Assembly (NCBI RefSeq): GCF_000003815.2
Contig: NC_049992.1
Location: forward strand, 5,034,481-5,098,480
From: Branchiostoma floridae
Lineage: Eukaryota > Chordata > Leptocardii > Amphioxiformes > Branchiostomatidae
Reading direction: 5' to 3'
DNA: 64,000 bases
Below are positions 1 to 64,000 of this stretch, one piece after another; position 1 is the stretch's first letter, and every line of letters starts with the position of its first letter. Made by a program: the position numbers and the translations under genes. Below the pieces are notes generated by a model. The model worked only from the letters and a program-made list of their open reading frames with translations, searched no databases and was not told where the DNA came from.

Positions 1-113
1 TTGGATTGAGTTGGTGTTTTCAAGCAATCACGAAATGATGTGACATTTCTACATTTCTACTCGTTTGGATGAATCAACTTACAATACTGATAAATCTGTG
101 TTCCTAAACGTAG

Positions 114-3100
114 GTAACACTTGCTTCAAAGCTGCAACAAAATGGCACGTTGATCCTGGAATCCAGTACTCCATGGAGGGCCACACTCTATGAGGAAAAC
201 AACTCGGCGTTTGACGAGGTCATAGTCATTGGCTCGATCGCGACTACAACGTATTTGCCATTTAAGAACAGCAATGTGACCGCCAATGCCTTGCCGTTAA
301 AAGTCACATTTCTGTCCACCACTGGTAAGTAATGTTAGTTTGAGATCAGTTTACCGTTTCGTTAGCCTCACCCTGTCCATAACTATCTATTTTGTTGGTG
401 ATGCTCTTTTTGAATTGATGATAAGGGTCTAGTTTTTTTTTTTCATTAAGCTCCTTACAAAAACCCGGATAACTGTGCCAAGAAACCATGCCAACACGGT
501 GGACACTGTGTGAACAAAGATGGCGGCTACAAATGTACCTGCTCACCTGGATGGACTGGACAGAACTGTCAGGAAGGCGAGTCTTTTTCTCGAGTCAATT
601 AAGATTTGAATAATTGCTGAGCTTTACCGTGTTCCTTCCTCTTAAAAAATAACCCTAATTGATTTGAAACAAGTCGCGAAAACATAACCGGGGAGAAAAC
701 TTTAACTAGAATCTTCTCCTTTCACATAGTATTCAAACGTCACCAAGACTATTTTCACCTTCTCCAATAAGGCTATATTTTCGGACATACAATTTTGTCA
801 AGTGGCTGAGGTCGTATGTGTGCATCACACGAGTCGTTGTGGATGGATCTTCATCATGGGTATTCTCAGTCAGTTCACCGAAAACAGGTCTATATTTTTT
901 CATCAACATAAGACTTCAACGATTGTATCATGATTTAGCCATAACATCATTTCCTTCTGTTTTCAAACGTTAACAGACATCAATGAGTGTACCAGGAACC
1001 CATGCCAACATGGACGCTGTGTAAACAAAGATGGCGGCTACAAATGTACCTGCTCACCTGAATGGACTGGGCAGAACTGTCGACTAGGTGAGTTCCCTCT
1101 CTCTGGTACATTCATTAATGTTGTTATTTCTCTATCCATTTTTCCTTTCTTTCCTATTCTTTCTCCTTCTTGTTGGTTACTTTATCACAGAGTTATAGAT
1201 AAGTGCATGTAAGGCTTTTGCAACGTTCTAGCTTCCAATTTGCCCGCTGCTGCAAAGTGTGACGTTACAACTGGATGGACTGGACAGAGCTGTCAGCAAG
1301 AGTACTTTTTATTGCAAGGGGGATAAGGTTTTAATTCATTGTCAAGTATTTAGTTCTTTACCTCTTTTTTATTCATTCTCAATTATATACAACAAAGATA
1401 CACAAATGCATAAGATATTATAAAACATTTGAAGTGGTACAAGGATGCAATTGCTAACACATATTCACCTAGAAACATCCATTGCTATATACTTACTTAC
1501 ACATTGTCAACTAGATGCAGCTACTATTGTAGAATATTAACAATACCACTTCCTGACCATTTTCAATACTATACCTTTCTTATTAATCTAAGCACATTCG
1601 GATTATTCATATACCCATTGTTTAGCCATATGGACCCCCATAGCTAGATACTCGTATTTTTAATGGTGGTACTCTTTTTTCTTTGATTTGACAATTAAGT
1701 TTTTGTCGTCATTTACCTTCTTACAAAGACGTGGATGAGTGTACCAGGAACCCATGCCAACATGGACAGTGCTTGAACAAAGATGGTGGCTACACATGTA
1801 CCTGCTCACCTGGATGGACTGGACAGAACTGTCAGCAAGGTGAGTTCTTTGTACATGCTGTTTTATTTCTTCCACATTCAACATCTGTCGTCTAACAGCC
1901 AACTGCTCATAGTTACACAATATTTAATTCATTACACAGATATTGACGAGTGCGTGGAGAAGCTCTGCCAACATGGACGATGTGTGAACAAAGATGGCGG
2001 CTACAAATGTACCTGTTCACAAGGATGGACTGGACAGAACTGTCAGAATGGTGAGTTCTTTTTTTTCGTACAGACAGTCTGTTAGAAATTTGTCCTTTCT
2101 TTTCTGTGGGAAAGCGTGTGTGACAGAATGTCTATATAGAGCTCTTTTTATCTGGTTAAATGTTTTGCAACCTCTAACCTACACCAGCAATTTTATTGCA
2201 TACTACAACGTTGTGCCTAAACTTTCCAGTAAATAATTCACAGTTTCATAAGTAAAAACGAATTGAAATTGAACAGGATATGAAACATCGTCTATTACAC
2301 ATTGCTTAATGATACCGAAGAAGATGCAAACTCCAAAACAAAAAGCTTGGTGTCATTGCTTGCCGTCTGGATTCAGCCCTGCACAGTGTGCCCGAGCTTT
2401 TGGATAATAAACTGTTTAGAGAGCTTATGCCACTAAATTCCAGCCAATTCTTTCTCCACCTTTATTGATAACAAGAAATTCTCCTATTAACTTCACAAAA
2501 CACACCCATTACAGTAAAGGTGGGATTATTTGTCTTCCACTGTCATCAAAAAAGAAGTTGACGAACCAAATGACTTAGAATCTAGAGTTCGCCTTTAGAC
2601 TAGAGTTGACACTTGCTATGTTGTTATACACTTTTGTCTGTACCATTTTATGTTACCTGCATTTAGCTCACGGGCAAGAATGTGCATTAAATCTATCATT
2701 TCCTTGTATGAGAAACACGTACCTCTAACTACTGAAGGCTTATTCCATCCATTACCGATTACTACAGTTGTACAGTGCCCCAGTGAGTGGAACAAATACA
2801 ACAGCCACTGCTACAAACTGATGACAGTCGAAGTCAGCTGGCCTACAGCGAGCTCACAATGCAAACGCCATGGCGCAATTCTTGCCTCTATCACTGACCA
2901 GGCCGAGAACAACTTTATTGCAAATCTGCTCTCGAAATGTGGGTAACAGTTTTTGCGTGTTAACGGTGAAGATGTTGTATCTCATAGGTCTGAAAAATAT
3001 GCAGACATTCTTATAAATCCTTATCACATCTCTCTGAAAGCTAAGACTGATTACAGCTGCAGAGTGTCTAAAACCACTGCAGCATCAGAACATAGTGAAT

Positions 3101-5464
3101 TACTACTTGTAGAGTGACCACCTTAACAGACTTCCAGAAAATGGTCAAGTAAACAAGTCACAGATCCTAATGGTTATGTCAAGTTGAAAATAAGGCAGGA
3201 CCACTAAAACTTTGCGCCTTTTTTAGTTTTTGATTTTTTATCTATTGTAAACATGACAAACAACTTCTGGAGAAATGTTCATTGGATACATTTGAGCGCA
3301 GATCAAATTACGTAATTAGCTGCCTGGAACCCTGACCACATGTGCACACGTGGCTTAGGTTAGGAGCCTTCGCTGGCACTGCGAAGTCAGCAACGCTCGA
3401 CGCAGGGTGTGCTTCTCAGTCGTTCCCTTAAACAACAGAGACTTTCGCTAGCTCGACTATTTCAACCATGAGCCCGAGAAAAAAGAAGTCGAGAAAGTGC
3501 ACTGGGTGTGGAGAACCCGTGGCCCTACACCCGCCAGGCACAAACGGCCGCTCCTGCCAGGGTATACCGCTAAACCTCGAGGCTCAACTCTCCGGCGGAG
3601 CCTTTTTTAGTTTTTGATTTTTTATCTATTGTAAAAATGACAAACAACTTCTGGAGAAATTTTCATTCTTAGAAATGTCTTATCCTTGAAGGAATGACAA
3701 AAGCCCTGTATGCAAAGAGATGGTTAGTCTTTTAGACTTGGATCCATCCACGTGCAAAGCTGGAAAAGAAGTAAAGAAAAAAGTCCCCCCCCCCCCCCCC
3801 ATAACTCGAGTCGACGCTGGTTGCAACTAACGTAGTAAGGCCCCCTTTCCACTAGACGGCGATCGTGATGCGCTCTCACTGCGACCTAAATAGGATATGT
3901 GTAACCTTCGCTTTCACACTGGGTATATTGTACAAAACGTAAGCGTGACTGATAAGACAACAAAACACACAAAGTGTAAAAACATTCGTTTCTTTTCTAT
4001 ACAATTCATTTAGCGATCTGTCAAATTTAGGTCGCAGAGAGAGCGCGGCGAGAGCGCCGTCCCATTGGAAATGGAGTATAATAGACTAGTACTGTTGTAC
4101 TTTGATTGCAGTTACTGATAACAGGGATGAACCGTTAATCTGGCTGGGTCTGTATAGAGATTCTGAAGAATGGAAGTGGACAGATGGGTCACGTATTGAC
4201 TACAAAAACTGGGCTCCGGGGGAGCCGAATGACAGTCAAATTGACTCGGATTGGAAGGGAGAGGACTGCGTCTCAGTGTATTCGAAGGTGCGTGCTTTTT
4301 CGCCTTTTGTTGGAGTAAAATGGCCTTATCGTCACTGTGTTTTCATTCCTGTTTATCAATGTCTATCTAAAGAAAGCTATCTTTAATACTTTATCTTCGC
4401 ATAAACATATGCTACTGCATGGGAGGGGGTGGTATTCCTTAGGTCGGGACGTTAAGCCGTGGTTACTGCTCTGGACTAGGGCTGGGTACCGGTACAGAAA
4501 ATTCAGGTCCAGGTCCGGTTCAGGTCCAACGGATCAGGTCCAGGTCCGGACCTGAACCTGGACCTGATTCAGTATGACTCATACCAATGGTCCACTTCAC
4601 TACAAAGAAATCTGTTTGGTGGAGTATTAGACCTACACTGGCGTTTTAAAATCCTACAACGCTAACTGCAGCTGTACGATGTCTGTAAAACTTGGTTGAA
4701 ATTACTATAAACTCTACTCTACTTCACTCTTGTTATTTTCTTCCACTGCAAGCGCCAAAACGTGTGAATGCCTTATAAAATAATCTGTTAATTTTCTAAT
4801 CGGTCCAACATCCGGTCCGCCTAATTTTTTCAGGTCCGGTTTTTCTGGACCGGTCCAATAAGAAAAACCGGTTTTGTACCGGTACGCTGTACCGATACCC
4901 AGCCCTACTCTGGACCAAAAGAGCTAAGGGAATTTCGTTGGTACAGTGAACCTAAAAATGTGCATAGGGACCGCCTTTTTTTACGACCAGTGAAAGATGA
5001 GCTCTTCGGTATGCTTAACTGGTACAATATCACTTTATCTTTCTTTTACTCAATAAGGCATCTTTGTAGACGCTTGCGATGAATTAAGAACAAAAGTTTA
5101 TCCAATTTACATATCATTTTGAGCAAGGATATACATATTCCTTGTCTAAAGTTTAAAACAATAATTACCATGAAGTAGATAAAGACTACTTCATCAATAA
5201 TCAATTAATCATAAAGTAGGCGTAGTTGCTATGTTGCGTGCTCTGCATAAAAGAGAGAGCATTTGTGGCTTTGTGTAAATGAGAAAGAGTGCCTTTGTGG
5301 AAAAAACGGCCATCTATGTAGATGAACGTTAAATATTTTATGTTTCACCTCTTTGACAGACCGGAAAAAATTGGCTCTTTGGAAAAAAGAGGCACGCGGG
5401 ACAGTGGAACGACTCCGGATGCGACTCTGATGACTACCCCTACATTTGCGAGAAACCAATTTAA
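114..5464 (+). CDS. EGF/C-type lectin gene (gene 1), 3' eight exons, 5' end outside window
   Basis: Exons: 114-324 (stalk), 451-576, 977-1087, 1729-1839, 1940-2050 (four EGF modules), 2768-2938, 4112-4287, 5360-5464 (C-type lectin, stop 5462-5464). All junction phases agree (0-1, then 1-1 for each EGF, 1-1, 1-0, 0-stop) and the pieces total 374 codons. The EGFs carry the calcium-binding pattern CxNxxxxYxC, and most start DxxEC. The lectin domain has WLGL, an EPN sugar-specificity motif and a WND motif, so calcium-dependent mannose-type binding is predicted. The stalk exon matches the stalk exon of gene 2 (20347-20551), so upstream exons for a membrane anchor probably lie left of the window. 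The first EGF exon uses a GC donor. Splicing is inferred from sequence only; the final domain is well supported. Confidence 0.85.
1262..1306 (+). pseudogene. relic 3' half of an EGF exon
   Basis: The bases encode the end of the local EGF module (GWTGQ, then SCQQ), but no matching first half precedes them. The donor position reads gagtac instead of gtgagt. It lies in the intron between the EGF exons 977-1087 and 1729-1839 and looks like a decayed duplicated exon. Confidence 0.6.
3219..3668 (+). repeat. insertion with a LINE ORF1-like start, flanked by ~65-bp direct repeats
   Basis: Nearly identical ~65-bp segments (3219-3284 and 3600-3666, beginning ccttttttagtttttgattt) flank ~315 bp. The inner part contains an ATG at 3468 opening a basic peptide (MSPRKKKSRK) followed by cysteines in a CTGCGEP context and another cysteine further on, like a zinc-binding N-terminus of a LINE ORF1. 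The frame then runs into the second direct repeat and stops. It sits in the lectin intron of gene 1. The family name is not known to me. Confidence 0.5.
3838..4083. mobile_element. imperfect inverted-repeat element next to lectin exon
   Basis: The ~55-bp ends (from 3838, ccctttccactagacggcga, and to 4083) are imperfect reverse complements sharing ctctctgcgacctaaat-type sequence. No coding capacity. It ends about 28 bp before the acceptor of exon 4112-4287, so it may supply part of the branch or pyrimidine region. Confidence 0.45.
4477..4907. mobile_element. non-autonomous hAT-type MITE with 8-bp TSD
   Basis: The termini are TAGGGCTGGGTACCGGTACA and its near-complement TGTACCGATACCCAGCCCTA. 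The element is bounded by the 8-bp direct repeat CTCTGGAC at 4469-4476 and 4908-4915. Eight-bp target duplications and TAGGG-type ends are typical of the hAT superfamily. The 431-bp body has internal aggtccgg/ccggacct palindromes and no transposase. It lies in the last lectin intron of gene 1. Confidence 0.85.
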
Positions 5465-8400
5465 CAGCTAGAGTTCCAACACCTCTAAATCTAAAATTCC
5501 AAAATCTAATAATATCGAGGTCTCATCAACATCTACAAATGTACTACGTATGAAGGCAATCCATCCAAGTATTCACACACACTAACACATGTGAACGCTG
5601 CGTAAAACACTAACGTCCTTGGCGAATTTAATAGCAGTAACAGCGTATTTAAGTAGAAAACTTTCCAACACGAGTCACGTAACTTTGGTGATTGATCACT
5701 TGAATTCTGAATATGACCTAAGCTTGTGTATGACTACAAAAAAATCGATAATATTACTTGTTGTATTGGACAAACGTTAAGCTCTGTCGTATGTTTGTTC
5801 ATAACCAACACATGTCAATTTGCAACCTACGTGTGGTCCAATGCATGGATTCTGTAATGCAAGTTTATACCATGAATTCATAGGGTGCCTATAGTAAGTA
5901 TGTGCACGAATTTTATGAAATTCGTGTGAATTTTATGAAAAAAAAAGAACACAAATCACTATGCGAAGACGTGTGAATCTTATGTGATACGCACGAATCA
6001 CTATGTGATACGATAATCTTTATAAAATTCGCACGAATCTCATGAAATTTGTGCAACACTGTTATTGATGGAGCATGCGGACCTGAGTGAGTGAGTGTTA
6101 TTGACAAGTGTTTTGTCATTGTACATGTTTAATTCCATTTGTATTGTCTCTGCTTTTGTCAGCAAGGCTATCCCTTTGTAATAGCCACCGGCTAGTTGGG
6201 TAACCCTGGCTGTGCTTGCTAAACAGCCAAACCAAGAGATAAATTCGTGCAAATGCTTAGGCACCCTCGCAATTAGAAGTGAATATTGTGGGTGTAGAGC
6301 ATATAGGGAGAGGCAGTGAATACCACGTAAGGTATGCAGCCTGATGTAAATTTCTATATTTTGTATACTGTTGAGTTTTTACTTTCTCGTTGGAATCAGT
6401 GAAGAATGAAATGAACATGTTTTATAGATGGTAGGACGCTTCTACCAATACGAGAGCTATGTCCTAAGTTGAGAAAAGCTAAGGAGAAACATCAGCAAGA
6501 TATTTTTCGGCTTCAAATTGAGGACTTTGACAATGAAATGTGTTTTATTTCAGCTTGATGTTCTAATTGAAATAGTTGTACGTGTTAACTTAGTAATCTG
6601 TAGAGATATTTGTGTATGTATCTTGTGCACTTTATGTAATATACAAAACGTGTTTATGGTACTGCTCAATACATACAAAGAACACATGTCGACAGTCCAC
6701 GTATAGATTATAATATTCAACGGTTTCTGAAACGAATAGCGACGAAATTAGAGCAAACGGTTCAGATGATTGGGTAGAACAATGTTTGCAAGTTGGATGT
6801 ATGTACTTGTGAAGGCCGACGAAGTTACCTACGGAGACAGTACTAGTATGCTCGACGTCGTAGCTTAGTATGAATTTTGCATGCGTATTTTTCTTAATCT
6901 TTAGATTCTATTGCGCATTTATAGATGCTATTTACTTCTTGAAGTATAGAATAAGGCCATTAAACCTGACAATAGAAAAACATGACAATGGCAAAGGTGT
7001 TTATAAGTACGTTTCTATTAGAAGTATTCTATTAGTATTCCTTTAGAAACATTACAAGTATTCCTTTTAAAAGTATTACTAGTACTCATTTTAGAAATAT
7101 TTAATTCCTTTTGTAAGCAGTACAAGTATTAATTCAGAATGTCTGAATGATGCATGTAACATCTGTGCTCATTTTCTGAACAGAAATCTTAATTAAACTA
7201 AAAGCTTCACTGAGGACAAGGCGTTTCAAATAGAAACTCCTTAATTTAAATTACACTCGGGTCTAGCCTGCGAGGCAATCGACTAATTTGTAAGACTCAT
7301 TAGTATAGTAGAAACAACAAATCACAGCTCTTTCATATGGAATCAAATCTTCAGTCAAACCGAGCATTTCTATTAGCAGACAACATAACTTTCATCTTTA
7401 GCGAACGATTGTAAAATAAATTTCATTTCTGTTATCATTTGAAGGGCCGACAATAAGTCACGAGTATGTTTTAATTCATTTGACGTCTCTTGTTTATTTT
7501 TCTCAGCCTTGAAATGTAACCCTGCTAGCTGTCGTTTATCCAGGTTGTCGTTATTTGACTGTAATAATTAAATACTTGTTCAAAAGTACTGTAACTTTGG
7601 TCAACTATGTCTGATCATTACCTCTGTGAACAACAGACTACATTCTTTTATTTAGTTCTTACTAGAGCTCCCTGTGGAGTGAATGAATGAATTAATTAAT
7701 GAATGGATGGATGGATGGATGGATGGATGGATGGATGAATGAATGAATGAATGAATGAATGAATGAATGAATGAATGAATGAATGAATGAACGAGAGACG
7801 CTATTGTACTCGGAAATTGATGCTCTTACAAGCTTAGTGCACGCCTTGGTAATTAAGCAGAAGCACGCATACAGTGAATGATATTGCAAAGTGACCTCAT
7901 ACTAGGCCATACCAAATATAATGCATGTCCGAGAACAATAAATAATATTGATGCACACAAGGTTCAGTGAAAACTGTTAATGGGTGATATGATACCTGTA
8001 GCACAACCATTAGTAGTTGTACCTGTGTAAAATTTTCTCCTGTTACATTTGGCGCATTTTGATGTCAAAATTGACTTAGCCTTCTTTTAGGAAACAATCG
8101 TTCTGTGTGCAATGATACGAAAAACCTCCCCCTGCCGCAGAAACTGCAAGGAAACTTGCTTCCCTATGTGCCACCAGGCACTACACACGGGTTACAACAA
8201 CAAAATGGTTACTTTCGGCATTTTGTACCTCCTACAAAACATGTATAGTTAAACATCGATGTCTCTACTTTTGATGACAAATACCTCTTGTCATCATACA
8301 ACTTAACGCTTTTCACATCTTTATTATTATGCAGTTTCATTCATCCATATAGTAGTGTATAGCATATGCATCTTTTTTGTTTCAATTTTCATTACTAGGT

Positions 8401-8761
8401 GTCAGTTTGATAAACATTTGCAACTAAGAAGTTACCAACTGCTTCCGGACAGTAACTGTTTCCAATCTGAACTAAACTGAAGAGTCTAAAATACATAGTC
8501 TGCAGACGTTAGTTTTATATAGGACCTCATTAAATTCAGAATCTGTTGCTTTTTTCTGTGCAAACAATCTTTTTCTAACATTATGTATTATCAACTAAAT
8601 ATATTCTTGATTATTCAAATAGACAAACTCATCTGTGACATGACAGTGACCTTTGACATCTACTAGTGCTAATGCTGATTGTCACTACATAGTGATTTTG
8701 GCTAACATTTCTGCACACTCCTGTACCGGTATATTTTTTTTTTTTTACATCCGATAGGATG
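5465..8761. other. convergent intergenic region between the two lectin genes
   Basis: No gene is supported here. It should contain both 3' UTRs. A minus-strand AATAAA (8320-8325) is a possible polyadenylation signal for gene 2, about 440 bp after its stop. At 5905-6060 there are short direct repeats (cacgaat...atgaaattcg, cactatgtgatacg). The rest is AT-rich unique sequence. Confidence 0.5.
7677..7791. repeat. compound tetranucleotide microsatellite
   Basis: About eight GGAT/ATGG units are followed by about fourteen GAAT units, with an ATTA-rich start. It gives a long open frame on the minus strand by chance. Confidence 0.95.
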
Positions 8762-9658
8762 TCATGTTTTACGTTTCTTGCAAAGGTAAGGCTTTTTCTT
8801 CCCGCAGCGTCTGTCATTCCATTTTCCGCTTGCCCGCCTTTCTGTATTTATCGAATTGCTGCCACTCTGTGGGAAATGTTTCATGCAGAAGATTGTTAGT
8901 TTCTACACATCAGTAACTTTTCTGTTCACTTGTCATTTTAGTCTTCCTTGTCTAAGGAGGAAGAAATCAAAGACGAATGCTTCATTTTTATAAACCAATA
9001 AACTGTCTTTGTACTTAAAAGAGGAACACGCACCTTGGAGTACATCACCACACACTCCTCTCGTCCACAGATCCAGCCTGCAAAGTTGTTAGGCTCGCCA
9101 GAGGCCCAGTTTGTATAGGTGAGTAAAGAGCCATCCAGCCAGCTCCAAGATTGTTCATTTTTACGCAGTCCAATCCAAACACCTTCAGTAGTAGGGGCTG
9201 CAAACAAACGGAAAGGGTTTTTAACATCGCGCCTCAAATTTGTTTTGTAACAAATTTTTGTCAGGCCAAGTCAAACAAATTATATTCAGTTTTCTTCGTT
9301 GAATTATAGTAAATTGTATTTTGGGAGTTCAGCATAACACCGAATGCTTTTTATGCACGCATATAATGTGAAGTAGCATGCATGTTTTACTTCTTAAAAC
9401 TAATATCTATTGGAAACAGCACCCTGTTGTGGGGTTTAGGACTCTTTTAAATCCGTCTGTTGATGACAATGATTATTTGCTACTCACATGTTGAGATGAG
9501 ACCTTTGATGAAGTCGTTCTCAGCCCTGCTTGTGATGGAGGCCAGATGTGCACCATATTGTTTACACTTTAACTGTGCATCAGATCCGCTGACACAGTCT
9601 GTCATCAGCTTGTAGCGGTGGTTGTTGTGTTCCGTCCATCCATTTTGACATCGTTTGG
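8762..9658 (-). CDS. gene 2: C-type lectin domain, three exons
   Basis: Exons 9658-9488, 9197-9034 and 8866-8762 have the same phases as the gene 1 lectin exons. The product has CQNGW, WIGLRK, an EPN motif in ASGEPNN, and WND before the last cysteines ([11 protein letters not shown]), ending KKRKT and stop. EPN plus WND predicts calcium-dependent mannose-type sugar binding. In the normally conserved HCYKL segment the Cys is Arg (HRYKL), and a Cys appears a few residues later (MTDCVSG). Confidence 0.87.
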
Positions 9659-12600
9659 CTGCAACGAAACGTAACTGTAGTGAGTTCACACCAAAAGGGA
9701 TACTATATAATAGATGGTTGCAGGTAAAGGTGCGCTCCCACTGCACTCGCGACACTCTTGCGTCGCTGCGGGTTTCGACAACGCAAACGTAACCCCATGG
9801 AACCTAGAGGTGACGCGAGCGAACCTAGAGGTGACACAAGCGAACCTAGAGGTGACACAAGCCAACGCGACGGTTTTTTGAAAGTTAAAAAATAACGCAA
9901 TTGGCAAGATGCCCCAACAGTGACCCAATCACCCAAGAGTGACGCAACAGTGACACAACAGTGACACAACAGTGACGCCAGCATGCCTTCAACACTATCA
10001 AGGTTATATTTTGTCTATTTTGCACCAAGTATCAAAAGTAAACATCCTTTTATAACTGAAAAGCTATTTTGAATACATTTTGGATATCATTTTACAGCGG
10101 TTTTTGATTAAGCTACAACAGTGAGATTTCCACAAAACTTAACTTGTATCCGTATTCAGACTAACTTAAAAATATATTTTGTTTTATTTGATGGGAAATA
10201 GGCCAGAATTCTATACTTGTAAACGCCAAATAAGTAACTGGTATATCGATTCATAAACCTACAGATGTGGAGAAACAGAATACCGTACAACGTTGAAAAA
10301 GAAAGTATATCTATGTTGGATGATAACGTTTGCTTCTGAGTTTGCGATACAAACAATGTAATCATCGCCGGTAGCCTGCCGCAGATTGAACACTAAACTT
10401 GCAAGCAGTCGGACCCATAAGCCATGTTTTTCCCCATGCCTTTTTACGGTTAAAATAAAGGTTGTTTATTTGTGTTTTGATCTGACCACACACGAACTTG
10501 CCAAGGTCAGCTTTACGAGTAGCTAATTAGTTCCAGGCAGGCGGGATAGTCCGGGGCATCATTCCCGGACTGCAGACAGTGCGTGCCCGGACTGCTGACA
10601 GAACGTGTAGACGCGAAATGAAATCATGGCCGCGCTTATCCGCGCCGGTAAAATCTCCAACAAGCAAGACATCGAAGACTACCTCGCTTACACGGTGAAG
10701 GTGTCCGAGCTGTTCGAGGTATACGACGTACCGTCTGCCATATTGTACGACAACCAGTACAGGATCCTACAGAACCGTAACGGCTTTCGCCGGGGGAGGG
10801 ATTCCGAGCACTTACACTGCCGCTTTCTGCGGATCCGGACGGCGCCCATGTCAAGGCCATATATATGGCAATATATTTGTTTCAAAAATACGGGAGCTAT
10901 ATGCGTGACGTTTTTCCTAAAAATCCGACGTTTATCCGACGTATTACAAACTAAGTTATTGATAAATAGATGTTACGTTTGCCGCACGTTAGTGTGACGT
11001 TTCTGTAATACGTCGGACGTCACGTATTTTACGTCCATGTGACGTGAATTTAGGAAAAACGTCACGTATATCGCCCGTATTTTTGAAACAAATATATTAG
11101 CATAGGCGTACGTTAGATTATCGTCATCAGGTAAACGATATTGCAAGTCAGACGATTTTTTTTCATACGATATCGTTCTGGCATGTAAAAGATTCAAATG
11201 TCGAGGAGCAGATGTAGTACAGATGAGAGGAGGTCATAACACAGACCTTAAGGTTACATAATCAGACCTTACCACAGACTGGTACGTCACATTCTTCGAA
11301 TCTCGTGCTGGAGTCCGTGGTGTAGCACCACACTCCGGGTTCACCGTCCGGATTCCGGCAGTAGTTCTGCTCCAGTCCGGATGATGGGTGATTACCAGGT
11401 GTCCTGTCGTGTCCATGAGGAGTCTGGCTGTCCCAGCGCTGACACGTCTTGCCTGTTCTGGTCACGGCGACTGTTCCTCGGTAGGATGATCCGTCTCCAA
11501 CCTGGCAATCTCCTGGTTTATGTGATTTAAAAAGACAGTATTTGATACACGCTGGTTTAATTTTGAAGTGGGGTGTAAGCTAGTCTGGAATGGGAGGATA
11601 TGGTTGATGACAGGCGTGGGGTAATAACACATAGCTTCATGTGCTACCGTGTGGTGATTGCGTTGTATCGTTACGTTTTATCGTCTCTTTAAGGAATCTG
11701 TCGAAACAGAAAAACAAAACAAAATTGAACTTAATCTGTTCTGAAATTGGAATCGTTCATAAGGCCCATTTCGTCCTACAGAAACGACGATTTTTTCGTG
11801 CTATAATTAAACCATCTTTTTCATACAAAATTTTGAAACGGATATGATGTCATAATCGATATCGTTTTGCGTATATGATATCGTCTCGGAATAAAAACAT
11901 CACCATACTCCATTGTACGCAGCAAAATTCACTTTGCTAAGATATCGTTATAAGACGTACCTTAGATTATCGTAATTATGTATAACGAAATTTTGACGAT
12001 ATTTTTTTCATGCGGTATTTTTCCGGCATCTACATTCTATTTCTAAATATCGTATCACGAAAGGTGCGCTATAACGTCTGCATGTACATGCCAGAACGAT
12101 ACCGTATGGAAATGCATCGTCTGAATTGCGATATCGTATACGTAAAAGATATCGTTTGGGCCAGAAAATACGTATATCGTAGAAGTATTTTCGCTATTTT
12201 AAGGTGCGTTTTTAGATATTTTGACAAGGAAATACAGTCAAACCTGCCCAAGACGACCACCGGGGGACCGGAAAAAAGCGGTCGATTTGGACAGGTGGTC
12301 GCTGAGAAGAGTATCGACACAAAACATGCCCGATGCAAAGTATAAATGGTTTCCGTTGTGTAGTGGCAAATAGCAAGCACACTGCATGCACACAAAGAAG
12401 CGAGGTCGATTGTAAATCTAACCCCAAGCTTTTACCGAGCATTTATACGATACAGTGTTTTAAAGCTCAATATTTGTACACTAACGTTTTAAACAGTAAG
12501 GAAACTTTGATGCTGTCAGTGACCATACAAGCCTTTATGCGTCGTTCTTGATCGCCGTATCTGAAAGAACTACGGTGTACCTTTCGAATTCGATGCCCGG

Positions 12601-15600
12601 TAACATGCATTGGCATAATACCGGTCATAAGCCTTATACCGGTCGATTAAAAATAGTGGAACTTAAAGAGATCTACACATGCAACAATAGTTATTTCTGA
12701 GGTATGCACACTTCAGACATCTAGGTGTCCAATACATAATTTACAAAGCATCGATAACAATGCATTCGAAGACAACAAGGCCAAAAGTTATCAGGTCATT
12801 TTCGGGGCAGGCGAGCTCGTCGTGGGACAAACACACTGTCACGTTCATCGCCAGATTTGTAGATAATAATCACATGTGCTCACGGCACAAGACGAGCATG
12901 ATTCAACAGCAATCTTGAATTTCTTTTGGTGACCTACAACTCGTGTAAAAGTGTGAGGAACCGTTGCATTATCGCCCGGATCTACGGCTGAATGGGTCAA
13001 ATTGAACGTACGCCGCCATTTTCCCGCCATTTTCAATGCTACGCCTACGGCCAGCATGCAGTAAAGTTTTACGTCATAGCGGTTGTGACGGACCAAAATT
13101 AAATGAAAATTCTTGTCAGTATACGCCCATTTTCTCATGACTTTTTGTATGCTCATGCAGATTTGTTGAACAGGAAAGAAGGTACAACAGAGGATGTATA
13201 AAGGTACATAGCGGCAGTTAATTGTGCCGTGTTTCGTTCGGCCGGTATAGTGCACCCCCTTCCAACCACGCGCCCGTTCTCCGTGCAATTCCGCGGTGTG
13301 TTCCAATTATGTTTTTAGCAGGACCAGAGAGACAAAATAATTTACACAGAAGAAGTGGCAAAGGTAAGCTGTAACAGCAACATGTAACTGGAGAAAATGA
13401 TGCGTTGATCATTTGCCAAATTAGCATTGCTTGAGAAATTGCAGTAAACCGACCGGTATTATGCCAATGGATGTTACGTCCCGACAGCGGGTGAATGTAC
13501 AGTACAGTTGGACAAAAGCACTCACACAGATCTTTCTTAAAAGGGTATGAGCTACACAGATCTTTCTTAAAAAGCATGAGGCTATATACGTTTCAGCATT
13601 CGTTCACTTTACAATGATATAGATTTTAAAAAAAAACTTCTGTTACAACTACATTCGGATTTTCTCACAGCGAAATTTCCTGCCATATTACAGTAGACCG
13701 CCCCATTGACCCACCCATTGACCGCCGCCATCCTTATTCTAAACATAACTTCATAATGGCAGTCAAAATCCGATGCAAACTGGCCGATTTCGGCACAAAA
13801 TCGTGCTAGTTGTCATCAAAAATCGATGAAAACCTCAATTTTGAAAATGATGCGGTCGTTATGGGTCCCAATTTGGGCCGGTCGCGGTCGCGTTGGCCAG
13901 GTGGTCGTTGAGAAAAGGTCGCTTAATGCTTATACGTCAATGGGGAAAAAATCGGGACCGAGAAAAAACGGTCGAAATGGCCAGGTGGTCGCTGAGAAGA
14001 GGTGGTCGCTCGGGCAGGTTTGACTGTAATGCCATATGTGACACGGAAATGACTCCATATACGGTATTTGACCTCTCCAAAATTTGCCCCCATACAAGAA
14101 TGGTCATACACTCAATTTATATTTGCAGCATCATATAAAGACGTTTTACTGTTCATTGAAGGTACCTTTTAGTGCTGTTGACATGCAGACCCACAGCTTG
14201 CATAGCCACTTCACCGTGTCAGCTAAAAACATAACCTTCTTGGCGAAGGTAATACGTTGGGTACGGTACTTACCGCAGCGATATTCAGCATTAGTAGTCA
14301 GCCCAAAAACGTTTACGTCAGTGGTTTCCCAGTCAATCACGTTGCCATGTTGACGACAGGAGTCTGTCCCTATCTCAGCTGGAGTCAGCACGCGGTCCCA
14401 GAGGTTCAGCTGCGACAGTTCCCCGATGAACGCTTGATGTGGCTCGAACCCTCCCCCAACTGTGTCTTGGTCCTGTGCAAGGATCCATGTTCCACCACTG
14501 CGCACTTTCCCCCCTACGTTAAGCCTCGAGCCGGAAGCGTGACGAACGCCGTCGACGAAGACCTGCCAGGCTCCATCGGTGCTGCTCCAGGTGGCACATA
14601 CGGCATGCCTTTCACCATCCCAAACAGGCAAGGCACCAAGGGGGGCAGTGGGTGTACCTTGTACCCACAACTGGAAAATATGTTTCAAGGACATGGACGG
14701 TCATCTTTGAAATTACAGCATGTATTGCTAAATTAGTCTTGAGAAATAAAAGAGTGGCGAGTTAGATAGCAGAGGTTTGTGATTGACAACTTACTTCCAA
14801 TCCCTTCCCTGCTTTATTGAAGATAAGTAGCTCATTGTCATGTTCTTGTACAGCATAGCTGACCACACCTGCATGGCTGGTGGAACTCATGTCGGTACGC
14901 AGTTCCAGACATAAAGTAAAACTTGTTAAGTCCTGGGCCAATGTTTTCCCCAGCCTGGCGTAGTTATTGACGCTTCGTGGAGCCGGAAAGGTTATCTCTT
15001 GCAAATAACCTACTGTAATTGCTGTAATTGACAGGAACAATTATATATCTTTATCAAGTATTTACGGAGTTCCCGCCAAATACCTGGCAGTTTGCAGGAG
15101 TTCATAAAAGTAACGGCTCAAGTCTTGCCATCCGCGGCAAATAGGTGTTATGAAAGTAAAGAAACCCTTTCAAACAATACATGCATTATCTACAATGCAG
15201 GTAATTGTAATTCCTGTGCAAGTATATACCGATACCAATACATTGTGTCTGAGTTTTGTCAAGTATGATAAAAGATCATTTTGCAATTTCTCATTAGAAA
15301 AGACGCGGGAAAATTTGACACGTTGTTACATAACTTCCGGGCAAAAGCCTTTGCTTCTCAAAATATCCGGGAGATTTCGATATCGATTTAAAGATGTCGT
15401 CAAATAGACTAACACACCAATGGGATCAAGGTGAACTGCAAAAAATCACTTATGTTTCGAAAGCCAAAGCGATCCCTGCCATTTTGAAATGCTGAAATAT
15501 CTGAACCTAGAGCTCCACGACCCCATACCTTCGCCAAATGATCCTAACCTTTACAACTGGTGTATTAATTGTCTGTCATTAATTATGCAAATAAGGTTCT

Positions 15601-18600
15601 CATTTGCATAAAAAATATTACTTGATCATCTCCTCCATCAAACAGACGTACACAATCTGTGTAAGAAATAAGGCTTTTATTCATCTGATAATCACGCAAA
15701 TGAGGACCTCATTTGCATAAGTAATGTTCAACGATGTTCACCTGTACATAACTGCCAAATGCTACAAGTGAGAAGTTCCCGTCATCTACAACAATGACAT
15801 TATAATAGCATTTTCTTATTGATGCAAATGAGGTATATATTTTGCATAATATCTATCTATCAATATTCTTCTCCTTCTCCGTTACAGATCTCACATGTTG
15901 CAATGGTCCTTTAATGGAACTGAGCGTGCTTACACGATTTTCTAATCATTTCTTCAAATTAAGTACCAATTTGCATAAATAATATGTAATTATATGAAGC
16001 ATCAATTAATCCATTTAAATACCAAAAATCATAACAAACCATCAACTCCTTTCAAAGTCTTACACTAAACCTGCCCTGCAGTTCAGAACATGCCGCTAGG
16101 GGGCCCAAACCTATACTTCTTACTCTCGGCATCAAGAGCTCTCTACCACTCAAAAAGCATAGTTCTGTATCCTGAGCAGGTGCATTAATTTGTATCCATA
16201 ATCTTTGTTCACACAGTGTCCATGTGGCATGGTTTCCTGGTACACTCATTGGTGTCTTTGCAGTAGGAAAAAAAAGAAAAGTTGTAGGTCTTTGGAATAT
16301 TTGGAATTGTTTCCAACATCGCCCCCAAGAAAATGTTGATACATTTACCTAGTAAGATACGTGTACTAGTATCTCGGTCAAAATTAAGATGGGCTTCGAT
16401 CATAAGAAATAATGTACGACGCATGTTTCTAACAAAGAAAAGGACATGATAATGCTCCGGAAACTAACAGACAGTATCAAGAACTCGCCTTGCTGACAGT
16501 TCTGTCCAGTCCATCCAGGTAAGCAGGTACATTTGTAGCCACCATCTTTGTTCACACAGCTTCCATGTTGGCATGGGTTCCTGGTACAGTCATTGATGTC
16601 TATGTTGAAGTAATGGATATACCCATCATTAAGAAAGAGAGAATGAAGAAAAAGGATAAAAAAAATCAATAATGCCTGAAAGTGAATCGTAGTCACGGAA
16701 AAAAATAATCACCTTCCTGACAGTTCTGTCCAGTCCATCTAGGTGAGCAGGTGCATTTCTAGCTATTTGCCAGATTTGTTATATTTCAGCCATACCATAG
16801 GCATGGTGAATTATATTTTATTCGTAATGCTTCTTCTTTCTTCCTTCTTTCTCCTGTCAAATCTTCAAAGTACGCTATCTCAGTCGTTCCTGCACAGAAT
16901 GACTTGGAATTTGGCACAGTAGAAGAGTGGGCCAATACCTCGATGTCGTTTTTTTTCTTCATTTTGTTCATATCTGCCTCTAAAATAGTTTTATTGAGGT
17001 TTTATGGTCATTTTTATACCAAAACGGTATATTTTGCCCCCCTGCGCCCTGGTATTACAATTGAATGACCTAAAATTTGGTATAGATAGGCATTAGATCT
17101 TTGATAAAATGATCCAAGTACAGTTTTTGGCATAGACTACTTTAAAATGCTTAATTTCAGCACTTTCCGAGGGGAAATTGGTTTTCTTTCGGCCGCCTGC
17201 CGTGACCTTTCGGACGTTCACCCCACAGAGCCCCACACCTGCTACGGATCGACTGCACACCAACATCGTGCTTAAAACCTGCCTGCTTTGTGTTGAATTG
17301 GAAGTTCTATACATTATGCCACGACCATGTAAACTAAATGTAGTAAAGGCCTACCTGAAAATACTTGGACTTCGCACAGGGTAAGTATACGGGAGGATCC
17401 GGGAAGACAGACTCCCACATAGCGACCCTTCATCCCCTGACAAGAGACGGAAATGGACGGCTGGTTCAAGTTGATGTGATGATCACCTCCACACTTGGGG
17501 TTGGTGCTGACCTGGTCGGAATTCCCGATGTGGATGTTGAAGGGGTTGAGTCGTTTAGCACAACAGTCCTGGCGGTTAAAGATGACCACTCTGTAGATAT
17601 TGGAGACAGAAAATACACAATGGCACCTTAGTTTGATACGCATTGTATGTTCACTGACAGGTAAATATTCATGGTACTCCATAAAACCTGCAAACTTTGA
17701 TAGATCCTCAGGCACTATAATTACTTATACCAAGTATGTGTTCTTTTAGACAAGTAGTCAATCTATCATATTTTATTAGTGATGGATAATAGATCCGGAA
17801 ATATGCTGTAAACGTACCTGTCAATCACATACGATTGGCCGAGATCCACCCACCAGGTTGGATTTGTCTCTCCCGGGTCACCTACAGTGTGTGTACAGGA
17901 ACCAGCAGTGTAGTCAGTATTGGTGTTCCCGTCTACGGCACGGCTGGCAACTCCGTCCCCAAGAGTGCTTGTTTGAAACGCCGTCTTCCCCAGGGCGACA
18001 TTGGCACCTGACCCAGGGGAGGGGACTGTCATTAGCAGTGTGGTACTTGCATCGATGACTCAAACTGAACAACAGCTTTCCGTCATAATAACTACAAATA
18101 AATGTCTGCCTCGTGCAACATTAGGCCATCCCACATTCAACATACTACCCCAAAAAGATAGAAAACTGCGCCTTTATGCTTAATTTAAAGTTTGTGTTGT
18201 TTCAAATCTATCTCACATCTATCAGATTACGTAGGGTCTACTGGCGGGATCTGTCATCTGACCGCACGTATAAGAAAATCTCTTCGTGTTTGTTCAACAA
18301 GTGGACAAGTAGTGTGTAGAACATGTCTAAAACTAGAGTTCGGCGACCTCATACCTCCATGAATATTTAGAGCTTTAGTTAATTTCATGCAAATGACTTA
18401 ACATTAACATGATTTATGCATGGTGTTGTTCATCATTGGATAACGTACAGTACACATGTGACAAGTAAAATTCCCAATTCAAATCATTAATCATTAAGTT
18501 GTTTTGCAATTTTTGCATAAATTATGCAAATAAGTTCCTCATTTGCATATTTGATATCTGCATATGTTCCACCGATTATATGTAAGTATTACATTTATCG

Positions 18601-21600
18601 AAGTCCACTTATTGCAAATAATGGAATTATACAATTTCCTGATTGATTATGTAAATTAAGTCCTTATTTACATAAAATGCATATCATTATGAACCTTCTT
18701 TGCATAAGCTACCTGCATACCTAAAATGCAGGCAATCTGCAGTTCCTTTCTGCAGTTATCCTCTTTGGAGTGTCTTGACAAAAACGCCCCTGCAGTTCCA
18801 CAATTGAATGTTAGGGGACTGAAACTTGCCCCACTTTGTCATGACGCTAAAAGCTATCTACCACCCAAATGTCACGACCATATCACGTACGGGACAAGAG
18901 ATACATTGAAAAAATTGCTATTATAGAATATTCTCATTAATTATGCAAATGTACTAGAATAACAAGGATGAAAAATCCACGATGACGCCAAAGTGAATGG
19001 TAGTCAAGAAAAAAGTAATCACCTTGGTTACAGTTCTGTCCAGTCCATCCAGGTGAGCAGGTACATTTGTAACCTCCATCTTTGTTCACACAGCGTCCAT
19101 GTTGGCAAGGTTTTCTGGTACACTCATTGATGTCTGTGTGACAACACAAAAAAACCATTTGGTTCAATGAATTTTTGCCAGCAGCGTCCAATTGTAGAAA
19201 TTGGACAAATAGAGTCAATAGTACGCTAGGGGAGTCGGCCGGCCAATAGTGGTGAGGATAATGATTCTACTGGTCGGCTGACTCCCCTAGCGTACTATTG
19301 ACTCTGTCCAATTTCTACATTTAGACCACCGATCCACGGAGCCTGGTAGAGGCTACAATTGCTGAGCTTGGGCAATAAAGACAAAGTCAAGTTGATGAAT
19401 AAGTAAATGGGTTTTGAACACAGCTGTGAATCTTAAGACGAATGACAATTAAATCCATTTCAAACCTTGGTGTTGCGGTAAAGGAAAGTCACCTTGCTGA
19501 CAATTCTGTCCAGTCCATCCAGGTGAGCAGGTACATTTGTAGCCGCCATCTTTGTTCACACAGCGTCCATTTTGGCATGGGTTCCTGGTACACTCATTGA
19601 TGTCTGTGTAACAACACAAACAGAATCATTTTGCTTAAATGGACTTTTGCCAGCAGCGCCCAACTGCTAGGCATCAGGCAAGGCAAAGTCAATCTGATGA
19701 GGTAGTATTTGGGGTTTAAACACATGCACAGCTATAAAACTGACGAATGAAAATGAAATCCATTTGGTATTGCGTAAAGACAACGCACCTTGCTGACAGC
19801 TCTGTCCAGTCCATCCAGGTGAGCAGGTACATTTGTAGCCGCCATCTTGGTTCACACAGTGTCCATGTTGGCATGGGTTCCTGGTACACTCGTCTAGGTC
19901 TGTGTGTTTAAACAAATGTAGCAGTATGATACATAGATATATCTTTTGTTAAGAAAGAGGGAGTGAAGAAAAAGAAAAAAAGGATTAAAAATCCATGATG
20001 TTTGCAAAGTGAATGGCAGTCATGGAAAAAGTAATCACCTTGTCGACAGTTCTGTCCAGTCCATCCAGGCAAGCAGGTACATTTGTAGCCACCATCTTTG
20101 TTCATACAGCGTCCGTGTTGGCATGGATTGCTGTTACACTCATTAATGTCTGTAAAACAAAGGGGAAAAAAGAAAGGATTTTTACTCTACTCATCTAAGG
20201 CGTAATGAATAACTTTAATGGCAAGAACACTATAATCAAGTTTCATGCAATTGAATAAAGAGTATTGGCAATAACATTAATGTGTACTCTTGGGGCTAAA
20301 ATAAAGGGTATCTGAATAGTGTTCAACTCAGTCAAATATTACTTACCCGTGGTTGTCCCTAATGTGACTACCATTGGCATGGTGTCGGTGGTCACACTGT
20401 TGTTCGTAAATGGCAAATACGTTGGAGTCGAGTCGATAACTGTGACCGTCCCTAATGCCGAGTTCTTTTCTTCATAGAGTGTCGTCTTCCATGGAGTACT
20501 GGACTCCATGATCATCGTGCCATTTTGTTTCAGCTTTGAGTCAAGCACAACCTACATTCAGAAACATGCACAAATTTATCCGTATGGTAATTAACGCATT
20601 GCAACCAGTAGAAATTATCACACTATATGATCAATAAGGAACTAATACTAGTAACTAATTATAACCTAGTTGCAGAGGTCGACTTGACCTAGCTTTTTTA
20701 CTCGCACAGTTGTTTTCTTATTGCTTGTTGGGTTCTGGTTGCTTTATCATAATATAAGGACTGAGTTTAAAAACATCAACGTCCGGCGAAGTCGACAACG
20801 GAGACTGCAACTTATGTTCCCTCAGGCTACTAAGGCTAAGGTCCCAGAAAAAAGGGGCGCTTCCAGACAGTTCACAGGCTTTTCTTTTGGCGCTTTTGGC
20901 CGTGAACCCTACGTAGCTCCGGCGTTTTCGGGACCGGTCGGGCACCGGAATGTACACACCACTAGGCACCAGTACAATTGGGACCATAGACTGAACAAGA
21001 AATTAAAGCTTACCCTTCCACCAAAAGTTATGTGAGTTGCCAGGATGACAGCGATGACCACTGACGTGACGAACAGAAGTCCACATCCCATTGCAAGCAA
21101 GCAAAAAATGTTGGACTTCCATCTGCTCCACATTTCCACGACACGCTCTGAGATAAACAGGAATGGTAGAAAATGCATTCTGTGTCAGTATGTATCAAAG
21201 ACGTTAAAAGGGGCGTCCAACCTAAGAATCCGTTTTGCCCACAACCCCTCGATTTTTTCCTGTTCAACACTCTTTGTCGCAATAGCAATGGGCCAAACAA
21301 GTTAAGAGCCATTTTGCCAGTGAGATCTTTGCATGTCAAAAACAAAGATACAGTAGAAGCCGTTTAATTGCACACCCCATTTGCCAGCGCATTTCGTGCA
21401 ATTATCAGGGTGGTGCAATAACGCTACATTATACAGCTGGACCACACCAAGTTTGTGATTTGGGGATTCCGTGCAAATAACGGAAGTGTGCGTTAATCCG
21501 TTGTGCATTTAACAGGCTTCTGGCTCGTTCTCATTGAAATGTCAAAAACGATGTCGCCTGACTTTACGACTTGATATTGAGCAAATTATAGACAGCATGA

Positions 21601-24600
21601 CTGGTCCCTTTGTTTTTCCACAACCCCTGTAATGTTTTACAAAAGATGCACCACAACATTCATATTGGTTCATGGCTTTGAAGGTTATTATAACCTCGGG
21701 TGGGATTTCAACCCCTAAAAAATGGCTGTCGCCTGAAAAGATACGAAGAATTCAAATAGTAGCCAAAACGGAACAATTCAGTTCCCCAAATGATTGTTCG
21801 GCAGATGAAACCAGCTACCAAGGCCCTCTGTCCGATCACGTCAGATCGCTACTGTCATTGATCTTGGAGGCTGTGTGAGGAGGTTTATGCCTGTCGCCAA
21901 ATTCGGTAACAAACGTTACCACCACAAGTACGATGGTTGCCACGGTTATATTATCCACGTATAAGACTAGAAATGGCCGATTTTGTGACGCTTTACAGTT
22001 TTTCTGGTTTTCTGAAGAAACAGAAAAAGGGTCATTGACTGCCATTTGTATCCCACCTTGCTTACAAAATGTTGTACAGAAATGACTGTAACAAACGTTA
22101 CCATTGTTTGATGCTTTCGAAGCATTCTGTCTGACCCGGTGCAAAAATGCTGCCCACTTTTTAAATGTCCCTAGGGACGTCAACTAATGTTAATCCTTTT
22201 GAAGAAAATGGGTTAAGTTTACTGTTGTAACAAATGTTACCGGTAAAATTTGTTACCTGTCCTGTAATGCATTACCAATGGGACCGAAAATAATAAGTTG
22301 CCATTTTGTGGCTATGCTTAAAAGAGGAATTTTCCTAAACAACCAGGTAGTTTTCACTGAAAATAAAGCCGATTTATTTTTCGACCAAGAAAATGCCATT
22401 TTTGACATTTCAATGAGAACGAGTGTTCTGCTCTATTGGCAAAGGTTAGCAATCGACGGGTACAAAGTGCGTGATAGTAACGGATGAAGACATTAGAAAA
22501 AATAATAATACAGGTCCCACTGAGCCAATGGCTCAGCTTGTATATCAAGCGTTCAGAGACATTTATCCTCCATGAAATAATAGGAGCCTGTTTAGACTGA
22601 ATGCAAATGTCTTCTATGTTTACATAATCCATGAGCAGTGACATTAATGTTTAACAAACGTATTATAATTATGGAATTCTGCATCGATTATGCAAATGAG
22701 GACCTTATTTTCATAATAAGTGTCTGTTAATGAAGCACCTGCCCTTAATTACATATGCTTTAAAATCTTGTAATGGGAGAGCAGTTACATTATAGGATTT
22801 CTCATGGAGTTTTCAATTCATATCTATCGATGTTCCTTCCTTTAAAAGTATAAATGGCATAAGTTTGAATAGTCATGTCATGGACAGCAATGATTTTATA
22901 ATATTTCCTCATTTATTATGCGACTTACATCAAGATTTGCATATTTATCATTTAATTAAGTCAATTATCATGTCAAGTATCTTCATACCAAAAACGACTG
23001 AAAGCAGGAGACTTTAGATCTAGAATGGCCCAAAGCGACAAAGATGTTTAATTTAGATAATGGCATAAACTACTAGCCCTATATGTATATCTAGCTGTAC
23101 TGGCATTAGCTATAGTCAACATATATAGCCAAACAAAAGCAGGGGAGGTAGATATATCTAAGGAGATGACTCTGCAGTTCCACAGTGGCCTGCTAGGGGG
23201 TTCAAACCTACACCAGTCGTCCCTTATCTCAACACCTTTCTGTCACCTAGAAATCAACACCCCGGCACGTCCGGGAACAAAGATAAGGACGTCCTGCTGC
23301 ACTACCAAGGTCAACCACCAGACTAAAACGCCCTAAAACGCATTAGAAATTGTCGGGTTCACAACACCTACTCACGTACCTAATCGCAATCAATCCAGAT
23401 GTCCTTGAAGCTAAGCGGGTTGTGCCCTTAGCTTAAGAAGTTAAGATATTCGACCAGAGACGCACACACAAACTAAGCTGCAGATCCACAGCATGCCAAC
23501 TAGGAGGTCCCAAACAAAACAAAAAAGGTGGTAACTGCACGAAAGCCTTGGATTACGACCGAACTACTGGAGGCAATCAGTCAAAAAACGGAACTCTACA
23601 ACACCTTCAAGTCCTCTCCAACACCAGAGAACTGGAGAAACTATACTCAAACCAAGAACCGCCTAACGAAAGACCTACGCCGAGCGGAGGCTGAGTACTA
23701 CTCCACCGTTAGTGACAGACTGAAAACTGCTGATGGCGCCCGAGCCTTCTGGTCTGTACTCAAACAAGCAACAGGGAAGAGTAAATCTGGCATTCCTGCA
23801 CTCTCCGTAAATGGCATCGTCCTGGACAAAGACAAAGATAAGGCAGAAACCCTTAATGACGTCTTTGTCAGAGTCACTAAGGAAGCTACGCATCCAAACT
23901 TTACAAGCAGGCTCCCTAAGTTCACTGATGAAGTACTCTCTACAATTCACGTCTCAGAGGAAGAAGTCCTGGGTGTGCTGCAAGGATTACATCCTAACAA
24001 GGCTCCAGGCCCCGATGGAATAACCAACCGACTCCTTAAGGAGGGAGCACCAGCCATCAGCGCCTCCCTTTGTCAGCTTTTCAACTTGTCACTCGCTACA
24101 GGACAAATACCAAAAGACTGGAAGCAGTCAAACGTGTCGGCAATATACAAAAAGGGTGATCGGACTGATCCATCAAACTACAGACCGATCGCACTTCTGC
24201 CCACCGTAGCCAAAGTGTTGGAGAGAGTCGTTCACAACCGCCTGTACACTTACCTTACCGTCAACAATCTGTTAAACGTCAACCAGTCTGGTTTCAAAAA
24301 AGGGGATGGGACAGTCCTACAACTCCTGCGATTGGTTGACAACTGGGCCAAGTCCATTGATGACTCCAATGTCTCCTGTACGGCCGCCGTCTTTCTGGAC
24401 GTCCGTAGAGCGTTCGATACTGTGTGGCACGATGGATTAACGTACAAGCTATCGCGTTACGGAGTTAGTGGACCACTCATCAGCTGGTTTAATCACTACC
24501 TCACAGACCGCCAGCAGCGTGTGGTCATTAATGGTGCTACGTCGTCTTGGAGGTACACGTACGCGGGCGTCCCACAGGGCAGTATCCTTGGCCCGCTGTT

Positions 24601-26080
24601 ATTCTTAGTCTACATAAACGACATCAAGGACTTACCTTGTACATCGGACATCAACAGTTTTGCTGATGACACGTCTTTGTCAAACTCGGGACCGACGGCC
24701 GAGCAGGTAGCCAGCACCACAAACTCCGACCTACAGCTTGTTTCTGACTGGTTTGATGTCTGGGGTCTAGAACTGCATCCAGGGAAGTGCAAGGTTATTT
24801 GCATCAAGTCTGCACGAAGCAGAGTTGTACTTCCTCCTATCTACATCTCAGGCCAGCTCATCGAACAGGTTCCCTTCTACTCGCATCTTGGTGTCACCTT
24901 ACACCAGGCTTTGGGCTGGAACGACCACGCACAGAATACTTCCAGTAAGGCCAGAAAGGTACTTGGATACCTCTGGAGGTTGCGAGGCAAGTTGTCCAAG
25001 GAAGCACTGGAACTGGCTTACCTTACCCTTGTGCGACCTAGGCTGGAGTATGCCTCCATCCTCTTCACCAACATGAGTGTAGCCGCCTCCAAAGTACTAG
25101 AGCGCGTACAGTACCATGCAGGCCGCCTAGTTACAGGTGCAGCGCCAAGAACACCCTACTCGGACGTGCTTCAAGAGCTTGGATGGGACAGGCTCTCAAC
25201 TAGGCGAGACTATCACCGTCTAGTCATCATGTACAAACTGGTTACCGGCACTGTACCACCCCACCTGCAACCACTCATCCCTCAAACAAGACAAACCCAA
25301 ACCCAGCTTCGTCTGCGAAACTCTTCACACCTCCATATCCCTCGCTGCAGAACTACAACATACAGCAACAGCTTTATTCCATATACCTCCAGACTGTGGA
25401 ACAACCTACCAAACCACATCACCGACTCCACCACTTTCCCACAGTTCAAAGCCCGTTGCAGAAGCCACCTCCTGTCAGGATTTTAATATTAAACCCGTAT
25501 GATAGTATACTGACCTTCCACCTACTCCAATCTTTTAAGTTAGCTGACAAATGGTATAGATCAATCTGTATAGTTGCATGACACCTTTTAATCATTGATT
25601 ATTTTATTGTATTATATTGTATGACTTCTTTGTATGTTCGTCCGTATTTTTGTAGGTTCTGCCGCTACCAGCCCAAAGCTGCCTAGGCAGACCCTTGTAA
25701 TGACATGTCTCATCGTCAATAAAGAAAGAAAGAAAGAAAGAAAGGTCCACTTTTACGTCAATACCTATCTTCTCTGTCTACAATGCGCTTACGGTTGCAT
25801 CAAAAGGGTGTACTCAATGCTGTAACGTACCTTTAGATCTGTATGCAAAGCTGACTTCCTTAGGATCTTTGTAAGCATCCTCTGGTTTGTCGTAGTCGTG
25901 AGAAGAAGACTCCTCCTCATACGCGTTGTTTACTTCCTCAGGCACTTTGTAGCCGTAAGCACCCTCTGGGTTTTTGCAGTTGTGGGAGGAATGACCTTCC
26001 TCATACCCCTTGTTGACATCTTCAGCCTTTCGGTAAGTGTGTTCTGATTCATGCGATGGCGTGTTCTCGCCAATCGCCAT
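8762..26080 (-). CDS. mosaic type II membrane lectin (gene 2): tail-TM-stalk-EGFx4-F-lectin-EGF-pentraxin-kringle-CTLD
   Basis: Exons in transcription order: 26080-25831, 21147-21014, 20551-20347, 20149-20039, 19899-19789, 19603-19493, 19133-19023, 18007-17818, 17590-17355, 16599-16489, 15021-14795, 14670-14274, 11512-11273, 9658-9488, 9197-9034, 8866-8762. Every junction phase agrees and the lengths sum to 2874 bases: 957 residues plus stop. Predicted residues: cytoplasmic tail 1-96, membrane segment about 97-120, stalk 129-196, EGFs 197-344, F-type lectin 345-486, EGF 487-523, pentraxin 524-731, kringle 732-811, C-type lectin 812-957. There is no signal peptide, the basic residues lie before the hydrophobic segment, and all disulfide-rich modules follow it, so type II topology is inferred. 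Known relatives of each module bind glycans or extracellular ligands; a recognition role is inference. One acceptor is ambiguous by 9 bp (15021 or 15012), and alternative splicing cannot be excluded. Confidence 0.82.
9721..10233. repeat. interspersed repeat copy A, ~0.5 kb, no coding capacity
   Basis: Homologous along its whole length to 60441-60869 joined to 62906-62980. It begins with sequence rich in cactcgcg/cttgcgtcgct, carries three to four short repeats of gaacctagaggtgac and of acaacagtgac, and ends aaataagtaa. Its intact centre gives the empty site for the LINE inserted in the right-hand copy. Confidence 0.8.
10560..10870 (+). other. possible ORF fragment, unrecognised
   Basis: An ATG at 10626 (context atcATGG) opens a 123-codon frame, of which the first ~75 residues look protein-like ([31 protein letters not shown]). 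The frame then enters the MITE at 10871. The GC-rich leader with repeated cccggactgc resembles the start of a retroelement. I do not recognise the family. It lies in an intron of gene 2 on the opposite strand. Confidence 0.3.
10871..11097. mobile_element. 227-bp MITE with ~49-bp inverted ends
   Basis: The left end (atatatttgtttcaaaaata...) and right end are reverse complements over about 49 bp with four or so differences. The body is rich in cgtcacgt/acgtgacg. No ORF. Its target duplication is not clear. Confidence 0.8.
11100..12210. repeat. ACGATATCGT-rich repeat region
   Basis: Outside the kringle exon this region is dense in atatcgt/acgatat motifs. A ~85-bp segment at 11107-11190 (cgttagattatcgtc...) recurs at 11957-12046 (ccttagattatcgta...), so it is duplicated repeat DNA, not coding. 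Confidence 0.6.
11273..11512 (-). CDS. gene 2: kringle domain exon
   Basis: One 240-bp phase 1-1 exon encodes a full kringle of about 79 residues with all six cysteines in the normal spacing: [26 protein letters not shown] and VC. The YRGTV and QTPHGH motifs are present. The lysine-binding anionic pair is partly kept (Asp, then Glu in PDGE). Kringles mediate protein interactions, for example with lysine residues. Confidence 0.9.
12235..14026. mobile_element. 1.8-kb TA-flanked inverted-repeat element (Tc1/mariner-like ends)
   Basis: The ends read CAGTCAAACCTGCCC, and their complement at 14012-14026 is bordered by TA on both sides. Both ends carry the same subterminal ggtggtcgctgagaagag blocks. 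A second internal inverted pair lies at 12600-12626 and 13450-13476 (cattggcataataccggtc). No transposase is seen; the longest internal frame (153 codons, minus) has no recognisable motif. Confidence 0.65.
14274..15021 (-). CDS. gene 2: pentraxin domain, two exons
   Basis: Exons 15021-14795 and 14670-14274 (phases 1-0 and 0-1). About 208 residues match the pentraxin fold: FTLCLELR and HAVCATWSS supply the conserved disulfide pair, WQVFVDGV follows, then [10 protein letters not shown] and [19 protein letters not shown] and GNVIDWE. The acidic and glutamine calcium ligands of the QDQD and QAF segments are retained. The classic H-x-C-x-[ST]-W signature is altered (A-V-C in place of H-x-C). Pentraxins bind phosphocholine or other ligands with calcium; the ligand here is unknown. 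Confidence 0.88.
15505..16120. repeat. composite repeat copy 1 with ATGCAAAT palindromes
   Basis: Four palindromic cores of the form ATGCAAATnAGGnCCTCATTTGCAT occur at about 15581, 15691, 15821 and 15962, spaced 110-140 bp, followed by a terminal block ctgcagttc...gctaggggg...caaacct at 16070-16110. Same order as the other copies in this window. Confidence 0.75.
16145..16255 (-). pseudogene. decayed EGF exon with frameshift
   Basis: It begins like a real EGF exon (caaag acceptor, [10 protein letters not shown]). A one-base deletion in the Cys-Gln-His region breaks the frame, and the second half has many substitutions with no Cys spacing left. It is skipped in the gene 2 model. Confidence 0.65.
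16489..16599 (-). CDS. gene 2: fifth EGF exon, GC splice donor
   Basis: 111-bp phase 1-1 exon encoding DINDC through GWTGQNCQQ. The acceptor is atag. The donor reads aag|gcgagt, a GC-AG intron, whereas most sister exons have gtgagt. It joins the F-type lectin to the pentraxin domain. Confidence 0.85.
16709..16757 (-). pseudogene. relic 3' half of an EGF exon
   Basis: On the minus strand this reads as the end of the EGF module (WTGQNCQE) with a gtgatt donor-like end. The first half is replaced by unrelated sequence, so it is a decayed exon copy in the intron. Confidence 0.6.
17355..18007 (-). CDS. gene 2: F-type lectin (fucolectin) domain, two exons
   Basis: Exons 18007-17818 and 17590-17355 (phases 1-2 and 2-1). 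The product shows the F-type lectin landmarks in order: [47 protein letters not shown] and LTLCEV. The fucose-site elements are present: a His in SCTHT, and Arg and Asp in RQD followed four residues later by Arg. The His-to-Arg spacing is 29 residues, about three longer than the usual motif. The family binds L-fucose with calcium; binding here is a prediction. Confidence 0.88.
18330..18955. repeat. composite repeat copy 2 with ATGCAAAT palindromes
   Basis: Palindrome cores at 18531-18550 and 18647-18675, with weaker ones at about 18389 and 18935. The terminal block ctgcagttccac...gttaggggac is at 18786-18826. It starts agagttcggcgacctcatac, like copy 1. Confidence 0.7.
19023..20149 (-). CDS. 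gene 2: four calcium-binding EGF exons
   Basis: Exons 20149-20039, 19899-19789, 19603-19493 and 19133-19023 are each exactly 111 bp, phase 1-1. Each encodes one EGF module starting DINEC or DLDEC with [10 protein letters not shown], the Asn/Asp-hydroxylation and calcium-binding pattern (one has CMNKDGG). They are almost identical in DNA to each other and to the gene 1 EGF exons, which suggests recent duplication or gene conversion. Confidence 0.9.
19193..19319. repeat. 50-bp inverted repeat in a gene 2 intron
   Basis: Arms 19193-19242 and 19270-19319 are reverse complements apart from a 4-base insertion (aata) and two or three changes, with a ~27-bp loop. It is a strong hairpin between two EGF exons. 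Confidence 0.9.
20347..20551 (-). CDS. gene 2 exon 3: stalk region shared with gene 1
   Basis: Phase 0 to phase 1 exon of 205 bp. The 68-residue product is Thr/Ser-rich with several NxT/S sites (NGTM, NNSVT) and has no domain that I recognise. Gene 1 has the equivalent exon at 114-324 with the same opening (SKLKQNGT versus SKLQQNGT) and the shared SSTPW and TYLPF motifs, which shows the two genes are paralogues beyond their repeated modules. Confidence 0.75.
21014..21147 (-). CDS. gene 2 exon 2: transmembrane segment
   Basis: Phase 1 start after ctcag, phase 0 end at gtaagc. It encodes a juxtamembrane stretch with Trp, Arg and Lys (WSRWKSN), then about 24 hydrophobic residues ending near VIAVILATH. 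The positive charges before the segment favour a cytoplasmic N-terminus. Confidence 0.8.
21351..21520. mobile_element. short inverted-repeat element, pogo/Tigger-like ends
   Basis: The ends are cagtagaagccgtttaattg and its partner tgcatttaacaggcttctgg. A related left end occurs at 56189 (cagtagaagccagttaattg). No ORF. The superfamily is inferred from the CAGTAGAAGCC-type terminus. Confidence 0.45.
22670..23260. repeat. composite repeat copy 3 with ATGCAAAT palindrome
   Basis: Core attatgcaaatgaggacctt at 22688-22707, degenerate units to about 22950, and the terminal block ctgcagttccac...gctagggggttcaaacct at 23170-23210. It abuts the 5' end of the CR1-like LINE. Confidence 0.65.
23505..25744 (+). 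mobile_element. 5'-truncated CR1-like non-LTR retrotransposon
   Basis: An uninterrupted frame at 23528-25486 (652 codons) contains the reverse transcriptase blocks in order: [27 protein letters not shown] (catalytic Asp near residue 291), [10 protein letters not shown] and FADDTSL (residues 378-384). The endonuclease half is absent, and an in-frame stop lies just upstream, so it is 5'-truncated. The 3' UTR ends in AATAAAG and (GAAA)n at about 25720-25744, as in CR1-type tails. The intact frame implies a fairly recent insertion. It lies in the first intron of gene 2 on the opposite strand. Confidence 0.92.
25831..26080 (-). CDS. gene 2 exon 1: tyrosine-rich cytoplasmic tail
   Basis: Start ATG at 26080, six bases after an acceptor-like cag, so a 5' UTR exon may lie upstream. 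The 83 codons are acidic and tyrosine-rich and contain about two and a half copies of a ~27-residue unit (VNKGYEEG, then VNNAYEEE, then VSFAYRS). Three YxxP motifs occur (YKVP, YDKP, YKDP), a form favoured by Crk-type SH2 domains when phosphorylated. No YxxL/I ITAM pair is present. The exon ends in phase 1 with donor gtacgt. Signalling is inferred. Confidence 0.7.
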
Positions 26081-26504
26081 TCCTGCCTGTAACAAAAGGT
26101 GTCCCCTATTAAATCAGTCCCGTCATTTTGTTTTCCCAATATACATAATAAATATAATTAAGTTTAGTTTGGTTTCGTTTAATTGCAAGTTCTTGCCCGA
26201 GGGCTAATTGCAACATGGGACATACAGAATACATAGTAAACATACATAATATAAGACTTTGGTATAGATAACAATGGTGACAAGTGGAAACAAGTAACTA
26301 TTCTAGCAAAAATATGGACTGCTGAGCGCTACGATCGAAGCATTTGCAATTGTGGTTTGATTTCTTTTCTGGAAGCAGTGGAAGACGAAATGTCCCACTT
26401 TTTCTATGATGAGTGGGTTATGCGATGTTAACAGGGCTACAGTTTTGTTTTCGTCAGTAAACAATTGGAAAAATTGTAACAAACATTCATAGCTTCTTCA
26501 CTTA

Positions 26505-26702
26505 CAGTCAATGCAGAAATGTTCGCGGCGGGTTAATGTTCGCGGTTTTCGCGGTGGACTTAAAACCACCGCGAACATTTTTCCATGGCAGTATGAGATT
26601 ACAGCACATGGTGCTGCCGCGAAATTAAAAACACCGCGAAAAGTCCCTTTTCCCGCTACCGCAAAATTAAATCGCCGCGAACTTAAATGCATTTACAGTA
26701 TT
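26505..26702. mobile_element. MITE copy 1 (GTTCGCGG family)
   Basis: Ends tacagtcaatgcagaaatgt and cttaaatgcatttacagta, with internal gttcgcgg/ccgcgaac inverted blocks. A second copy lies at 31744-31955. No coding capacity. It is upstream of gene 2 exon 1. Confidence 0.8.
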
Positions 26703-27185
26703 CTGTTAAACCAGCAACAAACTAAGACAGAGACGGCACACCATTTATGGAAAACAACCTTATTGGCGAATGTCATGAATATATGGAGACAGTATGTGGA
26801 TTGAACTATACATATGTCGCTGAAAATAGCCCGAACTACTAGGATACCACTTTCACGTAATGTTCATAATTCGTGCAATATTAATATTGCCTAATATGAA
26901 ATAAATGGTTTCTGTACACTTTTGCTCAAAACAATAACGAATTTCAAAGACCTTCAAAGAAAACAAAAATAATATATCTCTTAACACCGTAGCAAGTCTC
27001 GTGTCATTAAATGCTATTTCACAAAAGCCATCAAATTTTCAAAGATCCTTTTAGATGAAAAAAAAAATTAAAATAAATTCCACTATAATATTTCCGTACT
27101 GAATTCGCCTCATCTGGCATAAACTCTAACCACCGTGCTTGAACAAAACACCAGAGAAACATGAAGTAACCTGCAGCTAGTCAGC

Positions 27186-28535
27186 AATCGGTCCTACGGC
27201 TCTAAGCTGGGTTTGCTCGGTCAGTGTAAGCTTATACCCGCCTGGCTAACTACGCCCTCTCCGATATTAATTGTCACTATAACTGTAAGTTGGGTTTATT
27301 GGTCAGACCCTGCAAGCTTCTACCCTTCCTGGCCAACTAACTACTCCGATGATAACTGCACCTACAGCTGTAAGGTGTGTTTGCTCGGTGAAGGAAAGCT
27401 TCTATCCCGCCTGACTAACTACGACAACTCCGCGATCCGGTGATAATGGCTCTAACGGCTGCAAGCTGTGTTTGCTCGGTCAAGGATAGCTTCAACCCCG
27501 CCTGACTAACTACGACAACTCCGGTGATAATTGCTTCCATTGCCGCGGCTGTAAGCTGGGTTTGCCTCGGTCAAGGAAAACTTCTATCCCACCTGGCTAA
27601 CTACCTACTCCAGTGATAAATGCTCCTACGGCTGTAAGCTGGGTTTGCTGGGTCAAGGAAAGCTACGACAACTCCGGTGATAAGTGTTCCTACCGCCGCG
27701 GCTGTAAGCTGTGTTTGCTCGGCTGCTGTTGGCTTCTATCCCGCCTAGCTAACTACGATAACTCCGGTGATAAGTGTTCCTACCGCCCCGGCTGTAAGCT
27801 GGGTTTGCTGGGTCAAGGAAAGCTACGACAACTCCGGTGATAATTGCTCCTGCCGATGTATGCTGGGTTAATGCTCGGCTGCTGTTGGCTTCTATCCCGC
27901 CTAGCTAACTACGACAACTCCGGTGATAAGTGTTCCTACCGCCCGGCTGTAAGCTGTGTTTGCTCGGCTGCTGTTGGCTTCTACCCCGCCTGGCTAACTA
28001 CGACAACTCCGGGGATAATTGCTCCTACCGCCGCGGCTATAAGCTGGGTTGGCTCGGCTGCTGTTGGCTTCTACCCCGCCTGGCTAACTACGACAACTCC
28101 GGTGATAATTGCTCCTACCGCCGCGGCTGTAAGCTGGGTTTGCCTCGGTCAAGGAAAACTTCTATCCCACCTGGCTAACTAACTACTCCAGTGATAAATG
28201 GCTCCTACGGCTGTAAGCTGGGTCTGCTGGGTCAAGGAAAGCTACGACAACTCCGGTGATAATTGCTCCTACCGCTGTATGCTGGGTTAATGCTCGGCTG
28301 CTGTTGGCTTCTATCCCGCCTAGCTAACTACGATAACTCCGGTGATAAGTGTTCCTACCGCCCCGGCTGTAAGCTGTGTTTGCTCGGCTGCTGTTGGCTT
28401 CTATCCCGCCTAGCTAACTACGTATACGATAACTCCGGTGATAATTGCTCCTACCGCCGCGGCTATAAGCTGGGTTGGCTCGGCCGCCTTTGGCTTCTAC
28501 CCCGCCCAGCTAACTACGCCCTCTCCGATGACATT
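27186..28535. repeat. ~90-bp satellite array, about 16 units
   Basis: The landmark aactccggtgataa recurs at about 27258, 27348, 27437, 27517, 27609, 27672, 27760, 27830, 27920, 28009, 28099, 28188, 28250, 28338, 28433 and 28516. Spacing is mostly 88-95 bp with shorter 62-70 bp variants. A block at 27609-27920 recurs at 28188-28440, giving a higher-order repeat. The open frames here (CCWLLSRLANYDNSG) come from the repeat and I do not call them genes. Confidence 0.92.
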
Positions 28536-29390
28536 TGCATCAGGCTAACAGTACTGCATCTTTGGCAGAGACTGAAGATAAGAACATTCAAGATTCAAAG
28601 AAAGGAAAGGGAATCTAACAGCTATGGGTACCTTAGTTTGCTGCCAGACAACGCTCTCACCGTCGGAACATCCCGATCGAGTGAAATGTACGTGTGTATC
28701 GCTGCTATGATTTCTGACTTAAACGGCAAGGGTTTTGTATGAGATCTTGTGGCAGTGGTAAACACGAAAACAACCCTAGACTAATTCAGACGCACATCTG
28801 CACATCAAGAAAATGTGCAGTTACTGTATGCTTATGTATCAATCAAACTCTTACCAAAGAATCCCGGCTCAACGGCTATACCCAAATAAGGAGCGTATTT
28901 AGCTGAATTCTGAGAATAAGGCTTTCAAAGCACCTTATTTTGGCTGGGACGATTTCTTGCAATATGCATATCTATATTACGTAATTGCAGGTTTCAGTTT
29001 TGGGCGGCAACCTAACTTTCACAACAGGCTACGAGGGGACCTACACCACTTCTTCCTTAAACTGGCAGGAATCTGAGTCTCTTGAGCAGAACCGAGGTCC
29101 AAAACTGACGTTGACTATCCGACATTCACTCATATACATGTACCACACCTCACCACAGTTTATTCAGAGGCTCTTAAGCTGACAAATGTCTAGAAACACA
29201 AATTCACATAGACGCAGACACGGACAGATACACACAAGACGTGTTCTACTAATATCTCTAGCGTAACATGGTGAATTACGGTGACTATTCGTCGTAACAG
29301 TTACTGTTGTTCTGAAGGTTTGCCCCTCATTTAGACTGAGAGAAAAAGCAATTATTTGATGAAATTTATAAAATTCAAATGGTACGTTAA
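28536..29390. other. no gene seen
   Basis: Ordinary AT-rich sequence between the satellite and the next element. Only short chance frames; no splice-bounded exon or repeat that I can define. Confidence 0.5.
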
Positions 29391-30767
29391 GCCCCGGTCA
29401 CAAGAATCGTACGACGTCCTTGCGATGGCATATTCCGCATATCGCACGATGATCGCAGTGAATCGCAGCAAAATCGTAATCAAAATCAGCCATCGCAGAG
29501 CATCGGATGATGTTCAAAATTTTTCCAGCGTCGTACAATTTTTCACTTGTGTCTCTTCTGAATAGCCGAATGACCGCTTTTGTGCTTCTTTAACCAACCA
29601 AATGTAAACCTAGCTGTTGAATACCTTCATATAATGTCTTTCACTTTAAAAACAAATCAAAAGAAACGTTAACCATAACAACAAGAGTCTTATAAACAAA
29701 GGTTCAAATCAAGCACAAGTACTGGTATGATTATCTCGGCCTGCTTGCCGGCTCTACGAGTCAGGCTTTTCCGAAAATCATATTCAGGAAAAACATATCA
29801 TAAGCATTATATCATAAGCCTACCTTTCTGTTGGAGTTGTCCCCATGGTTACGGTTATGGTAAACTGACCAGAGACCGGCGAGAGATGAGATTTGATCTA
29901 TATTATGAACCCACGAGTATGTAGTAATCAAACAAATGTATGCATCACCGGTGTGTGATACGGAATCCGCCACGGGGAAATATTGCCTTGAATGCAGACT
30001 CTTCTACGGGCCGGGCGCGCTGTTTTCTAGTTGCTATTGCCAACAGTTGCGACTGATATTATAATAGTTTCCTTTTTCGTCAGCATCGACAATATCGACA
30101 ATATCGCTCTGCCCGGCTCCGCCTCTTTGGCCACCTTGCCCGGGCAAAACCACCTCCCGAACCTGTCGTCCTGCTGAGAGAACCAAACCCCACTACCTGG
30201 TCCCGCCCCAGAGGACGACCTAGACGCACCTGGCTCGACCAACTGGCCAACGACCTACAGCAGACTGCCGGCCTTTCCATCGCCGCAGCCTGGGAGGCAA
30301 CCAGAGACAGATCAACCTGGAGATCGGTATGCAGAGGCGCTACGCTCCTCTTCGGAGCAAGCGCAGCTGAGTGAGTGAGAATCGACAATATCAGGGGAAA
30401 CTGAAACCATGACCACGTGCTAAAAATGTATGAATCTTTAAAGTCATCAGAAGACAAATGAACGTAAGGAAGTCTGATATGGGGGCAATAAAAATCGTAC
30501 GACGATGGAGAAATTTTGAACATGTTCAAAATCTATTTCAGCCCTATTTTCGTCATAGGAGGCTCCCCGATTTACTATGATTTACCTGCGATTGACGCAG
30601 ATACACTCTTATGACCTCATCGTACGATGCACTACGCGCTTTGTGACCACGGATTTATATATTTAAACCATTGCTTCTGATTCTGCCCCGACTTACGACG
30701 TACTGCGCTTATACCAAGCATAAAACCTCCATCGCAGTCAATCGTACGATTCTTGTGACCGGGGTCT
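29391..30767. mobile_element. inverted-repeat DNA element with CCCCGGTCACAAGAATCGTA ends
   Basis: The left end CCCCGGTCACAAGAATCGTA at 29391 is matched by its reverse complement ending at 30767. Subterminal cgtacga and atcgcag motifs recur near both ends. No transposase frame. The target duplication is unclear. It contains the LINE tail at 30106-30379. Confidence 0.7.
30106..30379 (+). mobile_element. LINE 3'-end fragment nested in the DNA element
   Basis: Reads RPRGRPRRTWLDQLANDL and later AAWEATRDRS, TWRSV and ATLLFGASAAE before a stop, the usual C-terminus of a LINE polyprotein. It ends in (TGAG)n. It is flanked by the direct repeat atcgacaatatc (30094-30105 and 30381-30392), which fits a target-site duplication. 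Confidence 0.8.
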
Positions 30768-31159
30768 AAGACACTACACATACGATATCATAACGTCGCA
30801 CTAGGCTTTTAAACATGAAAACATTGTTGTCAAATTTGAAGTAACATCTTCCTCCTCGACCTGTTTGCATAAAACAACAACATGCAGTGCTTTTAGCATA
30901 ACAGTATAGTTCTTTCATTCAATGCGAGCAGTTTTATAAACCTACTGGAGTACTTAAATCTCTATCGGGGGATTATGCATGATTTTTGTAGCCTAAATGG
31001 AAAAATAATATGTCTTGTTGGTCTATATCTTTCATTATCATATAGCTAGGCGCCGGGGACCAATCAGAAGGCCCCGTTCCATGTTGGTATGACGCCGTAA
31101 CACATATATTAGATTCCGGCCAGCCTGGCATGTATCGCTTCTTCCGATTGGTCAGAATT

Positions 31160-32720
31160 TGCGCTGTACGATCTTGATGATATGCATTGGTGACTGGTCC
31201 TGTGGTCCTATAGACAGGTCAAGTAGTCTCACATGATGAAATTAGTTTGAGGGTTGGAACCAATTGACAACAACTGACAGACTGTTACATGTCTCGTTTC
31301 TGTAAATACTATGCCCCCCTTGGTGTTATATCTTGAAGGGACTACAGGTATACTGAGTCTTCTTGAACTGAAACAAATGAAAAGAAGAGACCAGAAACTT
31401 GGGTCCTCCATGAACATTTACTTCTCAGGACGATATTGAATTATTTTCATCTTCGTTGTATGGCATTGATGATATGCATTCGTGATTTTCCTGTGTCCCT
31501 AAGTAAATTGGTCTGGAGTCTAGAATGACTTAAGACAAATGAGTGAATTTTATACGTCTTCTTTCTGTATATACCAGGCTCCCTTAGAAATCAACTTCCA
31601 AATCTTTAGGGGCTACTCAGTCTTCTTGAAAGGAAATAAAGAAATAAGTGATTTTTAAAAAAGTGAATGAAAAGTTTGAAACTTTGGTCCTCGATCATTT
31701 ACTTCTACGGACAATATTGGAATATTTTCATCTGCGTCGTATATACTGTAAATGCAGAAATGTTCGCGGTGGATTAATGTTCGCGGTTTTCGCGGTGACC
31801 ACTTCACCGCGAATTTAAAACCACCGCGAACATTTTTCTACTATGATATTAGATTGCAGTCTATGGTGTTACCGCGAACTTAAATCCACCGCGAAAAGTC
31901 CTTTCTCCCGCTACCGCGAAATTAAATCCCCGCGAACTTAAAAACATTTACAGTATGCTGTTGATGATATGCATTGGTGATTTTCCTGGGGCGATACACG
32001 TGTCTCTTCACGTGAGTTCACATAAAAATTGGTCTGGAACCTGGAATGACTTGAGCAGTTGCAGGCTCAGTTGGTTATCTTGTCTTCTCTAGTCATCTCT
32101 GTCCATCAACTCTTCAACGTATGTCATCACACGCGAAGAGAAATATCAGCAACTGATCTGGCATCACGAAATAACGGACAGGATTTAGAATAGCAAAATA
32201 GCAGATAGAAAAGACTTTGGTGAACACCGTCGGCGTTTTCTTCATATCATCTTTACGGCATCAGATCTTTAAGGGATACTCAGTCTTATTAAAATGAAAT
32301 AAACATATAATAAAAAATGTGAATAAAAAGTTCGAAACTTTGGCCCATCATGACCATTTACTTCTGAAATCTACGGACGTCATTAGAATGTTTTTATCTG
32401 CGTCGTATGCTGTTGATGATATGCATTGGTGATTTTCCTGTGGCGATACATGTGTCTCATCACGTGAGTTCAAATAAGCAAATTGGTCTGGAACCTGGAA
32501 TGACTTGAGCAGTTGCAGGCTCGGTGGGTTATCTTGTCTTCTCCTGTCATCTCTGTCCATCTACTCTTCGCAAAAATCTCTCCTTCTTCAACGCGTGTCA
32601 TCACGGGCGAAGAGAAATAGCGGGAACTGATCCGGCACCACCAAAGAACGGACAAGATCTAGAATAGCAGATACAACAGACTTTGGTGATCACCGTCAGC
32701 GTTTTCTTAATCTTAACGCG
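31160..32720. repeat. degenerate tandem array, four units of ~290-450 bp
   Basis: The landmark gatgatatgcattggtgat occurs at about 31176, 31467, 31966 and 32414. Units 3 and 4 are closely alike over about 300 bp (tctggaacctggaatgactt...). The 499-bp second interval includes the 212-bp MITE; without it the period is ~287 bp, like the first. The array ends about 370 bp before the LRR gene start. Confidence 0.85.
31744..31955. mobile_element. MITE copy 2 (GTTCGCGG family) inside a tandem unit
   Basis: Ends tactgtaaatgcagaaatgt and aaaaacatttacagta. The neighbouring unit reads cgtcgtatgctgttgatg without it, which gives an empty site, and the junctions fit insertion at TA. Confidence 0.9.
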
Positions 32721-33092
32721 TAACGGTATCAGATCAGATCATCCAGCGGCTGTGGGCGACTGTGCGACAAAACCTTGGCACTTCTTCAGCACTTCGGAAC
32801 AACTAAAATTGAGAGGTCAGACAAAAAAGTCTTCTTCGACGTGAAATCTCTTGCATTTAAACCTTTTCCCCACAGTGCATACTTCGGTACGTTTATACAA
32901 CTAGTGCATTCTGAATTTTTTTCGCAGAACGTTTGTGGGTGTCTATAACCGACTTGGATTACGAAAAAAATCCTTAAAATTTAAACTACAAGGTGACTGT
33001 AACATAGAAGAGCACTCAGATATTTTGTCGGCCGGAAGCCTAAAACTATAATGTTTTTGCATTCCTTTTGTAAGGACACAGCTTTTGCCAAA

Positions 33093-35435
33093 ATGGCCTC
33101 CAGATTTCAAAATATGATTAGTTTGTTTATTTTTCTTGCCGCGGCAACAACGGTAACCCCTTTTTCAGAAAATTCTAACTGTTTTCCGACATGTTCAAGA
33201 AGCGCTTGGTTAGTTTGCGAGCCCGTCATCAACGATCATGGCATTCATGCTAGCGCTGGTCCGTCAATTCCTGAAGCTGCCCGTCACATGTATAACATGG
33301 AGTGTCTTTCTTGCAATAGCAGCTACAGTCCATCTTCTGAGATGACAAACTTTCCAACAGGAAGCTGTTTTCCCGATACCAAATGGCTGGGGTTAAAAGG
33401 GTTGCAGCTGGGGAAATTATCGTCCAAAAAACTAGCTGTCCTCCATTCCTTTTCTCTTACACGCCTTGTTCTTAAAGAAGTGGGGATAACTGAGATAGAC
33501 CGGGCTTCATTCAAAGATTTCAGAGTATTACATTCTTTATATTTAGACCATAACATGTTAACGCACATCCCTAGTAAATGGTACAGCGACACACATGAGC
33601 GGTGGGAATATAAGCTCACCCATCTTTCAATTTCCCACAACATGATTGCCAGTTTGGGTCCCGCTTGTTTTCAGAACCTTGACGCCTTATTGACGTTAGA
33701 CCTACAAAACAACGACTTGAGGGAAGTACGTAGCCTATGGTTCATCGGTCTGAACAAACTAGAAAAGCTATACCTCGGTAAAAACAACATTGAAACGGTC
33801 TTACCCGAGGCGTTTGAACGTTTGGTAGCACTAAAAGTTCTTGACCTACGTAACAATGACATAGTGTATCTGCAAAGGGAAACAATTCGGGCTCTTGGAG
33901 GCATTGACAGAGTCGTATTCGGTGGAAAAAATTTGGCCCTGAAAGAAAGCGTTGTGCGGAACGTTTCATGGCGCGCTGCGTTTGAACAGTGCAACCCGGG
34001 GCCATGGGTGCAATGGGCGTCACTCTTCAGTACGCAGTGGCTGCGATTCGATGTGGCAGACATGGTTTTTCACATCAATTACGAAGAAACTGAGGAAGGA
34101 TTTGACATTGACTGGCATGGCATGTTGCCAAAGACGCACCTCACCCCTGGGCAAAAGGAGTTTCCCTGTCAGCGCCGTGAGGGAAGTCATCCGTGGAGTA
34201 GTTTTGTGGCTAACCCTCCCTTTGTCATCACAACAGCGAACAGTCAAAAAGATATGAACAAGACTTTTTCAGCTCAATGTCTTGAGGCATGGGAAGGGTC
34301 TGGTGGTATCAGTTTTCCTTTGAGGGGCGCGTCAAGTTTACGCCTCACAGCCGTAGAAACAAGTGGCAATCCATCTGAGAGTGTTAGCATTGTCGTAACC
34401 ACGCTGAAAAATCGAACTGTTGAAACTCTAAATGCATATTCACCAAACAACTGTAGCGGAGATGAAGCTTTTATAAAAGTAGCATGTTTTGTTATCGTTA
34501 ACGACAAAAGACATGACCTGTTTTTCAACGCGCCCCCCGCAAAGAAAGCAGGTGATGCGAAATGTTTTCAGTGGGAGGCTCTGAAAAATGAAACTGAAAT
34601 GGCAGAAATCACAACACACAGTTTGATGCTAGCCGCACAATCTGAGAATACTACGATAGGATCAACAGCCACTCCATTTCAATCTTATTCAGCCAACCCA
34701 TTCCAATCCACGCAGACTATTGTGATTACTGATACAGAAGGCGATACATACTTGTATATCACGGTTTCTCTCACAGTCGGTTCTGTAGTTACAGGGCTGC
34801 TCTTACTCATGCGTTTCCTTGTTTTGAACTGCTACCGAAAGAGAATAAATAATGGAAATGTAAACGACAGTAGACAAGGTCATCCGTTAGCAAACAGTAC
34901 GGCCTTAGCGGCCTTACAAAGCAACCCAATGTACCAAGGTAATACACTTCAAAACCAGAGTATGCAGGACTCTGGTCAAGCAAACGATAACATGTACAAT
35001 GAGATCAATGAGGATGAAGTGTATGTTCCATCTGGGCACGCTTATTGCGAAATTAAAGATTTAGATGCCAGTGGTGAACATACGCGAGTTGCGCACAATT
35101 CTCCTTGTGCAGATAGAGACGACGAAATAAATAGCGAAGACGTAAATGATACGTCAGGACAAGTATCACATAACGACAACCTTGAAGATGACTCTGTGAC
35201 ATTCTATGCAGCTACTGCCGAAGTTGCATTGCCCACAACTAGACATGATGCCGCTAACGCTTCGCTCTATAAGAAAGATGCAGAGACAGTAGTAGCCTGT
35301 GAAAACTATACACTAGAGAGTTTCTCTGACACTTCCAAGTCCGTAGACCAAGAGCAGACAGCTTATGAAATGACAAACCGTCTTGATGTGTCAAATCGCA
35401 GTGTCATTTATGATGTCTCGAGTAAAATTATCTAG
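33093..35435 (+). CDS. intronless leucine-rich-repeat transmembrane receptor
   Basis: 780 residues from the ATG at 33093, chosen because it has a strong context (aaaATGG) and is followed at once by a signal peptide (MISLFIFLAAATT); an ATG 14 codons upstream (33051) is in frame. After a Cys-containing N-terminal region, LRRs run over about residues 97-283 (LTHLSISHN, LLTLDLQNNDL, LEKLYLGKNNI, LKVLDLRNNDI). A large extracellular part with several Cys follows, then a membrane segment at about 552-578 (SVVTGLLLLM) and a ~200-residue tail. The tail holds YNEI (635-638) and YCEI (651-654) separated by 12 residues, plus YTLE, YEMT and YDVS. It looks like a type I surface receptor; the ligand is unknown. 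Confidence 0.9.
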   Translation: MASRFQNMISLFIFLAAATTVTPFSENSNCFPTCSRSAWLVCEPVINDHGIHASAGPSIPEAARHMYNMECLSCNSSYSPSSEMTNFPTGSCFPDTKWLGLKGLQLGKLSSKKLAVLHSFSLTRLVLKEVGITEIDRASFKDFRVLHSLYLDHNMLTHIPSKWYSDTHERWEYKLTHLSISHNMIASLGPACFQNLDALLTLDLQNNDLREVRSLWFIGLNKLEKLYLGKNNIETVLPEAFERLVALKVLDLRNNDIVYLQRETIRALGGIDRVVFGGKNLALKESVVRNVSWRAAFEQCNPGPWVQWASLFSTQWLRFDVADMVFHINYEETEEGFDIDWHGMLPKTHLTPGQKEFPCQRREGSHPWSSFVANPPFVITTANSQKDMNKTFSAQCLEAWEGSGGISFPLRGASSLRLTAVETSGNPSESVSIVVTTLKNRTVETLNAYSPNNCSGDEAFIKVACFVIVNDKRHDLFFNAPPAKKAGDAKCFQWEALKNETEMAEITTHSLMLAAQSENTTIGSTATPFQSYSANPFQSTQTIVITDTEGDTYLYITVSLTVGSVVTGLLLLMRFLVLNCYRKRINNGNVNDSRQGHPLANSTALAALQSNPMYQGNTLQNQSMQDSGQANDNMYNEINEDEVYVPSGHAYCEIKDLDASGEHTRVAHNSPCADRDDEINSEDVNDTSGQVSHNDNLEDDSVTFYAATAEVALPTTRHDAANASLYKKDAETVVACENYTLESFSDTSKSVDQEQTAYEMTNRLDVSNRSVIYDVSSKII

Positions 35436-35519
35436 AGGCAAGCCCGAACTCTCGGAGGGGCTTGTTGGGTAGCAGAAATGACATATTTAAAGTCTAATCG
35501 AATTGTCCACAAAGAAATT

Positions 35520-35642
35520 CCTCAGAACAGGCCTCACCAAAAAAAGAAGCTTGAAGACGATGGCTCTTTTGCTTTCTATGAAGCTACAGCTGAGGTAAGG
35601 TTGTCGACATCTAGAAACGTAACCGCTAATACTTCCCTCTAG
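35520..35642 (+). pseudogene. relic duplicate of the LRR receptor tail
   Basis: Just downstream of the LRR stop, a frame reads KKLEDDGSF, FYEATAEVRLSTSRN and VTANTSL before TAG. This parallels NLEDDSVTFYAATAEVAL and AANASLY of the upstream gene. No start or LRR precedes it, so it is a leftover of a tandem paralogue or a local duplication, now in the 3' UTR. Confidence 0.75.
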
Positions 35643-36304
35643 ATGGACAGACTCTAATCTTTGTAAATGGCAGGTTTCATTGATAATATGTAGGATTATT
35701 GGCGTGAATGTAAGTAACATGACGCCATGTGCGTTTTTTTCCTTAACATTAAGTGTTTCAATCTTGACAACTTTATATTTGTGTTGTGGTAAATATGAAA
35801 CAAACTTTTGGCATTAGAATATGTTTTGTACGTACTGTGCTGAACTGTGAAAATATAGTAAAAGATGGACAGATGTTTTTTTTCATCCATTGCTATTCAT
35901 CATGTCAATTCAATTAATTGCATCATGCCTAAAGGCTAACTGTATGTACAGTACAGTCTCAAGCAATGTACATAATACCATTTCTAACCAACTATAAGGT
36001 ACTACGTTTACTATTGTTGAGTTTAACTTTTTATTTGTATTTAGTGGTTAATAGATTGTCCTGCGTTCTGCATACTAAGCTTTGTTTTTATTTTGGTGGA
36101 AACTTAGTCTTTTGGAGATCTCCTAAATGGTAAAGCTCATGAAGTTGTTGTAAATGTATGGTAATAGAATTTTTTATTTTATTTTTAGGGTTCACGTATA
36201 TACATAATGCATTGTACGATATTTGAATCATTAGTTAATGTTTTGCTACTGTCATAATTGTGCACTGTATTTGCGTAATTCAGTGGATTTGTTGAAGGAT
36301 GCTT

Positions 36305-36310
36305 AATAAA
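36305..36310 (+). promoter_or_regulatory. possible polyadenylation signal for the LRR gene
   Basis: AATAAA about 870 bp after the stop. No cleavage site can be confirmed. Confidence 0.4.
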
Positions 36311-37942
36311 TTTCTTGCATATGTAAATTTCCACTAGGTTCGTGTTTTAATGAAGTAATCAACATGTAGGGCATGTATCTTGCACCTGTAGTTTGTGGGC
36401 TGGCCGCAAGGTGTCACTTCAGCAGGTGAATGTTTAAATCACCAAACTATTGTCCAACCAATGATAGAAATCCTAGTTTGGTGGAGGGGGGGGGGGTCGA
36501 GGGGGGGGGAGTAGTTACTAAAACAATATGTACCTGTATCTATATAGCCAGTATAACCACCCTTCGGCGTAACACACCGGATCCAGCTTTGCAGGCAATG
36601 GGTAACACAAAACTCCACTATCAACGGTTGAGCTTGTACATGTCTGCTCATTTATCTATTTGCAAGTTCATGAAAACTGAAAATAAATACCTGTAGTTTA
36701 AGTGCATAAAACCCTGCAGAAACCTCAAGAAGGTTAAACATTAAAAACTGCAAGTTCAAGACTCTACTTTCAGCATGTCTATCCATGTATACATTCTTAA
36801 AGAACATCATAAAAACTAATCACGAATAAAATCATGACAAACTTTCCTGTTTGCATAAGACATCGTGAGACGTAGTGGTCGACTGATGGAACTGAAACCA
36901 AATGTGAAGAAGTCTATGATGGACATTACAGTAACTGTGCTAAAGTATAAACCTGCACATGTATCTATTCTGTAGTATAGCAATTAAAGCAATGGACACA
37001 GTAAAACCTTAGCAAACATTTTAAGAACAAAGCCACTTCATAGCAGTTACATGCATTATGGTTAACAAATCCTTTTGTCTGACTTTACAAACTTAGTACA
37101 GTTTAAAATTAATGGCTTGAAACAAATTTGCAATGCCCTTTTTACAATGCCCTTGCTCTCCTGACACACAGTCTATCAGACACACATATAGCCATTTTAA
37201 TAATTCATTGTACAAAATAATGCTCTTTTTGTGATACTCTTTTTACAGTGCTCTTTAACTCTCCTGACGATCTATCAGACAGACACAAAAATATTTCCAT
37301 TTTGATCTGCTCATTGTCCTGTAGTGGCTGTTGTCCTATGACAGTGTGTATTAAAAGACAGAAGGCTGTGACCCTAGAACACAGTCTGGTTGGTGAAGCA
37401 AGCAGAATTGAGGGGCCACTTGTCACCCATCCTGAAAAACAAATATCAGGAGCTTCAGTAAAACAATAATATTATGTCTGCAATGACTCACGTGTGCATT
37501 TAAGGCTAAATACTGCACTGACTTTACGGTAAGAATGTCGAGACTTTCAAAACCCTTACTTATGAGTGTTTAATGGGGAGAACATTAGCAATATTAACTT
37601 CTTTCATCAATCACATTACATGTAAACGCAAGAGATGCCGAAGCAGCGCAAAATTACCGGTATACAAGACAGTGACCAAGTGTCTGCTGTTAGAGTTAAC
37701 GTTTGCATGACTACAGAGATTTTGTTGACAGTCAAAATCTCTACAGGTAGAATGGTATTCAGCTGTAAGTTACAGAGCAAGGGAAGACGTCAAATTCCTT
37801 TCCAAAGGAGGGTTTGCGGAAAAGCCTGGGCCCTGCCTGCAGGCTAGCCAGGCTTAGTGACCCTTTTCGGGACCCAAGGGTATGCATGGAGGTTTGGCCC
37901 CTAATGAAATTTTTCAAAGCTAAAACTGGGTAACTGATAGTT
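36311..37942. other. no gene seen; G-rich run
   Basis: Contains a G-run tract at 36484-36512 that could form a G-quadruplex, and AT-rich sequence. No exon is supported. Confidence 0.5.
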
Positions 37943-37950
37943 CCAGAAGC

Positions 37951-38315
37951 AGGGCTCGAAATACTGGGTGCATGTGCACCCAGGTGCACCCAAAATTGGA
38001 GCTGTGCACCCAATTATTTTCTATGGGTGCACATAAGCAGGGTGCACCCAAATATTTTCTTACGTTTATGTATGTAAAGATATCAAAGTATACAGTATAC
38101 AATTTTTTACATCATATTCTTGACATCTAAGTGTTAGAAAGATAATACAAATGTCTATCATGGTACTTGTTTAAGAATTTGATAGCTTGTAACTAAGTTT
38201 TATCAATAGGTTATTACTTACATTTAAGTAGTGCACCCAAAAAAATTTTTGTGCACCCAATTTTTTAAGCTGGGTGCACCAGTGCACCTAATCTCAAAAA
38301 TGAATTTCGAGCCCT
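37951..38315. mobile_element. hAT-type MITE, GTGCACCC-rich
   Basis: Ends agggctcgaaat and atttcgagccct, with several gtgcaccc/gggtgcac copies just inside. Flanks repeat ccagaag (37943-37949 and 38316-38322), 7 of the 8 bases expected for a hAT target duplication. No ORF. Confidence 0.8.
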
Positions 38316-38768
38316 CCAGAAGGGAATAGTTTGGTCATATTTACAGAATGAACATGGACAGTATGTAGTTTCCTGTGGCTATATGGTCATCCACACCTAC
38401 AATAAATATGGTTGGGCCTATGGAATTTCCTTAGGGAAAAATTGGGTCAATGGTAATCCAAGACACATTATAACAACAGTTGATCTCCTGGAATAGGGGG
38501 TACATGGATTAAATTTGCAAAAAACTGTAAAACTGTCTGACCAAAGGCTTGAGTTGACATAAGATACGATGTCATGAAAGAATAATGATAAAGCAATAAT
38601 GATGAATTAATGACATAACAATGATAATACCCATGATATAATGATATGTATATAAAAATGATATGACATGTTAATATAATATGGGATGATAGATAAGGAT
38701 AGTTTTGGTTCATTAGGGAGGCTCAGTTTTTTCTGTGTTTGTGTATCTATAACTTCATGCTGAAAAAT

Positions 38769-41022
38769 TCAATAAAGAAGGAAAAACAAATAGTCTGACC
38801 AGAGCGCCCAGCGTGTGTGGTCGCTGACCTCCGCCCCTGAGTTGGGATGTACCAGGATGTCCTGGTCACCTCGGTTCTGCATCACCCAGGGCACCGCTGT
38901 GCAGACGGACAGGTGTCAATCATGGAGACAGGTGTCAATCATGGAGACAGGTGTCAATCATGGAGACAGGTGTCAATCATGGAGACAGATGTCAATCATG
39001 GAGACAGATGTCAATCATGGAGACAGGTGTCAATCATGGAGACAGGTGTCAATCATGGAGACAGGTGTCAATCATGGAGACAGGTGTCAATCATGGAGAC
39101 AGGTGTCAATCATGGAGACAGGTGTCAATCATGGAGACAGGTGTCAATCATGGAGACAGGTGTCAATCATGGAGACAGGTGTCAATCATGGAGACAGGTG
39201 TCAATCATGGAGACAGGTGTCAATCATGGAGACAGGTGTCAATCATGGAGACAGGTGTCAATCATGGAGACAGGAGGTAATGAATTAAGGGTTAATAACC
39301 TGCCCTGAGTTGTATACAGTGCCATAATTTATGGTCAGTTCCTATAACCATCAAATAAAAGACCAAGCATAGCGAGGTCGTTTATGAAGTGGCTAAGGAA
39401 TCGGTCATTAATAACCGTATACACCGAGCAAAAGCAGGTCATTAACCTTTAATACTATCATATAGATATTTTCATATATGATTAACCTATATATTAGCCA
39501 TGATGGAAGGCAGGGAGAGCAAGAATCTGTCCTGGCCAGCAAGAAAAAGGCTGGACAAACAAAAACTGGATCTTGTCTTTGTAATATGATGCACCCTCCA
39601 GCTCAGCTGAGTCGTCACAGCTAGATAATATTATATGTATGATAATTATAATGTTACTGACCCGCTTTCCTTTGTGTATACTGCCACGAAACATAGCCGA
39701 TCCTATAACCGGTTATAGGAATCGGCCATGAATTATGGGACGATATACACCTCAGGGCAGGTCATTTACCCTATATTGTCAACCCACTGAAAAAAACACT
39801 GGAGCCTATAAAATATACTTACTTTTTGCGTACCATTCCAGTGGGACAAAGACTGCCCAGTTTGCAGACACGAAGGGATCTGTGGGCCCAGTGTTGGTGT
39901 AGTCAACATCTGGAGTTACAATACAGGGAGACATTTAGTGAATAGGGTAATAAGATCATTATAAATTTTGGTGTTTTGTTAAAAAAAAATAATGAATTAC
40001 TCCATAAATCTGTGACTGACTTTAAATTTACATTGTGTAGCTGATAGAATGAATGACATTTACCTCTATGCATTAATTATGCAAATTAGGTCTTCATTTG
40101 CATAAAGTTATCTTTCAATGTTTTTTTTTTCTTTCTCAGCTACATATGTCACATGTTTGAAAAGTCCCATCACATAATGGGGTACTCGGTTTATAAATCT
40201 TTTTAATTAATCATATAAATTGGATTCTTACTTGCATGATTGTCATCATAATCAAATCAAATATTACTTACTATCTGTATGACAAAAATCATGATGATCC
40301 ATCAACCCTTACTGTCATTCAGTTTCAAATTCTGAAACCAGATAGGCTGCTGCAGTCCCAAAAAAAGCCACTGGGGGCCTCCAAACAATACCATAATCAC
40401 TCTCTGCTCCAAGTCCTATTTAGCACAGCCATAGCATGTCTAGAATTCGAGACATCAGTTTTGCTGCAGTATTGTAATATAATGTGCTGGGAGGCTAGGG
40501 GGCAAATTCAATCATAGACACGAGGTCTCATGAACTTGAAGACCTTAACTTACTCCATACTAAATGTCAAATGGACATTACAATCCATCCCGCAACTCTA
40601 TAGAATCATGCTGGTCTGTGACCCCATCATTCATACACACTGTACGTGCGACTACATGACAATATTGCATTGGAATGTTTGGAATATTACTCATTAACGA
40701 TTACTGACAATAGTGACATTAACCTACCAAACACACAGAGTCTACCCTGGTGAAACAGCCCCTCACACGGCTTGGTGTTGGTCAGGTTAAAGTGTTGAAT
40801 GAACCTGTCCATCAGCTTCAATGCGGCGGCGATACTGTCGTTGTTATATGCTATAAACATGCAGTGGATGTGGTACGACAGGAAGGGGGGAGGGGTGCCC
40901 TTGGCTCGGTACACGTCCAAGTTCACGTCCGGGTATTTTGTGGGGTGAGCGCTGACGTTACACGCGGCAACACACACACAGAACACCGCCAGTCTGAATA
41001 CAACGTTCCGAACGTCCACCAT
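38769..41022 (-). CDS. DOPA 4,5-dioxygenase-family protein with signal peptide
   Basis: Exons 41022-40728, 39909-39823 and 38896-38769 (phases 0-1, 1-1, 1-stop), 169 residues. Residues 1-25 are a signal peptide (LAVFCVCVAACNVSA). The body matches the DOPA 4,5-dioxygenase family: YHIHCMF (His 51 and 53, likely metal ligands), an RFIQHF helix, WAVFVPLEWYAKTVPWVMQ, DILVHPNSG and DHTRWALW. The family does extradiol ring cleavage of DOPA in fungi and plants; the substrate here is unknown. The last residues after ALW (SDYLFFLLY) do not look like the family, so a weak donor (ctctg|gtcaga) to a further exon is possible. The last intron abuts a minisatellite. Confidence 0.82.
38911..39274. repeat. 19-bp minisatellite, about 19 copies
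   Basis: Unit aggtgtcaatcatggagac, nearly perfect, with two early units carrying agatgtc. Because 19 is not a multiple of three, all three + frames stay open, producing spurious ORFs. It lies 14 bp from the acceptor side of exon 38896-38769 of the minus-strand dioxygenase gene. Confidence 0.97.
40020..40400. repeat. composite repeat copy 4 with ATGCAAAT palindrome
   Basis: Core attatgcaaattaggtcttc followed by atttgcat at about 40077-40102, then catgatgatccatcaaccc and the terminal block ctgcagtcc...cactgggggcc at 40346-40386. It lies in the first intron of the dioxygenase gene. Confidence 0.7.
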
Positions 41023-42659
41023 GTTGAAAAGTTAATGTTTAACTTGTTCAGAAAAACATTACATGACGACAACGTCGATGCGCCTACTTGCAAGTTCAGG
41101 AAAGGTGACTATTCTACGAAAGCCGGGAGCGACAATTGTTTTACCGTAACAGATGGGGCGGAGTTGATGTGCTACAAAACCGTGTTCAAAGCTAATCTGT
41201 AATGAGCTTAATATGTAGCTACAATTATATCTTTATAACATGAATGCCAAGCATGGGGTAGCTCCATGAAGTTGTATTGTATTTTGACCCTGCAATGTCA
41301 ACAAAGATCCGGTTACCTGTACGAAAGCCGGGAGCGACAATTTAAATCGTACTGATACGGCACGGGTCGGGGTTAGACATTGATGTGACACAAAACCTAC
41401 CGTGCAGGGCTACGATGAGCTTTGAACATGTTGACTATTAGTATGAAAGCCGGCAGTGGTATTTTTACCTTGGCCAAGAAGGTTATGTTTTCGGTAGCGT
41501 GTAACTTGTGTAATCGCGCGCGTGTGCCAGTGTGTATGTGTGTGCGCGCGCGCAATAGACTTTCTGCAACGTATGATCCACTGCTTGCCGAGTCACGTGT
41601 TCTAGTAGCAGTGCGTCACTCATCCCTTGGGAAAGACTGGAGATGAAGACTGTCGAAAATTTGGATGAGTGCATTTTTGTGTGTTTTTTTTAAAATAGGA
41701 GTTTAATGTTGATTCAGAACGACCATATACCATTTATGTTAACACTTTTAAACGTAGCCATATACCGAAACCTTGATAATATTATAGATAATAACAACAG
41801 AGTTATAAATACATGACTGCAGCGTGCAGCGTGATTTGATGATGATACTAAGCCATCAAACTGGAAGAATATAACTCTTGGTTTTCCGCAAATATATTAT
41901 ATATATTCTGGCCTACATAACGTTGTAGTGACAAATATGTCGAACAGTCTTTTAGAAATAAATATATTTCAAGTAGTTCAAGGCATTTGCCAAATAAAAG
42001 TGTGTCTAAGCAAATAAAATCGTAAGTCTCCCTTGTTCTAATTCTTTTCATCTCTCTGCCTTTCCCTAGGTATGCTTAGTATTATATATGATGCTAATTC
42101 AAATACAATGACTTGTATGTTATAATCTTATACATTCGATCATTTATAGGCAGCTGCAATAAGGACATATTTATTTTTTCATCGCAAACAACGACACCAG
42201 CTGCATTTCTGTGTCTGCTACACAGAATAAGGCCCTTCGCGGATACAACTTCGCATGTACAGGTCAAAGAAGAAGACCCCTTCTAAGTGCGTAAATAGTT
42301 CTGGTCTCGACAATGATTTTAATATGTCAAGACTCCGAACGTCATTTTGCATCACACTGTCCATTTTTTTTTGTTTATTTGTTTTAATTGGATCTCCATT
42401 AGGTTGACGTTATAAATAGTTTCACCATTCATCCCAAAGTACGTACATGTGACGTTACAATAAAAAATGAATGTAAGGAAAATTTGCCATCACCTGTGAG
42501 CTACGCGCAGTTGTATCCATGAACGGGCTTACACACCAATTCTACGTACTTCATTTAATTTTTTAACTTAAAAGTTTGTTCAAATAGATTATACAATCTT
42601 AGCAGTGCGTTGTTTTCCCCTTTCCTCCTATATATGATGGTCTATATTCGAAGTGATGT
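41023..42659. other. intergenic region between dioxygenase and DDAH genes
   Basis: No gene seen. It would include the dioxygenase promoter and the DDAH 3' UTR. A short duplicate (cgaaagccgggagcgacaat) occurs at about 41116 and 41321, and there is a (cg)n-rich run near 41515-41555. Confidence 0.5.
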
Positions 42660-45600
42660 CTAGAAGAGCACAGAACAGCAGGACAAGGCTGCGTCCACCT
42701 TCCTAAGCTCCCCGATAGAAACTGACACCCGCTTGAAGCCCGCCAGTCTCTCCTCAAAAACCTGGATCAACAGAAACAATCCACCAATGTCTTAATTAAA
42801 ATGTTTAGTATATAGGCTTTAGCCTATTCTCTATATACTGTCACAATTGCAAACCAGCGGCATTTCGCAGTTTGCTTTCTTAGCTTTCTTCTCGTGTCAT
42901 CGCTACACTGTACCGTTCCAGTACTACACACACGCCCTTCCTCTGGAGGTCAGAGCTTCCAGATCTTCGCTGGTGCATGGTTCGGGCAGGAGGGGGCAGA
43001 CAAGAAGGTGTTTCATGGTCTGCTTCTATCCGCAGTCATAAGTAGTCTGTTCATTTATGAGGGTCTTACATGTCTTTCTGTGCCTGTTCTGAGGACTAAG
43101 TTGGTCATGCCTTCCCCGCCTAGGGATTGGAAGGACATTCCTTAGGGGCGATGGTGAGTTCATGTGGTGCAGTCTGGAGGTCACAGGTGGGACCACATGG
43201 CCATCTTCTGAGGCTCCGTATAGCCACCGAGTTCTTTGACTAAGTACAGAAAACTATGTCTTGATCGAACTTTGCTGAAACGAAAAGTACGATACACAAG
43301 ACAACAAAACACAAAACAAATCTTCCATTTGTTCGACGTGGGGTGTCCGAACATCACGCAAGAATAAACATAGCAGTAGTTTGTTAGGGTAGACCGCGTG
43401 AAGGTAACCTACATCACAGGCAGTTTAAGGCCTGTGACACCTGTAGATTCTCAGTCGAGCAGTTATATGGCCATAACTTTTGATGTAACCATCTGTTTTC
43501 AACAATTTTTGGCCAGTTAACGTAATTCACCCATATTCAAAATATGATGACAAGAAAATTGTGGATCCTCAATATTTTGGGTTTAAAAAACCATTTTTTG
43601 GTAAAAAATAGGGATGCTATTAAAATGGGTCTGTGCCCACTATGAAATGATTGTCTAACTGAGTCATATTTTCTGGAGTAATAGATTATATCTCTGTGAC
43701 ATCTAATATGCCTGGGGATCTTGCCGCTATACCTAGGTAAGGCTCAATTTTGGGGCAAAAACAGAATTTTTCGACAATTTTTTGGTATTTTTCGTACAAA
43801 TATCTATACAGCCACGGAAATCAAAGATATTGCAAGAAGACCCACCTGATTTCTGAAGGTCTAAGGCTTAATGAACCTAAATCTGCCCAAAACTCGTAAT
43901 AAAACTGGTGCCCTGATGTGGGCAGGGGCCGACGAAACACTACTTACCCTACAAGAACTGCGCCCAAGTAAGACATGTTTGACTGTACGTAACATAAACC
44001 GATGGTAAAATATGAATGTTTTATGTCTGTATCTGTTAAATCGCTGTTGTATCAATGCGAAATTTCGCAAGCAGTTAGCCTTATAAGGCATCAGTCAACT
44101 GCCATACTATTATTTTGGGCTAGAAGTATCGATTTATAGCATTATTTTGCTGTTTACTTGAAGTATGAGCGCCTCGCTATTTTCCCGCCACTCCACACCC
44201 CGGGAGGTCGGAACCCATGTTCGGACTGTACCACTTGCAGCTCTCGCGGGGGTGCCCTTTTGTTAACCGCTTCTAGTTATGTCGATATTTGATAAATACT
44301 AGATCAATATCTTTAACACTCAATATTAATAAGTCTTAAAAAGTAGTTAGTGTAACCCATACATCGTAAGTTCCTGTTTTCGCAATGTAACATTAGGTAC
44401 TGACATTGGACCGTTCTAAAAACGCTCCGGCCCGGCGGGGTTACCTGAGGTCACGCAGTGGTTCGAATTTCATGTTCGACCAAAATTGTCACAGGCCTTA
44501 AAGTGCCCGTGATGTATTTTACGACAAATATTACTAGTTTTTTTATTTGACAACTGGTTAAAGGGTATCGTTGAAAAGGTTCATCAGTCACGTATGCATA
44601 CAGTTACAACAATTTTCATCAATCAATGACTGTTTTTGTAAAGGTACAGTACGTACATACCTCCCAAATTTTCGATGTCTACCAGTACATCATCGTCAGG
44701 GGAATGTGCTAGGGGGGGGGAGGGGGCAGATGATGCACGCAAACCTGACCTAGTCTCGTGTTCTCTCGCGAGAACTGAGACTAGGTCATTCCCCTGACGA
44801 TGATGTACTGGTAGACATCGAAAATTTGGGAGGTATGTACTGTACCTTTACAAAAACAGTCATTGATTGATGAAAATTGTTGTAACTGGTTAAAGGGTCT
44901 TCTTTTCTTCCAGTATCTCGTGACGAATTCTTTACCTTCATGCTGTTGGGCCCCTCCTTCTCGGTGCAGTGTATGACGGTTCCGTTGACGTGAATACAGT
45001 CCACAGCACTAGCACCGTCCGGCACCCACAAGGGCTCGTACTTGAACTCACTTTTCCGCTGAATAGTCTGAAAGAAAGAAAGCAAGAATTATTTTATTAA
45101 TCAATCTTGTAGGGTAGTCACATTGCCCTCGTTTGTCCCGAAGCAAAAAGAATAATTGTGGCAATAAAAACTATTGCCATATGGCGACTAACATGAAATG
45201 CAGTGTATTTATGAACTATCCTCATTAATTATGTAAATTAGCCCCTGATTTGCGCAATTATCAATTAATAATGTAAGACAACTCTGAAGCTATCTACATT
45301 TCAAATATCATGAAGATCCGCCAACCCATTCCCGAATTATTCCCCTCTGAAGGGATGATGCAACTTCACATGCCTGGGGAAAAAGTCCTAACATGCCTGA
45401 CAAATTTTGGGAATATTCTTGTCAAACGGACGCTCTCTATACCATTAGGCTAGCCCCTGAGGCGTTGCCAAAAAAAGTCATCCTACCTGCCAAGCTTTCT
45501 TGCCCCACTTGTTGTTGCCCAGTGCGATGATCCCGGGAGCAGCGCAGCAGGCCACGCCCTTCAGGTGGAACTCCGGCCAGGCCACCGGGATGGCGTGAAC

Positions 45601-47555
45601 TGGGTACTCTGGGAACGTGTCGGCCAGGGCTTTCCGACCCGCTTTGTTGGACATTTCTGACGCGCCAACAAAGAACTCCTTTCCTAAGGAGAAAAGACAT
45701 TATACTTGAATGTAAGTTCATCTGTGACGGTAGTCAACATTATGTTACAATTTTAACAGCTTTGGGTCATTTCAACTTGAGAAGGATCAGAGGACTGATC
45801 GAAATCTTGTTGGTAAGCGCTTTATTTTGTGTACGGATATAGAGTTTAAAATTGCAACATAATAAAGACGTGATACTTTTTACAATATTGAAATAATTCG
45901 GGCGTGCACTCCCGGCAAAAAAGACATGAGAGCCACAAGTGCAGGAAAATGGTTTGATAATAGTGCTCTGTCTCTAGAACTAGAAGCCATGAGTTCGACT
46001 TCAACTGTGCATATGCATGTGTTGCAACTCGACATGCACGCTACCGGAAAGGGTTGAAATCTTTATACTATAGGACGGTACGTTAAGGCGTATCACTATT
46101 GCCTGTCTTCTCTGTCACGACCAGTGGAAGAATAGCTCGTCAGTGACCTAAACTGGACTGATATCACTTCCAGTATCTTTCGGAGCTGCAAAGTTGCAAA
46201 TAGGACCAACCTGTAAAAACGACGTCACCCCCCTCTAGTGTTGCCTTGTCATCATCACGTATCCTGTGGACTTCCAGCCCCAAGTCTCTCAGACACTTCT
46301 CCACACAGTCAAGCTTAGGGGAAGAAAAACAAGCAGATCTTCATGTGTGGTGGTAATTTTTTAGTAGACATAGTAAACGTTTTTACACGTTAGGCCAAGT
46401 TGATTCAATTGTGCGCACCAATGTTTGTCCGCTTCCAAAAATAAAGTTTTTGACTGTGAAAGATGTATTGTAAATCGTACATACAGAATGAGCACATCAA
46501 TTGAAAAGAAAAATACTGAAGAATCTGTAGAAGACGGCATGTAAAATGGGGTAGGAAATTTCCAGAGCAGCCCTCGTAACCCCAGCCTCGCCTATTGAGT
46601 CAGTGAAGTCAAGCTTGCCTAAGATTGACGTTTATGACTTAGGGAGAAGAGATGCTGCTACAGTGGGCCGCTCTTCATCTTTATCATTAACATGAGGCTC
46701 TACGAACTAGATTTTCGAGCTGTTCTAAAAGGCTTTAAAACAGCTCTGAAGAACATACATGTAGTTATATCTGATCTCAAAAGTAATATTGGAATTTAGT
46801 ATGGAAAAGCACCTTTGTCTCTGATGTGCCTTACTATTCTTTTAATTTTTACGAAATACTATCCATACTTTGTAAATTTCAGTTTCATTGATTTTCGTCT
46901 TACTTATGATTTGATATATGATTTGACCTCTGACCTCCACCCCATCTCTTGACATATTGAGTTTGACCTTGGAACGTCTTCGACTTGAGTATGGACACCG
47001 ATTATGTTTTGACGCACCGGTTTTATGTTTTCTGTACTGTATGTTGTCCCAGGGTGTTCAAAGTTTGACTGATTGTTACCACGTTTTGTCCTGTATCTGT
47101 TATGTACATGTACATGACGATTGTACGCACTGTTGTAGGGGCTACCCATCTGTTTGAAGATGAAATAAATAAATAAATAAATGAATTTTGATAAATAATA
47201 ATAAAAAATAAATAAAAGATTTGATAGCACTAACCTCCCGTCTCCTAGGCTCTCCCTCTGGCCTGGTGACCAGCGCCCTGTTGCCGACCACCACACAGGT
47301 GTCCTCCACAAACGGGCAGTCTGGAGTGGACTCGTCCGCCGGTAGAACGGTCACGTCCAGTCCCAGGTCCCGCAGGGTCTGGGTGTAACGCGCGTGATCC
47401 TCCCGAGCTTTAGCAACATCAATTGGTTCATGTTTCTTTAGTGTTTGGTAGAATGCGTCTTCTTGGTACACTTTGACGCCTTCCGATTGGTCCCGAATGG
47501 AGTCCGGAATTTGCCGAACCAGGGCTCGGGTAAACTTCGGGAAACTGTCGGCCAT
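42660..47555 (-). CDS. DDAH: dimethylarginine dimethylaminohydrolase
   Basis: Exons 47555-47235, 46313-46211, 45683-45487, 45067-44936 and 42761-42660 (phases 0-0, 0-1, 1-0, 0-0, 0-stop) give 284 residues, the usual DDAH length. DDAH hydrolyses asymmetric dimethylarginine to citrulline and dimethylamine, relieving nitric-oxide synthase inhibition; it is cytosolic. Landmarks: LPADESTPDCPFVED and VTRPEG in exon 1, LEGGDVVFTG across exons 2-3, KEFFVG and ADTFPEYPV, the catalytic His 181 in FHLKG, and the catalytic Cys pair 279-280 in SCCSVLF. The start at 47555 (accATGG) has a better context than the in-frame ATG at 47576. Intron 4 contains a 100-bp palindrome. Confidence 0.95.
44603..44886. repeat. 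~100-bp-arm palindrome in DDAH intron 4
   Basis: Arms 44603-44706 and 44787-44886 are reverse complements, differing by a 4-bp indel. The 80-bp spacer holds a G-run and its own hairpin (gacctagtctc/gagactaggtc). The direct repeat aactggttaaagggt lies outside both arms (44552-44566 and 44884-44898). Confidence 0.95.
45195..45440. repeat. composite repeat copy 5, partial
   Basis: Core attaattatgtaaattagcc...gatttgcgcaatta at 45227-45260, then atcatgaagatccgccaaccc. It lies in DDAH intron 3, same orientation as the other copies. Confidence 0.55.
47164..47185. repeat. (AAAT)n microsatellite
   Basis: Five or so AAAT units in DDAH intron 1, probably the tail of an unidentified retroelement upstream. 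Confidence 0.7.
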
Positions 47556-48140
47556 GGTACTGTTGGGCTGACCCATTAGACTGGTACGATGACTGGTAGC
47601 GAGGTATACGTAACAGCTGTTAGAAAGGAATAACATTTTAAAAAATCTTTCAATAGACAATATCTTTTATGAAAGATCTTGGAAAGCATACATTCTTAGA
47701 GAAATTTTGTATCTTGCATTCTTAAATCGTAAGGGCGAGGTAGTACCATGGAATGGCAGTGGTTGTTACTGTTCTATGTGGCAAACGTGGTGTGTAAATG
47801 ACACGGTGGCACATATAAAAATGAAGCAGTCCTGGGACATACTTTATTGGACAATGGAATAGGTGAGACTTGGGTGTCACCTCATCGTAAAGTTAACAAT
47901 GTGGTGTAAAGATTCTTTCCCAAGGACACAGCAACGAAACCGGGACTTATTGGTTCCGAGTCAAACGCTCTAACTACTATGTTACACGATTCCTCTGGCA
48001 CGAACTGCAGATTGGTGGTTAGAACAAATACCAGGTACTGCCGCAGGTGAAACAAAGAACAAAAGAGGCCGCTTGCCCATTGATAAGGTACATACTTTGT
48101 CTGACAATATGGCCGATTCGCCTGGCTGGACAATGGACTA

Positions 48141-48449
48141 GCCTGTGTTTATACAATCTCTCGCTGGCTGGGGTTAATGACCCCCTCACCTAGGGCGGCG
48201 GCAATACCATAGGGCCGGCCGCTAGGAGCGCGATTTTAGTCAGGCTAGACAATGGACCGATCCCGAAACCCCGCCCCCTGTTCTATTTCGAACACCTATT
48301 TTCTATAATACAGAATGGCGCATCTTGCCACATTTGGTACAAAAAACGCGAAAACGTAATCGTTTGCACATATAACTATATGTTGATAGATTTATCGTCG
48401 GGGAGGGGGTCATTAACCCCAGCCAGCGAGAGATTGTGTAAACACAGGC
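48141..48449. mobile_element. 309-bp MITE with TA target duplication
   Basis: About 47-bp ends (gcctgtgtttatacaatctc and its complement) are nearly perfect inverted repeats, bordered by TA at 48139-48140 and 48450-48451, fitting Tc1/mariner-type insertion. It lies ~600 bp upstream of the DDAH start. Confidence 0.85.
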
Positions 48450-49376
48450 TAACCTCCCTAATGACCTCAATGAAAAGTGGCCTGTAGGCCGATTTGAGCT
48501 TCTCTTAATTGAATAGACAAGGGTTCAAACAAACAAAACAAAATATAGGTCTAGCGCGGAATCAAAATATACTGTGGTATGGTAAGTTGTGAAAGAAGAC
48601 AATATGTTACATTAGGTATTTTGAAAACCAATTAAGGCCCACATTGTTTTGTTTGCATTGGAAACAGGTACCACAGCTTCATGGCGTAATGACACAGCAG
48701 ATTTGTTGCGAAGTCATTAGAAAACTAGATTATACCGATTAGAGGCTGTTTCCGAATGAATTAACAGTTTGTTCCAACCGGTACGCATGCTTACCCAGTC
48801 AACTCTATTCAGAACCTGTTAGGTGCATGTACTGGTCTTTGAACGAGCCCCATAAATGAAGACAAATGAAAAACCTTACCTTCCTTCGTTCACAGACTGA
48901 GATTCTTGCCGGGTTTTGTTGACACTCCCTGTTTATCTGCCTCATGTCTTTTAATGAGACACTAGCGCAGAGAAAAATGACGTACTGGAAAGGCACTCTT
49001 CATGCAAAGGGCTGTACCATTTTCATTGTGCCACACATGAAAGTTATGATATATACCTCAAAACTCTAAAAGTGACATATCTGCATGGCATTAAGTAACA
49101 ATTGACCATTTCAAGCCCTATTTCTACTATTATGATTAGACATAGACGGCAAATGGTGATTTTAAAAGGTTATTATCTCACGCAATTGTTACTTTTCTGC
49201 ACGGTCCCACCTTTGTCCTAATGTAATCCTCCGTATAGCCCACAGCGTGTAAGGTGTTGTGCTTAGTTGGGTCACTATATATTTAACCTCCTTGGTAAGG
49301 ACAAGGATAGGGCTGTACCAAGACTGGTGCTTGTCCCACGATCTCGGCCAGTTTTGTACTCTAACAAAACCTTAGA

Positions 49377-49542
49377 GAAGTGACAAATTTCAGCTGTTAA
49401 CGCAAGAAATCTAACAAAGGAGTCATATGTTACATTTCTTGCGTTAACAGCTGAAATTTGTCCTTTGTTCTATTTCTTGCCTTAACAGCTGAAATTTGTC
49501 CTTTGTTAGATTTCTTGGTTAACAGCTGAAATTTGTCACTTC
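49377..49542. repeat. inverted repeat with internal tandem copies
   Basis: The outer arms 49377-49421 and 49499-49542 (gaagtgacaaatttcagctg and complement) are joined by two more tandem copies of the right-arm unit (tttcttgcgttaacagctga). It looks like a MITE whose end was tandemly amplified. Confidence 0.85.
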
Positions 49543-50232
49543 ACTCAGGTAAAATGAGTACCTGGCATCAGTTAGAGTTCTTCAATAAGGACATTAAACA
49601 GAGGTCCATTGTTCTAGGAAAGCCACACCTCGAGCAGGAAAAAGATTCCACTACACTTATCAGAAAGAGTAGGGGTTCATTTCGGTGTGAGCCAACTTTA
49701 ATTAAATCCTGTCCAGACATGCAGCTTGTGCTGTTCAGTACAAACCTGGTGTGTTAGCTGGCATAAGGTGGTATACCGGGTATGTAATGCAGTACAAACA
49801 ATACGACGAACAAACCGTCCATTTCTAACTCACTCACTCTAATTTCTAACACTGGAACAAAAATCAACTCGCTGGCACCATGGCGAAACAAAGACCGTAC
49901 ATCCTACGTTGTAAACACCAGAAACCTGATACTCCAGTGATGACGTTTTCCAACTCTAACAAGACATTTCAATTTACCTTCTTTCATTCGTATACTACTT
50001 ATTATAGTATAGAATATATCCTAAGATATCACTGATAAAAAGTGGACGTTGAAATACCTTCTTGTGTTCGTGGTTGGTTCAGAAACCGAGCGAGCCCCAC
50101 CCGTTCTCGTGATCACGGAACTGTTGTAATGGCGCAGGACAATGGGTTGTCACGTCCTGCACGTTCTAAATTCGGTATGCAAATGAAGCATTAGATCTAT
50201 GCAAATGGTAAGAAAGGCTTTTAGGATCTCAC

Positions 50233-50319
50233 CGGTTATTAATTTCACATCTGTGTCCAGGTCTTTTGTTCGAAGATTCTCTAGGTTGAACAACTCCCAG
50301 TGGACTTTCTTTCCTTGGG
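50233..50319 (-). CDS. candidate internal exon, unrecognised
   Basis: 87 bp, phase 1-1, between an acceptor (cgtcacag) and a strong donor (gtgaga). It encodes 29 residues with protein-like composition (GKKVHWELFNLENLRT, then KDLDTDVKL). I do not recognise the family. It lies next to the assembly gap, which may hide neighbouring exons. Confidence 0.35.
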
Positions 50320-50390
50320 CTGTGACGTTTGAATACAATTATTTTTGTTTAATTTTCGGCTCGTGACTTCTTGCTAATCTCCAAGCAGAT

Positions 50391-51385
50391 NNNNNNNNNN
50401 NNNNNNNNNNNNNNNNNNNNNNNNNNNNNNNNNNNNNNNNNNNNNNNNNNNNNNNNNNNNNNNNNNNNNNNNNNNNNNNNNNNNNNNNNNNNNNNNNNNN
50501 NNNNNNNNNNNNNNNNNNNNNNNNNNNNNNNNNNNNNNNNNNNNNNNNNNNNNNNNNNNNNNNNNNNNNNNNNNNNNNNNNNNNNNNNNNNNNNNNNNNN
50601 NNNNNNNNNNNNNNNNNNNNNNNNNNNNNNNNNNNNNNNNNNNNNNNNNNNNNNNNNNNNNNNNNNNNNNNNNNNNNNNNNNNNNNNNNNNNNNNNNNNN
50701 NNNNNNNNNNNNNNNNNNNNNNNNNNNNNNNNNNNNNNNNNNNNNNNNNNNNNNNNNNNNNNNNNNNNNNNNNNNNNNNNNNNNNNNNNNNNNNNNNNNN
50801 NNNNNNNNNNNNNNNNNNNNNNNNNNNNNNNNNNNNNNNNNNNNNNNNNNNNNNNNNNNNNNNNNNNNNNNNNNNNNNNNNNNNNNNNNNNNNNNNNNNN
50901 NNNNNNNNNNNNNNNNNNNNNNNNNNNNNNNNNNNNNNNNNNNNNNNNNNNNNNNNNNNNNNNNNNNNNNNNNNNNNNNNNNNNNNNNNNNNNNNNNNNN
51001 NNNNNNNNNNNNNNNNNNNNNNNNNNNNNNNNNNNNNNNNNNNNNNNNNNNNNNNNNNNNNNNNNNNNNNNNNNNNNNNNNNNNNNNNNNNNNNNNNNNN
51101 NNNNNNNNNNNNNNNNNNNNNNNNNNNNNNNNNNNNNNNNNNNNNNNNNNNNNNNNNNNNNNNNNNNNNNNNNNNNNNNNNNNNNNNNNNNNNNNNNNNN
51201 NNNNNNNNNNNNNNNNNNNNNNNNNNNNNNNNNNNNNNNNNNNNNNNNNNNNNNNNNNNNNNNNNNNNNNNNNNNNNNNNNNNNNNNNNNNNNNNNNNNN
51301 NNNNNNNNNNNNNNNNNNNNNNNNNNNNNNNNNNNNNNNNNNNNNNNNNNNNNNNNNNNNNNNNNNNNNNNNNNNNNNNNNNNNN
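50391..51385. other. assembly gap (995 Ns)
   Basis: Unknown bases. The flanks are reverse complements: taatctccaagcagat at 50375-50390 and atctgcttggagatta at 51396-51411, so the gap sits inside an inverted-repeat element. Confidence 1.
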
Positions 51386-51412
51386 CCACAGCAAGATCTG
51401 CTTGGAGATTAA

Positions 51413-54400
51413 CTTCTTGCCCCATTAGATGAACTGCCAGAAGTCCTGAGGGAAAGTGGGATTTCTGAACATTTTATTTACCTGGACAAAAAGTGTTGCC
51501 TGCGTTGTTGTGAAGGGGAAGTTAATCAAGGATACAATGTGTCGTCTTCTCTGTGGATGTTTGTGGGAAGGTGGCCATGGCCTGGTTGTTATATTGTTCA
51601 TTTCTTCTTGTTAAGTTGGGGCTCAGAGAAAATACAATAACGCACACACAGGGAACTAGGGAACAAGGGAAACTGCATTGAGTCTTTTTTCTTCAGACAA
51701 CGATGTGAATCCGAGGTAAGTGTATGTCCGTTATGCCTGTCCGTAAGGCCAAGGACGTTATATCACCTCATATAACGTCCTTGGTAAGGCAGTTACTAAA
51801 TTAAGAAAGTTGTCAGACAAGTTACTAATTAGTTAGCTTGACACAGTAACAGGGACACATTAACTTAAGGCAAGAAAAGCTCCATGATTCTTCATTTCTT
51901 TTCATTTTTTTCACATCTTTAATAGGAATTGACCCTGGCATTCTATGATACTATTTTGCTTATCTTATAGCTAGACGCTTTGTACGAGTTACAGAATTTT
52001 TTTTTTTTGGAAACAACAGAAAGAAAATTAATGCGCGAGAGGATGTCATCATATGATGAAATCAATCACTGCACCGCCGAAGGTTCTTTGTTCGTTTCTG
52101 CAGCAAGGACGTTATATCAGGTCCTTGTCTGCAGCAAGCAACAGTCTGGCGTAATGGGTGACCTTGCTACGAGGGTGTGGGATTTCGGTTAAAAAAAATC
52201 GGGAAATTGGCGGGGGGATGTCCATGCTAAGGTTGATGTTCGCGCCCGCCCAACTCCTGTGGTAGCAAAACTTCCCTGGCAAATTATTCTCCCCAGCGAG
52301 GTCAGTGACCTGTCCATGGAAGCACACCTGGTGGACAGACAGCTGTTAGAGATACTTACTTTCTAACAGCGGGACGTCCTGTCTCATGGGGCCCCACATT
52401 ACCTGCGGCAGTTCTTTGTGCCCCACTACACACTGACAGTTCGCGCGATTATATCAAACATAATGAATGAATGGAGACCTTTCTTGTACATTTATGCTCT
52501 CTAACAAGCTACGTACAGGTAAACGTGAATAGAATACAGTTCCTATCTATTGTAAGTACAATTTGGTAAACTGGATATAAATCGTGTAATATAAAACTAA
52601 AACTATTAAGTATGCACAGGTTTAATCTACCTCACAATAATTGCTTGGAGATGGACGCAGTCAGATAACGAGCTTTCGACCTATAGACAAGGGGAAATTA
52701 GGCACTGTTCTAACTCTACTCCTTTCTTGCACTGTGAAGTGGGGCTAGCCCTAAACACAAACTGTAATGCGTTTTACGCTGAAATCATTCAGTCTTTTGT
52801 TGTTTCCACCACATAATTATATGTTGGGTAGATAAGTCTGTAGAAGGACGCATGAAAGTGCTACATGTACACATGTATGTAGACATGTACGAAGACCGTC
52901 GAAGTCAATAAGGCCGCTGCTTGATATCATCGCAACATATTGCCGGGTTGCTGGTCAATGATTTTGCCACATGGTTGTTTTGTATGTTGCATTTTTTTAT
53001 GTCCCATCTAACCACAACAACTTAAATGATAGCTGTGGGCCATGCGGAAGGGCGCCCTAAAGAATGGGGAAAGGTGTGAAAGGTCGTGTGTGAAAATAAC
53101 CTAAGCAAGATTTCAAAATTTTTCTGGACCTCTGCAAGGGATCACCCAAGTTCGGCGCTCGGAACACAGTGAAAATGCAAAAGGGAAGGGGCGGGACTTA
53201 TGCACGGCGCCCTCAAAAACCTTTTTCACTTAAAGAAATGTTATCAAACTCTAGATTAGCCTGCCAGCAAAATTTACCCCTGTCTTATTACCCTCAAAAT
53301 GTAAGAAATGGCGTTTCAGAGCTCGAGGGTAATACTTACAAATTCCTCTGGATCCCTTTTGACGTGACCGGACTCGCGCCTTTGATGACAGACATCGTGA
53401 TAATGTGTTTGGAGGGGGATTCAATTTTGTACTGTATTTCTAAATTGAAATGCCATTAAAGTTAGCTTTGTTTGTCAGCAAAATATTTCCCTCAAACTGA
53501 AGGAAAGAGCTTTTAAGAGGGTCAAGATTTCAAAATTTCCCCAGACCTACCTTACGATTCTTAGTGCCTTTGGCGCCAGACATGGTGTTCGGAACGTCGT
53601 TCTCAAAAACTTGAAACTCTCGTATTTTTTTTCATAGAAATGTCATTTAACCAGCAAATTTTCCCATAAAAAAGCAATGCAGGAAATCGTGGCAAAAAAG
53701 CGTAGCATTTCTAAAAGATCTTCTGCAAGTCTGCATTCTCACGCCCGCCGGCGAGCGCCGGCCGCTAGAGAGAGGCGACCGGTCTACCCCGCCGTGGGAA
53801 AATCAGCGTCACGCGTCGGCGCCCCCCTCCCCACTACAGTTTTGGTTAGTCGAATCGTGCTGTCGTTTTGGCTTTCATTTTTTCCCCAATTTACCGTAAG
53901 TTATTACCACCACAGAACCAAGAAAAAGTCCAAAATATATGTAAATTGAAAATGAGTTTCCGTCAAGTCCCTCAGGCCCGCGAGCATGCAATACGTAAAT
54001 TTAGGGGGCGGGGCGCGCGCCGTTTTGTGGCGCACATCTACTAGAAATCCAGATACAAATGCTTTTTAGGTGTTTTTTTAATGTCAAAACAATGAAATAG
54101 CTTCTATAAAGCAAAATGTATATTTATGCCTCTATGAAGCAGATATTTATCTCTCTATTAAGCAGATATTTTGAGCCATTCTGTTTTCCTTTTTTTACTA
54201 GGGGTGAGAGATCTGCTTCGTGATGAAAATCATGAAAAAGTATGACGCAAAGCACATTTCCAAATGGGAGCGCAGTGTTTTATTGGCGTCTCGAATATTT
54301 TTTTCAAAGTTGATAGGAGGGGGGAGGGCCAAGCAAAAATATTTTGACTTGGGGGGAGGGCCTAGCAAAAAAATTTTTACCTAGGGGGAGGGCCTAGCAA

Positions 54401-57400
54401 TTTTTTTTTTACCCGACCCTCTGGCGACCGGCCCTCCCCCCTCACTAAACGCCGTGCGGTCCCTTAGTGGCAGTGACTGCCAGTGAGTTTTTATTCTCTG
54501 TGTCTGGAGCACAGTATTGGAAGGCTGGGCCCAATCTTCTCCTTGCGACGCCTTTTACCTCCCCAACCGAAGGCAGTTACCCACATTTACACCTGAGTGG
54601 AGTGGATTCTGACACAGGACCTTTGGGTTTGAGGCCAAACACCGGGTGTAGACCTGTAACAGACGTTATTTCTTTCCGAAATAGGCTATTAGTTGGAACG
54701 GTTTCGTCACATTGCCTTCTCTGTATCCATGGCACGGTACGTCATGTTAAAGTTATTATAGTAATCTGGAGTCATCTGGTTCTGCTAAACGGCAATTGTC
54801 AGTTTGGGCAAACCTCATGAATGGTACGTGGCACGATATCGGTGAAGTCTTTGTTCTAGCCAAGGACGTCTGATATAACGTCAGGGACAAAGGGTGACTT
54901 ACTTTTTTGAAAAGGTTGATTCCTCTACTTCATTATTTTGCATGATAACCATGTCAGATGCCCAGCTTTATAGGAATTATCACGTGATTTTGTGACGTCA
55001 CTCAAATCTATAGAACTACCAAAAATCGTTTATTACAAGTCATCAAAAGTGGTTTTAATAATCCCCAACCACATTTGATGAGTATTTCTCTGCACTTAGA
55101 TCATACAAATACCTGTTGAATATATTTGGAACCATTTTGAAATAAATTTAGACAAATTTCCACATTGGTTACCATGGCAACGGTGAAAAATAACATTTTT
55201 TACAGGAAAGTTGCTAAACAAGCCATTGTTGGATGCTTTTGAAATTTAGCCATTATCAAGGCATGACCAATGACACCGAACGATTCATAACTAATGTAAG
55301 GGCTCTTAGAAAACATTTTAGTTAGGTAAGAAATAAATAGAACTTTTTAGTATTTTAATCCATACTACAGTGTGAATTGAAAAATACATGTATATTGTTT
55401 TTTTGCTGTGTTTCTCCTGCCAAATCTTTAAATAAATGGATTCAACTTTTTCATCTTTGGGCCAAATGAGTTGCAATTTGGCATGGAGGTAGAGATAGCA
55501 AATACCCTCAGACTTTCTTCCTCTCTTTTTAGGGTTTTTAGTCATTTTGGGCGGAAAATATATATTTTGGGCCCCTGTACCCTGGTATTACAACCTAATG
55601 ACCTGAAATTTGATACAGAGGTGCATTGGGCATTTGCTCACAGGGCACTATGAACAATTTGTGCTTACATTACTTCAAAAATGAGTTATTTGAGTTATTA
55701 CACTGAACGATTCATAAACAGTGGTAGGGTTCTTAGTGGTTAGTTTAGCTCATTGGCTAGGTGCGTAAGAAAAGTAGACATTTTTAGCAAAGAAGTCAGG
55801 AGACAGAAATCAGGACACTATTTTGACATCTTGCCACTGTCATCTTGCATTTTCCAATGCAAACGTTTATCGATGTCTTGTGCCATCATTATGTTAAAAG
55901 TCCTCAAAATGACTTTTCGTTGTGAGTTGTAAGTCTGACTCAGTTACATATGGATGATATGGAGCATAATCCTAGGTCATCTTATCTTCTTTCTGTATCA
56001 CAACAACAAGACTCACATGCCTCCTGGCATATTTACAACAACGAGGCAATCCACAGCAACGATTCTGCAAGAGGGCTGTTCATAAAAATTAGAATCATTG
56101 TAAGGGACATATCAAATGCTGATTCAATGCTAAAATCTTAGGAATACTATTTGTTTAAAATCTGAGTTTCAAAGTGGTTACACAGTAGAAGCCAGTTAAT
56201 TGCGCGTCGGATAAACGCACACTTCAGTCAATTGCACGGAATCCTTAAATTCCAAACCAGCTTTCATTCACTCCATTGTTAGTGACTTCGCTTATCTGCA
56301 CGATGAAAAGTCACCAATAATGCACGTAAATTTGTCAAACATCGTCGCCAAATGGACTGAATATGCGTGCTTAAAATTGGCATACGCGGTACAATTAGGC
56401 CGATAATTGCCTGTGTAGAAGCGCAATACCGACAACATGTATGAAATTGTTATTGGGAGCAAAAGAAAATGATATTGTGGGAAGTCGTGGGCGGGTTCTG
56501 CGCGTGTCGGCGCCATAAAGAGACGCACGTCCGCCAAAAGCCGTCAAAGCCGGCATTATGATTTGGGAGACAACTTGCTGTGCACGTGACAAACTCAATA
56601 AAATTTGTTCTCTACCAGTCCATTGTCTATTAGCTGTACATGTATTTGAGATTGCGGGGACATACTTTTGCGCGAAGGAGAAAATATTTGCAGTGGTTTA
56701 AAGTTATTGGCAGTCAGTCAGAAACCACACTGCAACTCGGGTCCTATAGACGGTAATAGCAGTCGCTTTTGGCGGTACGGTACCTTCGGGATCAGCAATG
56801 GTAAAGTGTACTTAAATATCATATGGAAGGCTCTGTTCACCGAGCAAAAAAATGAAACGGTTCATCCGTTTGGCAAGCTAAAACGGATAAATTTGTCACC
56901 ATGAACGTTCCGTTTCATTATTCTTGGTTGTGAATACAGCCATGGTTGGGTTTGGGTTGCCAGGTGATTGACATTTTAGATGTAGAACTGTCTCCTGTGT
57001 TGCAGGGGCCTATGCCACCTTCAATAATGTATCAGGTTACTCTGATCCGACCCCTATTGTAGTAAACGTGTCACCTGCCATACGACATATAAGTCATCAC
57101 GCGCAAAAAGGTTGAAATTTGCATGTGCAACAATCTGCTTGAGAAATGAAGCTTATAGAATGAAGTAAAGCCTAATATTTTACAAAACGATACACGTTAG
57201 TAATTTTCCCATGTATTTGCGTCAAATTTAATTGATTTTGAAATATTCTGAATATTTTGCAAATTAACCTATTCCAAAAGACCTAAAAATCTGGGGCTTT
57301 TCAAACCCCAAATCCAGGTAACAGATGGAAAATCATATAATGGGGTCACATTTTTCTGCCTAAGAATTTCTCATTGCACATTTGCTGGCATGTTTCAAGA

Positions 57401-57477
57401 ACTTTATTTTTGACGCGCAGATTTTTAACGCGTGCCTAGATTTGAACGCACAGAAAACCCGTTCCCGGCTTTAAGCT
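51413..57477. other. no confident gene; mixed repeats
   Basis: Contains short AAGGACGTTATAT hairpins (51748-51784, 52103-52128, 54860-54882), three tandem copies of a gggagggcctagcaa unit at 54315-54415, a CG-rich block at 53740-53830, a segment (55390-55640) homologous to 16840-17110, and a pogo-like end at 56189. Open frames of up to ~117 codons show no domain. Confidence 0.5.
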
Positions 57478-58799
57478 AGGGGCACAACCCGCCGTACGTG
57501 CAAATACGTGCCAAAACGTCGGCAATCTTTTGGTGTCCGTAAGTGGTAAGTACCGTCTCCGTACGAGCTCGTAGGGAATTCGACGGATTTGAGAGCACGC
57601 AGACACGCCGTAGAAATTTAAGTGCATGCGGAACTTTCTCTGCGTTCGGGCTGCGGATTCGCCCTACGTACGTGCCAGTACGGGCGACGCACCTGCCATG
57701 TACAGCCAATGAGCGTACAACGCACTGGCTCCGTGAGTGTATTAAAGTTTTCTCACAGTCAATTGCTGTACGGACGGTGCACGTAGAACGTGCGTGCTAC
57801 GCACGTGGTGATTGCGTGTTCCGTGCTTAATTCGCGCTTCACTTGTTCACCTGTGAATGCCGACGCACAACACACCTGCACTGTAACGAGGGAGCAGGTG
57901 CTCCGCACGTACAACGCACGTGGCAAGCACATGGTTTCTGCAGTATATAGAGCCGAGTCGACGAAAGACTGCCAACCCGTCTCCAAGATGCGTAAGAAGA
58001 CGCAGAAGAAGCCGTCATTTGCATCAGTAGCTGCTTCGACCAGAGCCGCCCAAAAGAAAGACCTTGAAAGGTCGTCCTATATATACATCCCCGAAAAAAC
58101 TTACGTTCATCGCTCTTGAACGCACTTACACCATGCGAGTAAGGAAACCGCTTATTGGTCATTTTGTACATCATGCAAAGTCTGGACGCTTTCCTTCTGT
58201 CTTCAAGTGATGTCCACTGTAGATCTGTTTTCATTTTGGTAACACTAGCATCCCTGTTGTAGTTGTTTGTACAGAATCGGGCAGCTTGGTTCTGTAACCT
58301 TTCAAGTTTATCTTTGTCTTTCTTTGTATACGGACCCCATACTGTACGTTGCAGCATATTCAAGGTTAGGTCTTACCAGTGACGTGTATGCAAGTGATTT
58401 TACCCTGGCTGGGCATGCCAACAAGTTACGTTTGATCACTCCCAATGTCTGTTTAGCCTTGGTTGTTATTTTGTTAACATGGACACCCCACTTCAGCCCA
58501 GTTGTTAACGTAACACCTAGGTATGGGTGGCTTTTCGTGGTTGCTAATGTCTGACCACAAAACTGATAAGGGGACACATTTAGTGTGCGTTTGTTCGTTA
58601 TGTGCATGATATAGCACTTATCAGGATTGAACTGCATAAGCCATTTCCTTTGCCATTCTTCCAGGGTGTTCAGATCTTTCTGAAGAAGTTGTGAGTCATT
58701 CTTTGCAGATACCTCTATATGGGTTTTCAGGAATACGTGGCGGACGTGGCCTCCACAAAAAACGTACGGACAAATTGCACGTACGGCGGGTTGTGCCCC
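57478..58799. mobile_element. inverted-repeat element with GGGGCACAACCCGCCGTACG ends, carrying a LINE fragment
   Basis: The left end GGGGCACAACCCGCCGTACG is matched by its complement ending at 58799 (~25 bp). The left half is full of acgtacg/cgcacgt palindromes and contains a small basic + frame from 57988 (MRKKTQKKPSFASVAAS) of unknown role. The right half is a minus-strand LINE fragment. The target duplication was not identified. Confidence 0.65.
58120..58722 (-). pseudogene. frameshifted CR1/jockey-like LINE C-terminal fragment
   Basis: Minus-strand reading gives the region after the RT active site: LLQKDLNTLEEWQRKWLMQF, NPDKCYIMHI, YLGVTL, then SLVRPNLEYAATYS, and in another frame WGPYTKKDKDKLERLQNQAA and RRKASRLCMMYKM. 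The change of frame near 58330 and the missing N-terminal part show a dead, truncated copy. Confidence 0.85.
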
Positions 58800-60440
58800 A
58801 GGATTTAACGATCTGTCCAGCTTGTGGGTTTGACATAAATGGGGGGACCAAAGAAAAATGCAGAAGAGCCACACTGGTCTGTCTATAGCTAGGTGTCCCT
58901 TCTTGGTAATCATTATGGAGATGTCGGTATTGTTTCCCTCAAAAGTTTTCCTCAGGCGATACGGGCATTTTGTTCGCTCATGAGAAGGCATTTCTTAATT
59001 GTGACACCAAAATATTGCATCGGTGTTTGCAAAAAATTAAATGCCGATAAATGTAATATATGTATTTGCAAAATGATTTTCCTCACAAATCTGTATTTAC
59101 TGCGTAATTAATATCACAGTTGATTTATCGTGCAGGTTTTAGGTCGTAACCACCTACTTCATACCATTTATGCATGTTGTTTAACTATTCATTAAATCCA
59201 GGCAACGTCCACATTGAAGTTTCTCCGTTTTATTCACCTCAGATAGATACAGGAAAGCAACATGATAATTGCTCTTTAAACATTTTTACACCATTCTGAC
59301 CAGCTTTATTTGACGACGTCAATGAAAGATGTTGATGAAATGTTTTGTCAACGTTTATGCACCAACAATAAATATTCTTTCATTCTGCAGGACATTTTGT
59401 CAGCTTACATGAAAACGTTCTCTATATTTTGCGTTAGAAAGCATTCTTTCCAATGCTTCATTTTTCAGTCACACCCCCTACTGTGTCTCCATTTACGATA
59501 GCCAAAAATGACAGTTTTTTTCGACCCAAGGCTTATATCATAGGCAGGAGTTACAAACGTTACCTGTAACACTGCACCTTATTTTCTTCGTAATAAAAGT
59601 TTCCCCTCGGTCGGCACTGGCAGTGCTTCCCGCCCACCCTAGTCTACTGCCACATGCATAGTTACCTCGTCATAATCAGACAATTCACGATCAGAAGCCA
59701 AAAAGATCGAACGTCAAAACAAAAGGCCGACGCTTGCCTAGCCCTGGGTCTGGGCAGGTGGAACGCCCAATAGCCGGGCTAGAGAAATAGTTAAGGTGGT
59801 ATCTCACTGCACTTGGGGCACGCTTGCGGCACTACTGGGTTCGAGATCGCAGATGTATTATTCACGAAATCTAGAGGTAACCACACCACTACTGAACCTA
59901 GAGTCGGATGCAAGTGCGACGTTTTTAACAATGTTACTTGGTGGGAAAAATTAGTGGGCCCTGAAAAATCTAGGAAATGATGTAACAAAATGTGATGATC
60001 ATCTTTAAATACAAATGCAAAAGGTTCAAAACAGCACATACCGTCTTTGAGATGACAAGTCGGGAATCGTTCGTTCTGTGTTTTTTTTTTTTTTAACCAA
60101 GAAACTGCAAGTCTGGAACTCGAGGTTATACCGACCAGCCCAGTTTGCGAGTTCGGAACCAATGCGGTTACCAAGGAAAAATGCAGAAAGACAGCTGGCG
60201 CCTGCGCCCAGACCGGTGACTGGGCAAATCTGGTGGTGTGTGTTTACATGTACAAATGAAAATCTGAACATTTGATTATCGTTTGGTCGTATTTGCCATC
60301 ATGTTACAAACAAATGTGACAAAAGAAAAATGCAAAAGAGCTGTCTATAGCTAGGTGTCCCTTCTTCGTAATTATTATGGAGATGTCAGTAATGTTTCAC
60401 ACAAAGATTTCCTCAGGCGATATGGGCGTTCTGTGCTGAA
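58800..60440. other. no gene; duplicated repeat segments
   Basis: A ~130-bp segment at 58843-58975 (gctatagctaggtgtccctt...) recurs at 60313-60425. At 59795-59920 there is a diverged copy of the start of the 9721/60441 repeat. No exon is supported. Confidence 0.5.
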
Positions 60441-62980
60441 GGTCCACTCTCACTACACTCGCGTCACGCTTGCGTCGCTTCGGGGTTCGACAACGCAGAC
60501 GTGACCCCACGGAACCTAGAGGTGACGCGAGCGAACCTAGAGGTGACACAAGCAAGCGCGACGACTTTTTGAAAGTTAAAAAATAGCGCAAGTGGTAAGA
60601 TGCCCCAACAGTAACCTAAGAGTGACCCAAGAGTGACACAATAGTGACACAATAGTGACACAACAGGTATCATGCTATCAACAGTATCAAGGTTATATTT
60701 TGCCTATTTTGCACCAAGTATCAAAAGCAAACATCCCTTTGTTACTGAAAAGCTATTTTGGATACATTTTGGATATCACTTTACAGCGGTTTTTGATTCA
60801 GTTACAGCAGTGAGATTTCCACAAAACTTAACTTGTGTCCGTATTCAGACTAACTTAAAGATATCTTTTTCTGTTTTCTTGTCCACTGAAGATCTGTTTT
60901 CTTGTCCACTGAAGACTCACTGTATGAAACACTTGAGTGCCTTAGCTCATTCTCTAATGTGGCTGGACCCAACTTAAACAAAGCTAAAACAAAAGGACTG
61001 TGGCTAGGTATATGGAAACACAGAAAAGATGAAATAGCAGGTATCCAATGGCCTTCTGTAATTAAGTCTGACTCACTTGGTGTAAATTTTGGTCATAGCA
61101 AGGAACAATTAATGAAATTAAACTGGGATGACAAGGTAAAACAAGTTAAAACAGTTCTCAATACATGGTGCCAAAGGAATCTTACTTTATTTGGGAAAAT
61201 AACCATTGTAAAGGCATTGGCAGCTGCAAAGGTAACATATGTAATGAACATTCTTCCAACACCAACAATAGTGTTAAAGGAGCTAAATGCTGCCTTTTTT
61301 AACTTTGTGTGGAGTGGAAAAAAGGACAAAATTAAACGGAAAACCCTCATTGGCAACTATGAACAGGGAGGTTTAAAAATGCTAGACATACATAGTGTGA
61401 AAGATGCTCTCTTGGCGTCTTGGGTTAAACGTCTGCTTAATGGTAAGGGTTCTTGGAGACATATCCCTTTACACTACTTATCTTCCTTAGATATAGACTT
61501 GAATTTTGTGTTTCAAATGAGTTGCATTGAAGACAAATACCTGTGTAATGTACCCCTCTTTTATAAGCAAGTTATTTATGCATGGTACAAAGCTAAAAGC
61601 AATTGTGACACAAACCAGATTATCTGGGGAAACAAGCATATTGTATCAGGGGGGAAAACACTCTTGTACCCACATTGGATTAACTCTGGTTTTGTTTATA
61701 TACAGGATATTTTACAAAATGGTACTTTTATAAGTGACAGAGAGGTGTTCCGAAAACTTACCAAGAAACATAACTGGATGTGTGAATTGCTCATTGTAAA
61801 AAGAGCCATACGTAAAAATTGTTGTATCGAAAGAGAAACGTTAGAAACACCAGCCTTAGATTTTCCAAAAACTTCTGTGATATACCGAAACCTTATGTTA
61901 CAAATATTTATAGTTCCAAACTGCCAACAGAAATGGCAGACACATTTTGATATATACTCACTTAATTGGAAGAAGATTTGGAAAATGCTAGGCACAACTT
62001 CATGTAAAGAAACACAAATAGCAGAGCTTAATTACAAACTACTTCATCAAATTTTACCATGTGGTGAGAAATTAAGCAAATGGAGAATACAAGATGAAGA
62101 TGGTCAAGTAGTTGATCCTGTATGTAAATTATGTGACAGTGGTCATGTTGACAATTATAAACATATGTTCCTGGAATGTAAAAGACTAACTAACCTGTGG
62201 AATTTGGTACATACTTCTGTACCATTTAGCCCCGGTAACCCTTATATTGATTTTGAAGAGATGATACTGGGAAAGGTAAACCAGCCAATAAACGAAAATA
62301 TCCTGAAGAAAAGAATACGAATAATATCTATAGCAAAGTGGGTTATCTTTAAAACATGGATTTTTTCTAGAAAGTGCCCACGGCCAATTTCAGGCCATAA
62401 CTTATCTAACATCTTCAATTGTGAACTCAAAAACAGGCTTCATGTTCTGTAATGTTTACTTCTATGTACAATGTACTTAAATAATGATTTTTATGCTCAT
62501 AAAAAGCAACAACAACTGTTAAACCCATAGTATGTAAACTATAGTTCTAGTCCAGTCTAGATCTACTGTGTTATAACATACTGTAAACTATACTTTGTTA
62601 TGAAAGAAAAAGTTCCGAATGTTAAAAGTAACTTGTTGTTTTTGATAACCATCTACATGTATCATAATTATTCCATGACAATTGTGGCAATCATGTGGTG
62701 TATATTGGTTATACATAATAGCCTGTATAAGTACATGAGAGAAATGCTTATATAGACAATGATACTTCTTCCATGCGTATTACCTATTGTGTATTTCACT
62801 AATACTTCAAATTACTCCATGTACAATAGTAGCTTAGATACTCTGTTGTTGACAAATGTATTATTTGTTTTTACTAATAAAGCCTTGAAAAAAAAATTAA
62901 AAAAAAACTTAAAGATATCTTTTGCTTTATTTGATTGGAAATAGGTCAGAATTCTATACTTGTAAACACCAAATAAGTAA
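60441..62980. repeat. interspersed repeat copy B, split by a LINE
   Basis: 60441-60869 and 62906-62980 together match copy A (9721-10233). The interruption is the L1-like element. Confidence 0.85.
60870..62905 (+). mobile_element. 5'-truncated L1/Tx1-like LINE with 18-bp target-site duplication
   Basis: The frame to 62452 (516 codons from 60902) encodes the part downstream of the RT core: LGVNFGHSKEQ, GKITIVKALAAAKVTYVMNI, NFVWSGKKDKIKRKTLI, GGLKMLDI, and a C-terminal Cys/His knuckle (CKLCDSGH, then H and C in YKHMFLEC). The RT active site is missing. The 3' end has AATAAA (62876-62881) and an A-rich tail. The direct repeat aacttaaagatatctttt flanks it (60852-60869 and 62906-62923). A 22-bp tandem duplication (ctgttttcttgtccactgaa) marks the 5' junction. 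Confidence 0.93.
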
Positions 62981-64000
62981 GTCGGAATTACGTCAGATAC
63001 CATCAACAACAAATGATGACTGATGATACAAACGACTGAATGACCATAAACAGATGAAAATCGCCATTAGAAAAATGGCCGTTGCCATGGCAACCGGTGA
63101 ACAGCACTTTACCCAAAACTTAGCCATTTTTGTATGTATGGACCAATGCCCTACTACTACCCCAAATGTTGAGAAAAATCAACATTTTGACTCGGCCACA
63201 TGGATTAGTTTATAGACAGTCTCTTGGATTACCCATGATGCATTGCGATATTCGCAGAAATTTGATAAAAAGTCCGTTGGGTGTAATTATTGAAATACTC
63301 GTAACTCCTGCTGGAATTGACGGATTTTGTTGCTTTAAAGCCCAAAATGCAGGTAAAGATGTGGCAAATCACGAAAACGTATCAAACAAGGCCCTATAGG
63401 CAGGCTGAATAAATGCCTGGTTTTGGAAAGTAAACAATGTAATTTTTACGCCAAAATTACCCCAAAAATCAGCCTTTAAAGATTCATAACTTCCTAAAGA
63501 TGCTAAATACCGACAAAAAACTTAATACTTTGTAATTCTTGTGGTATTTTTCACATGTAAACCAATTTTCATTGGAAATTATTGAATGTTTTACATATTT
63601 ATCTCGTCCTTTTCAATAAATGACCAAACGGCCAGGTCAATTTGGATGACGTCACTTGGTCACGTGATTACAGTAGGAAAGCTGTGCATGACAACTGGTT
63701 ATCGTGGCTTAAAATAAACTTTGGTTCCTACTAATACAAAAAAATCCATGATAGCACTTGTCCCTCTCGGTGGTACCAAAAACCCCTCTGGCCCATGGAC
63801 TATATGGAGGAAGGACTTATGTACGGGCTTAGGTAAATAGATTACGTGCCTCATGGGCTTGGTCATTTACAAGAATCGTTTATAAACGATTGTTAACAAA
63901 TGGAACTGACATATGACAAGGGACACGGGCTTTTTGTGCCACTCGCCTTCTCTACTTAGTCTAGAGATCTGCTACAGTAGGTCCGCCAAAACATTTACCA
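62981..64000. other. no gene seen
   Basis: Sequence resembling other intergenic repeats (ccatggcaaccggtg near 63087, also seen inverted at 55170; tgacgtcac near 63650, also near 54993). No splice-bounded frame. Confidence 0.5.

Follow-up and report, generated by a model that had tools for sequence, protein, structure and literature searches.

The window, a 64,000-nucleotide stretch of Branchiostoma floridae DNA, holds on its minus strand a gene that we rebuilt from its splice sites as 16 exons, all in frame, running from an ATG at 26080 to a TGA ending at 8762 (Table 1). The spliced frame of 2874 nt comprises 958 codons including the stop, or 957 amino acids, and its sole stop is terminal, with no internal stops. 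The rebuild reproduced, almost to the base, the original prediction of 16 exons with consistent phases and 958 codons. That length requires exon 11 to begin at 15021; with the other AG, 9 nt further on at 15012, the count falls to 955 codons. Fourteen of the 15 introns are GT-AG, and intron 10 has a GC donor (AAG/GCGAGT), located at EGF 5 (exon 10). The first EGF exon of a neighbouring paralog uses a GC donor likewise. The encoded modules are, in order, a cytoplasmic tail, a transmembrane (TM) helix, a stalk, four EGF repeats, an F-type lectin domain, a fifth EGF repeat, a pentraxin domain, a kringle and a C-type lectin domain (CTLD). Pfam models matched the 957 amino acids for Pentaxin (4.9e-36; 124.7 bits, cut-off 25), Kringle (1.2e-26; 93.3 bits, cut-off 34.3, full length), Lectin_C (5.2e-21; 75.8 bits, cut-off 22.6), F5_F8_type_C_2 (2e-20, over its cut-off) and EGF (1.1e-32, in five stretches, each over the cut-off). 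The landmarks claimed earlier for each module are thus borne out by matches that all exceed their cut-offs. The F-type, pentraxin, kringle and C-type lectin modules named in the title of that prediction are all present, but the title omitted the five EGF repeats, four before the F-type domain and one after. An open frame combined with such module matches is far beyond chance. No extra module was found in a three-frame Pfam scan of the introns in 8402-17900.

Table 1. Positions in the window of the mosaic gene, its inserted blocks and the neighbouring paralog.
Feature	Position	Strand	Basis or remark
Exon 1: cytoplasmic tail, aa 1-83 (+1 nt), 8 Tyr, three YxxP	25831..26080	-	59/74 aligned residues identical to neighbouring paralog
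Exon 2: juxtamembrane region and TM helix (~aa 97-119)	21014..21147	-	hydropathy; paralog exon 32/44 identical
Exon 3: stalk, two N-glycosylation sequons (N138, N178)	20347..20551	-	19 genome matches including its own
Exon 4: EGF 1, phase 1-1	20039..20149	-	splice model, Pfam
Exon 5: EGF 2, phase 1-1	19789..19899	-	splice model, Pfam
Exon 6: EGF 3, phase 1-1	19493..19603	-	splice model, Pfam
Exon 7: EGF 4, phase 1-1	19023..19133	-	splice model, Pfam
Exon 8: F-type lectin part 1 (Ca motif AVDGN 368-372, fucose His 384)	17818..18007	-	splice model, Pfam, alignment
Exon 9: F-type lectin part 2 (RxDx4R 414-421, adjacent Cys pair 417-418)	17355..17590	-	splice model, Pfam, alignment
Exon 10: EGF 5, GC donor	16489..16599	-	splice model, Pfam
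Exon 11: pentraxin part 1 (alternative start 15012)	14795..15021	-	splice model, Pfam, alignment
Exon 12: pentraxin part 2, Ca-site loop 663-678	14274..14670	-	splice model, Pfam, alignment
Exon 13: kringle, six Cys	11273..11512	-	splice model, Pfam, alignment
Exon 14: C-type lectin part 1	9488..9658	-	splice model, Pfam, alignment
Exon 15: C-type lectin part 2, EPN (aa 903-905)	9034..9197	-	splice model, Pfam, alignment
Exon 16: C-type lectin end, WND (aa 939-941), stop	8762..8866	-	length (105 nt) and phase equal in neighbouring paralog
F-type block, read as insertion	16764..18955	-	DNA relatives elsewhere; edges of EGF-array similarity
Half EGF exon at F-type block edge, retaining its 3' half and donor but not its 5' half	16714..16763	-	
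Decayed, frameshifted EGF exon between EGF 5 and pentraxin block	16173..16260	-	
Pentraxin block: both exons, their intron, flanks	14168..15445	-	72-87% identical to DNA at C3:30.25 Mb
Tail-to-tail paralog: stalk, EGFs, CTLD	114..5464	+	tail and TM exons left of the window (stretch L009)
Paralog stalk	114-324	+	
Paralog EGFs (four)	451-576, 977-1087, 1729-1839, 1940-2050	+	
Paralog CTLD, three exons	2768-2938, 4112-4287, 5360-5464	+	

The neighbouring paralog lies 3.3 kb from the mosaic gene, tail-to-tail, and no F-type, pentraxin or kringle module was found in it. Both genes split the CTLD over three exons with like phases, and exon 16 of the mosaic gene is supported by the last loop of the CTLD, which is long and equal in length in both genes. 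The tail exon of the paralog (L009 5605-6552) is much the longer, with 316 codons, large internal repeats and 23 Tyr, compared with 83 codons in the mosaic gene. Frames in intron 1 of the paralog (L009 ~7080-8318) look retroelement-like by eye, and intron 1 of the mosaic gene contains, in the opposite orientation, an open reverse transcriptase frame (23504-25483, plus strand; RVT_1 7.8e-35). Tandem repeats (27160-28700) lie immediately upstream of exon 1, and the intron between EGF 3 and EGF 4 holds an imperfect inverted repeat of ~140 bases (19186-19326) that is 79% self-complementary. Elsewhere in the window are an intronless open frame of 810 codons with leucine-rich repeats (33003-35435, plus strand; LRR_8 6e-26), a receptor-like neighbour in which a TM stretch and a Tyr-bearing tail can be seen by eye; a minisatellite (38794-39308, plus strand) with three frames of one strand open; and part of a DDAH (dimethylarginine dimethylaminohydrolase) gene (47145-47666, minus strand; 4.9e-6).

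The TM helix is the sole strong hydrophobic helix of the protein (hydropathy 2.6 over 19 amino acids; the best value outside exon 2 is 1.1). Because all of the cysteine-rich modules are C-terminal to it, the N terminus must lie inside the cell, which agrees with the type II topology originally proposed. The claim of a tyrosine-rich tail also holds, with eight Tyr in the first 83 residues. Three of these begin YxxP motifs (YKVP 44, YDKP 63 and YKDP 70), a number reached or exceeded by 473 of 100000 shuffled tails in one run and 547 of 100000 in another. All three motifs are kept in the neighbouring paralog, the one paralog with which the tail was compared. YxxP is a site for the Crk SH2 domain (PMC12071665).

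Most of the ligand residues that we checked are kept. The F-type domain retains the complete triad H384/R414/R421, along with its adjacent Cys pair and calcium motif. It carries the membership motif His...RxDx4(R/K) as H384 and R414-x-D416-x4-R421, and AVDGN fits the h2DGx calcium motif, as the fucose and calcium motifs are defined in a review (PMC5712786). In the printed alignment the His-Arg spacing is 29, compared with 26 in the 1k12 lectin and 24 as written in the review (PMC5712786). The closest solved relative is FBP32 (3cqo, 1.7e-55), with 1k12 matching at 5e-19. For the pentraxin, the best PDB match is neuronal pentraxin-2 (4.9e-36), and six of the seven calcium positions of CRP are identical in the alignment, with one Glu changed to Asp. 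Pentraxins share the signature HxCx[ST]Wx[ST]; its strict form is absent from the corresponding residues HAVCATWSS (621-629), in which C, T, W and S fit and His (621) stands one place early. The kringle has six Cys and is closest to plasminogen and HGF kringles, with plasminogen kringle 4 as the best single domain. A kringle lysine-binding site consists of DxD plus aromatics; the 12-residue segment here has DxE, not DxD, with Trp, Tyr and Arg kept. In the CTLD, EPN and WND are both kept. EPN/QPD and WND are the calcium and sugar motifs of this domain, and the pair found here presumably makes a mannose-type site.

A stalk search of the genome (513.4 Mb, 431 contigs) gave 19 matches, the gene's own locus counted. 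In 18 of these cases a CTLD exon follows in the same orientation no more than 11.2 kb downstream, C4:30102663 being the sole stalk match without one; 26 of 133 CTLD matches, mainly those near stalk matches, were entered in this pairing. Since nearly every stalk leads to a CTLD on its own strand, both ends of the mosaic gene belong together. We fetched 12 of the stalk loci, including the mosaic gene and its neighbour, and found an EGF match beside the stalk in all 12 and a TM exon in 11. Two other family members yielded EGF-type and C-type-lectin-type Pfam matches only. By this comparison of loci, tail-TM-stalk-EGFn-CTLD is one gene type, a predicted lancelet receptor family. A stalk/TM tree of 11 loci (L036, with no TM match, was left out) had good support at one of eight inner forks and thus does not settle relations within the family. 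Some EGF matches of sister members (L033, L037) carry stop codons, which suggests that exons arise and decay within the arrays.

Within this family the mosaic gene stands apart. Among the scored matches (the best 150 of 278 F-type candidates and 129 pentraxin matches), F-type and pentraxin modules fall between stalk and CTLD at the mosaic locus only and in none of the 18 other members. A kringle, among the best 150 of 547 candidates, occupies that place at the mosaic locus and in one other member (C14:9133098, ~0.5 kb before the CTLD exon). With F-type and kringle scoring confined to the best 150, more distant copies in sister genes may have escaped detection.

The family bears directly on whether this is a single gene, as originally claimed, or two or more, such as a receptor and a nested, secreted F-type/pentraxin/kringle gene. 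Pentraxin and F-type exons do occur in other contexts in the genome, and introns of up to 2.8 kb part the modules here. However, the paralogs show the same succession of tail, TM, stalk, EGF and CTLD but lack the inserted modules, and in the mosaic gene these sit between both ends on the same strand and in the same phase. A scan of seven internal introns and intron 1, weak in that it had no positive control, found on neither strand a first exon that resembles a signal peptide and has a phase-1 donor. Separate genes are therefore very unlikely, and we set this reading aside, mainly on the evidence of the paralogs, in which both ends belong to one gene type. The single-gene claim is supported, a single transcript across all modules is very likely, and the middle modules would be joined in one RNA.

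The DNA around the inserted modules suggests how they arrived. The F-type exons together with their intron (17257-18081) are 82.5% identical to DNA on another chromosome (C7), and two further stretches of the F-type block, 18330-18952 and 16779-17242, recur on C19 and C10, respectively. Similarity to the EGF array ends at 18956 and at 16763, the latter in the middle of an EGF exon, and from these edges to the F-type exons the DNA is taken up by stretches that recur elsewhere in the genome. Two decayed EGF exons lie between the F-type and pentraxin modules. Because introns are kept in the relatives of both the F-type and the pentraxin block, DNA copying rather than retroposition is indicated; because neither module was found in the sisters among the scored matches, the insertion is likely to have taken place at the mosaic locus. 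Most likely, both blocks were copied in as DNA, with the donors and direction being putative. The closest F-type protein match among the best 150 of 278 candidates is at C4:31279506 (91%). Pentraxins at the C7 and C19 loci, which have close F-type copies, show 51-65% amino acid identity over exons vs 72-82% at C3, with one 20-residue end piece on C7 at 75%. As the C7 and C19 pentraxins are less similar than that on C3, the F-type and pentraxin cassettes probably came separately. The kringle exon is 81.5% identical to an exon at C14:9.12 Mb, with no similarity beyond the exon edge in the fetched flanks.

New domain pairs reportedly arise in lancelets at a rate above 10 per Myr, with a bias towards 1-1 phases (PMC4284660). 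Phase 1-1 modules with DNA relatives fit this published exon shuffling (PMC4284660), and the mosaic gene apparently arose by DNA-level exon shuffling into an existing receptor of simpler type.

Every module of the gene starts and ends in phase 1, and whichever of the 256 subsets of the eight modules is spliced together, the frame stays open to the same stop, so shorter isoforms are equally compatible with the DNA. The full-length form could consequently be rare, with most transcripts skipping at least one cassette and the ancestral tail-TM-stalk-EGFn-CTLD receptor as the working protein. The GC donor at exon 10 and the two decayed EGF exons nearby are consistent with such skipping. Against it, the F-type, pentraxin and kringle exons retain intact frames and most of their ligand residues, which would be unexpected of long-skipped exons; we regard it as unlikely.

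Selection was estimated between the mosaic gene and its neighbour for the tail, TM, stalk and CTLD, the F-type and pentraxin cassettes having no paralog in the family for comparison. The dN/dS ratio is 0.35 for the tail, 0.18 for the TM exon, 0.72 for the stalk and 0.27 for the CTLD (where dS is high, 1.69); the pooled EGF repeats gave pN 0.095 vs pS 0.293. The stalk, on this measure, is fast-evolving. These values also bear on whether the locus might be a decaying mosaic from which no protein is made. Consistent with decay are the EGF exons next to the cassettes, some truncated and some decayed, the abundance of repeats in the introns and a retroelement frame in intron 1, but all 16 exons are open over the full coding length, and the ratios for tail, TM and CTLD argue against it for the scaffold, if not for the cassettes themselves. 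A dead gene is very unlikely.

The modules added to the receptor are abundant in the genome. The F-type exon has at least 150 matches (the best 150 of 278 candidates) on 26 contigs, with 49-100% identity and many above 75%; the kringle exon has at least 150 (the best 150 of 547) on 22 contigs; and the pentraxin exon has 129. By these counts, F-type and kringle modules are massively copied in B. floridae. Such numbers lower the surprise of the mosaic gene, since similar mosaics are probably common in B. floridae. A pentraxin lies within 15 kb of eight of the 150 F-type matches, as counted with 69 of the 129 pentraxin matches, those dropped being mostly partner exons of the same genes. Our survey of pentraxin surroundings covered 10 regions (20 stretches, of which L018 is 77% N) and eight short loci out of the 129 matches; at E 1e-4, three of the 10 regions had an F-type match and none had a kringle match. 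Two candidate mosaics were seen, each judged from the succession of exons along a single strand: CUB, CTLD, F-type, pentraxin and CTLD at C7:11.080-11.100 Mb (L020-L021), and F-type, fibronectin III, F5/8C and pentraxin at C19:4.629-4.639 Mb (L024).

Several known proteins resemble parts of the mosaic receptor. The neuronal pentraxins include the best PDB match of its pentraxin, and the neuronal pentraxin receptor NPTXR is, like the mosaic protein, type II. To our knowledge, NPTXR carries neither lectin nor EGF nor kringle modules. Proteins that combine an F-type domain with pentraxin, with CTLD or with a TM segment have been described (PMC5712786). One is the Xenopus pentraxin fusion protein PXN1, cloned from liver, which likewise joins F-type to pentraxin (PMC5712786); the mosaic gene has an EGF between the two and also TM, kringle and CTLD, and so is not a plain F-type-pentraxin fusion. 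Drosophila furrowed and CG9095 combine F-type, CTLD, CCP and a predicted TM and thus share an F-type domain and a CTLD on a membrane protein (PMC5712786). They differ in their CCP repeats, as the CCP/Sushi model is absent among the 20 Pfam families listed at E up to 1 for the 957 amino acids, and pentraxin, kringle and EGF are not named for furrowed in the pertinent part of the review (PMC5712786). Lancelet proteins with a fucolectin, two CTLDs, CUB and APEC likewise unite F-type and C-type lectins; their description, in its relevant part, does not name pentraxin, kringle or EGF (PMC12373286), and the 957 amino acids have no Pfam match to APEC or CUB. Kringle, C-type lectin and other domains have also been added to amphioxus adhesion GPCRs, the same kind of recruitment to lancelet membrane proteins (PMC2246102), but these are G protein-coupled receptors, whereas the mosaic protein has one TM and is type II. 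The statement that no described receptor has this module order agrees with our search of open-access papers, in which we found none, although F-type domains with pentraxin, CTLD or TM are precedents for its kind.

Taken together, the reading we favour, and consider fairly likely as a whole, is that the gene encodes one 957-amino acid type II receptor, built on the family scaffold with gained cassettes, that would bind composite targets and signal through its tail. The tail-TM-stalk-EGFn-CTLD scaffold would have gained a two-exon F-type, a two-exon pentraxin and a one-exon kringle cassette between EGF array and CTLD, all fitting phase 1. Clustered at the cell surface, the ectodomain may bind such targets by avidity: fucose through the F-type domain, mannose/GlcNAc/fucose-type sugars through the CTLD with its EPN/WND, phospho-head-group-like ligands in a Ca-dependent manner through the pentraxin, and a lysine-bearing protein through the kringle. 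Clustering could then lead Src-type kinases to phosphorylate the YxxP tyrosines of the tail, and phospho-YxxP might recruit Crk-type SH2 adaptors for actin-driven engulfment or uptake, or for adhesion, probably of microbes. Each ligand, the phosphotyrosine signalling and the immune role are predicted from sequence features, and our guess is that the receptor probably serves in recognition of microbes or other cells.

What makes an immune role plausible is that dispensable lancelet genes are enriched for the C-type lectin domain, together with defence domains (PMC12373286). The protein could instead act in adhesion or gamete recognition, its lectins binding self glycans. Nothing in the mosaic gene is immune-specific. 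F-type lectins have a part in fertilisation too, and among the proteins that combine F-type and CTLD are some from flies for which a TM is predicted (PMC5712786). The enrichment among dispensable genes speaks against this alternative, as do the expansion of the family and its fast-evolving stalk, none of them decisively, and we judge it possible but on the unlikely side. Going further, the family might be an open receptor platform, continually loaded with phase-1 lectin cassettes from the genome-wide pool, with many variants per locus, since any of the 256 module subsets keeps the frame, and cassette sets that differ between individuals, forming a combinatorial innate recognition repertoire; we offer this as speculation that is more probably wrong than right by a wide measure.

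For the single mosaic receptor that we favour, the value of the case is that one can see together the gene that received the modules, DNA related to those modules and an unmodified sister, with a half EGF exon marking one insertion edge and the sister only 3.3 kb away. A protein made as predicted would bring three independent lectin folds together on one receptor and would provide a test of whether such mosaics recognise composite surfaces.
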